From: a virus
Length of the DNA stretch: 56,110 nucleotides
Virus record (IMG/VR): IMGVR_UViG_3300047319_000574
Span: 1-56,110 of that record
Direction: 5' to 3' (one strand)
Each line of letters starts with the position of its first letter. Within the stretch, counting starts at the first letter, position 1. Positions 1 through 56,110 of this stretch are shown here, piece after piece. Made by a program: the position numbers and the translations under genes. The notes beneath the pieces were generated by a model, which was given only the letters and a program-made list of their open reading frames with translations, was not told where the DNA came from and did not search any database.

Positions 1-127
1 CATGCTCTCCGATCCGAACATGACCGGCGCGAAGATCCGGCGTGAGTTCCTGAAGTTCGGCGAGGGCGTCGGCATCGACAACAAGGTCGTGTCGTTCACG
101 ATGCTCGTCGCCGGGCACCCCGACGTC
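1..127. repeat. 127-bp exact terminal repeat, left copy
   Basis: Identical to 55984-56110. A 127-base end overlap is what a de Bruijn assembler run with k=127 leaves on a circular or circularly permuted contig. It lies inside a coding region and the reading frame continues across the join, so it is best read as an assembly overlap and not as a biological terminal repeat. Confidence 0.95.
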
Positions 128-922
128 ATGGTGATCGACCGGGTGCAGACCCGGCAGCTGTGGGACGACGGCCGCTTCGCTGACCGCAACATCTACGACG
201 GCGTCAAGGTCAACAAGAAGGTCGTCACCGGCACGGCCCTGGCAAACCTGACCTACGGTGCGCGCGGCCTCCTGGTCTACGAGGCGATCGAGCGAGCCCT
301 CGGCGCAAAGATCCATGACATCTATGCCGCCGCCGGGCGTCCCCAGGACGCCAGCATTGGCCGCTATCACTGGGAGAGCTGGGTCGCCCACAGCCAGCAG
401 GAGGCTTCGCACGGCAGCCTATCGGCAGTCCTGGGGGCTGTCAGAGCACGGCAGTCGGGAAGCAATGCTCCGGCCATCTCGGCAGTGTCGGCGAAGGAGG
501 GTGAGTATGGCGGCTTCGCCTACGGCGCTCGATACGCGCGCGACGAGGACGGCATACCCTATTTCAGCTACACGACGCCGTCGGGGAACAGCTACGAGTT
601 CAGCGTCCCGGCGTGGCGCCAGTTCCTGGCGGACGTGAAAAAGCGTAAGGCTAAGGTTGTCCCCAAGGGTTTCAAGGTAACGGAGTCGGGCAATGCCCCG
701 TGGTACGAGCAAGCCGGAGTCAGCAAAGAAGCCCTCGACCGGCTCGCGGCCAGTCGGGCCGACCGCCAAGGGGCGGGAGCTGTTCGCGCGGCTGGGCAAG
801 ATCAAGTGGCCAGTGGATCTCACGGAGGAGCCGGAGACTGGCGAAACGACCCCATCATCCACCCCTCCGGAGCAGTCCTGACGCCTGTCGACCACGATCC
901 GTTTGCGAAGGTCAGTAAATGA
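1..922 (+). CDS. C-terminal part of the polyvalent protein that starts at 51620
   Basis: This open frame has no start of its own at the left edge. Bases 1-127 repeat 55984-56110, and the frame here is the same as the frame open from 51620, so this is the last ~306 codons of a protein of about 1761 residues. The segment contains a conserved-looking core with VVSFTMLVAGHPDV, LWDDGRFADRNIYDG and YHWESWVA. I remember similar blocks from large polyvalent proteins of phages and conjugative elements. The tail after residue ~240 of the segment is low complexity. It ends in an ATGA overlap with the DUF3309 gene. No enzymatic residue can be assigned with confidence. Confidence 0.9.
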   Translation, partial: MLSDPNMTGAKIRREFLKFGEGVGIDNKVVSFTMLVAGHPDVMVIDRVQTRQLWDDGRFADRNIYDGVKVNKKVVTGTALANLTYGARGLLVYEAIERALGAKIHDIYAAAGRPQDASIGRYHWESWVAHSQQEASHGSLSAVLGAVRARQSGSNAPAISAVSAKEGEYGGFAYGARYARDEDGIPYFSYTTPSGNSYEFSVPAWRQFLADVKKRKAKVVPKGFKVTESGNAPWYEQAGVSKEALDRLAASRADRQGAGAVRAAGQDQVASGSHGGAGDWRNDPIIHPSGAVLTPVDHDPFAKVSK

Positions 923-1074
923 CGACCATCCTCATCGTGATTCTCGTCCTCCTGCTACTCGGGGCCCTGCCAGCATGGCCCTACGCCGCCGGCTGGGGCT
1001 ATTACCCCTCCGGAGCGGTTGGGATCGTTCTGCTCATTCTGATCATCCTGCTGCTCACCGGGAGGATTGCGTGA
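919..1074 (+). CDS. DUF3309-family small membrane protein
   Basis: A 51-residue protein with a Leu/Ile/Val-rich N-terminal helix (residues 3-16), a central WPYAAGWGYYPSG motif and a second hydrophobic helix (residues 33-46) ending in GRI. The PxWPxxxxWGYxPSG pattern and length fit DUF3309, a family common in alphaproteobacterial chromosomes whose function is unknown. Its ATG overlaps the stop of the polyvalent gene (ATGA), and its stop overlaps the next GTG, so it is translated within the structural operon. It may have been taken from a host. A role in lysis or membrane modification is possible but not shown. Confidence 0.85.
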   Translation: MTTILIVILVLLLLGALPAWPYAAGWGYYPSGAVGIVLLILIILLLTGRIA

Positions 1075-1643
1075 GCATCGACGTCGTCGCCGAGCTGTAT
1101 GCGCTGCGCCCGCTGCACGGCGGCGCGATGTGGAACGAGATCACGCAGCTCGGCGAGCGCATTCGGGCGGAGCAGATGGCGCCAGAGACGGGCCTGGAGG
1201 ATGACGGCGTGGTGACGTTCGAGGACGTGGACGCGGAGCGCGACCGACGTAATAACCGTGGACAGCGGCTCACACTGAAGAGCGGCAAGATTGTCGATAT
1301 CGCCACGGCAACGAGGGCAGACTTCGACAATATCAATTTCAGCGCCGACACGGCTCTGACGCTGATCGCCAAGACCATCCCGGTGCTGAGAGCGACGATG
1401 GAGGCGATCTTGCCGGAGCCGACGGGGCCGGCTCCTAGCTACATGGAGTTCCGTGACTTTTACCGGGAGCCAGTCCAGGTCACCTACCACGAGATGGCGG
1501 AGATCGAGGTCCGCATCACCGACAACATCGTTGCGGTTAACAAGGCGGCGCACCTCTTGAAGGACATGGACCCGGACATCCCGGCTGACTACACCGACGA
1601 CAAATATTGGCCGACGATACCGCTGCCGCCAGAGAGGAGCTGA
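1071..1643 (+). CDS. Hypothetical protein with an N-terminal module shared with the next gene
   Basis: 190 residues; the GTG start at 1071 is fixed by a GTGA overlap with the DUF3309 gene. Residues 5-32 (AELYALRPLHGGAMWNEITQ and following) match the start of the next gene (DELYRLRSMGGGALYNELTE), so the two share an N-terminal module. The remaining ~155 residues are mixed alpha/beta and acidic, with no signal peptide. I recognise no family. Position between the polyvalent protein and the scaffold suggests a virion or assembly role. Confidence 0.8.
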   Translation: MSIDVVAELYALRPLHGGAMWNEITQLGERIRAEQMAPETGLEDDGVVTFEDVDAERDRRNNRGQRLTLKSGKIVDIATATRADFDNINFSADTALTLIAKTIPVLRATMEAILPEPTGPAPSYMEFRDFYREPVQVTYHEMAEIEVRITDNIVAVNKAAHLLKDMDPDIPADYTDDKYWPTIPLPPERS

Positions 1644-1646
1644 AGC

Positions 1647-2015
1647 ATGACCAACGAAGAGATCATCGATGAGCTTTACCGGCTCCGCTCGATGGGTGGC
1701 GGCGCGCTCTACAACGAGCTGACCGAGCTAGGTGAGCACATCAAGGCTGATGATCTGGCGACGGCGCCGAAGGGCCCTCCGGTCGTCCGGGACGTGCCCT
1801 ACGCCCAGGAGGAGGGCACCATGCTCACCTGCACGATGGGTAACTGGGAGAACGAACCGACGGCCTACGCCTACGCCTGGACCCGCGACGGGCTGCCTGC
1901 CGGCTCCGGGGCCTCGCATCTGGCATCCGCCGGCGTGTGGGCCTGCACGGTGACCGCGACCAACGCCAAGGGCTCGACGGCAGCGCCGCCGTCCAACGAG
2001 GTGACCGTCGAGTGA
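1647..2015 (+). CDS. Protein with shared N-terminal module and Ig-like domain
   Basis: 122 residues. Residues 1-32 resemble the N-terminus of the preceding protein. Residues ~45-122 look like an immunoglobulin-like beta sandwich: TCTMGNWENEP, then YAWTRDG, then GVWACTVTATNAKGS, i.e. Cys, central Trp and a C-terminal WxCTVTATN strand. Ig-like domains are frequent decorations on phage structural proteins and are thought to bind surface carbohydrate weakly. A shared anchor followed by a variable domain fits a virion accessory protein. The start has an AGAGGAGC Shine-Dalgarno 8 bases upstream. Confidence 0.8.
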   Translation: MTNEEIIDELYRLRSMGGGALYNELTELGEHIKADDLATAPKGPPVVRDVPYAQEEGTMLTCTMGNWENEPTAYAYAWTRDGLPAGSGASHLASAGVWACTVTATNAKGSTAAPPSNEVTVE

Positions 2016-2182
2016 AGAAGCGGCTGCGCAGGTTTAGGGATTTTGTCGGGCCGACCCCGAGCGCCATCCGGAGTGCGGCCGAGCGTCGGACAATGGCCTA
2101 CATGCACGCGGCGGCCCGACGGCGTCACATGAAGGAGTTGCACGAGGACATGGTGGCGCGGCAGCAGGCGGTGCGGCAGTGA
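2012..2182 (+). CDS. Small basic protein
   Basis: 56 residues from a GTG fixed by GTGA overlap with the Ig-like gene. Rich in Arg, Lys and His (KKRLRRF at the start; ARRRHMKELHEDM near the middle), probably one long amphipathic helix. Family unknown. A basic helix could contact DNA or an acidic partner such as the scaffold, but nothing shows this directly. Confidence 0.65.
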   Translation: MKKRLRRFRDFVGPTPSAIRSAAERRTMAYMHAAARRRHMKELHEDMVARQQAVRQ

Positions 2183-2343
2183 GGTATCTCACCCTGGTGG
2201 AGAGCGTCCGCCTCGCGCTCGACCGCAAGCGCCGGATGCGCCTGATCTACAAGTGGCGGCATGGCCTCCCGCACACTCACCAGCCGCGCCACCGCGATCG
2301 TGGCAAGCTCCAGTTCCTCGCTCACATGGGGATCATGGCATGA
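2179..2343 (+). CDS. Small basic protein
   Basis: 54 residues starting at a GTG that overlaps the previous stop (GTGA) and ending in an ATGA overlap with the next gene. Very basic (LDRKRRMRLIYKWRHG; HTHQPRHRDRGK). No family recognised. The overlaps on both sides are the main support that it is translated. Confidence 0.6.
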   Translation: MRYLTLVESVRLALDRKRRMRLIYKWRHGLPHTHQPRHRDRGKLQFLAHMGIMA

Positions 2344-2615
2344 CCGATGTCGTCCAGCTCAAGACCGCCTACACCAAGGAGCAGGCGGACGTCATCGCCG
2401 TCCTGGAGCACATGCTCGACATTGCCAAGGAGGGCAAGGTCAGCTCGGTCGCGGTGGCCTATGTGCGCGCCGATCGCATGTCGTGCTCGCATGCGTGGTC
2501 CTCGTCCTCGACGACGCCGGCCCTGGCTGGAGCGATCTCGGCCTTGCTGCTCCAGCTCCAGCTGCACTCAATGCAGCAGGCGCGGCATAATCCCGACGCG
2601 GACGGTGCGCCGTGA
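2340..2615 (+). CDS. Conserved phage hypothetical protein
   Basis: 91 residues. The pattern of an N-terminal helix, then MLDIAKEGKVSSVAVAYVR, an Arg/Asp turn, and a C-terminal PALAGAISALLLQLQ helix matches a small protein I recall from many proteobacterial phages (helix, regulatory-looking beta strands, then LxGAixxLxxxL). Its function is not established. The start is fixed by ATGA overlap, and the end by GTGA overlap with the next gene. Confidence 0.75.
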   Translation: MTDVVQLKTAYTKEQADVIAVLEHMLDIAKEGKVSSVAVAYVRADRMSCSHAWSSSSTTPALAGAISALLLQLQLHSMQQARHNPDADGAP

Positions 2616-2956
2616 CCGCCAAGCTCATCCGCGAGACGGCCAAGGAGCTGGCCGGCGCCTACTACGAGGAGAACGCGCGCTCCGAACGTTTCCGGCACTT
2701 CTGGCCGAACGTGAAGACCTTCATCGCGCGCAACTGGCCCTCTTTCGGCGAGCTGGCGATGACCATCCTCACCGACATGCTCCGGCGCAAGGAGAGCGAG
2801 GTGCCGGAGACGATGAAGGCCGCGATCTACGAGGCGCTCCAGGAGAACGCCCAGGAGGCCGCCAAGCGCCGGCCGGAGAAGGTGGGCCGGGGCCCGATGA
2901 TGCTGCGCCCCGACCAGCCAGGGACGATGGAGCAGCACCTGTTCTGGAGGAAGTGA
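2612..2956 (+). CDS. Hypothetical helical protein
   Basis: 114 residues, GTG start in a GTGA overlap. Almost all helical, with aromatic residues early (YYEENARSERFRHFWP) and a charged C-terminal half. No family recognised. Located three genes before the scaffold in the head operon. The stop TGA shares one base with the next ATG. Confidence 0.75.
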   Translation: MTAKLIRETAKELAGAYYEENARSERFRHFWPNVKTFIARNWPSFGELAMTILTDMLRRKESEVPETMKAAIYEALQENAQEAAKRRPEKVGRGPMMLRPDQPGTMEQHLFWRK

Positions 2957-3276
2957 TGGGCAACGCACTGGTCAAGGCCGAATTGAAGCGCACGCTGGCA
3001 TCCAAGGCCGGCGGAAAGGGCGGCAAGCTGTCGCCGCCGGCGCCGAGAGGTCGTCAGCAGGACGAGAGCGAGAACGTCAAGAAGGCGAAAGCCGCCGGCA
3101 ATGGCCTCGACGAGGAGCGCGGCGAGAAGGCCGCTGCCGCCCTCCGCACGCTCATGGAGAGTCAGCGCATCAGCTCGAACAAAGAACTCATGGCCGACGT
3201 CCATGCCCACGCCGCGGCGCACATGAAGAGCATCAGTGAGGTGCTCTCCGGCCCAGTAAAACGCAGGGGGAAGTGA
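2956..3276 (+). CDS. Hypothetical Lys/Ala-rich protein
   Basis: 106 residues. N-terminal half basic and low complexity (KAGGKGGKLSPPAPRGRQQ), C-terminal half helical (ALRTLMESQRISSNKELMAD...). Directly precedes the scaffold gene by one base, so probably cotranslated with it. No family recognised; perhaps an assembly partner. Confidence 0.75.
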   Translation: MGNALVKAELKRTLASKAGGKGGKLSPPAPRGRQQDESENVKKAKAAGNGLDEERGEKAAAALRTLMESQRISSNKELMADVHAHAAAHMKSISEVLSGPVKRRGK

Positions 3277-3277
3277 C

Positions 3278-4138
3278 ATGCCGCCGATTGATCCACTAGC
3301 CGACCTCAAGGCCGAGATCGCCGCCGAGGCCGCAGTCGCCGTACCCGCCGCTGAGGAAACAGCAGCCGAAGAGGCCAAGCTCGCCGAAGAGGAGGCGCAG
3401 GTCGCCGCCGAAGAGGTTGCCGCCGTCGCCGCCGAGCCTCCCGTCGAGGAGCCAGCCAAGCCGCCTGCGAAGAAGGGCAAGAAGACCGCCCCCTCCGACG
3501 AGGATCGGATGGTGCCGGCCTCACGGATGAACGAGTACGCGGTCCGCGTCAGGCAGCTGGAGAAGGACAAGGAGGAGCTTGAGAAGAAGCTCAACCCGCC
3601 GGCCGACCTCACGCCGCAGCAACGCACCGAGGCGCAGATCCGCGCTGAGACGCGCGCCCAGGTGAGGCTGGAGATCCAGCTAGAGGCATTCTCGGCCGAG
3701 GGCTCGGCGGCCTACACCCAGAAGGCCTTCGACGCCGCCTGCGACAAGATCGCCAAGTTGATCAACGGCCCGACCAACCTCGTCGCCCTGGCGATCGAGG
3801 CGACCGGGTCGCCCAAGGATGCCGCCAAAGCGATTTACGCGATCGGCTCGAACGACGCCCCGGAGATCGAGGCGTTTCTCAAGCTGTCTCCCATCCGGCA
3901 GGCGGCCCACCTCGCCAAGCTGGTCACGACCAGGAAGCGCGCCGCTGCCGAGGAGGAGGAGCCGGCGCCCAGGCCGCGCCGCCGGCAGGTCGAGGTCGAG
4001 GAGGAGGAGCTAGAGCCGCTCACGCCCCTCAACGGCACCAACGTCGTCAACGAGAGCCTGGGCGACGATGTGCCGATGGATGTGTGGGTCGAGCGCTTCG
4101 ACAAGCAGATCTTAAACAAGGGCAAGCTTGCTCACTAG
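3278..4138 (+). CDS. Putative capsid scaffolding protein
   Basis: 286 residues. Acidic Ala/Glu-rich N-terminus (residues 8-60), then VPASRMNEYAVRVRQLEKDK leading into a coiled coil (residues 85-105), a helical middle, and an acidic Pro/Arg/Glu segment before a short conserved-looking C-terminus. Low hydrophobicity, coiled coil and placement immediately upstream of the coat gene are typical of P22-like scaffolds, which line the procapsid interior and leave before DNA packaging. Assignment is by composition and position; no catalytic motif is expected. Confidence 0.75.
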   Translation: MPPIDPLADLKAEIAAEAAVAVPAAEETAAEEAKLAEEEAQVAAEEVAAVAAEPPVEEPAKPPAKKGKKTAPSDEDRMVPASRMNEYAVRVRQLEKDKEELEKKLNPPADLTPQQRTEAQIRAETRAQVRLEIQLEAFSAEGSAAYTQKAFDAACDKIAKLINGPTNLVALAIEATGSPKDAAKAIYAIGSNDAPEIEAFLKLSPIRQAAHLAKLVTTRKRAAAEEEEPAPRPRRRQVEVEEEELEPLTPLNGTNVVNESLGDDVPMDVWVERFDKQILNKGKLAH

Positions 4139-4322
4139 GCGGCGGGGGGCGTAAGCTCTCCGCCTCGCCCCCGGTGAGCGACATCACCGAGAGGCTCGTA
4201 AAATTCCCCGCAATCGAGCAGCGGGGCCGACCGGCAGGATTGCCGAGGAGCCCGTAAACCCTCCTGGCCTCGGGCACCGGAGTGAACCCTCACGTCTCAC
4301 TCTGTTCGGAGATTGACGCCGC
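4139..4322 (+). promoter_or_regulatory. Structured leader of the coat protein gene
   Basis: A 184-bp untranslated gap in an otherwise tightly packed operon. It can form several hairpins: GGGGGCG/CGCCCCC around 4145-4172, CCCCGC/GCGGGG around 4206-4226, and CGGCA/TGCCG just after. A TAAAAT at 4198-4203 could be a -10 element but has no good -35. The likely purpose is high, independent expression of the coat gene, by RNA stability or an internal promoter. Confidence 0.4.
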
Positions 4323-5540
4323 ATGGCCGGCAATCAGATCCTCACCATTTCTATGATCACGAGGGCTGCAGTAAGAATCTGGAAGAACACCAATTTTTTT
4401 ATCCAGAATGTCAATACGCAGTACGATGATCAGTTCGCGCGAGACGGGGCCAAGGTCGGCACCGCCCTCCGCATTAGACTTCCCAACGAATACACTGTTC
4501 GTCACGGTGCTGCGGCCCAGCCGCAGGATACCAATGAGCAGCAGATTGTCATGACGCTGTCCACCCAGGACGGTGTCGACGTCAGCTTCAGCTCGGTCGA
4601 GCGCACGATGCAGCTCGACGATTATGTCGAGCGGATCCTGGCGCCGAAGATTGCGTTCTTGACTGCCGATGTTGCCTACACCGTCATGGCAGGCCTGGAA
4701 GGGTCGGTCGCCAACTACGTCTCGAACGTCGATGGCTCCGGCGCGGTCATGTCGCCGACCCAGTTCACGGTGCTCCGCGCTCGCGCCGCACTGATGAACA
4801 ACTCGGCGCCTCCCGGTCAGCGCAAGCTCGTGTTCGCCCCCAACACCGGCGCTGGCATGGTCAGCACGCTATCTGGCTTGCTCAACCCGGCACCGGCGAT
4901 CACCCGCCAGTACATGGAGGGCACCATGTACGACGCGCTCGGCTTCCGCTGGTTCGAAGATCAAACCGTGATCCAGCACGTCACCGGGAGCTTCACTGCC
5001 GGCACGGTGGCGGGCGCCGGCCAGACCGGCGTCGCGACGGTCGTGACCAACGCGATCACCGGGACGCTCAACCAGGGTGATTTCATCACCTTCGCGGGCG
5101 TCAACGGCATCAACCGCCTGACCCGCCAGACGCTCGGCACGCTGAAGCAATTCGTCGTGACGGCGAACGTCCTCAACGGTGCGACGGCGGTGCCGATCTA
5201 CCCGGCATTGGTGGCCCCGGTGGGTGGCGTGCCGGTGCAGTACCAGACCGTGACGGCGAGCCCAGCAGCGGGCGCGGCGATCTCGCTCGTGAACCTCGCC
5301 AACGAGGTCTACGTCAAGAACCTCGCCTACCAGCCCGACGCATTTACTATGGCGACGGCCGACATGGAATTGCCGGAGGGTGTGTGGGAGCGCAGCCGGG
5401 CCGTCTTCGACGGCATCTCGATGCGCTCGATTCTCGCCTACAACCCGCAGACCGATCAGGCGATCGACAGGCTCGACGTCCTGTTCGGCTTCCTGGGGAC
5501 GCGCGGCGAGTGGGCCGTCGCAGTCGCCGACCGACCGTAG
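4323..5540 (+). CDS. Major capsid protein, P22 coat-like
   Basis: 405 residues, close to P22 gp5 (430). N-terminus ITRAAVRIWKNTNFFIQNVN followed by a beta-rich segment with QDGVDVSFSSVE, as in P22-coat family proteins (HK97 fold). Residues ~215-320 are Gly/Thr/Val-rich beta sequence, in the place where P22-type coats carry an inserted domain. C-terminus LDVLFGFLGTRGEWAVAVADRP is strand-rich. It follows the scaffold and precedes the gp4-like and gp10-like tail genes. Start has GGAG 11 bases upstream. Confidence 0.88.
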   Translation: MAGNQILTISMITRAAVRIWKNTNFFIQNVNTQYDDQFARDGAKVGTALRIRLPNEYTVRHGAAAQPQDTNEQQIVMTLSTQDGVDVSFSSVERTMQLDDYVERILAPKIAFLTADVAYTVMAGLEGSVANYVSNVDGSGAVMSPTQFTVLRARAALMNNSAPPGQRKLVFAPNTGAGMVSTLSGLLNPAPAITRQYMEGTMYDALGFRWFEDQTVIQHVTGSFTAGTVAGAGQTGVATVVTNAITGTLNQGDFITFAGVNGINRLTRQTLGTLKQFVVTANVLNGATAVPIYPALVAPVGGVPVQYQTVTASPAAGAAISLVNLANEVYVKNLAYQPDAFTMATADMELPEGVWERSRAVFDGISMRSILAYNPQTDQAIDRLDVLFGFLGTRGEWAVAVADRP

Positions 5541-5563
5541 TCGGACGGTTAATGGAGCGTAAT

Positions 5564-5587
5564 GGAGGCTCGGTTCGCCGGGCCTCC
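5564..5587 (+). promoter_or_regulatory. Stable UUCG hairpin after the coat gene
   Basis: GGAGGCTCGG, loop TTCG, CCGGGCCTCC: a ten-pair stem with one U-G wobble closed by a UUCG tetraloop, 24 bases after the coat stop and 24 bases before the next ATG. There is no U-run, so it is more likely a 3' stabiliser or partial attenuator than a full terminator. Confidence 0.7.
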
Positions 5588-5610
5588 GAACCCATGTCGA
5601 GGACCATCCG

Positions 5611-6315
5611 ATGCAATTGAATCTGCCCGAGGGCATGACGCCGCAGGCGATCATGGCCGCGCTTCAGTATCTCTCTCAGCAAGCCGCGCAGGCTGCCTAC
5701 AAGCGACCGTCCGGCGTCCTGCCGCAAAGCATGATCCGAGGGGTCAATCAGAACTACACTTACGAGTTCAAGCCATACCCCAAGGCCCTGACGCCGCCCG
5801 ACGTGATCGTCGCCGACGACAAGGAGGAGAAGGCCCTCCGGATCAAGTGGCGGACGCCGCTGCCGTGGGCGGTCAATGATCCGGAGCAGCGCGAATTTAT
5901 TGCGGAGTATTACCAGCTGCGTGAATATCCGCAGCGCATGACGCCGCCGCAGATCATCGTCATTGACGAGAGCCACGAGGCTGCGGTCACGGCGGCGTGG
6001 CGCGCGGAGTACGGCGAGGATGCCGTCAGGCTCTATCCCGCATGGTTCTTCCACGCCTCGCAGCCGCCCGCCCTGGTCGGCAGCGCCAAGGAGCTGGAGA
6101 AGCTCGGGGCCGGCTGGCACGACACGCCGGCCAAGGCCGTCGATGCCGCACGCGGGATCAAGCCCGCAGTGCCGGCGTCCGAGGAGCTGGAGCGCGCCAG
6201 CTTGATGAAGCTCGCCGGCGACCTCGACATCAAGGTCGACGAGCGCATGAAGACGCCACGCATCCGGCAGATGGTCGTCGCCGCCCAGGAGAAGATCGCC
6301 GAGCAGGTGATCTGA
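5611..6315 (+). CDS. Hypothetical head or tail-joining protein with internal repeat
   Basis: 234 residues between coat and the gp4-like adaptor. Two copies of a ~28-residue unit: residues ~53-82 (PYPKALTPPDVIVADDKEEK...W) and ~107-133 (EYPQRMTPPQIIVIDESHEA...W). The C-terminal part is helical (DLDIKVDERMKTPRIRQMV). No family recognised; the position suggests a head-completion or decoration role. Confidence 0.8.
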   Translation: MQLNLPEGMTPQAIMAALQYLSQQAAQAAYKRPSGVLPQSMIRGVNQNYTYEFKPYPKALTPPDVIVADDKEEKALRIKWRTPLPWAVNDPEQREFIAEYYQLREYPQRMTPPQIIVIDESHEAAVTAAWRAEYGEDAVRLYPAWFFHASQPPALVGSAKELEKLGAGWHDTPAKAVDAARGIKPAVPASEELERASLMKLAGDLDIKVDERMKTPRIRQMVVAAQEKIAEQVI

Positions 6316-6316
6316 C

Positions 6317-7033
6317 ATGCCGACCGCTCGGGACGTCTGCACTATGGCCCTGGAGGATGCAGGCCTCACCGGCCTGGGGCTGACCCCGAGCGCCCACGAT
6401 ATCAATCGGTGCTTCACGCGCCTCAAGGACATGCTCGACCAGTGGCAGCGCATGCGCTGGCTGATCTGGCATCTCGTGCCGACCGACATCCCGATGACCG
6501 GCGCACGCTCCTACACGGTCGGGCTCGGCGGGCAGTTCAACGTCGCCCGCCCCGATCGCCTGGAAGCCGCGCGGATCATGCAGAACAATCCGCCGGTCCC
6601 GGACCAAGTCGGCTGGCCGCTCGAAATTGTGCAGAGCATGGAGGCCTACAACAACATCCGCCTCCAGGATCTGGGCAGCCTCCCTCGGTACGTCTTCCTC
6701 GACACGGACTGGCCGCTCGCCAGGGTCTTTTTCTGGCCGCTGCCGTCGTCGGCCTATACTGGCAGGATCATCACCAAGCAGCAGTTCACGGCGCTCACCA
6801 ACCTCAGTGACGTGCTCGACTTTCCGCCCGAGTACAATCGGGCGATACGGTTCAATCTCCAGGACGAGCTGCTGTCGGCCTATAAGCTGCCGCCGGACGA
6901 GTTCCTCAGTGCTCGCGCGGCCGGCGCGCTCAACGTGATCAAGAACGCCAACGCCCAGATCCCGGTGCTCAAGCTCCCGGCCGAATTGGTTCGGAACGGC
7001 ATCTACAACGTCCTCACCGACAACACGATCTGA
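6317..7033 (+). CDS. P22 gp4-like tail accessory / head-to-tail adaptor
   Basis: 238 residues. Opens with PTARDVCTMALEDAGLTGLG, followed by DINRCFTRLKDMLDQWQRM and the W-rich turn RWLIWHLVPTDIP, the helical pattern of the P22 gp4 family (packaged DNA stabilisation). The family normally forms a dodecameric ring under the portal. The second half (YVFLDTDWPLARVFFWPLPS... then a helix-rich end) is longer than P22 gp4 (166 residues), a common feature in homologues. The next gene is the gp10-like hub, matching the usual order. Confidence 0.85.
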   Translation: MPTARDVCTMALEDAGLTGLGLTPSAHDINRCFTRLKDMLDQWQRMRWLIWHLVPTDIPMTGARSYTVGLGGQFNVARPDRLEAARIMQNNPPVPDQVGWPLEIVQSMEAYNNIRLQDLGSLPRYVFLDTDWPLARVFFWPLPSSAYTGRIITKQQFTALTNLSDVLDFPPEYNRAIRFNLQDELLSAYKLPPDEFLSARAAGALNVIKNANAQIPVLKLPAELVRNGIYNVLTDNTI

Positions 7034-7034
7034 G

Positions 7035-9359
7035 ATGCCCCGCATCCCGCTCCTCGGTGGTGCCTATCAGTCGCGGGCGATCATCGCGTCGTCGCAGCGC
7101 TGCATCAATCTCTACCCCGAGAAAAATGAAGACGAGCAGGCTCCGGCTCCCGTCACGCATTTCCCGACGCCGGGGCTGGTGCGCAAGGGCACGCCGCCGG
7201 TCGAGGGGACTGGGCGGTGCTCCTACAGGGCATCGAACGGCGAACTGTTCTGCGTCGTCGCCGGCAACGTCTACTTCGTCAACCAGTTTTTCGCCTACAC
7301 CCTGCTCGGCACCATCCCGTCGCTCGACACGCCGGTGATCATGGCCGACAACGGCCTCGCCGTCGTGCTCACCGACGGCACCCCGACCAGCTACGCGATC
7401 AACATCCAGCCCCAGTCGCCGGCGCTCAGCCCGCCGGCGCAGCCGATGCATTCGTTCGGGGTGATTGCCGACCCGACCTTCATCGCCAACGCCTCCTCCG
7501 GGGTCAGCCATGTCGGCTACACCGACACGTTTTTTGTCTTCAATTCGAGCGGCCAGAATTACTGGTTCATTTCGCTCAGCCTCGTCACCTACGGGAACCT
7601 GCGCAAGATCGATACCTACGCCACCGCACCCATGTGGTGGGCCTTCGATCCGCAGGACTACGTCAGCAAGATCGGCTCGGCCGACCCGGTCGCCGGCCTT
7701 GCCTGCATGCACCGCAATCTCTGGATCCTCGGCACACTGACCGGAGAGGCTTGGTACAATTCCGGTTCAGCGGACTTCACCTTCTCGGCCCTGCCCGGCG
7801 TCTACAGCGAGCGCGGCTGCATCGCGCCCTACTCGATCGCCACCGAGGACAACAGCGTCTACTGGCTGTCACGATCGCGCCAGGGCAAGTGCATCGCCCT
7901 GCGCTGGGACGCCAGCTTCCAGATCGAGGAGATTTCGCAGCCTGGCATCGACGCCATCTTCGGATCCTTCGTCACATGCGACGACGCGATCGGCGGCTGT
8001 TACCAGCTTTTCGGGCACACCTACTACATCGTCACCTTCCCGACGGAAGGCCGATCGTTCGCCGTCGAGACGAAGTCCAAGCAGTGGCACGAGCTGGCCT
8101 GGACGGGCCTCGACGGCCTGGAGCGGCATCGCTCGCAGGGCTGGTGCCACGCCTACGACATGACGTTGACCATCGACCGCGAGAACGGTCGGCTGTACCA
8201 GCTCGACCCGCACACCTTCACCGACGACGGCGGTCCGATCACGCGGCTCCGGACCATCCCGCACATCCTCAACGAGGGGAAGCGGGTGCGCATCGATCGG
8301 GTGATCGCCGACACCCAGGGCGGCACCCTCGGCGGCGCCGTGCCGGGGCCCTACTCGAAATCGATCCAGCAGATCATCGCCGACCTCGCGCTGCCGACAC
8401 CGAAGCTCCTCCTGGAGGCCGGCTCGCTGGCGTCGTGGCCCGGCTCCGGCCAGAAGTGGATCGACGAGTCGGGCAATGGCTACGATTTCTTCCTTGGCAC
8501 TGATGGGACTGTCGCGAGCGCCGATCCGGTCTTCAACGGGGTGCCGGGCGGCATTTCGCTGAGTGAGCACTGGGCCCTGAGCGGGTTCCAATACTTCACC
8601 TATGACGCCGTCAGCGAGCCGTGGATGAACGCCATTCACCGGGACAACGCCAAGGCTTCAGGAGTATTTCTGTTTTATTATCCTGCACCAAGTCCCACGT
8701 TCTCCTGTTTTCTGTATGGTAATTTTCTAAATACCCTGACCAATATTGGGTCTGAGTTTGTTGTGTACAACAACAGTCTGGTGTTTGCCGTCGGCAATGG
8801 CAGCGGCACGTATTCTTACAACCAGCCGGCCGCAGCCACCCTCGGGGCGGGGTGGCACGTTGGTGCATTCAGCATCGACGAGGCGGCCGGTACGTTGACC
8901 ATCATGACCGATGGCGTTGTGGAGGTTTTTGCGGGGGCGATTTACGCCGCGCCGTCTGCCGCGGCTGCGAGCTTCCCGCTGCAAATAGGAGCCGAAGGTG
9001 GCACGACCGGCAGCTTGCTTCCGATCGGTTTCAATCTGCGTTCGGTGGTCATGTGGCAGGGCGTGGCCCTGACGGCAGCACAGCTTGTCGCGTTCAACAA
9101 TGCCGTCGTCGCCAATGACCTTTTGCCCAGCCCGCGCTTCGCGACGCCGCAGATCTTCCTGCGCGTTAGCTACGATCGCGGCGGCACCTTCCAGGACGCC
9201 CTGCCGGCGTCGATGGGCAACGAGGGCGAATACGGCGAGCTGCCCTGGTGGCCGAACCTCGGCATGGGCCGCGACGTCGTGTTCGAGCTGAGCTGGAGCG
9301 CGCCGATCGACACCGCGCTGAACGGCATCTTCCTGGAGGCCACGCCGGTGGGCACCTGA
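7035..9359 (+). CDS. P22 gp10-like tail hub with lectin-like insertion
   Basis: 774 residues against ~470 for P22 gp10. N-terminus PRIPLLGGAYQSRAIIASSQRCINLYPEKNED and the propeller-like body (VYWLSRSRQGKCIALRW, KQWHELAWTGLDGLERHRSQGWCHAY) fit the gp10 family that plugs the portal-tail tube. Residues ~456-700 are an insertion resembling a concanavalin/LamG-type sandwich: AGSLASWPGSGQKWIDESGNG at its start, GAGWHVGAFSIDEAAGTLTI later, and VVMWQGVALTAAQLVAFNNA at its end. After it the hub resumes (PQIFLRVSYDRGG). The inserted part includes an AT-rich stretch (8655-8830) unlike the flanks. It probably adds sugar-binding capacity to the tail. Confidence 0.87.
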   Translation: MPRIPLLGGAYQSRAIIASSQRCINLYPEKNEDEQAPAPVTHFPTPGLVRKGTPPVEGTGRCSYRASNGELFCVVAGNVYFVNQFFAYTLLGTIPSLDTPVIMADNGLAVVLTDGTPTSYAINIQPQSPALSPPAQPMHSFGVIADPTFIANASSGVSHVGYTDTFFVFNSSGQNYWFISLSLVTYGNLRKIDTYATAPMWWAFDPQDYVSKIGSADPVAGLACMHRNLWILGTLTGEAWYNSGSADFTFSALPGVYSERGCIAPYSIATEDNSVYWLSRSRQGKCIALRWDASFQIEEISQPGIDAIFGSFVTCDDAIGGCYQLFGHTYYIVTFPTEGRSFAVETKSKQWHELAWTGLDGLERHRSQGWCHAYDMTLTIDRENGRLYQLDPHTFTDDGGPITRLRTIPHILNEGKRVRIDRVIADTQGGTLGGAVPGPYSKSIQQIIADLALPTPKLLLEAGSLASWPGSGQKWIDESGNGYDFFLGTDGTVASADPVFNGVPGGISLSEHWALSGFQYFTYDAVSEPWMNAIHRDNAKASGVFLFYYPAPSPTFSCFLYGNFLNTLTNIGSEFVVYNNSLVFAVGNGSGTYSYNQPAAATLGAGWHVGAFSIDEAAGTLTIMTDGVVEVFAGAIYAAPSAAAASFPLQIGAEGGTTGSLLPIGFNLRSVVMWQGVALTAAQLVAFNNAVVANDLLPSPRFATPQIFLRVSYDRGGTFQDALPASMGNEGEYGELPWWPNLGMGRDVVFELSWSAPIDTALNGIFLEATPVGT

Positions 9360-9712
9360 TGGTACAGAAGCCTCCCGTCTCGCTCCCCTCGCAAGTTCTG
9401 CCGCTCGTCGACGAGGATGGCCGCGCCACCGAGGGCTGGTACGGATTCTTCGTCAACCTGACCTCGGCCGCGACGCCGCTCGTGCAGATCACGGTCGGGG
9501 TTAGTCCCTTCATCTTCACCGCGTCGCACGCCGGTTTCGGGCTGATCATCGGCGGCGTCGTCTCTTCGGTGGGGCTGAAGCGGCGGCGTGTTACTATCCC
9601 GGCTGTCGGCCCCGTCGCTGGGTTTTTCCCGGTGTCCCAGAACGATCAGCTGATCATCACGTACACGGGGCTGCCGGTGCTGTGGTTCGTCCCCAACGGC
9701 AACCCGTCATAG
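9359..9712 (+). CDS. Small beta-rich tail-associated protein
   Basis: 117 residues; the ATG shares one base with the stop of the hub gene. Short N-terminal linker (LPLVDEDGRATEGWYGFFVNL) then a beta-sheet domain: ITVGVSPFIFTASHAGFGLII, VGLKRRRVTIPAVG, FFPVSQNDQLIITYTGLP. I recall this arrangement as a frequent small protein after the tail hub in podoviruses; the role is probably structural (collar or fibre base). Confidence 0.75.
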   Translation: MVQKPPVSLPSQVLPLVDEDGRATEGWYGFFVNLTSAATPLVQITVGVSPFIFTASHAGFGLIIGGVVSSVGLKRRRVTIPAVGPVAGFFPVSQNDQLIITYTGLPVLWFVPNGNPS

Positions 9713-9721
9713 GAGGCCGGC

Positions 9722-10807
9722 ATGCCCACTTGGCTCATCCCGCTCCTCGCCTCCGTGGCACCTGCCGCCATCAGCGCCATCACGCAGATCTTCGAAACGA
9801 AGAAGGCGGCCGACACGCAGTCGAGCGCGGCGGCCGACGCCACCTCCGCCGAGCTTGGCATGTTCGCGACCGGGCAGGCTGCCCTACAGCCCTACATCTC
9901 GGGCGGTGCCAAAGACCTAGGCCTCCTGACCGGCACGCCAGGACACCCTGCGGTGCCGGCGCACTGGGCAACGGCATCGGGCAAGGACGTCGTGCGTGGC
10001 GCCAATTGGCATCCGACGCCGGCCGTCCAGGCGACCTGGAAAAACCCGCAGGGCCAGACCGTCCAGATGGCGCCGGCCTGGAAGCCGGGGGCGGCGCAGA
10101 AGGGGTGGGTGTTACAGTCGCCCGGCGCGGCGGCCGGTCATGCCACCCCGTCGAAGTGGGTCGGACCCGGTGGCGCGATCGTCAACAAGCCGTGGAACTG
10201 GAAGCCGCCAGCCGGTCAGGCTCAGCACTGGACGCTGAAGACGCCCGGTCAGCAGCCCACCGTCGGGTGGACCCAGAAGAGCAAGGGGTCGGCGGCCACC
10301 GCAGGCACGGCCGGCGCGCTGCAAGACACCTTCATGAAGCCGATCGTCATGGATCAGGCGGCGCTGGAGCAGACACCGGGTTACCAGTTCCAGCTCGCCC
10401 AGGGCCTCAAGTCGGGTGTCAACGCGCTGACGGCGCGCGGCCTCGGCCCGACCTCCGGCGCAGCCGTTAAGGGCGCCGAGACTTACGCCGAAGGCCTCGC
10501 CTCGGAGAACTACCAGCAGCAGTTCTCCAACGCGCTCGCCAACAAGAACATGGAATGGACCGCGCTCTACGGCGCCGGCCAGCTCGGCGAGAGCGCGGGG
10601 GCCCACGTCGCTCAGCAGGCGGCCACGACGGGGGCGAACGTCGCCTCGAATATCGTCGGATCGGGAGCGGTCCAGGCCGGCGCCGACATTGCGACAGCGA
10701 ACGCGGTCACCGGGATCACCAACACACTGTCGCTGCAACAGCTGGCAGCGAACCAGAGGGCGCTCGCCCAGATCAGCCCGCCCGCCACCCCAGCACCTAC
10801 GGGATAG
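9722..10807 (+). CDS. Putative ejection / internal virion protein
   Basis: 361 residues. A hydrophobic N-terminal helix (WLIPLLASVAPAAISAIT) is followed by Ala-rich sequence, a Trp/Lys/Pro-rich repeat-like middle (residues ~95-200, e.g. WKNPQGQT, WKPGAA, WNWKPPAG, KWVGPGG) and a helical C-terminus with TPGYQFQLAQGLKSGVNALT, then RGLGPTSGAAVKG. That C-terminal pattern resembles small podoviral DNA-ejection proteins (P22 gp7/gp20-like position). The Trp-rich middle is unusual. Family assignment is by pattern and position. Confidence 0.7.
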   Translation: MPTWLIPLLASVAPAAISAITQIFETKKAADTQSSAAADATSAELGMFATGQAALQPYISGGAKDLGLLTGTPGHPAVPAHWATASGKDVVRGANWHPTPAVQATWKNPQGQTVQMAPAWKPGAAQKGWVLQSPGAAAGHATPSKWVGPGGAIVNKPWNWKPPAGQAQHWTLKTPGQQPTVGWTQKSKGSAATAGTAGALQDTFMKPIVMDQAALEQTPGYQFQLAQGLKSGVNALTARGLGPTSGAAVKGAETYAEGLASENYQQQFSNALANKNMEWTALYGAGQLGESAGAHVAQQAATTGANVASNIVGSGAVQAGADIATANAVTGITNTLSLQQLAANQRALAQISPPATPAPTG

Positions 10808-10813
10808 CCGCTC

Positions 10814-12304
10814 ATGGCCGACCCCCTCGCCCTCATGCAGCCGTACCTCCACCTGGATCAGCCTGATCCCCTGGGGACGGCCACCAAAGCGCAGAACACG
10901 CTCATCCAGGGCCAGACGATCGAGTCGAACAACCGCACCCTGGAGGGCCAGCGGGCGGCCGGTGTCGCCGTCCAGCAGGCGACCGGCCCCGATGGCACGC
11001 TCGATCCGGAGGCCATGTACGGCTACATCAGGGACAACGTGCCGCCGGAGTTCCAGCCCGCCGCGATGGCAGCGGCCCAGGCTGCCGAGGCACAGGCGAT
11101 CACCAACCGATCCGCGTCTGCCAAGATGCAGCAGGAATCGATCGGCTACGCCGGACAGATGGGTGGAGCCTTCCTTGCGTCTCACCCTGGCGGCGTCAGT
11201 CCAAAGGATGCGAGCAACTACGTCAGCGACCTCCTTGCCAATAAGTCGATCCAGAAGGTGACCGGTATCGCACTCAGTCGCCTCCTGGCGCACGCTGCTG
11301 ACGACAATGAGCGCCGTACGATCATCGCCCAGCAATTCATCAGCAGCCTCGGCCCGGCCGGGCAGGCGGTGCAGGTGCCGGTGACGATGAAGGACGGCAC
11401 GCCGGGCTTTGTGACCGCCGGCGGCATCGTCTCGGCCGAGCTGGCGCCGCCCAAGCCCAAGCCGCTGCCGCTGCCCTCACCAGCCGGGGCGCCTCCGGCT
11501 CCTGACGACGCAGGGGCGGCCGCCGCCGAGCCCGATGCCGTTGGTGGCAGCGCGGTGGTATCGGCGGGGCAGAGCGCTGCGCAGGCGACCGTCGCGGAGG
11601 GGGCTGCCAAGGTCGACGCGGCTCAGCGCGACGCGGATCTCATAGCCGCCAACAAGGCGCCGCAAGACGAGGCCGACCTCAAGAACATGTTGACCGAGGC
11701 GGCGCGCATCAGGCTAGGACCGTTCACCGGGGATCTGGCGCACTTCAAGGCCGCGCTGAACCAGATCATCCCCGGCGCCGGCGCGGACATCGAGGGGACT
11801 TCCACGGCCGAGGTTCTCATGAAGACGGCGGCGGCTTTCGCGCGCCGCCAGGGCGCCGGCGGGACCGACATGGATCGCGGGCAGGCGCTGATCTCCAACC
11901 CCAACCCGCAACTGTCCAACCTCGGCATGAACCTGATCATCCACCAGCTCCTGGGCAACGTCGAGGCGGCCAAGATCAAAGGCCAGGAGGTCCGCAAATA
12001 CGCGGCCGGGTCGAAGGCGCTGAACGACTTCTATGGCCTGTGGAGCACCATCAACCCGCAGGTCTGGCAATACGTTTCGGTGCCGGCCGACGAGCGCGCC
12101 CAGCTGCTCGGGGCCGCGTGGAACAAGAAGACCCAGCGCTGGGATCCTGTTCCCGACCCGCTGACGGGGGAGGTCAAGCCGCTGACCGAGGACGACATGA
12201 CTCGGTTGAACGATTTTGCCGAGGACATGAAGGTGGCTAAGGGGCACGGGTGGCTGAAGGGCATCACGCCGAATCCCAAGCTGATACCGGAGCCCACGCC
12301 ATGA
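10814..12304 (+). CDS. Putative internal virion / ejection protein
   Basis: 496 residues. Helical Gln/Ala-rich N-terminal half (residues 1-190), a Pro/Ala linker (residues 213-245), and a helical C-terminal half from AQRDADLIAANKAPQDEADL to GHGWLKGITPNPKL. No catalytic motif and no signal peptide. The C-terminal half resembles uncharacterised segments I have seen in phage ejection-type proteins. The next gene starts in an ATGA overlap. Confidence 0.7.
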   Translation: MADPLALMQPYLHLDQPDPLGTATKAQNTLIQGQTIESNNRTLEGQRAAGVAVQQATGPDGTLDPEAMYGYIRDNVPPEFQPAAMAAAQAAEAQAITNRSASAKMQQESIGYAGQMGGAFLASHPGGVSPKDASNYVSDLLANKSIQKVTGIALSRLLAHAADDNERRTIIAQQFISSLGPAGQAVQVPVTMKDGTPGFVTAGGIVSAELAPPKPKPLPLPSPAGAPPAPDDAGAAAAEPDAVGGSAVVSAGQSAAQATVAEGAAKVDAAQRDADLIAANKAPQDEADLKNMLTEAARIRLGPFTGDLAHFKAALNQIIPGAGADIEGTSTAEVLMKTAAAFARRQGAGGTDMDRGQALISNPNPQLSNLGMNLIIHQLLGNVEAAKIKGQEVRKYAAGSKALNDFYGLWSTINPQVWQYVSVPADERAQLLGAAWNKKTQRWDPVPDPLTGEVKPLTEDDMTRLNDFAEDMKVAKGHGWLKGITPNPKLIPEPTP

Positions 12305-12864
12305 TGCCGAACGCCCTCCTGGATCAATCGCAGCCCCTGCCAGACGCCCAGGCGCCCGACCCCTCCCAGGCGCCGCCTGATCCGTCCCAGGCCGCTCCTG
12401 ACCCCTCCCAGGCCCCGCCCTCCCAGGCCGCAGCGACGGACACCGGAGAGCCGGGGACCGATCCGTCGGCGCCAACGCTCGCCAGCGCGGGGATCGACCC
12501 GGAGAAGATCAAGGACGCGATCCACAAGGTCACGGTCGTGGACGCCAAGCTGTCGAAGATCCTCGACACCTCGACAGGAGGGAAGGTCAACCGTGGCGAT
12601 GTGGTCGATGCGGTGATTCAAATCGTCGCCGAGGGCATCATGAGCCCACAAACGGCGGCGGGCTTTCTGGCCGATATCCCGGAAGATCCGAGTGACATCC
12701 GTGAGTGGGTCCAGAAGCACGTCACGGAAGCACAGACGGGTCTGGCGCAGCTGGTGTACGCGATACACGGGTCGGCTGGCGATCAGGAACAGGCGCAGGC
12801 TGGCGATCAGCAGCCGCCGGATGACCAAAGCCAGGGCGATCAGGGCCAGCCGCAGGCGGCATAG
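12301..12864 (+). CDS. Hypothetical protein with DPSQAPP repeats
   Basis: 187 residues, start fixed by ATGA overlap. Residues 13-45 hold tandem DPSQAPP / DPSQAAP units, probably a flexible arm. Residues 63-150 are helical (IDPEKIKDAIHKVTVVDAKL...), and the C-terminus is Gln/Asp/Pro-rich. Low-complexity arms are common in proteins packaged and ejected with DNA. No known family. Confidence 0.75.
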   Translation: MMPNALLDQSQPLPDAQAPDPSQAPPDPSQAAPDPSQAPPSQAAATDTGEPGTDPSAPTLASAGIDPEKIKDAIHKVTVVDAKLSKILDTSTGGKVNRGDVVDAVIQIVAEGIMSPQTAAGFLADIPEDPSDIREWVQKHVTEAQTGLAQLVYAIHGSAGDQEQAQAGDQQPPDDQSQGDQGQPQAA

Positions 12865-12873
12865 GAGGGCAAG

Positions 12874-15171
12874 ATGCCCAATTTCGAGGCCGACGATACT
12901 GGTGGCGGGTATGCCGCCAATACCAGGGCGACCGTCAGCCCGACGTCGGTGGCCAGCCCTGACTGGAGCGGCGGCAACTCGCTGACCAGGGCGTCGGTGC
13001 CGGCCTCTGCATCCTCGCCGGCCGGCGGTGCGGCTGCGGCGTCGAATGGGCCCCAGAGCAGCGGCGGCTGGTCGTCCACACCTGGGTCGGCCGCCGGTAG
13101 CTCGTCCATCACAGGCTCCGCAGGGCTGGCAGCCGGATCGATCGCGACGCCCGGCAGTCCTGCGGGCTCGATAAGCGGCGGCGGAGAGACGCCGGTGCTC
13201 GGTGGCGGGAGCCTCGGCGACACGCTGGCGCCGTCGCCGCCGGTGCCGCTGCCGGTGCCACGGCCGATAGCCGTCGGGACAGGGGCCAATCCCAACGACG
13301 AGATCGGCCGCGCCTACGTCAAGAACCTCCAGACGATGCTTAACGACCGGGGCGCCAACCTCAAGGTCGACGGCATCTTCGGTCGCCTGACCAAGGGGGC
13401 CCTCGGCGCCTTCAAGCACGCGAACGGCATCCGGAGCTGGGCCGGCATGGCCGACGAGGACACGCTCGCGGCCCTGGCCGGGCTGCCCAAGCAGAACAGG
13501 GCGCCAGGGCCTCCGACGGCCCCGCTGATCCCGCCGCCGGGGCAGCTTCTGGACCCGGCATTGGCTCCGTCGAAGAACCCAGCTGACCTCGGTAACACAG
13601 CCGATCAGGCTGATCTCAGGAAGACGCTGATCCCGCTGGAGCCGGTGAAGCCGCTGCCGGGCGGCGTGGTGCCGCTGCCGGGTGATGCGGCGTTCCTTCA
13701 GCAGCATCCAGAGTTCGCGCCGCTGAGCACCGTGGAAAGGATTGCGAAGGGGGCCGACATCCTGACGCCGGTCGAGGGTGGCTATCTCACCGAGGCCGAG
13801 AGGCTGCGCGGGCAGACAGGGGCGACGCCTCTTCCTCATCCGATAAGCACCCCGAACGCTCTGGTGGCGGCGACGGTGCCCTACGGCCGAGGGGTCGACA
13901 CGATTGGGCTCGTTCCAGGTGGGCTCCCCCAGGGCGCTCCGCCAGCGCCGCAGGAGGCGAAGATCGAGACGGTCAAGCCCGTGGTGCAGCCGGCGCAGCC
14001 CCTCACCGATGCGGAAAGGACGCAGGTGAGTGCGTACAAGGCGAGCCTCGGCAACGATCAGGTGCTTGAAGACGAGGCGATGATCGAGCGGCTCGGCGTC
14101 AAGGATCCCGACACCTTTTATAAGGCGGCAATGGATCGTGATCTTGCGAGCGGGAGGTGGAGGGTGCCTGCCTCTGCCAAGGCTGAGCCGGCCAGCCTAT
14201 CGCCGGAGTCATCCGCTCCAGCTAAAGGAGAGCCGGGGCTTTTCGAGAGAATCCAGCAGGGCTTTTCGAGCGACATGCGCAAGCTCTTCGGCGGCGATGA
14301 GCCGGCAGCAGCGCCTGCCACGCCGGCCAGCCCGAAAGCCGATAGGGCTGTGCCATCGCTCACGACCGAACAGGCCCTGGAGAACAGGGCGTGGTTCGAC
14401 AGCTCTCCCAGCCCGGTCAGGACGCAGATCAGAAGAGCCGTGGACAAAAACGGCACCGATATCCCGACCGAGGTGGAGCGCTACAGGCAGGAACATGGGG
14501 AGAGGGGTGGCGGCAAGCAGTCCTCGCTTGACAGTCGCGCCGCCGGACAGGTGGCCAGCGCTGATGCTGGTTTCGTGCCGGCCGGCTCTACTCTCGACCA
14601 GGAGATCGCGGCCAGGGGTGGTACGCCGACCAAGCCTGGGCCGATGGGGTTCGAGTTCGGGAAGATTCCGCAAGACACTGGCGGAGGCAAGCTCGCAATG
14701 GTCAGCGAAGATCCTGCCCGTCAAGCCGCGATGGAGGCGGCCGATGCCACGCCCCCGTTGACCGAAGAAGAGCTGGCGGCGCAGAATAAGGGCTACGAGC
14801 CGGGCGCGGCGAAGGAGAGCGACATGCGTGCCCTCGTCTCCCTGGCCAAGGTAATCAGTGTCAATCGCGACCGGCTCAATCAGCTGCAACCGCAGGGCTC
14901 GCAGAACGTAGAGGATCGCCGGCAGCGAGACGCTGCGGGCAATCTTCTGCCCGACCCCACGCTCACCAGCGTGGCTGGCGTCTACCGCGAGATTGGCCGG
15001 GACGGGAAGCCGACCGGGAATCTGCTCTCCACCGGGAAATATCTGCCAAATGGCAGCACCTGGGCCCCCTGGGCGTCGCGCGCTGATGCTCTGCAAAACG
15101 GTGGTGGTGTGTACAAGGATCCGGAGGGCCGCTTGCGCCGCGTCGATATAAATCGAGCGATGGCACTCTGA
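12874..15171 (+). CDS. Large virion protein with peptidoglycan-binding domain
   Basis: 765 residues. Residues 1-130 are Ser/Gly/Ala/Pro low complexity. Residues ~145-210 (YVKNLQTMLNDRG..LKVDGIFGRLTKGALGAFKHANGI) match a PG_binding_1 fold: helix, VDGxFGxxTxxAxxxFQ-like core, third helix. The rest alternates Pro-rich linkers with helical blocks and has no visible hydrolase active site. An internal virion protein with a peptidoglycan-binding module would fit transit of the cell wall during ejection. The stop shares a base with the next ATG. Confidence 0.8.
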   Translation: MPNFEADDTGGGYAANTRATVSPTSVASPDWSGGNSLTRASVPASASSPAGGAAAASNGPQSSGGWSSTPGSAAGSSSITGSAGLAAGSIATPGSPAGSISGGGETPVLGGGSLGDTLAPSPPVPLPVPRPIAVGTGANPNDEIGRAYVKNLQTMLNDRGANLKVDGIFGRLTKGALGAFKHANGIRSWAGMADEDTLAALAGLPKQNRAPGPPTAPLIPPPGQLLDPALAPSKNPADLGNTADQADLRKTLIPLEPVKPLPGGVVPLPGDAAFLQQHPEFAPLSTVERIAKGADILTPVEGGYLTEAERLRGQTGATPLPHPISTPNALVAATVPYGRGVDTIGLVPGGLPQGAPPAPQEAKIETVKPVVQPAQPLTDAERTQVSAYKASLGNDQVLEDEAMIERLGVKDPDTFYKAAMDRDLASGRWRVPASAKAEPASLSPESSAPAKGEPGLFERIQQGFSSDMRKLFGGDEPAAAPATPASPKADRAVPSLTTEQALENRAWFDSSPSPVRTQIRRAVDKNGTDIPTEVERYRQEHGERGGGKQSSLDSRAAGQVASADAGFVPAGSTLDQEIAARGGTPTKPGPMGFEFGKIPQDTGGGKLAMVSEDPARQAAMEAADATPPLTEEELAAQNKGYEPGAAKESDMRALVSLAKVISVNRDRLNQLQPQGSQNVEDRRQRDAAGNLLPDPTLTSVAGVYREIGRDGKPTGNLLSTGKYLPNGSTWAPWASRADALQNGGGVYKDPEGRLRRVDINRAMAL

Positions 15172-16676
15172 TGGCTAACGCGCTCGACGACTACGACGTC
15201 ACTCCGCCCGGCGCGGCAGCCCCGCCCCCCGCGCCGGCTGTCGTCGGCGCCCCGGAGCCGGGCAGCAAGGACAACTACCAGCGAGCGCCGACGGCGCCCG
15301 GCGGCGGCCCCAACGCGCTCGACGACTACGACGTGGGGCCCCCGCCATCGTCGCAGCCGTTCGAGGTCAGTCACCCACTCTTCGGACAGGCTCCCGGCGA
15401 TCCTGTCCCAGGCGTGTCTCCGACCTTCTGGCAGCACGCTGTCGAGAACGTCCCGATGGCGGGCGGACCGCTCGGTGATCTCACCCGCACTGCCGGCGGT
15501 CTGAACTCTCCGGAGGAGGTGGCGAGAATCGAGGCAGCGCAGGAGGCCGGCACCAGGGCGCATCCGATCTGGGCCAAGGCCGGCGACATCGTCGGCGGCG
15601 TCGGCGGACTCGCCGCCATGATAGCGGCGGCCCCGGAAGCCTTCGGGGTGAAGGAGACGACGAAGACGGCCGGCGCCGCCCTGGGCGGCACCTCCAACCT
15701 CCTCGTCAAGCGCATCGACGACGAGATCAGGGGCAAGAAGCCTGACCCGACAGAGCTGGGCCTCACCGCCGCCGGCGGCGCGCTCGGCGGAGCCTTCTCC
15801 GCCGCTCTCAACGGAGTGCTCAAGCCCGGCCTGGAGGAGTTGGGCAGGGCGGCGGTCATCGATCACAAGATCAGACTTCCGGCCGGCTTGATGTCGGACA
15901 ATCCGCTGCTGGCGAGGCTGCCCAGCCAGCTCTTGACCGGGCGCAGCGGTGCCCTGGCAGTCAATGACTGGCACAAGGCGATCACGGCGACGATCGGCTC
16001 GGACGCTCCCAGGCTGACCACCGGGGTGCTGGCGAAGGCCAACCAACGTCTCAACGCCGCTGTCCGGAGCCTGCCTCCAGGCGCGACCATCGGACAGCAC
16101 CCCGAACTGATCGAGCAGATGCGCAACGTGCGCGTCCTGGAGAACGTGCTCAAGAAGCATCCCGACGGCATCTTCTCGCCGCAGCAGTTCAGCGAGGCGG
16201 TCCAGGAGGGCGTCGATGCCATTGCCAGGAACCGCAGCGAGACGTTCGCGCTCGATGGTGGCGGAGAGGTTGCCAAACTCGCCAAGATCGGGACCGCCTT
16301 TCTCAAGTCGGAGCCGGCTCCGGGGTGGGACAGGGCCGCCGTGTGGCATGCGGTGAGGCAGGGGCTCACCACGATAGCCCCGGCAGTCGGGCATCATCTC
16401 TACACGCACGGCCTTTCCGTGCCCGACCTGACGACGGCCGGCATCATCACCGGGGCGGTGACCGGGGCCAAGCTTCTCGCTCGTGGCGCCGGCTCGCTCG
16501 CCGCACGCAGCTCGGGGATCACCAAGGCCCTGGTCAGCGAGGCGCCGTCGAGAGCTGCCGCCATAGCCCGGCCGGTCGTGCCGGCGCTCATTCAACAGTC
16601 AGTGCCGCTTGCCGAGAGCTACCTGTCGCCGGCAGGGCCACAGCGGAACTTCATCACCCGAACGAGGCCGCAATGA
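15171..16676 (+). CDS. Putative internal virion protein with NALDDYDV repeats
   Basis: 501 residues. NALDDYDV occurs twice near the start (residues 3-10 and 46-53), each followed by Pro-rich sequence; such short repeated acidic motifs may bind a partner. Residues ~140-165 (AGDIVGGVGGLAAMIAAAPEA) and ~195-215 are hydrophobic Gly/Ala helices that could insert into membranes. The rest is helical. It is the last of the ejection-type block before the fibre gene, and its stop overlaps the fibre ATG. Confidence 0.75.
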   Translation: MANALDDYDVTPPGAAAPPPAPAVVGAPEPGSKDNYQRAPTAPGGGPNALDDYDVGPPPSSQPFEVSHPLFGQAPGDPVPGVSPTFWQHAVENVPMAGGPLGDLTRTAGGLNSPEEVARIEAAQEAGTRAHPIWAKAGDIVGGVGGLAAMIAAAPEAFGVKETTKTAGAALGGTSNLLVKRIDDEIRGKKPDPTELGLTAAGGALGGAFSAALNGVLKPGLEELGRAAVIDHKIRLPAGLMSDNPLLARLPSQLLTGRSGALAVNDWHKAITATIGSDAPRLTTGVLAKANQRLNAAVRSLPPGATIGQHPELIEQMRNVRVLENVLKKHPDGIFSPQQFSEAVQEGVDAIARNRSETFALDGGGEVAKLAKIGTAFLKSEPAPGWDRAAVWHAVRQGLTTIAPAVGHHLYTHGLSVPDLTTAGIITGAVTGAKLLARGAGSLAARSSGITKALVSEAPSRAAAIARPVVPALIQQSVPLAESYLSPAGPQRNFITRTRPQ

Positions 16677-17956
16677 TCGCCTTCCTTCTCCTGCTCTTGC
16701 TGGCCCTCCCCGCCGAGGCAGCCACAACGCTGCTCCCGCCCGGCAAGATGTGCCTCGACGACGCCAACGGGAACCCGCTCACGGGCGGCACGGTCAATTT
16801 CTATGTGCCGAGCACGACGACCCCGAAAACAACGTGGCGCGACGCCAATCAGATTTCCGCCAACACCAACCCGGTGGTGCTCGACAGCGCGGGTTGCGCC
16901 GTCGTCTACGGCGAGGGCGTCTACCGGCAGGTGGTCAAGGATAGTCTAGGGAACCTCGTCTGGGACCAGTTAACCGCTGACACATCAGGCGCTGTCGGCA
17001 GCACACTGCCCTTCTCCAACCCTGGCGGCCGGCTGACACTCCAGAGCGGCGTGCCGATCATGAGCGGCGCCGGGCTCGCGGGCGCCGCGATCGTCTACTA
17101 CACGCCGTACAACGGCAACAACGTCGAGGTCTACAACGGGTCGGTCCTGGTCCCGTACACCTTCGCCGAGATCTTGCTCTCCCTCGACGCCACCAACAGC
17201 CACGTCGGCTACCAGCAGTCTGGGAAAAACTTCGACCTCTACATCGTCGCCGACACGACGGTCGCCCCGACGACGCTGCGGCTGTGCTCGGGGCCGGCGT
17301 GGTCGACTGACACGGTCAGGAGCGGCCCGGTCGACATCACCTACACGACCTACGGGTTCCTCGCCAACTTCAGCACGATCACCTGCCGCTTCGGCACCGG
17401 CGTCAACGACATCCTGTCAATCGCCCCGTGGGAGGGCACCTACGTCGGCACGATTCGAGCCGTGGCCAACGGGCAGACGTCGATGGTGTTGCGGCCGGCG
17501 CAGGCCTCGGGTGGAAATCCACCGCTACTGTATGTATTCAACCAGTACAACCGAGTATCTATGACAGCAACTAACCGGGATAGCGGCGCCCCATATACTT
17601 ACTCAACGTCGGTCTATAGAGTGGCCAGGGGAAGTGCAAACAACGTTATTCAATATGTATACGGTGACATTTCTGATGGGGTTAATATAGTATATGCACA
17701 GACCTATCAGACCGCAGCCACCGCGTTCACCTCGCTATCATTTTGCATCGGAGTAGATACGACTGGATCGTGCTTCGACAGCAATCAGATTTATTACCAG
17801 CCACCAGTTGCGGCAGCTCTAAACGGGGGCGGCGTCTCTTCTCTTGCGTTGAGCGGCTTACTAGGGTTTCACACTATCTATGCATTGGAATGGTCCACCG
17901 CCGTAGCGTCGTTTGACCAGGCCGTGGCGACATTAGCGGCCACGATCAGGATGTAG
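16673..17956 (+). CDS. Tail fibre-like protein with Sec signal peptide
   Basis: 427 residues; ATGA overlap with the previous gene. Residues 1-17 form a clear Sec signal (IAFLLLLLLALPAEA then cleavage before ATT). Residues 18-90 resemble the head-binding start of podoviral fibres: LDDANGNPLTGGTVNFYVPS, TTWRDANQ, GCAVVYGEGVYRQVVKDSLG. Residues ~150-280 are beta-rich, and the tip from ~residue 283 (nt 17520 on) is AT-rich with different codon use, a sign of recent exchange of the receptor-binding end. A signal peptide on a fibre is unusual. Last rightward gene of the late operon. Confidence 0.8.
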   Translation: MIAFLLLLLLALPAEAATTLLPPGKMCLDDANGNPLTGGTVNFYVPSTTTPKTTWRDANQISANTNPVVLDSAGCAVVYGEGVYRQVVKDSLGNLVWDQLTADTSGAVGSTLPFSNPGGRLTLQSGVPIMSGAGLAGAAIVYYTPYNGNNVEVYNGSVLVPYTFAEILLSLDATNSHVGYQQSGKNFDLYIVADTTVAPTTLRLCSGPAWSTDTVRSGPVDITYTTYGFLANFSTITCRFGTGVNDILSIAPWEGTYVGTIRAVANGQTSMVLRPAQASGGNPPLLYVFNQYNRVSMTATNRDSGAPYTYSTSVYRVARGSANNVIQYVYGDISDGVNIVYAQTYQTAATAFTSLSFCIGVDTTGSCFDSNQIYYQPPVAAALNGGGVSSLALSGLLGFHTIYALEWSTAVASFDQAVATLAATIRM

Positions 17957-18137
17957 CCGCCAGATAGGCCTCCAGGGCCCGGCGCATGCCCGCCAGCAGC
18001 TTGGTGTCCTCGGGGATGGCCGACGGGTCGACGTCGAGCTGTGCCGCCAGGGCGAGCCTCAGAGCGGGCTCGCTGATGGTGACGGACTCGCGCCGCCGCT
18101 GGATGGCAGTGTCGTAGGCGTCCTCCAGGTCGGTCAT
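17946..18137 (-). CDS. Small hypothetical helical protein
   Basis: 63 residues; ATG at 18137 overlaps the stop of the previous leftward gene (ATGA). Acidic helical N-terminus (TDLEDAYDTAIQRRRES) and a second half with PEDTKLLAGMRRALEAYL. Last gene of the leftward operon; its end overlaps the end of the convergent fibre gene by 11 bases. Family unknown. Confidence 0.7.
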   Translation of the reverse strand: MTDLEDAYDTAIQRRRESVTISEPALRLALAAQLDVDPSAIPEDTKLLAGMRRALEAYLAATS

Positions 18138-18346
18138 TGGTCCCACCCGACGCCCATGTCGATCATGAACCGGCGCAGCTCTGCCTCGGCCGCCTTGAGC
18201 CGTGGTCCGCTCAAGGTCGTCATGGTGACGGCTCCCGCGAAAAAGAGCTTCCGCATCTCGTCCCGTGCCTGCGGATCGATTTCCTTCGGTTCCACAACCC
18301 GTGTCACCAGCGACGCGAATGTGTCCTCGATCGGTGTCATGGTCAT
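18134..18346 (-). CDS. Small hypothetical protein
   Basis: 70 residues, ATGA overlaps at both ends. Predominantly helical, with DPQARDEMRKLFFAGAVTMTT and RLKAAEAELRRFMIDMG. The ending resembles small helical proteins common in phage operons; no function can be named. Confidence 0.7.
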   Translation of the reverse strand: MTMTPIEDTFASLVTRVVEPKEIDPQARDEMRKLFFAGAVTMTTLSGPRLKAAEAELRRFMIDMGVGWDQ

Positions 18347-18552
18347 GCTCTCACGATGACCCGCTTGAAGCCGGCGGCGCGAAGGCTAAATTCGAGCGTC
18401 TTGTTTTGAGGCGATAAGGTCTTGCCATTGCGCCACGCGCGTACAGTGCTCGCGGATACTCCGCACGAGCGCTCGATTGCTACGGCAGGCATGCCGTTGA
18501 TGCACTTCAGTACGTCGCCAAGTGTCGGATCTGCCTTGTGTCGTGTGGTCAC
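18343..18552 (-). CDS. Small helix-turn-helix protein
   Basis: 69 residues from a GTG fixed by GTGA overlap. Residues ~24-45 (MPAVAIERSCGVSASTVRAW) read as a helix-turn-helix: helix, SCGVS turn, recognition helix TVRAWRNGKT. Probably a DNA-binding regulator of the XRE/Cro type. It sits near the end of the leftward operon, far from the early promoters, so its target is unclear. Confidence 0.7.
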   Translation of the reverse strand: MTTRHKADPTLGDVLKCINGMPAVAIERSCGVSASTVRAWRNGKTLSPQNKTLEFSLRAAGFKRVIVRA

Positions 18553-19256
18553 TTACATCTCCATTGTTTGCCATTGTAGACCGTGCGCTTGCCGTACCTG
18601 ACGCATAGCGGCTGCGGCTGCCCCTTAGGCGCCGTCGCGGCAGGAGCTGCTGCTGGTGCCGCTGCGGGGGGTGGCTCCGGTCGCGGCGCCGGCGTCGGCA
18701 GCCCATCGACGATCGGCTGCTGCTCCGGTGAAAACACCAGCGGCGGCACCTCGTCGGCGTTGAGGCAGTAAGTGTAGGCCTTGCGGTAGAGGAACCGTCC
18801 CGCCGCGACGTCGACCCAGGGGACGCCGAGCAGCCGCCGCAAGGCCGCCGCGCTGGTCTGGGTGGCGTAGGAGCTGCACCCGTCCATGTCGGCGGCGTGG
18901 GCCGCGAGCGGGAGCATGACCAGGAGGACAAGGGCGCAGACCCTGATCGTCATCTCGTACAAAAACTTCGGCTTGGGACGTTTGCGCCACCAGTCGACGA
19001 TCTCCATCGCGGATGATCCGCTCAGCCAGACCTCGATTGGAGATGGTTGTCCGGTGGTGATCCCCAGGTGTCTGGCGGTCCACGGAGAGCAGAGCTGACG
19101 TGCGCGCTCCCGGCTGACCTCAAAATGCTCTCCTATCTCCCGAAGGAGGAATCCTGCATCCCGCATACGGAGAGCCGCGCAGCGGCGGTCCCAGTCCCGC
19201 TGCTTCATGGCCACGCGCCTCGGCGGGGCCAGCTGCTCCCACAGTGCCGGCCTCAT
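18549..19256 (-). CDS. HTH protein fused in frame to an exported Cys-rich domain
   Basis: 235 residues; start fixed by ATGA overlap at 19256. Residues ~28-62 hold a sigma-70 region-4-like helix-turn-helix (DAGFLLREIGEHFEVSRERA). Around residue 102 begins a textbook signal peptide or membrane helix, MTIRVCALVLLVMLPLAAHA, followed by a domain with four cysteines and a Pro/Ala linker. An internal ATG at 18953 could produce the exported 134-residue part alone, though its ribosome site is weak. The product is either a one-pass membrane regulator or two genes fused in frame by loss of a stop. Confidence 0.65.
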   Translation of the reverse strand: MRPALWEQLAPPRRVAMKQRDWDRRCAALRMRDAGFLLREIGEHFEVSRERARQLCSPWTARHLGITTGQPSPIEVWLSGSSAMEIVDWWRKRPKPKFLYEMTIRVCALVLLVMLPLAAHAADMDGCSSYATQTSAAALRRLLGVPWVDVAAGRFLYRKAYTYCLNADEVPPLVFSPEQQPIVDGLPTPAPRPEPPPAAAPAAAPAATAPKGQPQPLCVRYGKRTVYNGKQWRCK

Positions 19257-19627
19257 GCCTTCGGCCCCACGAAGATCGACGGCGGCAGCGGGATCGGCAT
19301 GTCGTGCGGGCGCCAGATGTGGAGACAGTTGGAGTGAAAGTTGATGTGCTCGGAGGGCGGAATGTGCAGCTGCATCGCGTACTCATCGTCCCTGAAGAAC
19401 GACCGCTTGACGAACTCCATCTCGGTCCAGTTGGGGCAGCGGTTCCTGCGGCTCACGCTGACGTGATCCCAGCCCATATCGGCCGAGGCAACGACGCGCA
19501 TGTTGGCCTTGTCGATCGGCGACGGGACGATGAACGCCCCCGCCGCGTGGTCGCCGGTGTGGCCGTAGAACTTGACGACCTCCGGCCCGACGTCGCGCCA
19601 CTGGTCAAGCTCGTGCAGGTTCCTCAT
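19253..19627 (-). CDS. DUF7694-like phage protein
   Basis: 124 residues. The stretch MGWDHVSVSRRNRCPNWTEM, then EFVKRSFFRDDEYAMQLHIPP and NFHSNCLHIWRP, is the signature I associate with DUF7694, a small family found in phage replication/recombination neighbourhoods with no assigned function. Conserved Trp, His and Cys residues suggest a folded domain, perhaps metal binding. It is directly downstream of the Sak4-like gene. Confidence 0.75.
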   Translation of the reverse strand: MRNLHELDQWRDVGPEVVKFYGHTGDHAAGAFIVPSPIDKANMRVVASADMGWDHVSVSRRNRCPNWTEMEFVKRSFFRDDEYAMQLHIPPSEHINFHSNCLHIWRPHDMPIPLPPSIFVGPKA

Positions 19628-20652
19628 CAGATCACGTCACCTTCTGCGGTCGTTGGGGTGGTGGGCTGCGCAGTCAGGGCATCGGCCTCCTCGGCGGTGG
19701 CCTTCAGCTCGGCGGTGATCGGCTTGAGCTGAATGCGCTGCTCCTTGGTCAGCGTTTTCCACCAGCCCTCCATCGCGGCGCGACCCTCGGTCGCCTTTCC
19801 GCGGGCCGCCATGACTAACGTATTGGAATCATAGAGCGCATCGGGCGCATCAGGCGCAGCTGCGCTTGTTGCCGTAGATGCGGCTTGACTTCCGCCGGCA
19901 GCCCACTGCGCGAGCTGCTCGCCGATCGTCTCGGAGAGCGGCAGGCTGTCGGCGAAGATGGTCTGGAACTGGAGCGGGAGCTTCATCATGGTGCGCTCGC
20001 CGGGCTCCTCGCTCTGCCACGTCGGCACGCCATTGGCGCGAGGCAGGAGCAGGCACGAGGCGGTCATTTCAAACACAAACTCCTCGCCGCAAATCGGCAT
20101 CCAGCCCTGCGGCACGATCTCCATCTTGCCCTTGTCGTTCTTGACCATCTTCACCTTCTCCTTCGCCCTGAAGCAGAAGATGAAGCTCGCCGGGATCTGG
20201 AGGATGCCGTTGAGCAGGTCGCGCCTCTCCGCCTTGGGGCGCTTCCAGGCCAGCATGTTCACCGACTCTTTCCCGCCCAGACGCTCGAACTCCCTGTCGT
20301 GGTAGTCGAGCATGCCGCCGGGGCCCTCATGCTCGTGGCTCATCGAGTCGACGATGATCACCTTGGCCCCCTGCGCAGCGCAGTGTCGAATGGCCGCGAG
20401 GTAGTCGAGGCTCCTGAAGGGCGCGTCGAATTGCAGGTGCCGGAAGGTGAACTTGTCAGCGTAGTGCAGCATCCTGCGGGCCTCGGTGTCGATGCCGTAG
20501 ATGTCGCCGCCGGTCACCCGCTGGATGCCGGTCGCGAGGCGGAGCGCGGAGAAGGTCTTGCCGCCACCGCTCGGCCCCATGATGCCGAGGAGGAGCGGGA
20601 CCGCCTCGCGCACGGCTGGCTTCGCGGTGAACTCACGAGCAGGGACGTTCAT
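19627..20652 (-). CDS. Sak4-like RecA-fold recombination ATPase
   Basis: 341 residues. Walker A GPSGGGKTFSA at residues ~24-34, Walker B KVIIVDSMSHE at ~97-107, and the GGDIYGIDTEARRMLHYADK strand as in phage AAA_24/Sak4 proteins. These are single-strand annealing or recombination ATPases that work with phage SSB and an exonuclease. The C-terminal 100 residues are a helical, Ala/Thr-rich tail. A RecE-like exonuclease lies 1 kb upstream in the same operon, which supports a recombination role. Start overlaps the previous stop (ATGA). Confidence 0.85.
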   Translation of the reverse strand: MNVPAREFTAKPAVREAVPLLLGIMGPSGGGKTFSALRLATGIQRVTGGDIYGIDTEARRMLHYADKFTFRHLQFDAPFRSLDYLAAIRHCAAQGAKVIIVDSMSHEHEGPGGMLDYHDREFERLGGKESVNMLAWKRPKAERRDLLNGILQIPASFIFCFRAKEKVKMVKNDKGKMEIVPQGWMPICGEEFVFEMTASCLLLPRANGVPTWQSEEPGERTMMKLPLQFQTIFADSLPLSETIGEQLAQWAAGGSQAASTATSAAAPDAPDALYDSNTLVMAARGKATEGRAAMEGWWKTLTKEQRIQLKPITAELKATAEEADALTAQPTTPTTAEGDVI

Positions 20653-20924
20653 TTATCTGTCTCCTGTTTGCCGAGGTTCGCCTCGGCGATGAACTCGACG
20701 GCGCCGAGGCGCTCCATGCTGCGGCCGAGCTGACCGCAGCCCCTCTGGTCCCAGTCGCCGCGGCAGGCAACCTCGACCCCGGCGATGCTGGCCTTGTGGC
20801 AGATGAAGTGCCCGTCGGATCTGTTCAGGTCGCGGATCAGCTGCTTCCGCCGAGCCGATCGGACGATGTGGTTTGGCCCATAGAGGCACTGGTCACAGCG
20901 CTCTGCGAGCACCATGAAGGTCAT
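20649..20924 (-). CDS. Small Cys-rich, probably zinc-binding protein
   Basis: 91 residues with CDQC (residues 10-13), then HFICHK, ACRGDWDQRGCGQLGR. The spacing of cysteines and His suggests a zinc site. I recall similar small phage proteins next to Sak4- or recombination-type genes. Function unknown. Starts and stops are both in ATGA overlaps. Confidence 0.75.
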   Translation of the reverse strand: MTFMVLAERCDQCLYGPNHIVRSARRKQLIRDLNRSDGHFICHKASIAGVEVACRGDWDQRGCGQLGRSMERLGAVEFIAEANLGKQETDK

Positions 20925-21163
20925 GGCAGCTTCCTTCGTCTGGGATTGCGGAGCTTCTCGATCATTGCGTCGAGCCTTGGGCCGAAGGGCAACATCTGTC
21001 GCAGCGTATCTCTCTGCTCCACCGTCAGCTTGCCGGCGAAGCGGACCATCCAGAAGACGATCTCCTCTTTGCCGAAGATCGGAAGAGCGTCACCGTCAGG
21101 GCAGATGTCCGCGAGGCTCAGCCCAATGGCTTCGGGCGATCGGATCAGCTCCGCCTCGTTCAT
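20921..21163 (-). CDS. Small hypothetical protein
   Basis: 80 residues; start at 21163 set by ATGA overlap and a GAAGGAAG ribosome site. Helical (AELIRSPEAIGLSLADICPD; FGKEEIVFWMVRFAGKLTVE) with a basic end RNPRRRKLP. The last bases and junction (GAAGGAAGCTGCCATGA) are nearly the same as those of the next upstream gene. Confidence 0.7.
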   Translation of the reverse strand: MNEAELIRSPEAIGLSLADICPDGDALPIFGKEEIVFWMVRFAGKLTVEQRDTLRQMLPFGPRLDAMIEKLRNPRRRKLP

Positions 21164-21441
21164 GGCAGCTTCCTTCGCTTCTTGAGGCGCCCCAAATACA
21201 GGAGCACGGTCGTGTGATCGCGGTGCATCCACCGGCCGATCTGGGTTGAGGTGTGGCCCTCGGCATCGAGCGCGTGGGCTATCTCGATGCGTGCCGCCAT
21301 AGCTGGAGCGCCCCTGGGCCCTCTGCCCCTGGCAAGAGCCTGCCTGAAGGTGAGCCCGTGCCGCCGGGCAATGTCGTCCGCCAGGATCCGCCAGCGTGGC
21401 CGCCACACCGGTGCCGGGACGACGACCATCTCAGGCGTCAT
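21160..21441 (-). CDS. DnaA domain IV-like DNA-binding protein
   Basis: 93 residues. Residues ~50-85 (ARIEIAHALDAEGHTSTQIGRW..RDHTTV) match the C-terminal DNA-binding domain of DnaA: basic helix, then IG..F/M.RDHTTVL signature. DnaA domain IV reads DnaA boxes at bacterial origins. No AAA+ domain is present, so this is a stand-alone binder, perhaps an origin recognition or decoy factor, as phages sometimes carry. It overlaps its upstream neighbour by 11 bases. Confidence 0.75.
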   Translation of the reverse strand: MTPEMVVVPAPVWRPRWRILADDIARRHGLTFRQALARGRGPRGAPAMAARIEIAHALDAEGHTSTQIGRWMHRDHTTVLLYLGRLKKRRKLP

Positions 21442-21658
21442 GGGCGAGGGCCTCCTGCACCGCTGTCTCGGTGAGGAGTCTCAGGGCATAGCGGTGCAGC
21501 GTCAGCTGGATCGCATTGACCTCGGCCTCTCTTCCGGCCTCACGGAGCTTCTCGATTTCCGTGTGGCACTCTTCAGCCAGACGGCGGACCTCACGAGCGT
21601 CGCTTTCCTTCCACTCGGTCACTCCTGGGGCTCCAGCATCTCGGCTTTCATTTTCCAT
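21431..21658 (-). CDS. Small hypothetical coiled-coil protein
   Basis: 75 residues from ATG 21658, with GGAG upstream. Charged helix DAREVRRLAEECHTEIEKLR... predicts a short coiled coil. Starts within the end of the exonuclease gene (40-base overlap). No family recognised. Confidence 0.65.
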   Translation of the reverse strand: MENESRDAGAPGVTEWKESDAREVRRLAEECHTEIEKLREAGREAEVNAIQLTLHRYALRLLTETAVQEALAHDA

Positions 21659-22500
21659 GTCGGAATCTCCGGATTTTGGTCGATGAGGGGATACGCTGGC
21701 CAGCGGCCGGCAGCCATGCACGTCGTCCAGATGACCTCGGCGCGGTCGAGCTGGGACCTGCCGATCGTCATGTGCGCCTCGGTCATGCGAACGATGCTGA
21801 GCGCGTAGGGCTCGAAATTCTCGACGGCGACGAAGCGGTGCTCGCGCCGACCCGCGTCCTCAGGGTGGAGGTAGTCGAGAATCCTCTCGTGCATGGCGGC
21901 CTGGATCGGCCAGTCGGCATCGACGAGGTGCCGCCACAGCTCGTCCGGCGCGCAGGAGCGGCCGGAGGTTTTGAGATCCCAGAGGCGCGTCCTGGAGGGC
22001 ATCCAGTCGATCATGGCGCGGAGCCAGTAGGGCGCACCGTCGCCGGGCATCTGTGCGATCGCCACGACCTCGGCGGCGCGCGTGGGGTCGGGCTCCTCCC
22101 AATCGGGGCCGTAGCCACGCTCGCGCAGCTGGCTGTAGACGGCCCTGATCATGTCAGTGGCGCGATCAAAGTCTTTGCCGAGCACACCGAGCTTGCCGGC
22201 CTCCAGGGCGGCTTGACGGGCCTCCCCCGCGACCTTGGTGCGCCAGTTCTCGTAGTCGAGCACCTCCAGCTCACGCCCGCGCCCGAGCAAGAGCCGGTGC
22301 GCGATCGTGCCGATGTCGTACTTGGTCGGGTCGCTCTGCTCCAGGTCGGGGTTGAGCCTGGGGTGGGCGAGCCGGGCGTGCGCCGGCGACTGGCGCAGGA
22401 GGATCTTCGCGATGCTCTGCGTCAGGCTGGGCTCGGGCGTCGGGTCGGCATAATAGTCATCCGGCTCGATGCCGTAGTGCAGGCCTGTGCCGAGGGTCAC
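21619..22500 (-). CDS. RecE-like PD-(D/E)XK exonuclease
   Basis: 293 residues; GTG start at 22500 chosen for the GTGA overlap. Order of motifs: SLTQSIAKILLRQSPAHARL, a GTIAHRLLLGRG helix, then RAMIDWMPSRTRLWDLKTSG, which gives the conserved D..D.K of the PD-(D/E)XK core, then WPIQAAMHERIL (Q/Y-helix). This is the pattern of RecE/exonuclease VIII-like phage nucleases (DUF3799 type) that resect double-strand ends 5' to 3'. It should pair with the Sak4-like ATPase downstream. Confidence 0.83.
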   Translation of the reverse strand: MTLGTGLHYGIEPDDYYADPTPEPSLTQSIAKILLRQSPAHARLAHPRLNPDLEQSDPTKYDIGTIAHRLLLGRGRELEVLDYENWRTKVAGEARQAALEAGKLGVLGKDFDRATDMIRAVYSQLRERGYGPDWEEPDPTRAAEVVAIAQMPGDGAPYWLRAMIDWMPSRTRLWDLKTSGRSCAPDELWRHLVDADWPIQAAMHERILDYLHPEDAGRREHRFVAVENFEPYALSIVRMTEAHMTIGRSQLDRAEVIWTTCMAAGRWPAYPLIDQNPEIPTWKMKAEMLEPQE

Positions 22501-22667
22501 GCCTGCACCCGCGTGTAGGGGCCCAGCCGGCGCACGACGGCGTACTCGCCGGCCGATCGGTAGAGCCGGGCCTGGGCGCGCAGGCTCCGCCACTGCGAGG
22601 CGTTGATCTTGAAGCGGTGGGTCCAGGCGATGCTGCCCTTGGGCCGGTAGACGATGGTCAAGGTCAT
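22497..22667 (-). CDS. Small basic hypothetical protein
   Basis: 56 residues. Begins TLTIVYRPKGSIAWTHRFKI and ends with EYAVVRRLGPYTRVQA; beta-hairpin then helix (SQWRSLRAQARLYRSAG). Both ends overlap neighbours (ATGA at the start, GTGA at the stop). Not assigned to a family. Confidence 0.7.
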   Translation of the reverse strand: MTLTIVYRPKGSIAWTHRFKINASQWRSLRAQARLYRSAGEYAVVRRLGPYTRVQA

Positions 22668-22840
22668 GCTCTTGCCTCCAGGTGTTTGAATCGCGAGCAG
22701 CTGATCCAGCGGTCGCCGATCGCCAGTACGCAGTCGAAGCCGGTGTGGCGCGTCGCTGCGGCGGGGGCCGTCGGCGACAGGGCGACCCCGCTGGTGCCCA
22801 CCAGGGCAGCCAGGACGAGGCCGGCGTGGAGCCAGTTCAC
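22664..22840 (-). CDS. Small exported protein with two cysteines
   Basis: 58 residues from a GTG in a GTGA overlap. Residues 1-28 are a likely signal peptide (WLHAGLVLAALVGTSGVALS, cleavage near PAAA), leaving ~30 residues with two Cys (FDCVLAIGDRWISCSRF) that could form a disulphide outside the cytoplasm. The C-xx-GDRW-xx-C pattern occurs in other short phage proteins. Role unknown; possibly periplasmic host modification. Confidence 0.7.
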   Translation of the reverse strand: MNWLHAGLVLAALVGTSGVALSPTAPAAATRHTGFDCVLAIGDRWISCSRFKHLEARA

Positions 22841-23043
22841 TCTGGTCTTCCTTTCCTGATTTGCTCAGCCAGGGCTAGTCTGATGCGCTCCCAGGCCACG
22901 CGGCCGGTGTCGAGGAGGGCGTCGATCTCAGCCGGCGTCGCACCGGCCTTGAGGCCCGAGATGGAGGCGAAGTGGTCGACGCTCTCGTAATTCCCAAGAT
23001 TCCGTTTGAACGCGATGGACACGGTGACGGTGGGCTCGCTCAT
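22837..23043 (-). CDS. Small conserved-looking phage protein
   Basis: 68 residues: two strands (TVTVSIAFKRNLGNYESVDHF) then a helical half (PAEIDALLDTGRVAWERIRLALAE). The 'NLGNYES' turn after a beta strand is a pattern I know from small phage proteins of recombination regions, of unknown function. ATGA overlap with the next upstream gene. Confidence 0.72.
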   Translation of the reverse strand: MSEPTVTVSIAFKRNLGNYESVDHFASISGLKAGATPAEIDALLDTGRVAWERIRLALAEQIRKGRPE

Positions 23044-23279
23044 GCATCGTCACCAGGGTGGACGTACTGTGAGCCCGGCACGGCTCCTCCAAAGGCGAGG
23101 GTCTGCACGCCCGGCGGATCCGCCTGCCGGTAGGCGAGGTTGAGCGCAGCCTGGAGGGCGCTCAGCCAGCGCTGCCGCTCGTCGAACGGCCACAGGGCAC
23201 CGGGGTCCGGCATGGAGTTGATCAAGGCGGCGATGACCGGGCTGGCGAGGCCGCCGCGTATTCTTCGTGCTCTTGGCAT
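23040..23279 (-). CDS. Small hypothetical protein
   Basis: 79 residues; ATG 23279 preceded by CCAAGGAGCACGC, a partial copy of the repeated leader. Basic start (PRARRIRGG), then WPFDERQRWLSALQAALNLAY, which reads as a Trp-containing amphipathic helix. No known family. Confidence 0.68.
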   Translation of the reverse strand: MPRARRIRGGLASPVIAALINSMPDPGALWPFDERQRWLSALQAALNLAYRQADPPGVQTLAFGGAVPGSQYVHPGDDA

Positions 23280-23292
23280 GCGTGCTCCTTGG

Positions 23293-23484
23293 TTAGCGGT
23301 AGTGGGTGATGCCGCGAGCATCCGTCCACTGTGAGTAGTAGCTCTGGTCGGGGACATAAGGGTGGGTGACGAAGTAGAGGAACCCGACGACGAGCACGGT
23401 CAGGAACAGTGTCGCGGCGGGGCGGACGATCATGCCGATGCCCCAGACGATGATGACGACGACGGTGCCGAGGAGGAGGTGCAT
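23293..23484 (-). CDS. Small membrane protein
   Basis: 63 residues with two predicted transmembrane helices (LLLGTVVVIIVWGIGMIV and LFLTVLVVGFLYFV) and a short polar tail with YYSQWTDARGITHYR. No Rz/spanin or holin motif. ATG overlaps the stop of the upstream gene. Function unknown; early location argues against lysis. Confidence 0.72.
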   Translation of the reverse strand: MHLLLGTVVVIIVWGIGMIVRPAATLFLTVLVVGFLYFVTHPYVPDQSYYSQWTDARGITHYR

Positions 23485-23915
23485 CAGCCGCGCCTCATCT
23501 TGCTGAAGGCACGGCCCACCAGCCCCAGGATCGCCTCGTTGACCTCGCCGCTGTCAGGCCAGTGCTCGTGAGCAACGCCGGCGAGGATGATCGCGGCAAA
23601 GCGCGCCACCGCATTCATGACGCGGGTGGCGTCCTCGGCAGTCTCCTGCCGCTCTGCATTGAGCCACGTCTCGAACGCCGGCCATGCCGATGAGGCGAGG
23701 AGGCGGCCGAGCGCTTTTATGTCGTCGTCGTCGTTCAGCAGGCAGCGCTCGATGAAGGACTGCGGGATGCGTGACCGGCCGGCGATGATCTGCTCGGCGC
23801 CAGCCTTGGCCTCGGCGAGCGTGTCGTAGGTGTGACCGGGCAGCAATGTCTCCTCGTCGTCGCGGGCGAGGTGGAACTTACGGGTGCGTTTATTCCTGAC
23901 GATGGTGATGTCCAT
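23484..23915 (-). CDS. Hypothetical early protein
   Basis: 143 residues from ATG 23915, which follows GAGGAGAGAGGAAC and the promoter at 23936-23964. The N-terminal strands (DITIVRNKRTRKFHLARDD; LLPGHTYDTLAEAKAGAEQI) are followed by helices that look like ones in other phage proteins (ARFAAIILAGVAHEHWPD). First gene after an operator-containing promoter, so probably under the same control as the main leftward operon. Confidence 0.75.
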   Translation of the reverse strand: MDITIVRNKRTRKFHLARDDEETLLPGHTYDTLAEAKAGAEQIIAGRSRIPQSFIERCLLNDDDDIKALGRLLASSAWPAFETWLNAERQETAEDATRVMNAVARFAAIILAGVAHEHWPDSGEVNEAILGLVGRAFSKMRRG

Positions 23916-23935
23916 GTTCCTCTCTCCTCGGGTGG

Positions 23936-23964
23936 ATAGTGCGCCCACGCTCACCGATTGGCAA
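23936..23964 (-). promoter_or_regulatory. Leftward promoter with candidate operator
   Basis: On the minus strand: TTGCCA (23959-23964), 17-bp spacer, CACTAT (23936-23941). The spacer holds the motif GTGCGCCCACGCTCA (23939-23953, plus strand). An inverted copy, AGCGTGGGCGCA, lies at 23964-23975, giving two 12-bp inverted half-sites. Start of transcription would fall ~20 bases before ATG 23915. Confidence 0.65.
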
Positions 23965-23978
23965 GCGTGGGCGCATAG

Positions 23979-24209
23979 TTATCGGTTACCCTCCACGGTC
24001 ACGGCGGCCAGCTCCAGCTGGACGAGGGCCTCCAGGGCCGCGGCGAGTTCCCTGGCGTCGCGGACGCGATTCTTGCTGCGCCAGCGATAGCCGATGAGGT
24101 CGCCGAGGATGCGCTGGGCGATCACCTCGTAGTGGCTGACGCCATCGGGCTGGGGGAGCCGCTCGATAACAGTCCTCCAGGTGTCGACGGTGCGTGGGTC
24201 TAAGGTCAT
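23979..24209 (-). CDS. Small hypothetical protein
   Basis: 76 residues; ATG 24209 follows the repeated AAGGAGACTTGCA leader. Mostly helical (VDTWRTVIERLPQ; HYEVIAQRILGDLIG; ELAAALEALVQLEL), similar in style to small phage helical proteins that end operons. Its stop lies just before the promoter/operator at 23936-23964. Confidence 0.72.
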   Translation of the reverse strand: MTLDPRTVDTWRTVIERLPQPDGVSHYEVIAQRILGDLIGYRWRSKNRVRDARELAAALEALVQLELAAVTVEGNR

Positions 24210-24251
24210 TGCAAGTCTCCTTGGTTGGTGGCGGGGCGCCAACGCCCCGCC
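24210..24251 (-). repeat. Hairpin plus shared leader before the 23979-24209 gene
   Basis: Minus strand: nine-pair stem GGCGGGGCG / CGCCCCGCC with loop TTGG (24230-24251), then CCACCAACCAAGGAGACT and the ATG. One of seven related hairpin-leader cassettes in the leftward operon. Confidence 0.75.
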
Positions 24252-24264
24252 GGTGCAGGTTCTC

Positions 24265-25194
24265 TCAGAAGCCATACCGCTCGGCGCAGATTGGCCCCAC
24301 GCTCCGAGCCACGCTCTCCGGGTCGCTCAGCTCGCGGTTACAGATGGCGCACCGGCCGAGCACCTTGCCGTGGGCGATCGCCGCCTTGGCCGGGTCGCTC
24401 GCGACCGCTACGATCTGGTCCCGGCGGACATCGTCGCAAGCGGAGACGCAGCGGAACCGACCCTCGGTGATCTTGCCGAGGTACTGACCGTCCTCCTTCA
24501 CATAGATGCCGCCGGGATTCTGGCTGCCCGGCTTGGCCGGGTAGAACAGGTAGTCGTGATCCAGCACCTCGGTCGCCACGCCGTCCACGACGGGCCCCGG
24601 CTTGGTCGTGGCCAGCCGCAGGGTCAGCTTGCCCAGGCCGCTCGCCGCCGCCTTGGCGAACGCCTGCTCGATGCGCTCGACGGAAATTTTCGGGGCCGTG
24701 GCGACACGCTGGCCAGCGGCCTCGATCGCCGCGGCGCGTTTGGCCATGTTGGTGCGGACGGCGGCCAGCTGGGGCTCGGTCAGATCGCCGTACTGGGCGA
24801 TCTTGCGGCGCAGGCTCTGACCGAAGTCGCTGCCGTTGCCTTTGGTGACCTCCCACTTCACGCGGTCCTGGATCCAGGCCCACTCGGCCGGGAAGGCGAC
24901 CTTGAAGGCCTCCAGGTTCTCCGTCTCAGTGCGGGCCTTGCGGTCCTGGGCCTGGACGCGGGCCTTGGCGCGGACGGCAGGAGCTGTCTTGAGATACTTG
25001 CCGCGCGTGCCCTGGCAGGCGAAGCAGATGCCGAAGCTGCCGTAGCGGCCGGTGCCGCCGCAGCGTCCACAGCCCTTCCAGTACAGCTTGGGCTCCTGGA
25101 CGGGCGCCTGGAGGGCGACACGCGCCGGCGCGGCCAGGATCTGATCCAGCTCGTCGCCGAAGCCGATGTCGTCGTTGAAATCTTGGGTGGTCAT
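24265..25194 (-). CDS. DUF6011-type protein with two zinc-binding sites
   Basis: 309 residues from ATG 25194 (AGGAGACTGAAA leader). Residues ~45-65 have a DnaJ-like CGRCGGTGRYG...CFACQG zinc motif. The last 30 residues (GRCAICNRELSDPESVARSV, then GPICAER) are the DUF6011 signature. The middle is charged and helical. Two zinc modules on one protein suggest nucleic-acid or protein binding; the family occurs in phages and plasmids without a known function. Highly expressed leaders and the nearby promoter suggest an early role. Confidence 0.8.
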   Translation of the reverse strand: MTTQDFNDDIGFGDELDQILAAPARVALQAPVQEPKLYWKGCGRCGGTGRYGSFGICFACQGTRGKYLKTAPAVRAKARVQAQDRKARTETENLEAFKVAFPAEWAWIQDRVKWEVTKGNGSDFGQSLRRKIAQYGDLTEPQLAAVRTNMAKRAAAIEAAGQRVATAPKISVERIEQAFAKAAASGLGKLTLRLATTKPGPVVDGVATEVLDHDYLFYPAKPGSQNPGGIYVKEDGQYLGKITEGRFRCVSACDDVRRDQIVAVASDPAKAAIAHGKVLGRCAICNRELSDPESVARSVGPICAERYGF

Positions 25195-25234
25195 TTTCAG
25201 TCTCCTATCGGGTCTGGCCGCCGCCAAGCGGCCT
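25195..25234 (-). repeat. Hairpin plus shared leader before the DUF6011 gene
   Basis: Minus strand: GGCCGC / GCGGCC stem with loop TTGGCG (25216-25233), then a shortened leader ATAGGAGACTGAAA and the ATG. Same loop as the 28063-28084 hairpin. Confidence 0.75.
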
Positions 25235-25241
25235 CGTGTTT

Positions 25242-25271
25242 CTTATGCGCCCGCGCTCAATCGCGAGTCAA
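25242..25271 (-). promoter_or_regulatory. Leftward promoter with candidate operator
   Basis: Minus strand TTGACT (25266-25271), 18-bp spacer, CATAAG (25242-25247). The spacer contains ATGCGCCCGCGCTCA (25245-25259, plus strand), identical to the copy in the main leftward promoter at 28333-28362. Would drive the DUF6011 gene. Confidence 0.7.
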
Positions 25272-25408
25272 TAGGAATTATGCAAGGACGCACGCCGGCC
25301 GGGTCGAGGGGGGCTCTGTGCGGCCGGCGTGGGCGGAGCCGCCCCAGGGGAGACTTGATCCCAGGGCGGCCCCTATCAGCGCCGCTGTTGGCGGTTCGGC
25401 GCCGGTTC
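25272..25408. other. GC-rich intergenic tract with hairpins
   Basis: 137 bp between the DUF932 stop and the promoter at 25242. Contains CACGCCGGCC / GGCCGGCGTG (about 25290-25325) and GGGCGG-type stems near 25330-25370. No U-tract, so termination would have to be Rho-dependent. No coding signal seen. Confidence 0.4.
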
Positions 25409-26494
25409 CTACGCTGCCTCGGCGAGCACCTTCCACTCGTCGCGGGGCAGCTCGACAATCTCGCCCCCCAGGCGCTCAAGCTCCGTGGCGCGATCGTAGT
25501 CGGCGACGTCCTGGGCCTGCCGCGTGATCGCGTTCAGGAGGCCGAACCGGCTGAGGTCGGCGCCAGCGATCAGGTGCTTCAGGATGCCCTTTCCCTCGCC
25601 CTCGTTGAGGCTGTAGCGCTTGCTGGCCAGGGAGATGACCTGGACGGCGTCCTCGATCTTGTCGGCCTTCGTGCCCTCAACCTTGTCGATAAGCGAGTCG
25701 AAGTGGACCCGATCGAACGCCGCCTTGGTGACGTCGGTGATCGCCGACCAGACGGCCGCGTCGTTCAGCCGGCGGCTCTGGTCGGAGAGGAGGGCGTAGA
25801 CCTCGTCGCCGATGTCGTGCCGCTGGCCGACATGGTACTTCCGGCTGGAGCGCTCGCCGAAGGTCGCGAGGTTGCTGCACCAGGAATCGTAGTAGCCGAC
25901 CAGGACCGACAGTGCGCCCTGGCCCACCTCGCTGTTCGAAATGGTGATCGCCGGGGCCGCGACGCGCACGATCGTGTGGCCGCCGTCGCCGAACTCAGCC
26001 CCGGTCTTGGCTAGCTCGCGCGTCACGCGCTTGTCGACGCACTTGAGATAGAGCCGGCGATCAGTGATCTCGGACGACAGAATGTCGAGGTCCAGGTCCG
26101 TCAGCACCGGCAGTACCGCTGCGGCCAAATCCTCGTTTTCAAGCGGGCGGTATTTGTCCGACAGGAAGGCACGGGCGGTGCCGTCGAGCGTCCGCACCAG
26201 CTGCTTGGTCGGGTGCTTCTTGAACCAAGCGTTGATGTTGTTGGCGAGCAGCTCAGGGGCCTCCTGCTTGCAGCGGTCGTAGTACTTCGCCGGGATGGCG
26301 AGTGCATCACCGATCTGTCGGTGGGCAAGATCGTTGATGCGTGTCGTTAAGTCGCCGACGCGGAGGCCGATCTCGCCGTCGGGCCACGCGAAGACCTCCA
26401 GCCTGGAGGTATCCTTGATAAGGTAATCCTTCTTCGCGGCGGCGCGGCGCGCGATCTCGGCCTTCAGCTCGTCGAGTGTCTTTCCCTTAGCCAT
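25409..26494 (-). CDS. DUF932-family protein
   Basis: 361 residues, typical length for DUF932. Starts AKGKTLDELKAEIARRAAAK; then LRVGDLTTRINDLAHRQIGD, ALAIPAKYYDRC, RTLDGTARAFLSDKYRPLEN, and VRVAAPAITISNSEVGQGAL, which are the conserved blocks I associate with this phage/plasmid family (also annotated as phage/plasmid-like TIGR03299). Function is unknown, though it is often near recombination genes and has been compared to anti-restriction or recombination helper proteins. ATG 26494 follows AAGGAGACTCATATC. Confidence 0.82.
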   Translation of the reverse strand: MAKGKTLDELKAEIARRAAAKKDYLIKDTSRLEVFAWPDGEIGLRVGDLTTRINDLAHRQIGDALAIPAKYYDRCKQEAPELLANNINAWFKKHPTKQLVRTLDGTARAFLSDKYRPLENEDLAAAVLPVLTDLDLDILSSEITDRRLYLKCVDKRVTRELAKTGAEFGDGGHTIVRVAAPAITISNSEVGQGALSVLVGYYDSWCSNLATFGERSSRKYHVGQRHDIGDEVYALLSDQSRRLNDAAVWSAITDVTKAAFDRVHFDSLIDKVEGTKADKIEDAVQVISLASKRYSLNEGEGKGILKHLIAGADLSRFGLLNAITRQAQDVADYDRATELERLGGEIVELPRDEWKVLAEAA

Positions 26495-26580
26495 GATATG
26501 AGTCTCCTTGTTCCGATCGTGGATGAAGCGCTTTGATCGCTTCGGGACAGGGGCTCTCGATTCTTGGTGTCGAGAGCCCC
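26495..26580 (-). repeat. Double hairpin plus shared leader before the DUF932 gene
   Basis: An 11-pair perfect stem GGGGCTCTCGA / TCGAGAGCCCC (26550-26560 with 26570-26580, nine-base loop) and a second stem GAAGCG/CGCTTC at 26524-26543, then AACAAGGAGACT and the ATG. No U-run follows the stem on the minus strand, so a simple intrinsic terminator is unlikely. Confidence 0.75.
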
Positions 26581-26593
26581 CGCGCCACTGCGG

Positions 26594-26896
26594 TCAGCCG
26601 TCGATGGTGCGGCTCGATTCGGCCAGCACGGCGTCGATCACCCGCCACCCGTGGCTCTCCCAGCGGCCGATGCGAGGCTCCTGGTAGCTGTTGACCTTCA
26701 CCGTGTAGCGTCCCACCCGCAGCTCCGGGGAGCTGATCTTGGCAGCATCCTCGCCGGTCGCCGGCCACGCTCGATCGTGGCGCAGCATGTCGTATGGGAA
26801 GCGGCCGCGACCGCTGACGAAATACTCGTACCAGTATTTGGGCCGCTCGCTGGCCGCGAGGCTCTCGATGCGGACAGGGTAGGGCAGTGCAGGCAT
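26594..26896 (-). CDS. Hypothetical early protein
   Basis: 100 residues from ATG 26896, after CAAAGGAGACTGACC. Beta-rich: PALPYPVRIESLAASERPKY, WYEYFVSGRGRFPYDMLRHD, RVGRYTVKVNSYQEP, GRWESHGWRVIDAVL. Rich in Tyr, Trp and Arg, with no known family. The leader copy has the shared AGGAGACT but only a weak hairpin. Confidence 0.72.
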   Translation of the reverse strand: MPALPYPVRIESLAASERPKYWYEYFVSGRGRFPYDMLRHDRAWPATGEDAAKISSPELRVGRYTVKVNSYQEPRIGRWESHGWRVIDAVLAESSRTIDG

Positions 26897-26934
26897 GGTC
26901 AGTCTCCTTTGGTTGAGGTTGGGGCTCAAGCGGG

Positions 26935-27126
26935 CTAATTGGCCACGGGCATCTGGCCGCCGGTCCAGACGTAATTTTCGGGGCCGAGCCTGACCGGAGC
27001 CACCTGCTGGTTAGGCATCCGGACATTGGCGGTGACCCCCCAATTGTGCACCGCCTCGACGACCGCAAGGCAGCCGTCGAGGGGGCGCCCAGGCATGACG
27101 ACCAGGACGACGTCGCCGGGCTTCAC
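26935..27126 (-). CDS. Small beta-rich protein
   Basis: 63 residues, GTG start in a GTGA overlap. KPGDVVLVVMPGRPLDGCLAV and GVTANVRMPNQQVAPVRL read as an SH3/KOW-like barrel strand order. No family named with confidence. Confidence 0.7.
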   Translation of the reverse strand: MKPGDVVLVVMPGRPLDGCLAVVEAVHNWGVTANVRMPNQQVAPVRLGPENYVWTGGQMPVAN

Positions 27127-27326
27127 AGGGGCACCGCCTTGCCGTCAATCCAGGCGTAGTTCACCGGGTCTTCCGACTCGGCCGCCCGGTGTGCGGTGGT
27201 CAGCGTCCAGCGGCTGTAGAGGTCGCTCGCGCTGTCCTTGGCCTCCTGCTCGGTGGCAAAGCGGAGGGCGTTGGTGTGCCACTTGTCGCCCTCGCCCTTC
27301 ACCTGAACCTCGGGTTTCCAGCTCAC
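27123..27326 (-). CDS. Small hypothetical protein
   Basis: 67 residues; start GTG 27326 preferred over ATG 27341 because of a GTGA overlap. Pattern EVQVKGEGDKWHTNALRFAT, then EAKDSASDLYSRWTLTTAHR and VNYAWIDGKAVPL is one I have seen in small phage proteins ('W..N..RF.T..EA......L...W'). Function unknown. Confidence 0.7.
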   Translation of the reverse strand: MSWKPEVQVKGEGDKWHTNALRFATEQEAKDSASDLYSRWTLTTAHRAAESEDPVNYAWIDGKAVPL

Positions 27327-27526
27327 GCGATCTTCTCCCATGTCTCAGTCTCGCCCAGGCCGCTGCTCTGCCGGGTCCGCCGGTAGAGCCTCCCGCCTTT
27401 GAGCCTCTTCAGGAACTCGCGGGCGTCTTTCTCGCCCTCGTCATGCTCCGTCCAGGCACCGCAGTCGGACATGCCGATCTCCGGGTTCCTGGTTAGGATG
27501 ACGTAGTCGATCGTGGTGGTGGTCAT
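27323..27526 (-). CDS. Small hypothetical protein
   Basis: 67 residues, beginning TTTTIDYVILTRNPEIGMSD and containing EHDEGEKDAREFLKRLKGGR. One alpha/beta unit, very charged. ATG shares one base with the previous stop. Unknown family. Confidence 0.68.
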   Translation of the reverse strand: MTTTTIDYVILTRNPEIGMSDCGAWTEHDEGEKDAREFLKRLKGGRLYRRTRQSSGLGETETWEKIA

Positions 27527-27756
27527 CAGCCTGTCCTCAGTGTGCCGCCCTTGGCGGACTTGGCGACCCAGCTCGGGCCGCGGCCGTGGGCGCGCTTGGC
27601 ATCGTAGAGGACGCGCTCGACGGTGCCGTCGCGGTGGTGCTCAAGCGCGACCCGAGGCGCCGGCCACTTGTAGGCGTTCGCCACGAATCCCTCGGGGTAC
27701 TCGCGCACGCTCTCGATGCGCGGGTCCAGGTCGAAGATTTTCTGGATGTCGGTCAT
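27526..27756 (-). CDS. Small hypothetical protein
   Basis: 76 residues from ATG 27756 after AAGGAGACTGAC. Sequence TDIQKIFDLDPRIESVREYP, then NAYKWPAPRVALEHHRDGTV; basic tail SWVAKSAKGGTLRTG. Heads a group of four coupled small genes (27756 to 26935). Family unknown. Confidence 0.7.
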   Translation of the reverse strand: MTDIQKIFDLDPRIESVREYPEGFVANAYKWPAPRVALEHHRDGTVERVLYDAKRAHGRGPSWVAKSAKGGTLRTG

Positions 27757-27809
27757 GTCAGTCTCCTTGGTTGGATTGAGCCTAGTGAGAGCCCCACCTC
27801 CGGGGGCTC
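27757..27809 (-). repeat. Hairpin plus shared leader
   Basis: GAGCCCC / GGGGCTC stem (27789-27795 with 27803-27809) followed on the minus strand by CCAACCAAGGAGACTGAC and the ATG at 27756. Confidence 0.72.
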
Positions 27810-27818
27810 CTGCTAGGG

Positions 27819-28040
27819 TCACTCAGGGTTAGCGGTGAGCCTTGAGGCCCTGCGCACGCGCACCAGCAGGCTCGTGTCGAATTGCTGCGCCCGGTAGGGC
27901 CGGTCACCGCCGCCAGTCTCGCGGATGGTGCAGGCGAGGCCAGCAAGGCTGACGACCTCGTAGGTCGTGTCGCCGACGCGCCCGCCGTACTGCTTCACGC
28001 GGACCTGATCGCCGACGTGGAATTTCTGTCTCTTAGCCAT
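27819..28040 (-). CDS. Small beta-barrel-like protein
   Basis: 73 residues from ATG 28040 (AAGGAGACTGAAC leader). AKRQKFHVGDQVRVKQYGGR, TTYEVVSLAGLACTIRE and FDTSLLVRVRRA give an SH3/KOW-like strand pattern with VGDxV at the front. Such barrels often bind RNA, DNA or RNA polymerase; no direct evidence here. The gene further upstream (28092-28286) looks similar in style. Confidence 0.72.
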   Translation of the reverse strand: MAKRQKFHVGDQVRVKQYGGRVGDTTYEVVSLAGLACTIRETGGGDRPYRAQQFDTSLLVRVRRASRLTANPE

Positions 28041-28084
28041 GTTCAGTCTCCTTGGGGGTGGTGGGGCCGCCGCCAAGCGGCCCC
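28041..28084 (-). repeat. Hairpin plus shared leader
   Basis: Perfect eight-pair stem GGGGCCGC / GCGGCCCC with loop TTGGCG (28063-28084), then CACCCCCAAGGAGACTGAAC and the ATG at 28040. Confidence 0.78.
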
Positions 28085-28091
28085 GTTGGGG

Positions 28092-28286
28092 TTAGCGGAC
28101 GATGGTGAGCCGGTTGACGGCAACCCAAGTCCGGAGGTTACGCGGACGATCCGGGGCGGCATGCCACTTCACGCGGACGCGGTCCTTGCGCCACTGGGTG
28201 CCGATCTCGACGACCGTGCCGGTGGGGAAGTTCTTGCGGGTCCACTGGTCTGGATGAAGGACGGTGGTGCCGATCTCGATGGTCAT
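28092..28286 (-). CDS. Small KOW/SH3-like early protein
   Basis: 64 residues, first gene of the leftward early operon. TIEIGTTVLHPDQWTRKNFP, TGTVVEIGTQWRKDRVRVKW and WVAVNRLTIVR give a beta-barrel pattern with a basic face. Might act on nucleic acid. ATG 28286 follows AAGGAGACTTCC; the main leftward promoter is ~50 bases upstream. Confidence 0.72.
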   Translation of the reverse strand: MTIEIGTTVLHPDQWTRKNFPTGTVVEIGTQWRKDRVRVKWHAAPDRPRNLRTWVAVNRLTIVR

Positions 28287-28323
28287 TGGAAGTCTCCTTG
28301 GTTGGTGCCGGCCGCCAAGCCGG
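28287..28323 (-). repeat. Hairpin plus shared leader of the first leftward gene
   Basis: CCGGC / GCCGG stem (28308-28312 with 28319-28323) and loop TTGGCG on the minus strand, then CACCAACCAAGGAGACT and the ATG at 28286. Near the 5' end of the predicted leftward early transcript. Confidence 0.7.
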
Positions 28324-28332
28324 TGTGACGCC

Positions 28333-28362
28333 CTTATGCGCCCGCGCTCATTCTCCTGTCAA
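28333..28362 (-). promoter_or_regulatory. Main leftward early promoter with candidate operator
   Basis: Minus strand TTGACA (28357-28362), 18-bp spacer, CATAAG (28333-28338). The operator-like ATGCGCCCGCGCTCA (28336-28350, plus strand) fills the spacer next to the -10. A repressor here would block polymerase directly. Confidence 0.75.
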
Positions 28363-28377
28363 CAGGCCCAGGCAAAA

Positions 28378-28407
28378 ATAATGCGCCGGCGCTCACTTTC
28401 CTTGCCG
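28378..28407 (-). promoter_or_regulatory. Second operator copy and weak upstream promoter
   Basis: ATGCGCCGGCGCTCA at 28381-28395, with CATTAT (28378-28383, minus) as a possible -10 and no good -35. It may be a tandem operator for the promoter at 28333-28362 or a weak second promoter. Confidence 0.5.
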
Positions 28408-28495
28408 CGCCCCGAAATCGTCCCCCCAGTTTAATCGTGGCGGCTATTCTTTTTGCCGCGTCTGTGCATGGCCCGCGCTTCCTGTGGACAGGGCG
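28408..28495. other. Intergenic gap between divergent early promoters
   Basis: 88 bp between the leftward operators and the rightward promoter. Contains T- and C-rich stretches (CCCCCCAGTTTAATCG, ATTCTTTTTGCCGCG) but no gene, hairpin or repeat that I can support. Confidence 0.4.
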
Positions 28496-28524
28496 TTGAC
28501 CCACCGTGCGCCGGCGCATACCCT
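28496..28524 (+). promoter_or_regulatory. Rightward early promoter with palindromic operator
   Basis: TTGACC (28496-28501), 17-bp spacer, TACCCT (28519-28524). The last 12 bases of the spacer are the perfect palindrome TGCGCCGGCGCA (28507-28518). It is 22 bases upstream of the HTH gene ATG, so that protein probably regulates itself here. Confidence 0.7.
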
Positions 28525-28546
28525 CCCGCAACCAATGAGGTGACCG

Positions 28547-28741
28547 ATGGACGTCAAGGCGGAAGTTGAACTGATGGAGGAGCGGCTGCGCGAGAGGGGC
28601 ATCCCCGTCGCCGACGTGCTGCGCGACGCCGGCATCGCCGCGTCATCGTGGCAGCGCTGGAAAACGACCGGGCAAGTGCCGCTGACGAGCACCTGGGAGC
28701 GGACCAAGGACGCTTACCAGCGCTTGGTCAGGCGCCGGTGA
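28547..28741 (+). CDS. Cro-like helix-turn-helix regulator
   Basis: 64 residues with a strong GAGGTGA ribosome site. Residues ~19-43 (IPVADVLRDAGIAASSWQRW) form a helix-turn-helix: VADVLRDAG helix, IAAS turn, SWQRWKTTG recognition helix, as in XRE/Cro proteins. First gene of the rightward early operon and adjacent to all the main operator copies, so the natural reading is an autoregulated repressor of both early directions. No CI-like partner with a peptidase domain is present, which argues against a classical lysogeny switch. Confidence 0.78.
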   Translation: MDVKAEVELMEERLRERGIPVADVLRDAGIAASSWQRWKTTGQVPLTSTWERTKDAYQRLVRRR

Positions 28742-28932
28742 TGATCAGGGCCCGGCGCCTGGAGGCGTGGCTCAGCGATTGGTTCGAGGACAACCCCGAC
28801 CCGTCCTGCACTGTAGGGAAAATAGATGGTGAGGTGGTCTTTCTCGATGACAAACAAGACATCTTCTCGATCAGCCTCCTCGCCAAGGATCTCGCCGTCG
28901 CGCTTGCCGAAGCGGGTCTGGAGCGTGATTGA
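28741..28932 (+). CDS. Small acidic hypothetical protein
   Basis: 63 residues; ATG 28741 shares one base with the regulator stop, and a GTG at 28738 is also possible. RARRLEAWLSDWFEDNPDPS, VGKIDGEVVFLDDKQDIFSI: helix then beta hairpin, then helix. No family recognised. Confidence 0.68.
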   Translation: MIRARRLEAWLSDWFEDNPDPSCTVGKIDGEVVFLDDKQDIFSISLLAKDLAVALAEAGLERD

Positions 28933-29113
28933 GCGGGTCGCCGCCGGCCAGACCCTGGTCCGCACGATGATCGACGGCCTCGCCGTCTATCACTACCGGC
29001 CGAGCGGCCGCGAGGCTCCGACGATCAGCGCCGAGGAGGCAATCGCGAGCGGCGAGCTGACGCCCGGCGGGGACGGCTTTTGGGCAGGGGCGGACCAGAC
29101 ATGGACACGCTAG
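28925..29113 (+). CDS. Small hypothetical protein
   Basis: 62 residues from GTG 28925, eight bases inside the previous gene. Pattern IERVAAGQTLVRTMIDGLAV, YHYRPSGREAPTISAEEAIA, SGELTPGGDGFW. Loosely resembles short phage proteins that end before a winged-helix gene. The next ATG starts within it. Confidence 0.62.
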   Translation: MIERVAAGQTLVRTMIDGLAVYHYRPSGREAPTISAEEAIASGELTPGGDGFWAGADQTWTR

Positions 29114-29544
29114 CCAGTGAGCTGCGCGAGGCCGCCGAGGCGATCGACCGGGCCGCTCACGGGGCGCGCTGCTGGTCGGTAATCTCCGAGGCCGTGAACG
29201 CCTGCACCGACCACATCCTGATGATAGCGGCCAACATCGAGCTGCGCGCCCGCATTCACGAGCTGGAAGCCGGTAACTACGACGATCCGATGACGATCCT
29301 TGCCAGGATCACGATGGGCCCGGTCGAGCGACGTGTCGCTGTAGCCCTCGCGAGACGGTTCGGCGAGTGGACGACCACCGAGCATATCCTCCAGGCAGCC
29401 TATGCCGACCGCGCGGACGGCGGCCCGATCAGTGCGAGGAACACCCTCTCAGTGACGGTTCACAACCTGCGCCAAAAGCTTAGACCGGAACGGCTGACAA
29501 TCCAGGGCGCGCCCTACTCGGGCCGGAGGATGATACGGATATGA
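29101..29544 (+). CDS. Winged-helix DNA-binding protein
   Basis: 147 residues. Helical N-terminal third (LASELREAAEAIDRAAHGAR) and a coiled segment, then residues ~80-147 with VERRVAVALARRFGEWTTTE, ARNTLSVTVHNLRQKLRPER and GAPYSGRRMIRI, the OmpR/Trans_reg_C-type winged-helix pattern. Phages often carry this domain without a receiver, presumably as a regulator. ATGA overlap with the next gene. Confidence 0.75.
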   Translation: MDTLASELREAAEAIDRAAHGARCWSVISEAVNACTDHILMIAANIELRARIHELEAGNYDDPMTILARITMGPVERRVAVALARRFGEWTTTEHILQAAYADRADGGPISARNTLSVTVHNLRQKLRPERLTIQGAPYSGRRMIRI

Positions 29545-29900
29545 TCGAGCTGGACGCCGCCGAGACGATGGCGCGGGCGCTGCTCGAAATCGTCGGGAGC
29601 ATGCTCGACAAGGGCGAGATGTCTACCCCGCTGATTCTGCACGGTGCGGTGCGCCTGATTAAGCTCCAGAAGGCCGAGATCGATCGCGCCCGCAAGATCG
29701 AAGGCCTCGCCCTCGCCCAGGTCAAAGAGACGACGGCGGTCCTCGACCTCGTCAGCCTGGAGCGCAACGAGCTGCGCGCCGAGCTGGCCAAGTTCAGAGC
29801 CCGGCTCAACGACTTCCACGACGTTCCGCCGGAGCACGAGGCGGAGCCGGCGACCTTCCATCGCGGCTGGGAGCTGGCCGTGCGTGCGGTGGCGCAATGA
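29541..29900 (+). CDS. Hypothetical coiled-coil protein
   Basis: 119 residues: helix-rich with LHGAVRLIKLQKAEIDRARK and LVSLERNELRAELAKFRARL as a probable coiled coil; C-terminus ATFHRGWELAVRAVAQ. No family recognised. ATGA overlaps on both sides. Confidence 0.72.
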   Translation: MIELDAAETMARALLEIVGSMLDKGEMSTPLILHGAVRLIKLQKAEIDRARKIEGLALAQVKETTAVLDLVSLERNELRAELAKFRARLNDFHDVPPEHEAEPATFHRGWELAVRAVAQ

Positions 29901-30088
29901 CCTCGCGGAAGGATAACCTGCGCAGGGCGAGGAAGCTGTCGAAGATGAGCCGGGAGGAGCGCGTCGCGGTCCTATTGCAGAAGGGCTACGACGACATGGA
30001 CAACGACGAGTTCGTCACCCTGGTCCGCATCGTCGTGATGATCATCGAGGCCGAACTCCGCCTGATCGTGTGGCAGGGCGAGCTGTGA
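29897..30088 (+). CDS. Small hypothetical helical protein
   Basis: 63 residues. Basic start (SRKDNLRRARKLSKMSREER) then a hydrophobic amphipathic helix (VRIVVMIIEAELRLIVW). Sits immediately before the helicase, sharing GTGA with it. Unknown role, possibly a helicase partner. Confidence 0.68.
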   Translation: MTSRKDNLRRARKLSKMSREERVAVLLQKGYDDMDNDEFVTLVRIVVMIIEAELRLIVWQGEL

Positions 30089-31476
30089 CCTTCCACCTCC
30101 GCCCCTACCAGGAAGAGATGATCGAGGCCATCCGCGCCGAGCTGCGGATCTCGCGCTCGGTCGTCGCCGTCGCGCCCACCGGGTCAGGCAAAACTGCCCT
30201 GGCTGCGTTCATGATCGGCACCGCTGCGAATCGCGGCAAGAAGGTCTGGATGACGGTGCATCGCGACTTCCTGCTCACCCAGACCGCCGGGGCTCTCGAC
30301 AGGGCGGGCGTCGAGTACGGGTTCATCGCGTCAGGCTTTCCCTACAATCCGCACCAGCAGGTCCACATTGTCAGCATCCAAACCCTTGTCCGGCGGCTCG
30401 CGCGGCTCACGCCGCCGGACCTCCTCGTCATTGACGAATGTCATCACGCTCCCAGTGCGACCTGGGCGAAAGTCCATCGCTGGGCCGGCGGTGCTCATCA
30501 CGTCGGGCTCACGGCTTCACCTGCACGTCTGGACGGGCGAGGCCTGGGAGACTTTTACGGCGCCCTGGTCAGAGGTCCATCTCCGGCTTGGCTTATTGAG
30601 CGTGGCTTTCTCTCCGCCTACCGCGCATTCGCTCCCGGCAGCCCAGATCTCGCCGGCGTCCACACCCGAGCCGGGGAGTACGTGACCCGCGAGCTGGCCG
30701 CGGTCATGGACACCTCCACCATCGTCGGCAACGTCGTCGACCAGTACCGGAAGAAGGCCAATGGCAAAAGAGCGATCTACTTCGCCGTCTCCATCGATCA
30801 CAGTAAGCATATCGCTGCCGGGTTCACCGCCGCTGGAGTTCCAGCTCGACACCTGGACGCTGACTCTAGCCTCGATGAGCGCATCAGGGCCGCCGGAGAT
30901 CTCGCTGGAGGTCAGCTCCTCGTCGTCTCTTGCGTGGATCTCTTTGGCGAGGGTTATGATCTCAGCGCCCAGGCCGGGCGAGACGTTAGCGTTGAGGCTG
31001 TCGGGCTCTGCCGACCCACTCAAAGTCTGACACTGCACCTCCAGCAGATCGGGCGGGCACTGCGGCCGAAGCCCAAGCCGGCGGTGATCCTCGATCACGC
31101 CGGCAACATCGTCAGGCACGGCCTCCCCGACGAGGAGCGCGAGTGGAGCCTCGACGGGGTGGCGCGCAAGAAAAGCGACAAGGACACCGGACCCGCCGCC
31201 CATGTCTGCGAGAGTTGCTACGGAACATACCCGACGCGGCTCCTGGCGTGCCCGTACTGTGACAAAGAGCGCGAGATCCAGCGGCGCGAGGTCGAGGAGG
31301 TCAACCAGGATCTCGTCGAGGCCGATGCGAGGCTGGTGAGGGCGGCGCGATTCCGTGAGCAGGCGCGGGCTGAGAGCCTCCTGGAGCTGCGCGCCTTGGC
31401 GGCGGCCAGGGGATACAAGCCGGCCTGGGCGGAGCACGTCTGGAAGGCCCGGCAGGCCCGCGGAGGGGCATCGTGA
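30085..31476 (+). CDS. SF2 DEAD/DEAH-type helicase with zinc ribbon
   Basis: 463 residues from GTG 30085 (GTGA overlap; a GTG at 30070 is less likely). FHLRPYQEEMIEAI Q-motif-like start, Walker A APTGSGKTALAA (~26-37), motif II LVIDECHHA (~120), motif III LTASPAR, C-terminal helicase motifs VVSCVDLFGEGYDL and LHLQQIGRALRPKP. After residue ~375 comes a CESC...CPYC zinc ribbon and a charged tail. The layout matches phage SF2 helicases used in replication or recombination (compare Res subunit-like helicases of phages). Confidence 0.9.
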   Translation: MTFHLRPYQEEMIEAIRAELRISRSVVAVAPTGSGKTALAAFMIGTAANRGKKVWMTVHRDFLLTQTAGALDRAGVEYGFIASGFPYNPHQQVHIVSIQTLVRRLARLTPPDLLVIDECHHAPSATWAKVHRWAGGAHHVGLTASPARLDGRGLGDFYGALVRGPSPAWLIERGFLSAYRAFAPGSPDLAGVHTRAGEYVTRELAAVMDTSTIVGNVVDQYRKKANGKRAIYFAVSIDHSKHIAAGFTAAGVPARHLDADSSLDERIRAAGDLAGGQLLVVSCVDLFGEGYDLSAQAGRDVSVEAVGLCRPTQSLTLHLQQIGRALRPKPKPAVILDHAGNIVRHGLPDEEREWSLDGVARKKSDKDTGPAAHVCESCYGTYPTRLLACPYCDKEREIQRREVEEVNQDLVEADARLVRAARFREQARAESLLELRALAAARGYKPAWAEHVWKARQARGGAS

Positions 31477-31751
31477 GCGATATGTGGGCTGAGAACGAGG
31501 TCTACCGCGCCCGCATCGCCGAGCTTGAGGCCGAACTTGCTGAGGCTAAATCTGTCGGCGACTGGAACCGTAAAATGCTGGCCGCTGAGCGGGACAGGCT
31601 CAAGGCGGCACTGCAAGCCCTGTACGATGACTGCGCCGAGTACATCACGATTAACCACCTGTATGGGAAGGACGGTCAATCGGCACTCGCCAATCAGGTC
31701 ATGGAAATCGCCCGTGCCGCCCTCTCCGATCCATCGGGGGAGAAGCCATGA
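31473..31751 (+). CDS. Hypothetical coiled-coil protein
   Basis: 92 residues, GTG in a GTGA overlap with the helicase. RARIAELEAELAEAKSVGDW and RKMLAAERDRLKAALQALYD form a coiled coil; the end is helical (LANQVMEIARAALSDPS). No known family. Confidence 0.7.
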   Translation: MSDMWAENEVYRARIAELEAELAEAKSVGDWNRKMLAAERDRLKAALQALYDDCAEYITINHLYGKDGQSALANQVMEIARAALSDPSGEKP

Positions 31752-31939
31752 CCGAACGCGACGCGACCTTCGCCGCCCTCGACAAGGCCTACCAGGAGCA
31801 CGTCGGCAAGCTCTTCGCCGTGCTCACCCAGGCCTCCGACGCCGACATGGAGAGCGGCCTCGCCATCAAGCGCTTCAGGGCTGGGCTGGAGCGGGCCAGG
31901 GCGGTGCGTGAGGCTGCCCTCGCATGCGTCTCCTCCTGA
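31748..31939 (+). CDS. Small hypothetical helical protein
   Basis: 63 residues of helices (DATFAALDKAYQEHVGKLFA; IKRFRAGLERARAVREAALA). ATGA overlap upstream. Unknown family. Confidence 0.68.
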   Translation: MTERDATFAALDKAYQEHVGKLFAVLTQASDADMESGLAIKRFRAGLERARAVREAALACVSS

Positions 31940-32034
31940 TCCTCCTCCGCTCGACCAGGGCGCGGCGTAGGGCCGTGCAGCGGCTCTATCTCTCGCACTA
32001 CCTGCTCCAGCTGGTGTATCAGCAGGATGCATGA
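31924..32034 (+). CDS. Very small basic protein
   Basis: 36 residues starting RLLLILLRSTRARRRAVQRL: a short hydrophobic segment, an Arg cluster, then a Tyr/Leu helix. It fills the space between two genes and ends in an ATGA overlap with the nuclease gene, which is its main support. Confidence 0.5.
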   Translation: MRLLLILLRSTRARRRAVQRLYLSHYLLQLVYQQDA

Positions 32035-32492
32035 CGACCAAGAACGAGTACGCCGAGCAGCACCTGCGCAAGGCCGTCCTGACTGCGCTGTCGGGGCTCG
32101 GCGCACGGCTCTTCCGGGTCAACACCGGCATGGCCTGGGCCGGCGAGGTCGAGCGGACGGGCCCCAACGTCTACATCCGGAACGCCTACCCGGTGCGCAT
32201 GGGCCTCGTCGAAGGCGGTTCGGATCTCGTCGGCTGGACGCCGGTGAGGGTCACGCCGGAGATGGTCGGCGAGCTGGTGGCAGTGTTCACCGCGATCGAG
32301 CTGAAGGTTGGCAGGCAGCCTACCACAGAGGCCCAGGATCGCTTTCTGGCTCGGGTGGCGGAGGCAGGTGGTGCATCGGGCGTGGCGCGTACTGTGGCTG
32401 ACGCTGTAGAGCTTGTGCGAGGGTGGTTGGCAGGTAACCCTCCGGCACATGCTCCCGACACCACCAAGCGTCGGGCCGCCCGGCGCGCGTGA
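32031..32492 (+). CDS. VRR-NUC nuclease
   Basis: 153 residues, typical size for a stand-alone VRR-NUC. NEYAEQHLRKAVLTAL start, LFRVNTGMAWAGEV, GLVEGGSDLVGWTPV (the G.sD core Asp), then AVFTAIELKVGRQPTTEAQ (the E.K pair), QDRFLARVAEAGG and GVARTVADAVELV. VRR-NUCs are PD-(D/E)XK endonucleases that act on branched DNA, so a Holliday-junction or fork-resolving role is likely here. Last rightward early gene; its 3' end overlaps the convergent gene at 32320-32547. Confidence 0.88.
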   Translation: MTTKNEYAEQHLRKAVLTALSGLGARLFRVNTGMAWAGEVERTGPNVYIRNAYPVRMGLVEGGSDLVGWTPVRVTPEMVGELVAVFTAIELKVGRQPTTEAQDRFLARVAEAGGASGVARTVADAVELVRGWLAGNPPAHAPDTTKRRAARRA

Positions 32493-32547
32493 GCCCGTAG
32501 CAGGCGTAGCAGGCGCAGACGTCGCAGCGGTAGATCTTATGGATCAT
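32320..32547 (-). CDS. Small Cys-rich protein, antisense to the nuclease end
   Basis: 75 residues with CDVCACYACYG and WWCREHVPEGYLP, a plausible zinc knuckle, then a Gln/Pro-rich tail. ATG 32547 is in an ATGA overlap with the gene upstream. The last 173 bases overlap the 3' end of the nuclease gene on the other strand, an unusually long antiparallel overlap. A short version ending before the overlap is not possible because there is no earlier stop. Confidence 0.6.
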   Translation of the reverse strand: MIHKIYRCDVCACYACYGLTRAGRPDAWWCREHVPEGYLPTTLAQALQRQPQYAPRPMHHLPPPPEPESDPGPLW

Positions 32548-32693
32548 CGTTTGACCGCCCTGCATTTTTTAATGTCGATACGTGCCGGAATGATGCTCCT
32601 GACGATCCAGTGCTCGCCCTGCTCGTTCGGTACGTTGCCGGCCTTGCACCATCGACACTCAGGGGGGCGAGGGCGAGGACGCTTATGGATCAC
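32544..32693 (-). CDS. Very small zinc-knuckle-like protein
   Basis: 49 residues from GTG 32693 (11 bases inside the upstream gene). IHKRPRPRPPECRWCKAGNV, then NEQGEHWIVRSIIPARIDIK, then a third Cys; C..C spacing suggests a half zinc ribbon. ATGA overlap with the next gene. No family recognised. Confidence 0.58.
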   Translation of the reverse strand: MIHKRPRPRPPECRWCKAGNVPNEQGEHWIVRSIIPARIDIKKCRAVKR

Positions 32694-32892
32694 TGAGCGC
32701 CTCCAGGAGGTTCCTGGCCGCGAGGATGCGCCGCTCGGCGGTCAGCCGGCGCTGCCAGCTCGATTCCTTGATGGTGCCCCGGTTGCGGCTGGCGTCCATG
32801 ATGTCGGCGCGCTCCTGCCGGCACAGCTCGGCATGCTCACGCTCCAGGCGGGCGAGCATCGCCGCCGTCGCCTGCCGCATCTCGACGATCAT
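32683..32892 (-). CDS. Small hypothetical helical protein
   Basis: 69 residues; VEMRQATAAMLARLEREHAE, LCRQERADIMDASRNRGTIK, RLTAERRILAARNLLEAL: a long amphipathic helix pair. Begins inside the previous leftward gene (56-base overlap). Unknown family. Confidence 0.66.
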   Translation of the reverse strand: MIVEMRQATAAMLARLEREHAELCRQERADIMDASRNRGTIKESSWQRRLTAERRILAARNLLEALSDP

Positions 32893-33163
32893 CCTTCACC
32901 TCGTAATCGTTGGACAGCCGGATGCGCAGCGTCTCGCCGACCTTGTACGGCTTGGCGGTGAGCTGCGGCCAGTCGGGGGTCGTGGCGAAGTCCCAGTCCT
33001 TGATGTAGCCGGCACGGTCCTGCGCCAGCTGCTCGCGCGTGATCCTCTCCAACGGCGTCTCGGGGACGCCCGGCGGCCGGCGGTAGGGTGGGCGCACGCG
33101 ATCGGCCCATTCGCGCAGCGTGTCGGACCAAGACTCCAGGCGGTTGGCGAGCCAGCGTCTCAT
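32837..33163 (-). CDS. Hypothetical protein
   Basis: 108 residues from ATG 33163 (ATGA overlap with the alpha-CTD-like gene). RRWLANRLESWSDTLREWAD helix, a PPYRRPPGVPETPLERITRE linker, and a beta segment (YIKDWDFATTPDWPQLTAKP; KVGETLRIRLSNDYEVK). The last ~20 residues lie in the overlap with the next gene and are probably disordered. Confidence 0.65.
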   Translation of the reverse strand: MRRWLANRLESWSDTLREWADRVRPPYRRPPGVPETPLERITREQLAQDRAGYIKDWDFATTPDWPQLTAKPYKVGETLRIRLSNDYEVKDDRRDAAGDGGDARPPGA

Positions 33164-33426
33164 CGGCTTCCCTCCAGCTTGGCCACGCGCGCCTCCAGCT
33201 TGGCGAGGCGATAGGCAACGGTTTCGCCCTTGCCCTTGTAGGGGAGGACAATCCCTCGCGATTGAGCTTCTGCGACAAGCTCCGCAACGGTGACCTTGCC
33301 TACGTTCACGAGCCGTAGGAGGCCCTCCTGACCGATCTGTAGGAGATCGTCCACGGTGTGGATGTCCTCCAGCTCCAGAGCGTGCCAGGCCCGGTAAGAT
33401 ATGCCCCATTCACTAAAATCACTCAT
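33160..33426 (-). CDS. RNA polymerase alpha-CTD-like helix-hairpin-helix protein
   Basis: 88 residues from ATG 33426 (GAGGAG nine bases upstream; a GTG at 33453 is the alternative). Residues ~14-60 (HALELEDIHTVDDLLQIGQE, LLRLVNVGKVTVAELVAEAQ, SRGIVL) align well with the alpha-CTD of bacterial RpoA (L....I.tv.dLl....e.Ll...n.G.ks..Ei...L...gl). The C-terminus is a short coiled coil (GETVAYRLAKLEARVAKLEG). A stand-alone alpha-CTD mimic could bind UP elements, or compete with or recruit transcription factors. The rest of RpoA is absent. Confidence 0.72.
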   Translation of the reverse strand: MSDFSEWGISYRAWHALELEDIHTVDDLLQIGQEGLLRLVNVGKVTVAELVAEAQSRGIVLPYKGKGETVAYRLAKLEARVAKLEGSR

Positions 33427-33449
33427 GCGTAGCGCTCCTCGCACCGTGT

Positions 33450-34112
33450 TCACGTCTTCTTCCCTATTTGCAGGTGGGCCCGCCCGAGTGCGCCACGGTG
33501 CAGCGAGGCGCTCTCCCCCGCTGCTAGCCCGGCTGCGGATGATGCCGCCCCGAGCGCCAGGGTGGCGGTGCCAGCCTTGCGATGGATGACGTTGTTCTCG
33601 TACCAGACAACCAGCTTGGCGAGGTGCGTCTCTACCGCGCCGGCATTCACCATCATCGTCAAGATCTTGTCGTCGAGCGCCTTGGCGAAGCCGTAGCAGA
33701 ACTTGCCGAATTTATCGGGGCCGTTACTGCCCTTGTATTCCAGCCATGCCCTGATCCTCTGACGATTGACCTCTTGCAGCATGTATTCGAGCATGTCGAG
33801 ATGCCATATGGTGCCCACCAGGGCGTAATAATCCAAGGTTTTCGAATTGAAGAAGATCTGGCATGAGCACAGTTTTGCCAGCGCGGTCGCGATCATGCCC
33901 TCCCACCGCATACCCTTCGCGAACGGGACATAAGTGCGGCATTCGATCGTCTCCTGCGACGGCTTGCCGGGCCCGAGTGTGATGCTGTGCGTCCGCATCA
34001 ACTCTTCGGCCACCGCACGGGCCGACTGAGCTTCGGCCGAGAACGTCGTGCTGTTGGCCAGCGCCAGCAGCTTCATGATGCGATCGGCGAGGCGCTTTTG
34101 TTCGGGGGTCAT
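33450..34112 (-). CDS. DUF2786-domain protein
   Basis: 220 residues; ATG 34112 in an ATGA overlap with the primase gene. Residues ~8-45 (DRIMKLLALANSTTFSAEAQ, SARAVAEELMRTHSI) are the DUF2786 signature. The middle (WEGMIATALAKLCSCQIFFN; WHLDMLEYMLQEVNRQRIRA) matches the region that usually follows it in phage and bacterial members. DUF2786 proteins have no established activity. The C-terminal tail (ALGAASSAAGLAAGESASLH) is low complexity. Confidence 0.8.
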   Translation of the reverse strand: MTPEQKRLADRIMKLLALANSTTFSAEAQSARAVAEELMRTHSITLGPGKPSQETIECRTYVPFAKGMRWEGMIATALAKLCSCQIFFNSKTLDYYALVGTIWHLDMLEYMLQEVNRQRIRAWLEYKGSNGPDKFGKFCYGFAKALDDKILTMMVNAGAVETHLAKLVVWYENNVIHRKAGTATLALGAASSAAGLAAGESASLHRGALGRAHLQIGKKT

Positions 34113-36145
34113 TCTGCTTTCTCCCTGTACCATCGCCTGATCAGCTTGCCGCCGTCACGCTCGACCTTCTGTGTCCATTTCATCCGACGCAGGTGATCGT
34201 TGACCCGCCGCGCCAGGGCCTTGGTGTGCCGCTCGACATCGGGGGCCATGAGCTTGAGCATCTGATTGGTTGTGCAGCTCGGCTTGTCGACCAGCGCAGT
34301 CTCGATCATCTCCCCCCACGGATCCTCCTCGTAGCGCTCTTCAGTAATCTCACGGGCCTTTACTACCTCAGCCTCGGTCAAATACCATTTAGTTCCGGTT
34401 TTATACAAATGAACCGCTTCGGCCCACAGTTGATCCTTGATTGCCTCGATGGTTACGATGTCGATCGCCTTGCGCACCGGGATCGGCCAGAACCTTCGCG
34501 CGCCGGTCGGGTCGCGCAGGTAGCCGGAGCCTGACGGGTTCATCGTGCCGGCGATCACGCACTGACGCGGGAAGTCCTCGGCAACGCTGCCCCACGGCAC
34601 GCGATAGCGATCGGACGATCGGCTGAGCCAGCTCTTCACCGCATCGGCGTCTTTGCGTTGAAAGGCGTTCAGCTCGGCGATCTCGGCGACCCACACGCCT
34701 TGCAGGTTGATCGAGCCGTCCTTCGTCTCGATGTCGTGGATCGAGTCGGTGAAGTAGGGGATGTGGCTGACCGTCGACAGCATCTTGAGCAGCGTCGATT
34801 TCATCCGCTCCTGGGCGCCCTCCAGGACGATCATCGAGTCGGCCTTGCAGCCGGGCACCATGATCCTGGCGACCGCGCTGACCATCCAGCGCATGAAGAA
34901 GGTGCCGTGGATGTCTAGATCGCTGCCGAAGTAGGTCTTGGGCACGCTGGCGAGGCGCGGCGTGCCGTCCCAGGCGAGCCCGTTGAGGTAGGCGCGGATC
35001 GGGTGGAAGGGGCGCTCCCTGGCGACAACCGGGAGAGCCGCCTTGACCTCGCCCTGGCGTGGCGTGAGGCCTCTACGCTCCAGCCAGTACATGGCCTGGA
35101 GGATGTCGCTGTCGGTGGCAGCGTGGCGTTGCCAGCCGGGGCCGTCCCAGGGCGCGGCTCTGGCGCAGACGACGGCATTGGTCATCTCGTCCCACTCCCA
35201 GCATCCAGCGACATCGTGGTGGCGGGCGAGCATCCAGCGGAAGTTATTGGCGACGCGCGGCTTGGGGACGCCGTGCTCATTGCACACGAGGTTGGCTCTC
35301 CAGCGGTTATCGGGAGGCGGCACCAGCTTGAGCGGTACGACGTTCGTCCACGGCTTGGCGTGCGCCTTGGCCCATTCGATGATCTGCTCGCCAGTCCAGC
35401 CGTCCTCGACGGCATTGCCGACGTCCCACTTGGCCGGCATCTCGCTCGGGTCGATTATTTTGATAGTGGTCGTGTCGAGCCGCGCCGCGATCTCGTCCAT
35501 GCAGCCGATGCCGCCGGTGTCGTTATCCGGCCAGAGCAGTACATTGCGGCCCTTGAGCGGGCTCATGTCGGTGTCTTCGTGGGCGCTGTTGCCGCCCGAG
35601 AAGCTGGTCAGGGTGAAGTTGGGCAAGAGCGCCTGGGCGAGGTCGCATTTCTTCTCGCCCTCGACCAGGATCACCTGACGCTTCGGGTGAGCGAGGATGC
35701 GGCTGAGGTGGTAGAGCGGCCGCGGCCCTGGCATGGCCTCCCACCACCAGCGGCCATTGTGCTTGATGACCGGGCGGATCTGCTTCTTGCGCTGGCCTTT
35801 GGCCTCCCAGCGGGCCACGCCGAAGGCCACCGAGCCGTCGGGGTTCTGATACCAGTAGATGGCGTCGGGCGGGCCGAGCTGAGGGTGGATGGGGTCGGCG
35901 TCGGTGCCTCCGTCGGTTTTGCCTTTGGGCTGCCAGGGTGGCATGCCGACGCGCTGGCGGGCGTAGTCCTGGCACTCCCGCCAATCGTTGCCGGCGTGGC
36001 TGTGGACCCGCAGGCCATCGCCATCCGGCCAGACAATGAGGCTGTCGTCGCTGGCGGAGTGGCCTGGGCCTGGGGCGCGCACATGGTCGCCCTCGACCTT
36101 GCCGCCAAGCGCCTTGGCTAAGGCTTGCAGGCTTAGCGCTGGCAC
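34109..36145 (-). CDS. VapE-type primase-helicase
   Basis: 678 residues; GTG 36145 chosen because GAGGAGGG lies five bases upstream. N-terminal Gly/Asp-rich segment, Toprim-like core (VILVEGEKKCD around residue 155; NVLLWPDNDTGGIG around 200), then a VapE/VirE superfamily-3-like ATPase: YFGSDLDIHGTFFMRWMVSA, VLEGAQERMKSTLL (Walker A-like), WVAEIAELNAFQRKDADAVK, FPRQCVIAGTMNPSG. Such proteins prime and unwind phage origins with host polymerase, which fits the absence of a phage DNA polymerase. The C-terminus is winged-helix-like. It faces the iteron region at 36444-36480. Confidence 0.9.
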   Translation of the reverse strand: MPALSLQALAKALGGKVEGDHVRAPGPGHSASDDSLIVWPDGDGLRVHSHAGNDWRECQDYARQRVGMPPWQPKGKTDGGTDADPIHPQLGPPDAIYWYQNPDGSVAFGVARWEAKGQRKKQIRPVIKHNGRWWWEAMPGPRPLYHLSRILAHPKRQVILVEGEKKCDLAQALLPNFTLTSFSGGNSAHEDTDMSPLKGRNVLLWPDNDTGGIGCMDEIAARLDTTTIKIIDPSEMPAKWDVGNAVEDGWTGEQIIEWAKAHAKPWTNVVPLKLVPPPDNRWRANLVCNEHGVPKPRVANNFRWMLARHHDVAGCWEWDEMTNAVVCARAAPWDGPGWQRHAATDSDILQAMYWLERRGLTPRQGEVKAALPVVARERPFHPIRAYLNGLAWDGTPRLASVPKTYFGSDLDIHGTFFMRWMVSAVARIMVPGCKADSMIVLEGAQERMKSTLLKMLSTVSHIPYFTDSIHDIETKDGSINLQGVWVAEIAELNAFQRKDADAVKSWLSRSSDRYRVPWGSVAEDFPRQCVIAGTMNPSGSGYLRDPTGARRFWPIPVRKAIDIVTIEAIKDQLWAEAVHLYKTGTKWYLTEAEVVKAREITEERYEEDPWGEMIETALVDKPSCTTNQMLKLMAPDVERHTKALARRVNDHLRRMKWTQKVERDGGKLIRRWYREKAE

Positions 36146-36181
36146 AGACCCTCCTCGGTCGCGGTGATGGTACGCCCGGCG

Positions 36182-36382
36182 CTAGACGGCGTCGATGACC
36201 TCAGCCGCAACCAATGCGATGCCGCGCTGGACGATGTCCTTGAATGTGGCCCCCTCGAATGCGTCGTGCTGGCCGCTCATGGCACGCTCCAGGTTCCGCT
36301 CCTGGATGCTCCGTTTGGCCCGTTGCAGCAGGTCGTGGGCGAAGGGATCGAGGTTGATACGGATGGGTTTGATGTCACTCAT
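36182..36382 (-). CDS. Small hypothetical protein upstream of the primase
   Basis: 66 residues; first gene of the leftward replication operon. SDIKPIRINLDPFAHDLLQR strand-helix then AKRSIQERNLERAMSGQHDA and FKDIVQRGIALVAAEVIDAV. The start (IRINLDPF...) has the look of a ribbon-helix-helix protein, so an autoregulator of this promoter is possible. Confidence 0.7.
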   Translation of the reverse strand: MSDIKPIRINLDPFAHDLLQRAKRSIQERNLERAMSGQHDAFEGATFKDIVQRGIALVAAEVIDAV

Positions 36383-36411
36383 TTGGTCCTACCCTTGGTA
36401 TAGCCCTCCGA

Positions 36412-36440
36412 TATCACCATTTTGTTTTTAGCCCTGTCAA
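36412..36440 (-). promoter_or_regulatory. Leftward replication-operon promoter
   Basis: Minus strand TTGACA (36435-36440), 17 to 18 bases of A-rich spacer, and a weak -10 near 36411-36417 (TGATAT). It lacks the GCGCC operator of the early promoters and abuts the CGGCAA iterons, so its control is probably separate. Confidence 0.55.
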
Positions 36441-36449
36441 CATGCAACA

Positions 36450-36478
36450 CGGCAACAGAACGGCAACGGCAACGGCAA
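36450..36478. repeat. CGGCAA iterons
   Basis: CGGCAA at 36450, 36461, 36467 and 36473; the last three are in direct tandem with a 6-bp period. A fifth copy is at 36628. They overlap the upstream edge of the leftward promoter and precede an AT-rich tract. Confidence 0.7.
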
Positions 36479-36596
36479 CAATATATTCCTTTGGGCCCAA
36501 TGAGTTAGTAACTTTGTTACAGTGTTGCAAGGAGAATTGGAAAACCTAGGGAACGCGATGGTGTAATGGAGTGTGCCTATATGTACCTACGTGTAA

Positions 36597-36602
36597 TATA
36601 AT
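36597..36602 (+). promoter_or_regulatory. Possible rightward late promoter -10
   Basis: Consensus TATAAT ~105 bases before the first late gene at 36707. Seventeen bases upstream is TGCCTA, a poor -35, so an activator or a phage-modified polymerase may be needed. The TTGACA at 36670 lacks a matching -10. Confidence 0.4.
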
Positions 36603-36706
36603 CTCTCGCGCGCGTTGGGAGCCGCAACGGCAACACACAGGTCAAGCCGGCCCTTACGGTGTAAGGCGCTTGACATCGAGGCCGATCGGGAGGACGTTTC
36701 GACCCC

Positions 36707-37087
36707 ATGAGCGACGCACAACTCCCAATGGTGGACCCGTTTCGGTCCTGGACGCCCGGCAAGACGCACAACTCGCGCCGCCGGATCATCCGAACGGCCC
36801 TGCTCAAGGCTCTCGACGAGGACATGGGCGACGGAACGCGGGCGATCGACAAGTTCGCGCGCTCAATGGTCGCGTCGGCGATCGATGGCAGCGTCGATGC
36901 GGCGAAGTTCGTCACCGATCGCGTCGACGGCAAGCAGCTCGCGGCCCAGGAGCTGACCGGCGACCTCGAGGGCAACGCGGTCGTGGACGATCACCGCATG
37001 ATTCGCGCGCTTGCCCTCCTGGTCGAGGAGATGCGGATGCGTGAGAGGGCGATTGACGTGCCAACTCAAGAGGATAGGCCGGGCTGA
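36707..37087 (+). CDS. Possible small terminase subunit
   Basis: 126 residues. PFRSWTPGKTHNSRRRIIRT basic start, ALLKALDEDMGDGTRAIDKF helices, and SMVASAIDGSVDAAKFVTDR then VDGKQLAAQE. The 'A...A..GD..A.K...DRvdGk' pattern occurs in DNA-packaging small subunits and related (DUF5681-like) phage proteins. It is the first rightward gene after the control region, 10 kb before the large subunit, so the link is weaker than usual. Acidic C-terminus. GGGAGGA ribosome site. Confidence 0.5.
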   Translation: MSDAQLPMVDPFRSWTPGKTHNSRRRIIRTALLKALDEDMGDGTRAIDKFARSMVASAIDGSVDAAKFVTDRVDGKQLAAQELTGDLEGNAVVDDHRMIRALALLVEEMRMRERAIDVPTQEDRPG

Positions 37088-37214
37088 ATATGCGCCAATG
37101 CACAGTCTGAGTAGGGGAAGGGAGCAGGGACGGTTCCATGCTCATGTCAGATAGCTCAACAAAGTCAATGGCTTACGACCGTGCCATGGTGCCACTCACA
37201 GGCACCATACTGCG
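37088..37214. other. Intergenic gap with small hairpin
   Basis: 127 bp. Contains the perfect seven-pair stem TGGTGCC / GGCACCA (about 37187-37207) and no T-run. No credible gene. Confidence 0.4.
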
Positions 37215-37409
37215 ATGAAGCCAGCCCAGCCGCCCAGGTCAGCCGCCGCCAACGAGGCGGCTCGCGTGTTTGGCCTGGAGCTAAACGCTGCGGCGCTCGA
37301 CGAGCTGGCACGCTGGCATCACGACGCCGAGCTTGAGACTATACTTGACTATACAGTAACACCAAGTACTCCCAAGTACAGCGACAGTATAGCTGGGGGC
37401 CCCGAGTAG
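37215..37409 (+). CDS. Doubtful small protein
   Basis: 64 residues. First half PAQPPRSAAANEAARVFGLE then LNAAALDELARWHHDAELET is helical and looks coding; the second half is Thr/Ser/Pro-rich and overlaps AT-rich, repeat-like DNA. No clear ribosome site. It may be translated, but the C-terminus could just be an open stretch. Confidence 0.42.
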   Translation: MKPAQPPRSAAANEAARVFGLELNAAALDELARWHHDAELETILDYTVTPSTPKYSDSIAGGPE

Positions 37410-37423
37410 TATAGAGGCCCCCC
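37340..37423. promoter_or_regulatory. AT-rich segment with repeated TATA boxes and a GC hairpin
   Basis: Holds TATACTTGACTATACAG, a near repeat AAGTACTCCCAAGTACA, two copies of AGTATAG, and the stem GGGGGCC / GGCCCCC (37395-37422). The base composition differs sharply from the flanks. Possible promoter or operator cluster for the genes from 37517; no good -35/-10 pair found. Confidence 0.4.
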
Positions 37424-37516
37424 TATGCTCTAAAGATAGTTTCCTCGCCGCGGGCGGGGCACCCCTCTTTCCCTCGCCCCATTTTCCACCGATAGCACCA
37501 CACTGGAGATGCAACC

Positions 37517-37804
37517 ATGCGCGGACATAAAGGGCTCAGCGAGGGGGCGGACGATTATCCGCATGTTGTGGCCGAGTTGGAGCCGCAGGTTGGTCGTCGC
37601 GGGGTGGTGGTGCGAAGGCGGCTGATCGAGTGCTCGACGGACATGCAGTGGATCGTGCAGGAGCTTCATGGTGACCAGTGGCGCAATTACTGGCATTGCC
37701 GGACGAAAGCTGGTCTGATGGTGAAGTACCGGCACCGGGCGATCGATGCGTTGCCGGATCGGTATGGTAAGCGGAAAAACCGATATGATGGAGCGATTGG
37801 CTAG
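37517..37804 (+). CDS. Hypothetical beta-rich protein
   Basis: 95 residues. Strands VGRRGVVVRRRLIECSTDMQ, WIVQELHGDQWRNYWHCRTK, AGLMVKYRHRAIDALPDRYG, with Trp and His conserved-looking positions. Basic. No family recognised. Start ATG 37517 follows CTGGAGATGCAACC. Codon use has more T/A in third positions than neighbours. Confidence 0.68.
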   Translation: MRGHKGLSEGADDYPHVVAELEPQVGRRGVVVRRRLIECSTDMQWIVQELHGDQWRNYWHCRTKAGLMVKYRHRAIDALPDRYGKRKNRYDGAIG

Positions 37805-37888
37805 GGTGGTAGCTCTCCGATACCGGGAGGGCCGAAAGTCGCCCATCATATGCTCAGGTGCCTCCGCATCCGGGGATTGGCGGACGAA

Positions 37889-38269
37889 ATGGCGCTGACG
37901 GCCTACACACGCACCATCTCCCTCCTCGCGGCCCCGATCACCGCCGTCACGCCGACGCACGTCACGGCCGGGTCAGACACGTACCCCGTCCCCGGTGCCT
38001 GGGGGACACGCAAGCCTCTCGTCGGCGATTGGCTGATCCAGCTCCCCTCTGGCGTCCTAGCTTGGCTCCCGGTCAACACGCTCGCCAATCTCGATCTCGT
38101 CCCCCTCGCCGGCCCCTTCAACGTCGGCGACCGTGTCATTTGCCCGCGCGCCGACCCTCCGATCCCGATGACCGTTGCGTCCATCACCCCCGACGGGTAC
38201 AACTGCAGCAGCCCGACTGGCCCTCTGATGAGGTTCTACGTGCCGAGCGACCTCCAGGCAGCCCCGTAG
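37889..38269 (+). CDS. Hypothetical beta-rich protein
   Basis: 126 residues from ATG 37889 (an upstream ATG at 37850 is possible but in less protein-like sequence). Beta-barrel style: ISLLAAPITAVTPTHVTAGS, LVGDWLIQLPSGVLAWLPVN, FNVGDRVICPRADPPIPMTV. Related by style to small baseplate- or capsid-associated OB/SH3 folds, but no match can be named. Confidence 0.7.
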   Translation: MALTAYTRTISLLAAPITAVTPTHVTAGSDTYPVPGAWGTRKPLVGDWLIQLPSGVLAWLPVNTLANLDLVPLAGPFNVGDRVICPRADPPIPMTVASITPDGYNCSSPTGPLMRFYVPSDLQAAP

Positions 38270-38270
38270 C

Positions 38271-38741
38271 ATGGCCAAGCCCGCGCCCACCCGTCTCGGC
38301 GCCGCCACCGCCGCGCTCACCGCCCAGCACACGACGCATCCCCTGGCCCAGCTCGCGGCGCAGAAGGCGCGGGCCGACGCCGGTAGCCTCCAGGCGCGGT
38401 ACAACATCGCGCAGAGCAAGTTGACCCCGGCCCAGCGCGCGGCGGGAGCGAGCCCGGCGCAGATCAAGGTGCAGCAGGCCCGCGCGGCGGCCGGCAACCC
38501 GCAGGCGAGTTACAACCTCCTGCGTCGTCGACAGGCGGCCGGCGTGGCCAGCCCGGCGCAGGTCCAGCGCATGGCGACCTTGCAGAAGGCCTCGATGGCC
38601 CCGAAGCCCGTGGCCCCGAAGCCCGTGGCCCCGACGCCGACGCCGACGCCGACGCCCGTCACGCCAACGCCAACCCCGACGCCCGACATCGCCACCCAGG
38701 TGCCCAACCAGGGCATCGGCATGATGGGCAAGGGGGTCTAG
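38271..38741 (+). CDS. Hypothetical Ala/Gln-rich protein with PT repeat
   Basis: 156 residues. Ala/Gln-rich helices with two copies of a (G)ASPAQ(I/V) unit and a long Pro-Thr repeat (residues ~118-140, alternating PTPT), then QVPNQGIGMMGKGV. Likely a flexible structural protein. No family recognised. Confidence 0.7.
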   Translation: MAKPAPTRLGAATAALTAQHTTHPLAQLAAQKARADAGSLQARYNIAQSKLTPAQRAAGASPAQIKVQQARAAAGNPQASYNLLRRRQAAGVASPAQVQRMATLQKASMAPKPVAPKPVAPTPTPTPTPVTPTPTPTPDIATQVPNQGIGMMGKGV

Positions 38742-38744
38742 CTC

Positions 38745-39113
38745 ATGGCCATGCGGCCCGCCATCCCGATGAAGCCGCCCACGCCCGGCGGCCTCGCTCC
38801 GCCGGCCCCCGACAAGGCCGCCCTCCTCGCCAAGCAGGGCGTCGCCATGACGACGCGGCCAGCCCCGCCGCCAAGCCCAACCACCTACCCGTCTGGCATC
38901 ACCCGCACCGTCCCGCCGCCAAGCCCCACGCCGGGCTACACGACACCCGGCCCCCCACCCCCTCCCCCCGGCGCCGCCTACGCCATGCCACCGGCGCGCG
39001 GTCGACCGCAGCCCCAGGCCGCCCAGGCCACGTCTGCCCTCGACTGGCAAGGCCGCCGGAGCCCGCTTGCCCAGCCCGCGCCTGCACAGCCGATGCAGGA
39101 GCCCGAGCAGTGA
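38745..39113 (+). CDS. Proline-rich hypothetical protein
   Basis: 122 residues, about 30% Pro (e.g. TRPAPPPSPTTYPSG, PGPPPPPPGAAYA). Likely extended and disordered. Follows the PT-repeat protein; the pair may act together in the virion or on the cell surface. The end overlaps the next start (GTGATG). Confidence 0.62.
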   Translation: MAMRPAIPMKPPTPGGLAPPAPDKAALLAKQGVAMTTRPAPPPSPTTYPSGITRTVPPPSPTPGYTTPGPPPPPPGAAYAMPPARGRPQPQAAQATSALDWQGRRSPLAQPAPAQPMQEPEQ

Positions 39114-39382
39114 TGGCCAGCCGCGTGCCCCTGGTCATGCGCCTGAAGGACCAGCTCGTCGCCACCGGCCATGAGCCCGACGACGCCGAGGAGATGGCGC
39201 TCAAGCTCCTGGAGGCTCGCGGCCACATCGACGGCGACGGGCGCCTCACCGTCGAGGGCCAGCGCCGCCAGGACATGGGGGCCGCCGGGCGGGCCAAGGA
39301 CCGCGCCGCCCGGCAGGCGGGCCGCAGCCCGTCGAGCTACGCCTACGACCCGGCGACCAACCGGGCGAGGCTACGGCGGTGA
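39110..39382 (+). CDS. Small hypothetical helical protein
   Basis: 90 residues (start GTG 39110 or ATG 39113). RVPLVMRLKDQLVATGHEPD, DAEEMALKLLEARGHIDGDG, RLTVEGQRRQDMGAAGRAKD, RAARQAGRSPSSYAYDP: helical with a 'R.GR.P..Y.YD...N.A.LR' end that I recall from phage small proteins placed near other capsid genes. Function unknown. Confidence 0.7.
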   Translation: MMASRVPLVMRLKDQLVATGHEPDDAEEMALKLLEARGHIDGDGRLTVEGQRRQDMGAAGRAKDRAARQAGRSPSSYAYDPATNRARLRR

Positions 39383-39434
39383 GGCCGTGTACACATGTGG
39401 CTGGTGTGGGTTGGAGCATGAGGAGCTGGGTGCG

Positions 39435-39575
39435 ATGCCGCTGAAGTCAGGCAAGAGCAAGCGCGTCATCAGCGCCAACATCAAGACCGAGGTCAAGGCC
39501 GGCAAACCGCAGAAGCAGGCGGTGGCGATCGCCCTCTCGAAGGCCGAGGCCAAGGGCAGGAAGGGCAAGGGATGA
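39435..39575 (+). CDS. Conserved small phage protein, MPLKSGKSK type
   Basis: 46 residues. MPLKSGKSKRVISANIKTEV followed by AGKPQKQAVAIALSKA matches a small basic protein found in very many phages, of unknown role. The ATG at 39435 has GAGGAG ~9 bases upstream. In-frame sequence back to GTG 39384 has a CGWC motif but is less likely to be translated. Confidence 0.82.
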   Translation: MPLKSGKSKRVISANIKTEVKAGKPQKQAVAIALSKAEAKGRKGKG

Positions 39576-39757
39576 CCGTCGCCGTCGAGGCAGCCATGAC
39601 GCAACGCGAGAAGGACGCCGCGCTGGCCGCCTACGCGGCGGTGCGGGACTACGCGCGGAGCATTCGCCTGAACTATGGCGGCGGCGGCCAGCAGGTCATG
39701 GACGACCTGCGTAAGTGGCTCGACGCGAAAGTCTACGAGGTGGTCACGGCGCCATGA
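39572..39757 (+). CDS. Small hypothetical protein
   Basis: 61 residues, ATGA overlap upstream and downstream. Helical (REKDAALAAYAAVRDYARSI) with a GGGGQQVMDDLRKWLDA second half. No family recognised. Confidence 0.7.
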   Translation: MTVAVEAAMTQREKDAALAAYAAVRDYARSIRLNYGGGGQQVMDDLRKWLDAKVYEVVTAP

Positions 39758-39981
39758 GGAGATACCGCTCGCACAAGGTCGTCGAGGCGGCTGTCATCGC
39801 CGAGGTCCAGCCCGGCCGCGTGCGCGTTGGCCACGAGTGGATCGACGTGCCCACCGACATCTTCGCCCGCGATGGCCAGCCGATCATTGGCGTCGACTAC
39901 CTCGTGCGCTACGCGGACGGCTACGTCTCGTGGAGCCCCAGGGCCGCGTTCGAGGAAGGCTACGCCGAGGTCAAGCCGTGA
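39754..39981 (+). CDS. Small hypothetical protein
   Basis: 75 residues. Strand-rich: RSHKVVEAAVIAEVQPGRVR, VGHEWIDVPTDIFARDGQPI, GVDYLVRYADGYVSWSPRAA, FEEGYAEV. The ending resembles small phage proteins of the 'YLV.Y.DGY.SwSP...FE.GY' type. Unknown function. Confidence 0.74.
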   Translation: MRRYRSHKVVEAAVIAEVQPGRVRVGHEWIDVPTDIFARDGQPIIGVDYLVRYADGYVSWSPRAAFEEGYAEVKP

Positions 39982-40367
39982 GCGCCAGGGTCTACGACCC
40001 GGTCAACGACAGGTTCGTCGAGCCGGCCGAGGACGCGCCGGCCCCGGACACGCCCTGGCCGGAAGCTCGCCATCAGGCGCTGCTCGCGGCCCTCCAGGCG
40101 GCCAAGCTCGGCCTCGCCCACGACGTCTACGCGACGGCGATACGCTACGCCGCGTGGCTGGCCGGCGGCGAACCGGAGGCGCCCCCTGCGCTCCCCTTCG
40201 CCGAACGGCTCAGGGCCCTGGTCGACGAGTGCAAGAGATCCGGTGAAGTCGACGACGATCTCGTGCTACACCACATGCAGGTGGTCATGGGGATCTCGCC
40301 CCAGACCGGCACGCCGGTCAGGATCACGCCCGACGGCAGGGTCATTCCAGTGGAGGACGCACCATGA
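39978..40367 (+). CDS. Hypothetical helical protein
   Basis: 129 residues from GTG 39978 (GTGA overlap). ARVYDPVNDRFVEPAEDAPA, then helices (RHQALLAALQAAKLGLAHDV; FAERLRALVDECKRSGEVDD). No family recognised. ATGA overlap with the next gene. Confidence 0.72.
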   Translation: MSARVYDPVNDRFVEPAEDAPAPDTPWPEARHQALLAALQAAKLGLAHDVYATAIRYAAWLAGGEPEAPPALPFAERLRALVDECKRSGEVDDDLVLHHMQVVMGISPQTGTPVRITPDGRVIPVEDAP

Positions 40368-40588
40368 GCGCATCAGCCTCGGCCGCCGCCGCCAGCCTCA
40401 AGAGCCAGTACGCCAGGACCGGCCCGTGCGGCGCCGACACCGTAGCCAAGTATGTCGGCCGCTCGCAGCCCGACAAGGACGCGCGCGGCATGGGCTACAA
40501 GCCGAGCAAGGCGGCGGAGTGCTTGCACGAGTGGGACAGTCCCGGCGCGGCAGAGAAAAACGGCCCGACAGCACTGAAGGGCTACTAG
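40364..40588 (+). CDS. Small hypothetical protein
   Basis: 74 residues. SASASAAAASLKSQYARTGP, CGADTVAKYVGRSQPDKDAR, GMGYKPSKAAECLHEWDSPG. Two cysteines flank the Lys/Asp-rich centre. Unknown family; followed by an 84-base gap with no supported gene. Confidence 0.68.
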   Translation: MSASASAAAASLKSQYARTGPCGADTVAKYVGRSQPDKDARGMGYKPSKAAECLHEWDSPGAAEKNGPTALKGY

Positions 40589-40672
40589 AGGTCGGCCGGC
40601 GGGGAGACGCATGAGCCCCCAGCCCACCCTGGAGACGCGGACCACGCCGGCTGGCACAATCGAGGAGAAGGC

Positions 40673-40888
40673 ATGCACCCGTCGACCTACGAGTATCTCA
40701 AACCGACCGACGAGCAGGTCGAGCAGATGACGGCCGTCAGGGCTGCCGCCAAGGCGTACAGCGACATCCTGGAGCAGGTCTTACCCGACGGTCCCGACAA
40801 GACCTTCGTCATTCGCGCGCACCGGGCCAATGCGATGTGGGCCAATGTCGCCATCACCCGGCAGCCCGACGGCACGCCGCGCACATGA
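40673..40888 (+). CDS. Candidate Acb2-like (DUF7681) cyclic-nucleotide sponge
   Basis: 71 residues with GAGGAGAAG before the ATG. Helical hairpin: DEQVEQMTAVRAAAKAYSDI, LEQVLPDGPDKTFVIRAHRA, NAMWANVAITRQP. The 'llP.g.dkt..i....eA.mWAn.aI.r' pattern is what I recall for DUF7681 / Acb2-Tad1 hairpin-domain proteins, which sequester signalling cyclic nucleotides and block CBASS (and relatives) host defence. In Acb2 a Tyr and Lys about 15 residues apart bind ligand; here Tyr6/Tyr8 and Arg23/Lys27 could serve, unverified. Small, late-operon, non-structural-looking, fitting an accessory anti-defence gene. Confidence 0.55.
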   Translation: MHPSTYEYLKPTDEQVEQMTAVRAAAKAYSDILEQVLPDGPDKTFVIRAHRANAMWANVAITRQPDGTPRT

Positions 40889-41100
40889 GCGATGGCTACC
40901 ACCGCTACCGACGCTCGCAGATCGCCGAGCTGAAGCTGTGGGAGCCGGGCGCTGACATGGGTAGCGTGAGCATTGCCGAAGTCGACCGGCTGGCCGGCTC
41001 GCCCAAGGCCGGCGACATGATCGCGCGCAACCCGAAGAACCACGAGGATCGCTGGCTCGTGGCGAGGCAGTATTTCGCGGACAATTTTGAGCCGATCTAA
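40885..41100 (+). CDS. Conserved small phage protein
   Basis: 71 residues, ATGA overlap with the Acb2-like gene. Strand YHRYRRSQIAELKLWEPGAD, then SIAEVDRLAGSPKAGDMIAR and NPKNHEDRWLVARQYFADNF. The GSPKxGDMIARNPKNHxDxWLVAxxYFxxNFE block is one I recall from phage proteins of unknown function. It is the last gene before a strong terminator. Confidence 0.78.
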   Translation: MSDGYHRYRRSQIAELKLWEPGADMGSVSIAEVDRLAGSPKAGDMIARNPKNHEDRWLVARQYFADNFEPI

Positions 41101-41159
41101 GGCGGCTCTCATCCCCTGACCTATCGCTGCACCGGCTGGCCAGTCGGTGTTAACCCACC

Positions 41160-41187
41160 TGGGCGGCCCCTCTTGGCCGCCCTTTTT
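41160..41187 (+). terminator. Rho-independent terminator
   Basis: Perfect eight-pair stem GGGCGGCC / GGCCGCCC with loop CCTCTT, followed by TTTTT. The only classic intrinsic terminator I found. It separates the accessory genes from the surface-protein block, so the block beginning at 41201 may have its own promoter or depend on read-through. Confidence 0.85.
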
Positions 41188-41200
41188 CATGGAGAATCGC

Positions 41201-41698
41201 ATGGCGATCAGGAGATTGTTCAATACCCACGACGTCGCGGAGCAGATCGACGTTCTGCGCCGCGCCGTGCGTGGGCTGATGCAGATGAACGGGCCGGTGC
41301 CGTCCGAACTGGCTGCTGACCACGACTGGGATTTCGAGGTCCGTGAGGCCGAGCGTCTTGCCAAGGAGGCCGAGCTGGCCGCCCATCAGGCGGAGCAGGC
41401 CAAGGCCGCCGTCGCGGCTGCCGAGCAGCACGCCCATGAAGTCTCCAGGCCGCCGGCGCAGAAGGCGGCCGACATGGCTCACGAGAAGGCCAAGTCAGAC
41501 CTGGAGGCCAAGGTTGCCGCCGCCCAGGCTGCCGCCGAGGCCGCCAAGGCCGCCCAGGCCGAGGCCGGAGGTGCCGCCAAGGCGAGTGCCCAGGGCGAGG
41601 CCCAGGCGCAGCGCGCTGAGGCCGCTTCTGCCAGGGCGAAAGCCAAAGCCGAGGCTGACGAGGCCGCCGACCGCGCGGCCAAGGCCAAGCACAGGTAG
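41201..41698 (+). CDS. Ala-rich coiled-coil protein
   Basis: 165 residues from ATG 41201 (GGAG 7 bases upstream). N-terminal AIRRLFNTHDVAEQIDVLRR domain, then a continuous Ala/Glu/Lys/Gln coiled coil from residue ~45 (AERLAKEAELAAHQAEQAKA...) to the end. Likely a rod or an oligomerisation module. No family recognised. Confidence 0.72.
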   Translation: MAIRRLFNTHDVAEQIDVLRRAVRGLMQMNGPVPSELAADHDWDFEVREAERLAKEAELAAHQAEQAKAAVAAAEQHAHEVSRPPAQKAADMAHEKAKSDLEAKVAAAQAAAEAAKAAQAEAGGAAKASAQGEAQAQRAEAASARAKAKAEADEAADRAAKAKHR

Positions 41699-41715
41699 CA
41701 GCAAAGGACCATACC

Positions 41716-41949
41716 ATGATCATGATCGAAAATGCGGCTGCCAAGAGTGAGCAGCTGAAGGCCGACATTGCCAACGCCAAGTCGGCTCCGGACACCATCA
41801 GGGCGATACTCGCCTCGGTGCGGGCGCGGGCCCACGAGCTGCGCAACGCCGGTGGCGGCGGTGCCGTCCAGCAAATGGACGAGCTGATCGCTTGGATCGA
41901 TGCGACCCTCGGCGTCGTCCTCCCCGAGCCGCTCGCGCCGGCCCAGTAG
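41716..41949 (+). CDS. Small hypothetical helical protein
   Basis: 77 residues; AAAGGA before the ATG. Helices AAAKSEQLKADIANAKSAPD and IRAILASVRARAHELRNAGG. No family recognised. Probably cotranscribed with the coiled-coil protein. Confidence 0.68.
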   Translation: MIMIENAAAKSEQLKADIANAKSAPDTIRAILASVRARAHELRNAGGGGAVQQMDELIAWIDATLGVVLPEPLAPAQ

Positions 41950-41991
41950 CCCCTCCGATTAACCTCCAATTAAGCTCCGAAAGGCTCCGAC

Positions 41992-42723
41992 ATGAAAAGA
42001 ACCCTCCTGGCCCTCGCGGCCGTCCTCATTGCCAGCAGCGCGCTTGCCGCCGGCAACTTCACCGGCCTCCCGGCGGCGACCTCGCCCGGCACCGTCAGCG
42101 TCGGTGCCCCGACCACCGGTGGCGGGCCGATCACTCCCGGCGGCTGCATCCCGATGGACACTGGCAACGTCTCCGGCATCAACCCGGCGACGATGTGTGT
42201 CAGCCCCAGCCAGCTCGACCTGTGGGGCTCGGGTGTGCAGCTCAGCTACTCGACGGCGCAGGTGCCGGGCTCGGTGCCGCTGGCGTCGCTGGGTAACGAC
42301 ACGACCCCGGTGTCGGGGACGATCTACCTTGCCCAACTGATCCTGCCGGTGAATTTTACGATCACCAACATAGCGTGCCTCAACGGTTCGGCGGCGGCGA
42401 CCGACAAATACGTCTACGGGCTCTACAATCAGGCGACCGGGGCGCTGCTCGCCTCGACGGCGCTTGCCGGGGTGACGGCGTCGGGGGCCAACGCCTTCCA
42501 GGCGGTGATCCCGCTGACCGCGCCCTACGCGGCGGCAGCCGGCTCGTATCTCGTGGCGCTGCAAGCCAACGGCACCACCACGAGGTTCCGCACGATCACC
42601 GCAGCGGCCCAGCCGGGCTGGATCGAAGCCTCGCAGACCGGTGTCTTCGGGACGCTGCCGACCCTCTCGCCGGTGCCCTCGACCTTCACGGCCAACGTTG
42701 GGCCGATCTGTTTCGTGAACTAG
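41992..42723 (+). CDS. Secreted beta-sandwich surface protein
   Basis: 243 residues. Clear Sec signal peptide (KRTLLALAAVLIASSALA, cleaved before AGN). After a Gly/Thr-rich head come beta strands: AQLILPVNFTITNIACLNGS, KYVYGLYNQATGALLASTAL, YLVALQANGTTTRFRTITAA, ending GPICFVN. The strand pattern resembles phage structural/decoration sandwiches. The first 18 bases after the start match those of the gene at 42812. Its signal peptide makes a cytoplasm-assembled virion role unclear. Confidence 0.75.
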   Translation: MKRTLLALAAVLIASSALAAGNFTGLPAATSPGTVSVGAPTTGGGPITPGGCIPMDTGNVSGINPATMCVSPSQLDLWGSGVQLSYSTAQVPGSVPLASLGNDTTPVSGTIYLAQLILPVNFTITNIACLNGSAAATDKYVYGLYNQATGALLASTALAGVTASGANAFQAVIPLTAPYAAAAGSYLVALQANGTTTRFRTITAAAQPGWIEASQTGVFGTLPTLSPVPSTFTANVGPICFVN

Positions 42724-42744
42724 GCGCGAGGTTTTCTCCTCCCT

Positions 42745-42792
42745 CCCGCGCTTAGTACTGGGGGTCGGCCACTAGCCGGCCCCCTCCCTCGA
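42745..42792 (+). promoter_or_regulatory. Hairpin between secreted-protein genes
   Basis: GGGGGTCGGC / GCCGGCCCCC with loop CACTA (one U-G pair), about 42760-42784. No U-run follows. Possible transcript stabiliser. Confidence 0.5.
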
Positions 42793-42811
42793 ATTTGAAA
42801 GGAAGCTTCAC

Positions 42812-43315
42812 GTGAAAAGAACCCTCCTGGCAGGCTTCGCCCTGGCCCTGACGGCCATTGCGGCGATCGCCGCCAACAACATGACCTTCTCGACCGGGAC
42901 GACGTTCCTGCCCGGCCCCAGGCTGATCGACGGCAGCGACCTCAACGTCATGGTCGCGGTGGTCAATAAGCTCAACAAGCAAGCCGACGGCAGCGGCCCG
43001 ACCCTGCCGGCGTGCGCGGTGACCGGCGCGACCCCGCAGACCTGCAACGGTGTCTCGGGGACGATCACGACCGGCACGCTAACCACGGCGGCGGTGACCG
43101 ACGCGCCTTACACGATCAACAACTCGTCGGTGACGGCGGCCTCGATAGTGCAATGCACCGTGCAGGCGTATTCGGGCACCTACTTCACCAACGGCATGCC
43201 CGAGATCGTCAGCTGCGTGCCGGGGGCCGGGACGATCATCGCCCACATCGCCAACACGCACGCGACCGTGGCCCTCAACGGCACGGTCAAGGTTGGCTTC
43301 CGGGTGTTCAACTAA
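42812..43315 (+). CDS. Secreted surface protein
   Basis: 167 residues from GTG 42812 (AAAGGAAG upstream). Sec signal KRTLLAGFALALTAIAAIA, cleaved near AAN. The mature part has two Cys pairs (ACAVTGATPQTC; VQCTVQAYSGTYFTNGMPEI then SC) and beta strands ending TVKVGFRVFN. The signal region duplicates that of the gene at 41992. Probably extracytoplasmic. No family recognised. Confidence 0.74.
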   Translation: MKRTLLAGFALALTAIAAIAANNMTFSTGTTFLPGPRLIDGSDLNVMVAVVNKLNKQADGSGPTLPACAVTGATPQTCNGVSGTITTGTLTTAAVTDAPYTINNSSVTAASIVQCTVQAYSGTYFTNGMPEIVSCVPGAGTIIAHIANTHATVALNGTVKVGFRVFN

Positions 43316-43328
43316 GGGGGATATCCCG

Positions 43329-44675
43329 ATGTGGCGGCTGATCATTGTCATTGCGGCCCTGCTTTTAGCTGGGCCGGTTAGTGCGGCGGCGCCGGGGACC
43401 ATCAACCAGTACAACGCCGTCTGCAGTCCTGACTTTCCGCTCCGTTGCGCCAAGCCCGACGTCAACGGCGCGCTGCCGATCGTCGGGTCGTTCTCGGCCA
43501 GCTTCGCCAATTTCACGCCGACCGGATCCGCATCTCTCGCGGTGACTGCGGTGAGCGCGCGGGTGCCGCTGCCCAATGGCGACGTGACGGTGGTCCTGCA
43601 GAACACCGGGACGGCCAATATTTTCTACAAGCTCGGGACGGGGTCGGTGGTTGCCGCCCCGACCGACTACAGCCTGCCCGCCGGCTATCAGATCTCGCTA
43701 TCGATTGCTGGCGCCACCAATGTCGCGGCGATCACCGCCTCCGGGACGGCGACGCTGCAGGTGATCCAGGGCACCGGTACGCCGCAGCTATCCGGCGGTG
43801 GGGGTAGTGGCGGCGGCGGCGGTGGTCCCGTGACGATGGCGTCGGGTGCGGTCGCCAGCGGTGCCTACGCCTCGGGCTCGATAGCCGATGGCGCGATAGT
43901 GACCCTGGGGGCCAAGACCGATGCCAAGAACACGGCAACGGACGCCACCAGCATCACCGCCATGCAGGTGTTCAAGGAAATCTCCGCGATGGAGCAGGCT
44001 CCGGCGGTGCGCGGAGTGACAGCCGCTTCCGGGGCGATAGCCGCCGGGGCGATAGCTTCAGGTGCCGTGGCTGCCGGTGCTTACACGACCGGCGCTCTTG
44101 CGACCGGCTCGGGGGTGGACGGTTGGGACGCGGCCGAGGGGACCAAGGCTGACAGCGCCTGCGGCACGGATAGCGGCACCTGCTCTCTGATCGCGCTTAG
44201 CAAGAAGATCGCGGCCAACATCACGACCTTGGTGTCGTCTTTGCAGGGCACTGGGACGATAGGTTCGGCTCCGCCCTCGACGGGGAGCTTCACGGCGGGC
44301 AGCGGCTCGGGCGCGACCGGCGGTCTTCTGGCCGGCCTCAAGATGTGCGATCTGCACGCCAAGTATGACGCCAGCGACAACGGCTCGATCACGCTGGTGA
44401 CCGGGGTCAGCGGCCGGAAGGTCTACATCTGCGGGTACATCATGGCCGTGGGCGGGACCGCGACCAACCTGAAGCTCCGCGAGGGTTCGGATGCCAACTG
44501 CGTGACCTCGGCGGCGGATCTGACGCCGGCCTATCAACTGACGGCGAACCAGAGCATCGGGGCAAATTCGGCGTTCTGGAACGGCTTGGCGGTCAGCACC
44601 AACGCCTATTTCGTCTGCATCAATGCCAGCGCCGGCAACGCCCATCAGGCCGAGCTTTGGTACACGATCCAATGA
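43329..44675 (+). CDS. Secreted virion-like protein with Gly-rich hinge
   Basis: 448 residues. Sec signal WRLIIVIAALLLAGPVSA. Domain 1 (residues ~20-155, NQYNAVCSPDFPLRCAKPDV to the TLQVIQGTG strand) is a beta sandwich; a Gly-rich hinge (SGGGGSGGGGGG) follows; then Ala/Gly repeat-like sequence (ASGAVASGAYASGSIADGAI), typical of phage surface fibres and decoration proteins; and a C-terminal sandwich with paired Cys. The signal peptide is the odd feature. ATGA overlap with the next gene. Confidence 0.76.
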   Translation: MWRLIIVIAALLLAGPVSAAAPGTINQYNAVCSPDFPLRCAKPDVNGALPIVGSFSASFANFTPTGSASLAVTAVSARVPLPNGDVTVVLQNTGTANIFYKLGTGSVVAAPTDYSLPAGYQISLSIAGATNVAAITASGTATLQVIQGTGTPQLSGGGGSGGGGGGPVTMASGAVASGAYASGSIADGAIVTLGAKTDAKNTATDATSITAMQVFKEISAMEQAPAVRGVTAASGAIAAGAIASGAVAAGAYTTGALATGSGVDGWDAAEGTKADSACGTDSGTCSLIALSKKIAANITTLVSSLQGTGTIGSAPPSTGSFTAGSGSGATGGLLAGLKMCDLHAKYDASDNGSITLVTGVSGRKVYICGYIMAVGGTATNLKLREGSDANCVTSAADLTPAYQLTANQSIGANSAFWNGLAVSTNAYFVCINASAGNAHQAELWYTIQ

Positions 44676-45322
44676 ACCGGCGGCAGTTCCTGAAGCGGGC
44701 GAGCGGGCTCCTGGTCCCGCTGGCGGCCCCAGCGATCATTGGCCGGGCTGCGGCGACCGAGATGTCGCTGACCGGATCGGGGGCGGCCAGTCGCGGCGGC
44801 GGTGCTCTCACTATCACTACGATCCGAAATCAAGCCCTGACCTCCAATAATCTTGGCACCGGAGGATGGTCGCTCCGCATCAAAGTGGTTTTAACTGGAC
44901 CGTCTGGTACTGCTGGGCAAGTCCGCGTGACCTTTGAAGCAGGCAGCGGCGGCGGATCATGGCAGGTTGACCACGCTTCTATTGGAGTAGCTACCTTTAA
45001 TAGCCCCGGAGGTGGCTCCGATACGTTAGCTACGCCAGTGGAGCTACTATTCAGCGGCGCGTCCGGATTTACACTAGGCAATGGCCTAACCCTTGTTTCG
45101 GATTGGGCTACCTTGGGGAGCTTTCTATCGTCAGATGTTCTGTGCGTGATTGCGGATCAACACGCAACCAACGACAATACTAGATATGTGGCCGGACTTA
45201 GTACAAGCGACTGCTATGAGTATTATTTGGCGGCGACCGCTAGTTACGCCACGGCGAGCGGGGCTGGATTTAATTCCGTTGGTGGATCGCAGGCCTGCTT
45301 TAACAAAATCGAGACAAGATGA
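44672..45322 (+). CDS. Tat-exported surface protein
   Basis: 216 residues. Starts NRRQFLKRASGLLVPLAAPA: a twin-arginine motif (RRQFLK) and hydrophobic region, cleaved near GRAAAT. The mature part is beta-rich (GWSLRIKVVLTGPSGTAGQV; QVDHASIGVATFNSPGGGSD; ending in a Cys/Tyr-rich segment). The DNA from ~44815 on is AT-rich compared with flanks. The Tat route implies folding in the cytoplasm before export. ATGA overlaps at both ends. Confidence 0.75.
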   Translation: MNRRQFLKRASGLLVPLAAPAIIGRAAATEMSLTGSGAASRGGGALTITTIRNQALTSNNLGTGGWSLRIKVVLTGPSGTAGQVRVTFEAGSGGGSWQVDHASIGVATFNSPGGGSDTLATPVELLFSGASGFTLGNGLTLVSDWATLGSFLSSDVLCVIADQHATNDNTRYVAGLSTSDCYEYYLAATASYATASGAGFNSVGGSQACFNKIETR

Positions 45323-47028
45323 TGCTCCGCCTTGCCGTCCTGATCCTCGCCATCCTGTCGTCGTTCACGGCCCTTGCCGGCGGTTCGCTGCGGGGTGCCC
45401 TTTCCGGTCCCAACGTCGCGAATCAGACGGCCTATTTCGGCAAGCTGACGCTGAACGGTGCCGGCGGATGGGCCCCGGTCAACACCGGAGCGCCGATCAT
45501 CTCGGCATCGATCACCAGCGGCAATTCGGCCGGCTGCTATCAGGTCGATAGCGGGGGAACCATCTCTGCGAAGAACGGCGCGGGGTGCATCGGGGCACTG
45601 CCCGGCGTCACGCTCGGGCTGTCCTACGACGGCGGGGCGGCCACCGCGACGATCACCATCAACACGACGACGGACAATTACGGCAATAGCCTAACCAACG
45701 CCTATTCGATCAAGGACAGTTCCGAACTGTCGGCACTGCTGATCGGGCTCGGCGATGCCGTGATCAGCGGGAAGGACATTTTCTACCGCTACAACGGCGG
45801 CACGCCCTACACGCCGCCCAATCTCTACGGCTCGCAGGACAGCTATCTCGATATGGTGCATCACCAGAGCCACGACCATTCCAATATGGCGATCATCACC
45901 AATTGGCGGTTTGACTCCACGGGGGCCGGCGTCAAGACCGGGAACGTCTACTTCGGCTACCTGAAGTTCACGCGGCCTTATGACGGCTCGAACATGGTCG
46001 AGTTTCTCGATGTCCCCGTCGAGCACGTGATCTTCGACCACGATATTTTTGACGGACAGTTGGCACCGTATCCCACCGGCAACTCTCTCTCGGTGGGGCC
46101 GCTCCTGATCGACCAGTCTCATGCCCCGGTGAATGACCTGACGATCTCCAATTCCCTCTTCACGAACTTCGTCTTTGCCATGGGGGTGAACGGCAGCAAC
46201 ATCACGATCACGGGGAACGAGTGCGCGTATCTATGGGGCGATTGCATCGACCTCGGCAGCCCCAACGACGGGACGAACGGCAGCAACATTCTGATCCAGA
46301 ATAATTCCGACCACGACATGGCCGGGAACAACGGCTATCACCCGGATTTCCTGCAAGCCTTCAACGACGTTTACACGGGCGACATCACCGACGTTCAGGT
46401 GTTGTGCAACACCCACTGGGAAGGGCCGGCGGCGCTCAATCAAGGGGCCGGCTGGGGTGATCAGTTCATCATTTTGCAAAAGCTCGGGCCGGTGCCCTCG
46501 GTCACGCCGGGTGCCTATCGCCGCTGGACAATCGACGGCAACGTGTCGGAGGGCACAGCACAGTACGGCATCGGTCTGGAACAGCCGACCTACGACAGCA
46601 TCGTTCGCTACAACACGATGGCCCGGATGTGGCCCAACCCAGCGATTACCCTGGGCAATTCCGGCAATCCCGATCTTCAGGACGGGCTGCTTTATTTCGC
46701 GCAATCGATCAGCGGTAATTTCGCCCAAGGCAATGCGGAGGAGGGATTTGCCGACGTCAACGGCAACGTGACGATAACCGGGCCGGCCAACTACAACAGC
46801 CTCAGTCGCCTGTCTCTCACGTCCTACACGAACGCCTTCAACAACGGTGGCGGCAGTTTTTTTCAGGCGACCTCTCAGGCCTCGCTGATCGCCAATTACC
46901 GCATGAAACCGAACGGCCCTCTCGACCTCAACAACAACGGGGTCTGGTCAACGGCCGACGCGGGGGCGGTTGGCACGACGGCGACCAATGGGCGGTGCGA
47001 CTTCACGACCGGCCAGATCAATCCGTGA
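45319..47028 (+). CDS. Secreted beta-helix protein (possible depolymerase or spike)
   Basis: 569 residues. Sec signal (LRLAVLILAILSSFTALA, cleavage before GGS). Residues ~110-520 read as a right-handed parallel beta-helix: repeated N-ladder turns such as ISNSLFTNFVFAMGVNGSNI, ITGNECAYLWGDCIDLGS and VRYNTMARMWPNPAITLGNS, with Asp/His clusters (HHQSHDHSNMAIITN; IFDHDIFDGQL). Beta-helix proteins of this type cut or bind polysaccharides in tail spikes. Secreted form would suit capsule digestion or surface remodelling. Its stop overlaps the terminase GTG. Confidence 0.77.
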   Translation: MMLRLAVLILAILSSFTALAGGSLRGALSGPNVANQTAYFGKLTLNGAGGWAPVNTGAPIISASITSGNSAGCYQVDSGGTISAKNGAGCIGALPGVTLGLSYDGGAATATITINTTTDNYGNSLTNAYSIKDSSELSALLIGLGDAVISGKDIFYRYNGGTPYTPPNLYGSQDSYLDMVHHQSHDHSNMAIITNWRFDSTGAGVKTGNVYFGYLKFTRPYDGSNMVEFLDVPVEHVIFDHDIFDGQLAPYPTGNSLSVGPLLIDQSHAPVNDLTISNSLFTNFVFAMGVNGSNITITGNECAYLWGDCIDLGSPNDGTNGSNILIQNNSDHDMAGNNGYHPDFLQAFNDVYTGDITDVQVLCNTHWEGPAALNQGAGWGDQFIILQKLGPVPSVTPGAYRRWTIDGNVSEGTAQYGIGLEQPTYDSIVRYNTMARMWPNPAITLGNSGNPDLQDGLLYFAQSISGNFAQGNAEEGFADVNGNVTITGPANYNSLSRLSLTSYTNAFNNGGGSFFQATSQASLIANYRMKPNGPLDLNNNGVWSTADAGAVGTTATNGRCDFTTGQINP

Positions 47029-48608
47029 ACGACGTCCTCACCAAGCTCAACTCCATCCTCGCCGGGCTCGCGCCCGCTGAGCGGGCGGAGCTGACCGAGC
47101 TGGCACGCAGCCGGGCCAAGCGATCGATCTGGATCCCCAACCCCGGCCGTCAGATGCAGGCCTACCTCACCCATGCCGATTGGCTGCTCTACGGTGGCGC
47201 CGCCGGCGGCGGTAAGACCGACTTGCTCCTGGGGACGGCGCTCACGGCCCACGAGAACTCGGTGATCTTCCGGCGCCAGGGCGTCGACCTTAGAGGCACC
47301 GAGGACCGCCTGATCGAGATCCTGGGCTCCAGGAACGGCTACAACGCGACCGACATGAAGCTCAAGCACTCCCGAGGCATCCTGGAGTTCGGCGCGCTTG
47401 AGAAGCCGCACAGCGAGCTGACGTGGCAAGGCCGCCCGCACGACCTGATCGGCTTCGACGAGGGCGCCCAGCTCTCGCTCGACAAGGTCTTGTACGTCAC
47501 CGGCTGGCTGCGCTCGGTCACCGTCGGCATCCGCAAGCGGGTGATCATCGCCACCAATCCGCCGACCGGGGGCGAGGGCGAGTGGCTGATGGAGTGGTTC
47601 GCCCCCTGGCTCGACCCGACCTTCCCCGACCCGGCCGAGCACGGCGAGCTGCGCTGGGCGATCGTCGTCGACAGGAAGATCCGGTGGGTCCACGGGCCCG
47701 GCGTCACCGAGATCGGCGGGCATCGGTACACCCACGAATCCTATACCTTCATCCTCAGCCTCCTGGAGGACAACCCCTTCCTGTCGCAGACCGGGTATCG
47801 GGCGAGAATCGAGAACCTGCCCGAGCCGCTGCGATCCCAGCTCCTCCACGGCGACTTCCTCGCCGGGCGCGAGGACCATGCGTGGCAGACGATTCCGACC
47901 GAGTGGGTGCGCGCTGCGCAGAAGCGCTGGTCGCGCGCCGGCGAAAAGAGCCGCACGATGATCGCGCTCGCGATGGACGTCGCGATGGGCGGTCCGGACG
48001 TGACCACGATCGCGGCCCTGCACGAGGATAATTGGTTCGCGCCGGTCATCACCCGCCAGGGCGTCACGACCAGCGACCCGGTGCAGCACGCCGCGCTCCT
48101 CATCCTCTCACGGCGCGACGAGGCCGACATCTCGGTCGACGCTACCGGCGGCTGGGGCTCAGGCATCCTCTCGAACCTCAAGCACCAGCACGGCATCGGC
48201 GTGCACGGCATCGTGTTCAGCCGCAAGAGCCACCTCAAGGACAAGACCGGCAAGCTCGGCTTCCGCAATCTCCGCGCCGAGATGTACTGGCGCTTCCGCG
48301 AGGCCCTGTCGCCCGACAGCGACCTCGACGTGATGCTGCCGCCATCGCCCAGGCTGCTCGCCCAGCTGACCACGCCGCGCTATGAGGTGCATGGCACCGA
48401 CATCCTGATCGAGGACAAGGCGGCGATCAGGAGGCGCACCGGCGGCTCGACCGACGAGGCCGACGCGGTGGTGATGGCGTGGCATCGCCGCGGCGCGGCG
48501 GCGCGCTTGCAGCAGTTCACGGTGCCGGGGCTGCCGCCGATCGAGGACTACCAGCCGCAGTACGAGGGCGAATCGCCCTGGCGCAACGATCGATGGATGC
48601 TGCAATGA
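47025..48608 (+). CDS. terL: Terminase large subunit
   Basis: 527 residues, GTG 47025 in a GTGA overlap. Motor: Walker A GGAAGGGKT (~residue 54), Walker B LIGFDEGAQ (~142), coupling motif ATNPP (~176). Nuclease domain: IALAMDVAMGGPDVTTIAAL (first Asp), ADISVDATGGWGSGIL (second Asp), TDEADAVVMAW (third). This is the packaging ATPase and headful-type nuclease of P22-like phages. It precedes the portal by an ATGA overlap. Upstream gene order (secreted proteins directly before terL) is unusual. Confidence 0.93.
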   Translation: MNDVLTKLNSILAGLAPAERAELTELARSRAKRSIWIPNPGRQMQAYLTHADWLLYGGAAGGGKTDLLLGTALTAHENSVIFRRQGVDLRGTEDRLIEILGSRNGYNATDMKLKHSRGILEFGALEKPHSELTWQGRPHDLIGFDEGAQLSLDKVLYVTGWLRSVTVGIRKRVIIATNPPTGGEGEWLMEWFAPWLDPTFPDPAEHGELRWAIVVDRKIRWVHGPGVTEIGGHRYTHESYTFILSLLEDNPFLSQTGYRARIENLPEPLRSQLLHGDFLAGREDHAWQTIPTEWVRAAQKRWSRAGEKSRTMIALAMDVAMGGPDVTTIAALHEDNWFAPVITRQGVTTSDPVQHAALLILSRRDEADISVDATGGWGSGILSNLKHQHGIGVHGIVFSRKSHLKDKTGKLGFRNLRAEMYWRFREALSPDSDLDVMLPPSPRLLAQLTTPRYEVHGTDILIEDKAAIRRRTGGSTDEADAVVMAWHRRGAAARLQQFTVPGLPPIEDYQPQYEGESPWRNDRWMLQ

Positions 48609-50830
48609 CGCCGGAGGAAACCGCCCTTGAGGTCATGTCTGGTGACGAGCAGATCATCGCCGTCGCCAAGGCGCGCTGGCAGCGCTGCCAGGATTTCGAG
48701 GGCACCGCCCAGCAACGCTGGCTCGCGGACCAGAAATTCCACTGGGCCGATCCGGACAATGGCTGGCAGTGGCCGGGCTATTTGTGGTCGACGCGCCGCG
48801 ACGATCCAGCCGGGTACAAGCCCCGCCTGACCGTCAACAAAATCAGGCAGCACAATTTACAAATCACCAACGACGCCAAACAAAACAAGCCCGGCATCAA
48901 AATCTCGCCGGTCGGCGACGACGCGACCTTCCAGGCCGCCAAAATTTGGATGGGGCTGGTCCGCCACATCGAGCGGGTGAGCAAGGCCTCGGCGGTTTAC
49001 TCGACGGCCTCTGACTTCCAGGTCCAGTCGGGGCTCGGCTACATCCGGCTCGACTGGGCCTATATTCCCGGCACGTTCGACCGGGAGATCTACATCCGGC
49101 GGGTCAGGAACCCGCTCAACATCTTCCTCGATCCCGATAAAAACGAGATTGACGGAAGTGATGCCCGCTTCGGCTTCGTCTTCGACGACACGCCGCGCAC
49201 CGAGTTCCTGGCCGAGCACCCGGAGATGAAGGGCAAGGTCGGCGAGGCCGCGCTCGGCAACAGCCACGGCTGGATCGACCAGGACCACGTCCGGCAGGCG
49301 GAGTACTTCTACAAGCAGCTGAAGAAGGACCGTTTGGTCCTCCTCAAAAACCCCGACGCCGACGGTGCCGCCGACGCTCTGATCATGGCGAAGTGGAGCA
49401 AGATTCCTCCCGCCATCAGGCGTCAGATCGAGCCCGGCGACATCGTCAAGCAGCGCGAATTTATGGACGAGGAGATGCGCTGGGTGAAGATCGCCGGCAA
49501 CGAGATCATCGATCGCAAGCGCTGGCCGGGCAAGTACGTGCCGCTGGTGCCGGTGGTCGGCGAGGAGGTGGTGATCGACGGCATCCTCGACCGCAAAGGC
49601 CACACGCGCGGCATGAAGGACGCGCAGCGGATGTACAATTTCTGGACATCCAATGCGGTCGAGCAGGTGGCTTTGCAGACCAAAGCGAAATGGTTCATCC
49701 CGGTGGGCAGCACCGAGTCGCTCGACGCCTATTTCAAGACCATCAACACCTCGAACTACCCGTATATCCCGATCAACGCCTTCGACTCGGAGGGCCGCCA
49801 GCTGCCGCCGCCGGTGCCGATCGATCCGCCCGAGATGGCCCAGGGCTACATCCAGGGCATGATGGTCGCGAGGGAGGAGCTGATGATGGTCAGCGGCCAG
49901 CGCGAGGAGAATTTCGGCCAGCCGTCCAACGCGATCAGCGCGGTCGCGATCAACGAGCGCCAGCGCAAGGGCGACACCTCGACCTACCACTACATCGACG
50001 GGCTGGCGACGGCGATCCGACAGGTCGGCAACATCATCCTCGACCTCGCGCCGTACATCTACAACACCAAGCAGGTGCGCCAGATCCTGGCCGAGGACGG
50101 CTCCGAGCAGCTGATCCGGATCGACCCGAACAGCGACGTCGCCTACGCCGAGGAGAAGGACGGCGACGAAACGTGGGTGGTCTTCAATCCGCGCGTCGGG
50201 CGGTACTGGGTCGATTCCGACATCGGCCCGAGCTACGCCACCCGCCGCCAGGAGGCCTGGGACGCTTTCATTCAGTTGACGACGCAGAACCAGCAGCTGA
50301 CCAACCTGATCGGCGACCTGATGTTCAGGAACGCCGACTTCCCCGGCGCCGACGAGATCGCCGATCGGCTCAAACGGATGGTGCCGCCCCAGGCGACCGG
50401 CGAGGGCCCCGACGCCGCTCTCCAGGCCGCCCAGGCGCAGAACCAATCGCTCCAGTCCCTGCTCACCGACATGACCGACAAGCTCGCCAAGCAGGAGCTG
50501 CAAATCAAAGACCACGCCGAGCGGCGCCGGATCGAGCAGCAGGACGCCGACACGCGCCGGCTCAAGGAGGTCGGCAACGCGGAATCTGATCTTTCCGAGG
50601 AGACGCTGCGCCCGATCCTGGAGAAGCTCCTCAAGGACATGGGTGTCGAGCAGCGGGTCGAGCCGAGCGACGCCGGCGGCGAGCCCGAGGGCCCCGAGCA
50701 GGAGCAGGACTGGCAGAACGATCCGGTGGTGCCGCCGGTCGACGGCGCGCAGCTGGCGCCGGACGGGCAGCATTACCTCCCGGATGAGGCGCGGCCGGGC
50801 AAGTATTTGAGAGTCGAGCCGGGTGGATGA
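48605..50830 (+). CDS. Portal protein, P22-like
   Basis: 741 residues against 725 for P22 gp1. N-terminal RWLADQKFHWADPDNGWQWP, RLTVNKIRQHNLQITNDAKQ, then FQVQSGLGYIRLDWAYIPGT and NPLNIFLDPDKNEIDGSDAR, the conserved crown/wing segments of the P22 portal family, followed by IDRKRWPGKYVPLVPVVGEE and the long stem/barrel helix region (LQNQSLQSLLTDMTDKLAKQ-like). The dodecamer forms the DNA gate. Overlaps terminase (ATGA) and the holin gene (8 bases). Confidence 0.92.
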   Translation: MTPEETALEVMSGDEQIIAVAKARWQRCQDFEGTAQQRWLADQKFHWADPDNGWQWPGYLWSTRRDDPAGYKPRLTVNKIRQHNLQITNDAKQNKPGIKISPVGDDATFQAAKIWMGLVRHIERVSKASAVYSTASDFQVQSGLGYIRLDWAYIPGTFDREIYIRRVRNPLNIFLDPDKNEIDGSDARFGFVFDDTPRTEFLAEHPEMKGKVGEAALGNSHGWIDQDHVRQAEYFYKQLKKDRLVLLKNPDADGAADALIMAKWSKIPPAIRRQIEPGDIVKQREFMDEEMRWVKIAGNEIIDRKRWPGKYVPLVPVVGEEVVIDGILDRKGHTRGMKDAQRMYNFWTSNAVEQVALQTKAKWFIPVGSTESLDAYFKTINTSNYPYIPINAFDSEGRQLPPPVPIDPPEMAQGYIQGMMVAREELMMVSGQREENFGQPSNAISAVAINERQRKGDTSTYHYIDGLATAIRQVGNIILDLAPYIYNTKQVRQILAEDGSEQLIRIDPNSDVAYAEEKDGDETWVVFNPRVGRYWVDSDIGPSYATRRQEAWDAFIQLTTQNQQLTNLIGDLMFRNADFPGADEIADRLKRMVPPQATGEGPDAALQAAQAQNQSLQSLLTDMTDKLAKQELQIKDHAERRRIEQQDADTRRLKEVGNAESDLSEETLRPILEKLLKDMGVEQRVEPSDAGGEPEGPEQEQDWQNDPVVPPVDGAQLAPDGQHYLPDEARPGKYLRVEPGG

Positions 50831-51044
50831 AAAGCCGCCGCCATTCGACTACCGAGGCCTTGCGGCTGTCATCCTGGCCGCCTCGATTGGCCTCACGCTG
50901 GTCATCGGGACGGCTGCGGTTGGCTTCGCTGGCCGAGCCATGTCGGAAGTCGGCGGACAGGCAATGATCGCGATAGGTGGGGCGATTGTCGGAGCGCTCG
51001 CCGGCTACGTGACGGGAAAGACATCGCATGGCAATGGCGGCTAA
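50823..51044 (+). CDS. Putative holin
   Basis: 73 residues from GTG 50823. Two hydrophobic helices (LAAVILAASIGLTLVIGTAA; IAIGGAIVGALAGYVTG) with a short loop and charged ends. Size, two membrane spans and position immediately before the endolysin gene are typical of holins that time lysis. No sequence family is recognised. Confidence 0.75.
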   Translation: MDEKPPPFDYRGLAAVILAASIGLTLVIGTAAVGFAGRAMSEVGGQAMIAIGGAIVGALAGYVTGKTSHGNGG

Positions 51045-51642
51045 GTTCAATCGCGAGATCTATTTCGAGCACGTCCGCGCGGAGCTGTTCAGTGGCGCGA
51101 TGACCCAGGAGCAGGTCGATGGCCAGGGCGTGATCCTCGGTCTCTGGGAGGGCCAGTACACCGGCACGCCGATGAAGGACGTGCGCTGGCTGGCCTACAT
51201 CCTGGCGACCGCTTACCACGAGACGGCGCACCGGATGTGGCCGATCGAGGAGTACGGCAAGGGTGAGGGGCGCGATTACGGCAAGCCAGATCCAGAGACG
51301 GGCCAGACCTACTACGGCCGGGGCTTCGTCCAGCTAACCCACAAGGAGAACTATGACCGGGCCAGCGCTGCCCTGGCGCTGATCGATGACCGTGATCTGG
51401 TCTTGCATCCGACCCTGGCGCTCGACAGTCTTGTGGCCGCTCGGGTGATGTTCAGGGGCATGGCCGAGGGGTGGTTCACTGGCGAGCGCCTGGGCAGCTA
51501 TTTCAACGCGGAAGTCGACGATCCGATCGGCGCCAGGACGATCATCAACGGTAACGACCAGGACACCCTGATCGCTGGCTATCACGCGGAGTTTCTGATC
51601 GCTCTTGAGGCAGCGGCTGATGGCCAACGCGCTCGTCCGTAA
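51028..51642 (+). CDS. Endolysin, glycoside hydrolase family 19-like
   Basis: 204 residues. WLAYILATAYHETAHRMWPI contains the catalytic-type Glu (HETA), then YYGRGFVQLTHKENYDRASA and RVMFRGMAEGWFTGERLGSY, the GH19/lysozyme-like pattern used by phages to cut peptidoglycan. No signal peptide, so release needs the holin. Start at 51028 overlaps the holin end; 51034 is an alternative. Its end overlaps the polyvalent gene by 23 bases. Confidence 0.88.
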   Translation: MAMAAKFNREIYFEHVRAELFSGAMTQEQVDGQGVILGLWEGQYTGTPMKDVRWLAYILATAYHETAHRMWPIEEYGKGEGRDYGKPDPETGQTYYGRGFVQLTHKENYDRASAALALIDDRDLVLHPTLALDSLVAARVMFRGMAEGWFTGERLGSYFNAEVDDPIGARTIINGNDQDTLIAGYHAEFLIALEAAADGQRARP

Positions 51643-54600
51643 CGCCGTCCCCGACTACACCGAGGCTTCCGACCCCGCCGCGCAGGACTGGGGCGACACC
51701 GGTTCGCCGTTGTGGAACGACCGCGCCAACTGGCGCCTGCGCCTGCAGATGGCGCTCGCCGACAAGGAGCGCGAGGCCCGGCTGGCGCGCGGCGAAGGCT
51801 CGACCGAGGATCTGCTCGCGCATATCGGGCTCCTGCCGGTCCACATGATGCAGGCGGTCACACAGATCCCGGCATCGATCGCACGCTCGGCCGAGTATGC
51901 GTCGGGGGCTGACGCCGGCAACTACGGCCAGGGCACGATGGTCAGCGACACCGATGTGCCCGACCCCTACCGCAAGCGTTTCGTAGAGCAGCAACTCGGC
52001 CTCCAGAAGGAGGCCGACACGGCTATCGAGGCGGCCGGCAATGTGTCCATGCTGAGTGGCGGCTCGGTCGCTCCGGTGACCACTAACCGGCTGGTGCTCG
52101 CTGGCAAGGCCTTCGGCCGGGAGCCGGTCCTGCCGGAGTGGGCGCGGCTGCCGGCTGATCGGCCTTTTGCCAGGGCGCCGGTCGCGGCTGCGATGGATCT
52201 GGCCAAGGCTTCGCTACCAGCCAGCACCCCCCTTCCTGAGGGTTCGCTGGATAATATTATTCGCCGTTTGGGTTATGATCCGACGTCGATGAGTTTCGAT
52301 GAAAAGTCTCAGATCATTAGGGAGAGAAGCGGTGCCAGACCACAAGAAGCCCCTGTCGGAGGAGGAGAAGGACGAGCTGCGGAGCTACGGCCACCTGGAG
52401 GAGGACTGGGATCCCAAGAAGGAGGGAGAGGCGGAGAGCCGCGCGTTCAGCAGGCACAGGCGGAAGCCGATCTATCGGCCGCTGGAGAAGCTCCCCTCGT
52501 AGGTCTGCCCAACAAGCCGATCCCGCTGGCCGACAGCAGCGTCCACGTCCCTGGCCCGAGCGCCACGGCCCGCAAGGCGGCGCGCGACTACATGGCCGAG
52601 GCCGGGCTGCCCTACGAGCCGCCGACCCAGTTCAGCAGGGTCGACAAGGAGAAGGCCGGCAAGATCGCCCAGGCTTTCGAGGACATGAAGCACGAGCCGG
52701 ATAACCCGGCTGTGCAGCGGTCCTACGGCGCCCTGATCGACGAGACGATGGCGCAGTGGGAGAAGATCAAGGCGACCGGCCTCAAGGTCGAGTTCAACCC
52801 GCCGGGCACCGACCCTTACGGGTCGAACCCGCGCATGGCGATGCAGGACATCCGCCGCAACAATCACCTCTGGGTATTTCCGACGTCGGAGGGTTTTGGA
52901 AGCGGCGCCGAGGCCGCTGCGGCCATGCGCGAGAACCCGATGCTACGCCCGACCAACGAGGTGATCAGCGGCCAGCCGGCCGTCGCCAACGACATTTTCC
53001 GGATCGTTCACGACTATTTCGGGCACTACAAGGAGGGCGTCGGCTTCCGCGCCGAGGGCGAGGAGAACGCCTGGAAGAGCCACTCGGCCATGTACTCCGA
53101 GGAGGCCAAGCCGGCGATGACATCGGAGACGCGCGGTCAGAACTCCTGGGTCAACTTCGGCCCGCACGGTGCCAAGAACCGCTCTGCCTCCGGCGGCGAT
53201 ACGCACTACGCCCCACAGAAGATCGGGCTGATGCCGGAGTGGACGTTGCACGCCGGCGGCAAGGGCGGCAGGACCGCAGCGGCCATCCTCCTGGCTGGCG
53301 AAAAGCGCGGCGGGTTCTACAGCAAGGCCCTCCAGGCCGCCGAGGACAAGCTGCCGGAACAGTTCACGCCCGCCCAGGCGATCGCCACGCTCAAGCAGGC
53401 GGGGCTCAAGGCGGAGGAGCTGAGCCCGATCGAGGCCCACCTCCAGAGCGAGGCCGACGCCCGCGCCAAGCCGGGTTCGAACCTGCCGCCGAAGATGAGC
53501 AAGGCCGACCTGCTCGACTACATCCAGGAGGGCATTCCCGACATCAAGGAGCGCTGGTATGGCGGCAACCGCCAGAACTGGAGCGTCAGTCTCGATGACG
53601 ACGGCTTCTACCGGATCGTGGATGAGGAGGGGGAGCCCGCACCAGGACAAAGCGATCTCTTCGCCAGTCATACCGAGGCTGAGCGGCACCTGGAAAGCCT
53701 GGGTGGCAACGAACAGCCGGCCCGCTTCACCAAGTACTCGCTGGAGGGCGGCGAGAACAAGCGGAACCTGCTCTTGCAGACGCCCTTGGGCGAGCCCGAC
53801 AGGTGGGTGGTGCTCGACAGCGAGGGCTACATGGGCCCTGAGCAGTACGCGACGAAGGAGGAGGCCCTCCAGGCGTCGCGCAAGGTTGGCGGATCGGTCA
53901 GTCAGGTTCCCGGCACGGGTGGCGGCCACTACTACGGCCCGCACTGGGACAAGGAGGGCGAGGAGGACACCTTCGCTCACGCCCGGCTCGACGATCGCGA
54001 GGTGGTCGTTCCCGGTTACGTCGTCGAGAACGCCAAGTCGGGCAAGAGAGGGCCGGTGTTCCACTCGTTCGAGGAGGCCCAGAATTACCGGGAAGGGCTC
54101 GCGCATAAGCAGGACACGATCGTCGTCAAGACGAAGAACACGGTGAAGGCCCAGCACACCGACGAGGTGCAGTCCGACCTGCACCAGGAGGGCCGCAAGA
54201 AGGGCTACAACACGCCCGAGGCCCATGCCGAGTTTGCGCGGCTGAAGGAGGCTGAGGGCAAGGCCTACGACGACTTCTACAACGAGAAGGACCGCATCGA
54301 TAAGGAGGTGTTCGGCGACGACTATCGCAGCGCTCTCGTTGCCGGCAGGGACAAGACCTCGGCCGCCGGTCGGAAGCTCGCCAAGGCGATCGCCGAAGAT
54401 CCCGCCTACAAGGCCGCCAAGGCCCGCTGGGAGGATGCGGTGGACGACGTCGCGGCGGGCGACCCCAAGGACAAGCCCCCAGCAGCCCCCTTCCAGAAGA
54501 GCGAGGCGTGGACCGGGCTGGTGTGGAAGAAGCTGATCCAGGAGGCCGTCGCCAACGGCAAGGACTGGGTCACCTGGACGACCGGCCAGATGCAGAACGA

Positions 54601-56110
54601 TCGCTACCGGATGAGCAACCAGATCAGCTCGCTGCACTATGAGCCGGTGACTAGCGGGACTAGGACGAAGTATGTTCTCAAGGCTAGGACGTCCGATCGC
54701 GGCGATGCCGTTGCCATCAATCACGGTGAGCCGATTCGCGCGAAGGATTTGGGGGATTTCGTTGGACAGGAGTTGGCCGGCAGGATCGTCAAGGGCGAGG
54801 GCGAGGCGACCGAAAGCGGCAAAGTGATCTCCGATCTTGACGTCAACGTCGGCGGTAAGGGGATGGAGGGCTACTACGACGACATGACGCCGAAGATTCT
54901 GAAGAAGAATTTCGGCAAGTATGGTGTGAAAGAGATCGAGAAGGCCGAGCCGGTCGGGGTGAAGCCGACGGTCGATAGACAGGCGCAGGAGGCGGCCAGG
55001 GCAAAATACGGGGACGCTATGGGCGGCGCCGTGAAGGAGCGCGATGCCGGCCTCGCCGCTGCCGCCGCGCGCCTGGAGCGCGATCCCGAGGTCGCCCAGG
55101 CGATCTGGCGCAAGTACAACGAGGCCCAGCACGATGCGCTGGCCACATACAAGGCCGAGGTCGCCGCCGCATCCGAGCCGGCTGTGCTCCACGCCATGTA
55201 CGTCACGCCGGCCCTCAAGGAGGCCGCGCAGAACGAGGGCTTCACGCTCTACGCCGGGGGCAACAAGAAGGCTGCCATGTTCGGGCTCCTGCGCCCCGCC
55301 GAGGAGGGCAACAAGCTCGGCTTCGCGCCCGACCTGCGGGTGAGGGTGCCGCGCCCTGGCGCCTTACCCGACAAGCCGCTGATCACGCAGACCACGACCA
55401 ACAAGAACGCTCCCGCCCAGCTCCAGAACATCGACCTCATCCTGGCCGGCTTCCCGAAGGCGACCGACACGCCCAAGGACTGGTCGAAGATGATGGCGCA
55501 CGCCTTCGCCTCCGACGAGGTGCCGGTGCCGCCCTACGCCTTCATCCGCGACGTCAACAGCGACGGTGCGGCGGCCAAGATCAGGCTGCTGACGCCTGGG
55601 CAGGTCGCCGACGCGGATGGCGGCTTCGCCTTCGCTCGCGAGATGCGCGACGCCTATGTCAATGGCGAGCTGAGCCCGGCCGACACTGGCAAGCTTTTCA
55701 TGTGGTCGTTCCTGTCGCGGGGCGTGTCGCCCTACACGCAGGAGAGCCTCTTCATCGATGCGTTCGAGGGCGCCGACCACTGGATTCAGAAAGCCGCCGA
55801 CGGCGACTTCACCAAGGCCGATCTGCCGGCCTACAAGGAATGGGCGGCCACGACGGCGCCGAAGGGCAGTGGCCAGCCGGGCTCCGGCTCCATGCACAAC
55901 CTCAACGCCTTCGGAGGCACCTTCCTCCTGAAGATGGCTCGCCGGGGTGCGGACGGCATCTCCAATCTCCAGCGCCTGCACGACATGCTCTCCGATCCGA
56001 ACATGACCGGCGCGAAGATCCGGCGTGAGTTCCTGAAGTTCGGCGAGGGCGTCGGCATCGACAACAAGGTCGTGTCGTTCACGATGCTCGTCGCCGGGCA
56101 CCCCGACGTC
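51620..56110 (+). CDS. Polyvalent protein (continues at 1-922)
   Basis: The frame opens at ATG 51620 and stays open to the contig end and through 922 after circularisation, ~1761 residues. Recognised blocks: residues ~460-520 (IFRIVHDYFGHYKEGVGFRA, GEENAWKSHSAMYSEEA, TRGQNSWVNFGPHG), and ~845-990 (TDEVQSDLHQEGRKKGY; WVTWTTGQMQNDRYRMSNQI), both domains of the 'polyvalent' phage proteins that are injected with DNA and may act on host defences, and the C-terminal block described for 1-922. Between them are charged helical linkers. I see no papain, ADP-ribosyltransferase or metallopeptidase site. It follows lysis genes, a usual place for such giant proteins. Confidence 0.88.
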   Translation, partial: MANALVRNAVPDYTEASDPAAQDWGDTGSPLWNDRANWRLRLQMALADKEREARLARGEGSTEDLLAHIGLLPVHMMQAVTQIPASIARSAEYASGADAGNYGQGTMVSDTDVPDPYRKRFVEQQLGLQKEADTAIEAAGNVSMLSGGSVAPVTTNRLVLAGKAFGREPVLPEWARLPADRPFARAPVAAAMDLAKASLPASTPLPEGSLDNIIRRLGYDPTSMSFDEKSQIIRERSGARPQEAPVGGGEGRAAELRPPGGGLGSQEGGRGGEPRVQQAQAEADLSAAGEAPLVGLPNKPIPLADSSVHVPGPSATARKAARDYMAEAGLPYEPPTQFSRVDKEKAGKIAQAFEDMKHEPDNPAVQRSYGALIDETMAQWEKIKATGLKVEFNPPGTDPYGSNPRMAMQDIRRNNHLWVFPTSEGFGSGAEAAAAMRENPMLRPTNEVISGQPAVANDIFRIVHDYFGHYKEGVGFRAEGEENAWKSHSAMYSEEAKPAMTSETRGQNSWVNFGPHGAKNRSASGGDTHYAPQKIGLMPEWTLHAGGKGGRTAAAILLAGEKRGGFYSKALQAAEDKLPEQFTPAQAIATLKQAGLKAEELSPIEAHLQSEADARAKPGSNLPPKMSKADLLDYIQEGIPDIKERWYGGNRQNWSVSLDDDGFYRIVDEEGEPAPGQSDLFASHTEAERHLESLGGNEQPARFTKYSLEGGENKRNLLLQTPLGEPDRWVVLDSEGYMGPEQYATKEEALQASRKVGGSVSQVPGTGGGHYYGPHWDKEGEEDTFAHARLDDREVVVPGYVVENAKSGKRGPVFHSFEEAQNYREGLAHKQDTIVVKTKNTVKAQHTDEVQSDLHQEGRKKGYNTPEAHAEFARLKEAEGKAYDDFYNEKDRIDKEVFGDDYRSALVAGRDKTSAAGRKLAKAIAEDPAYKAAKARWEDAVDDVAAGDPKDKPPAAPFQKSEAWTGLVWKKLIQEAVANGKDWVTWTTGQMQNDRYRMSNQISSLHYEPVTSGTRTKYVLKARTSDRGDAVAINHGEPIRAKDLGDFVGQELAGRIVKGEGEATESGKVISDLDVNVGGKGMEGYYDDMTPKILKKNFGKYGVKEIEKAEPVGVKPTVDRQAQEAARAKYGDAMGGAVKERDAGLAAAAARLERDPEVAQAIWRKYNEAQHDALATYKAEVAAASEPAVLHAMYVTPALKEAAQNEGFTLYAGGNKKAAMFGLLRPAEEGNKLGFAPDLRVRVPRPGALPDKPLITQTTTNKNAPAQLQNIDLILAGFPKATDTPKDWSKMMAHAFASDEVPVPPYAFIRDVNSDGAAAKIRLLTPGQVADADGGFAFAREMRDAYVNGELSPADTGKLFMWSFLSRGVSPYTQESLFIDAFEGADHWIQKAADGDFTKADLPAYKEWAATTAPKGSGQPGSGSMHNLNAFGGTFLLKMARRGADGISNLQRLHDMLSDPNMTGAKIRREFLKFGEGVGIDNKVVSFTMLVAGHPDV
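52332..52502 (+). CDS. Nested 56-codon gene in an alternative frame
   Basis: GTG 52332 with GGGAG 8 bases upstream; 56 residues, VPDHKKPLSEEEKDELRSYG, HLEEDWDPKKEGEAESRAFS, RHRRKPIYRPLEKLPS. It lies wholly inside the polyvalent gene in another frame. Third-position G/C is near total in this frame and low in the polyvalent frame here, where the peptide is Gly/Pro/Glu low complexity. That pattern marks this frame as the long-selected one over this stretch. An ATG at 52299 is a less likely start. Confidence 0.6.
   Translation: MPDHKKPLSEEEKDELRSYGHLEEDWDPKKEGEAESRAFSRHRRKPIYRPLEKLPS
55984..56110. repeat. 127-bp exact terminal repeat, right copy
   Basis: Identical to 1-127; see the left copy. 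Position 55984 is equivalent to position 1, so the genome is 55,983 bp. Confidence 0.95.

Follow-up and report, generated by a model that had tools for sequence, protein, structure and literature searches.

The genome of a P22-like podophage encodes six proteins predicted to be made with secretory leaders: the products of five successive genes lying directly upstream of the gene for the terminase large subunit (TerL), and a tailspike encoded far from them. Export of these six proteins is well supported by their sequences. The best explanation, which we hold to be probable though by no means certain, is that virion spikes and fibres leave the cytoplasm by export, undergo oxidation in the periplasm and join DNA-filled heads at lysis. 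With slightly less assurance, on the favourable side of even, we propose that a group of tailed phages completes its particles no earlier than lysis and switches appendages between cytoplasmic and exported forms, with leaders, and partly cysteine pairs as well, gained or lost together. Sequence comparison establishes that the leaders are translatable, that the same modules occur without leaders in relatives, that cysteine pairs accompany the leader and that the spike anchor is conserved.

A leader-bearing gene cassette beside terminase

The 56,110-bp record analysed here (the window) is a whole virus genome with a 127-bp direct terminal repeat; because positions 1-127 are identical to 55984-56110, it is complete. 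Judged by its late genes, all on the plus strand, the phage is a P22-like podophage. These genes include a P22-type coat protein (4323-5540), a head-tail adaptor-like gene starting at 6317 and a gp10-type head-closure gene starting at 7035 (together 6317-9359), ejection-type virion genes (9722-16676) that abut the tailspike gene at their 3' end, TerL (47025-48608; profile matches and a GTGA start overlap) and a P22-like portal protein (48599-50830; PF16510, E=5e-142). A GH19-type endolysin gene at 51028 has no obvious leader and adjoins a gene for a short membrane protein that looks holin-like by eye (together 50823-51639, plus strand). Among named phages, the nearest TerL is that of Acidovorax AP1, followed by the Bordetella BPP-1 group; since identity to named phages is only about 44%, we place the phage in an uncultured group.

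Two further plus-strand genes were noted. A 71-residue protein at 40673-40888 matches PF24729, the Acb2/Tad1 hairpin domain, above cut-off (E=5.5e-8) and is possibly an anti-defence sponge of signalling nucleotides. An open reading frame of about 1,500 residues (51605-56110) spans the terminal repeat and runs off the record end; phrog_3170, of unknown function, covers its residues 314-514.

The earlier note had described five successive genes for exported proteins, four with Sec-type leaders and one with a Tat-type leader, and all five open reading frames were found with leaders as it described. P1 (41992-42723, 243 residues) begins MKRTLLALAAVLIASSALA with a predicted cut before A; P2 (42812-43315, 167 residues, GTG start) begins MKRTLLAGFALALTAIAAIAA; P3 (43329-44675, 448 residues) begins MWRLIIVIAALLLAGPVSA, again with a predicted cut before A; P4 (44672-45322, 216 residues) begins MNRRQFLKRASGLLVPLAAPAIIGRAAA; and P5 (45319-47028, 569 residues) begins MMLRLAVLILAILSSFTALA, with a predicted cut before G. 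All five lie on the plus strand. P1, P2, P3 and P5 match the Sec/SPI pattern of a charged n-region, a hydrophobic h-region and an AxA-like cut site, as graded by a home-made n/h/c-region score in which 4 or more counts as strong. P4 (NRRQFLKRASG) has the Tat pattern, read from the sequence, of a twin-arginine RRxFLK motif, a moderately hydrophobic core and AxA. For P1, this assignment is joined by a full-length homologue without a signal, L059:6446.

The reading starts are constrained by the gene overlaps. P4 starts in an ATGA overlap with the P3 stop, P5 in an ATGA overlap with the P4 stop, and the P5 stop overlaps the GTGA start of TerL at 47025; these overlaps place the starts immediately before the leaders, and the last of them is why we count the cassette among the late genes. 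Purine-rich sequences resembling ribosome-binding sites precede 42812 and 43329, and the sole support for the start at 41992 is a weak AAAGG.

Of the 83 called genes, those scoring at least 4 are the four Sec-type members of the cassette and no others. A six-frame scan of all in-frame starts adds an antisense open reading frame (50773, minus strand) and a small minus-strand one at 18953. The latter start, within the open reading frame at 18549-19256, would give a 134-residue protein (18953 to 18549, minus strand) with a strong Sec-type leader, MTIRVCALVLLVMLPLAAHA, cut before A, outside the late genes. In relatives, scores of at least 4 are reached by 16 of 499 genes (3%) downstream of TerL and by 47 of 313 genes in the six-gene stretch upstream of it. 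Against a 3% background, five leaders in a row are not due to chance.

The mature parts had been described as phage surface domains, which remote similarity bears out for some of the proteins and not for all five. P1 combines the N-module AGxFxGLP..PxDT....G..P[QA]T with a beta-sandwich-like C-domain, P2 joins the N-module FLPGPRLIDGxDLN to a C-domain weakly similar to the major cement protein of phage A4, and P3 carries the module GTINQYNAVCSPDFPLRC and a Gly/Ala-rich middle. Searches of P1-P5 against Pfam and PHROGs gave nothing usable, P3 and P5 had no match among deposited phages, no informative homologue was found for P4 or P5, and no family match backed the 'beta-helix' label given to P5.

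The tailspike carries a sixth leader

Secretory leaders are not confined to the cassette. The plus-strand gene at 16673-17956, in the position of P22 gp9 after the ejection-type genes and with an ATGA overlap with the gene before it, encodes a tailspike of 427 residues that begins with the signal-like leader MIAFLLLLLLALPAEA, has a predicted cut before A and continues ATTLLPPGKMCLDDANGNPLTGGTVNFYVPSTTTPKTTW. The earlier note had overlooked this sixth member, and so had our home-made score, because the n-region lacks K/R; homologues in L216 and L217 have leaders with the usual charge. Behind the leader lies a head-binding domain of the P22 type that contains Cys27 and Cys75 (E=0.0018 against PDB 7eeq; E=5e-6 for the family profile against 9vyg); the genome encodes no other domain of this kind. 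For the trimeric beta-helix receptor-binding body expected of a P22-type tailspike, an AlphaFold model of the spike gave a mean pLDDT of 47. Tailspike homologues were found in 16 of the 19 relatives searched, and those in relatives with a signal-bearing cassette carry leaders. A P22-type tailspike is expected to be made without a secretory leader, an expectation contradicted in this genome, where the leader-bearing spike gene sits in the late region of a phage whose coat, portal and gp10 are P22-like. The adaptor-like (6317) and gp10-type (7035) proteins are its likely docking site.

The head-binding domain of the spike is under strong purifying selection. Comparing the window with L214 or L216, omega is 0.15-0.17 for the spike anchor and 0.16 for TerL, and 0.43-0.51 for the spike body. 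The short leader gives 0.48-0.81, or 1.6 with L217, while keeping its leader character. An anchor as constrained as TerL, unlike a relic, means that the exported spike very probably docks on virions.

The same modules occur with and without leaders

The earlier note had proposed a search for the same arrangement in related phages, and 20 further TerL-linked loci were scored with leader-bearing genes upstream of TerL; two of these are near-identical and one, L048, has a single such gene. In most other TerL-linked loci, no leader-bearing genes were found upstream of TerL. On the TerL tree, three or more switches of leader state are required, and the leader-bearing L048 and the leader-less L059 come out as sister loci with support of 100/99. 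Across tens of diverged relatives, the leaders hold their charge, hydrophobic core and AxA.

Modules of the cassette were recognised in relatives as AGxFxGxP...PADT....G..PQT (P1), FxPGxRLIDGxDLN (P2) and QYNAVCDPxFPTRC (P3), with N-modules joined to exchangeable C-termini. Leader-less forms of these modules adjoin TerL in L059, L094, L160, L164 and L172, and several of them head large fibre-type proteins. Leader-less P1-type proteins start M-A/S-G-W or M-A-A-G, close to the predicted cut site of their leader-bearing counterparts. In the phage represented by L059 and L219, neither the tailspike nor the P1-type protein has the signal or the corresponding cysteines, and each begins at the residue predicted to be the first of the mature protein. 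Among the leader-less genes beside TerL in L059 is a homologue (L059:7100) of Ralstonia phage GP4 fibre I (gp80, PF23140, PDB 8jou), which marks the locus as one of fibre genes; the window cassette differs in having no gp80 homologue, PF23140 having no match in P1-P5 and being found only in L059, where the gp80-type proteins are leader-less. In addition, the leader-bearing L006:7344 matches the tail protein phrog_5939.

Some relatives show mixed arrangements. At L002:888-3748, whose TerL is 91% identical, four or five leader-less genes are inserted between leader-bearing P2 and P3; by its sequence, one phage can thus mix putatively exported and unexported appendage genes. At L147:118-3708, with a different TerL, a leader-bearing P3-type gene (HVAVCNPDFPDRC) is accompanied by more leader-bearing genes, with a leader-less P1-type gene nearby.

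P1-type modules are present in tens of uncultured phages, though a search of 50,697 deposited phage records gave no match for them, and neither the P1-type nor the P2-type proteins of relatives matched any deposited phage. Related TerL sequences were found on only five genome contigs, none with the cassette. When 385 genomes from a single class were searched for the spike domain, three weak instances turned up without pointing to a named host, and plasmids gave only weak Mycetohabitans matches. Leader-bearing spike anchors also occur in L241 (IMGVR_UViG_2918999278, 60.5 kb, with an isolate-like identifier) and L360 (a betaproteobacterial MAG), either of which might lead to a test system that can be cultured.

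Cysteines accompany the leaders

Within this genome, the six exported proteins contain 1.59 Cys per 100 residues versus 0.26 for eleven unexported virion-type proteins (TerL included). The mature parts of P1, P2, P3 and P5 contain 4, 4, 8 and 6 Cys, respectively, and P4 has 3. In the P1 family, 43 of the 45 exported members that contain Cys have an even number (p=3e-11). The leader-less homologue L059:6446 has no Cys: by eye, V and A stand opposite C129 and C240 of the window P1, and neither C52 nor C69 has a counterpart. The spike of the same phage (L219) has neither the leader nor either of the anchor cysteines (C to F, C to E). Such pairing of cysteines with leaders would be expected of proteins that fold oxidatively in the periplasm. 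A separate observation concerns the gp10-type protein (7035-9359, plus strand), which has 10 Cys though leader-less and is extended at its C-terminus by about 350 residues that look LamG/concanavalin-like by eye.

Spike anchors were also gathered by a pattern scan blind to leader and cysteine; the 113 listed are a sample, with leader status set by inspection and L339 left out. Forty of the 113 carry a leader. With the second cysteine as the marker of the pair, it is present in 20 of the 40 leader-bearing and 0 of the 73 leader-less anchors listed; a cruder automatic count requiring both cysteines gave 18/42 versus 0/74 among the anchors listed (Fisher p=6e-10). Because half of the leader-bearing anchors listed lack the pair, oxidation is not the sole reason for export. 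The anchor tree, built on a short domain and poorly resolved, needs about four cysteine changes; no pairing on it sets cysteine change against leader, and independent events are too few for significance.

Likeness to known systems

The window spike shares with P22-type tailspikes (PDB 7eeq and 9vyg; Xanthomonas PBR31, Shewanella X14) a homologous anchor, a gp9-like position and P22-like structural genes, and differs from them in its secretory leader and Cys pair; all seven homologues examined in deposited phages lack a leader. For P1 and P2, the best solved match is the capsid cement of cyanophage A4 (PDB 9jwb), both matches being sub-threshold, with E=0.037 for the P2 C-domain profile and, for the low-confidence AlphaFold model of P1, E=0.003 and TM 0.34/0.39. 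With low-confidence models for both spike and P1, we take fold matches as leads, and the possible link of P1 and P2 to A4 cement is offered as a lead only.

Llp, Cor and SieA are phage-encoded exclusion or receptor-blocking proteins exported to the host envelope. They are lipoproteins or membrane proteins without a virion anchor, whereas the window proteins have fibre and spike modules and no lipobox. Lipoprotein exclusion factors of the Llp/Cor type were ruled out, as no Cys stands at the predicted +1 position of any of the six cut sites, cassette and tailspike together.

No description of a tailed phage that builds its particles with exported spikes or fibres is known to us, and our literature search found no report of exported virion spikes in tailed phages. 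Signal peptides have been merely listed for rumen phages (PMC5723332), and DsbA has been tied to phage Loki via capsule control (PMC10249906). The proteins themselves vary on spikes and fibres already known; their export route is, to our knowledge and in the literature searched, undescribed for tailed phages.

Alternative explanations

The earlier note had left two readings of export, surface display or an undescribed assembly path. We favour the second, given modules shared with leader-less fibre-type proteins and a leader-bearing, constrained tailspike; display, receptor masking and capsule digestion gained no positive support. The main rival is nevertheless that the proteins act as free envelope or extracellular factors, masking receptors, digesting capsule or slime or serving as decoys, with anchors that are relics or oligomerisation units. 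It would explain the leaders, which are real on the same evidence, a constant N-module followed by a varying C-terminus would equally fit surface targets that change, and leader-less homologues of the spike anchor are found on annotated depolymerases. We consider it unlikely, however, in view of a head-binding domain constrained like TerL, a genome with no second, leader-less spike and six cut sites without a lipobox. Considerably less probable is that the leaders are uncleaved signal-anchors tethering appendages to the inner membrane, where virions would be decorated at a site on the membrane or from its cytoplasmic face. An AxA motif close to a hydrophobic N-terminus is no proof of cleavage, but leader-less homologues begin at the predicted mature N-terminus, the leader drifts yet keeps its character as cleaved leaders do, and the Cys enrichment points to the side of the membrane where oxidation takes place.

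Prophages commonly carry exported cargo, and the cassette might consist of cargo or lysogenic-conversion genes for host-surface proteins lying beside packaging genes by chance. We rejected such a cargo cluster, giving it a very small chance, on its translational coupling to TerL; its place upstream of TerL is moreover conserved in diverged phages, its modules are common to fibre-type genes at the same locus, and the tailspike bears a leader too. The same very small chance attaches to an artefact in which the leaders are untranslated or unrecognised and all the proteins are cytoplasmic virion parts, as their homologues outside this group, ordinary leader-less fibres and spikes, might suggest. 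A start-codon artefact was rejected because ATGA and GTGA overlaps with upstream stops fix the starts; conservation of charge, hydrophobic core and AxA, and the even Cys counts that accompany leaders, also speak against it.

A proposed export-then-dock route

In the proposed route of export followed by docking, the cassette genes and the distant tailspike would encode host-contacting appendages (a spike, fibres and possibly capsid decorations) made as secretory precursors. Late in infection, P1, P2, P3, P5 and the spike would pass through Sec and P4 through Tat, signal peptidase would trim them to the mature N-terminus, and disulfides would form in the periplasm, where the appendages would be kept apart from heads filling in the cytoplasm. 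Once lysis proteins broke the envelope, periplasmic appendages and cytoplasmic heads would mix, anchor domains would dock on the finished tail or head, and the infectious particle would be complete at or after lysis. We infer virion membership from anchor homology, and attachment would presumably fall at lysis. In classical work, free spike completes P22 heads in vitro, which makes docking outside the cytoplasm chemically reasonable. Possible gains are disulfide-hardened spikes and the keeping of sticky spikes off packaging heads.

For annotation, such leaders should not be trimmed, nor such genes relabelled as host or cargo, and any isolate of the group would make the route directly testable by proteomics. 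Tailed-phage assembly is, in the textbook view, wholly cytoplasmic. If the proposed route is true, exported, disulfide-bonded spikes and fibres would constitute a second assembly route for tailed phages, in which sticky spikes are held away from heads until lysis and infectivity would rely on the host's Sec and Tat and perhaps on its Dsb.
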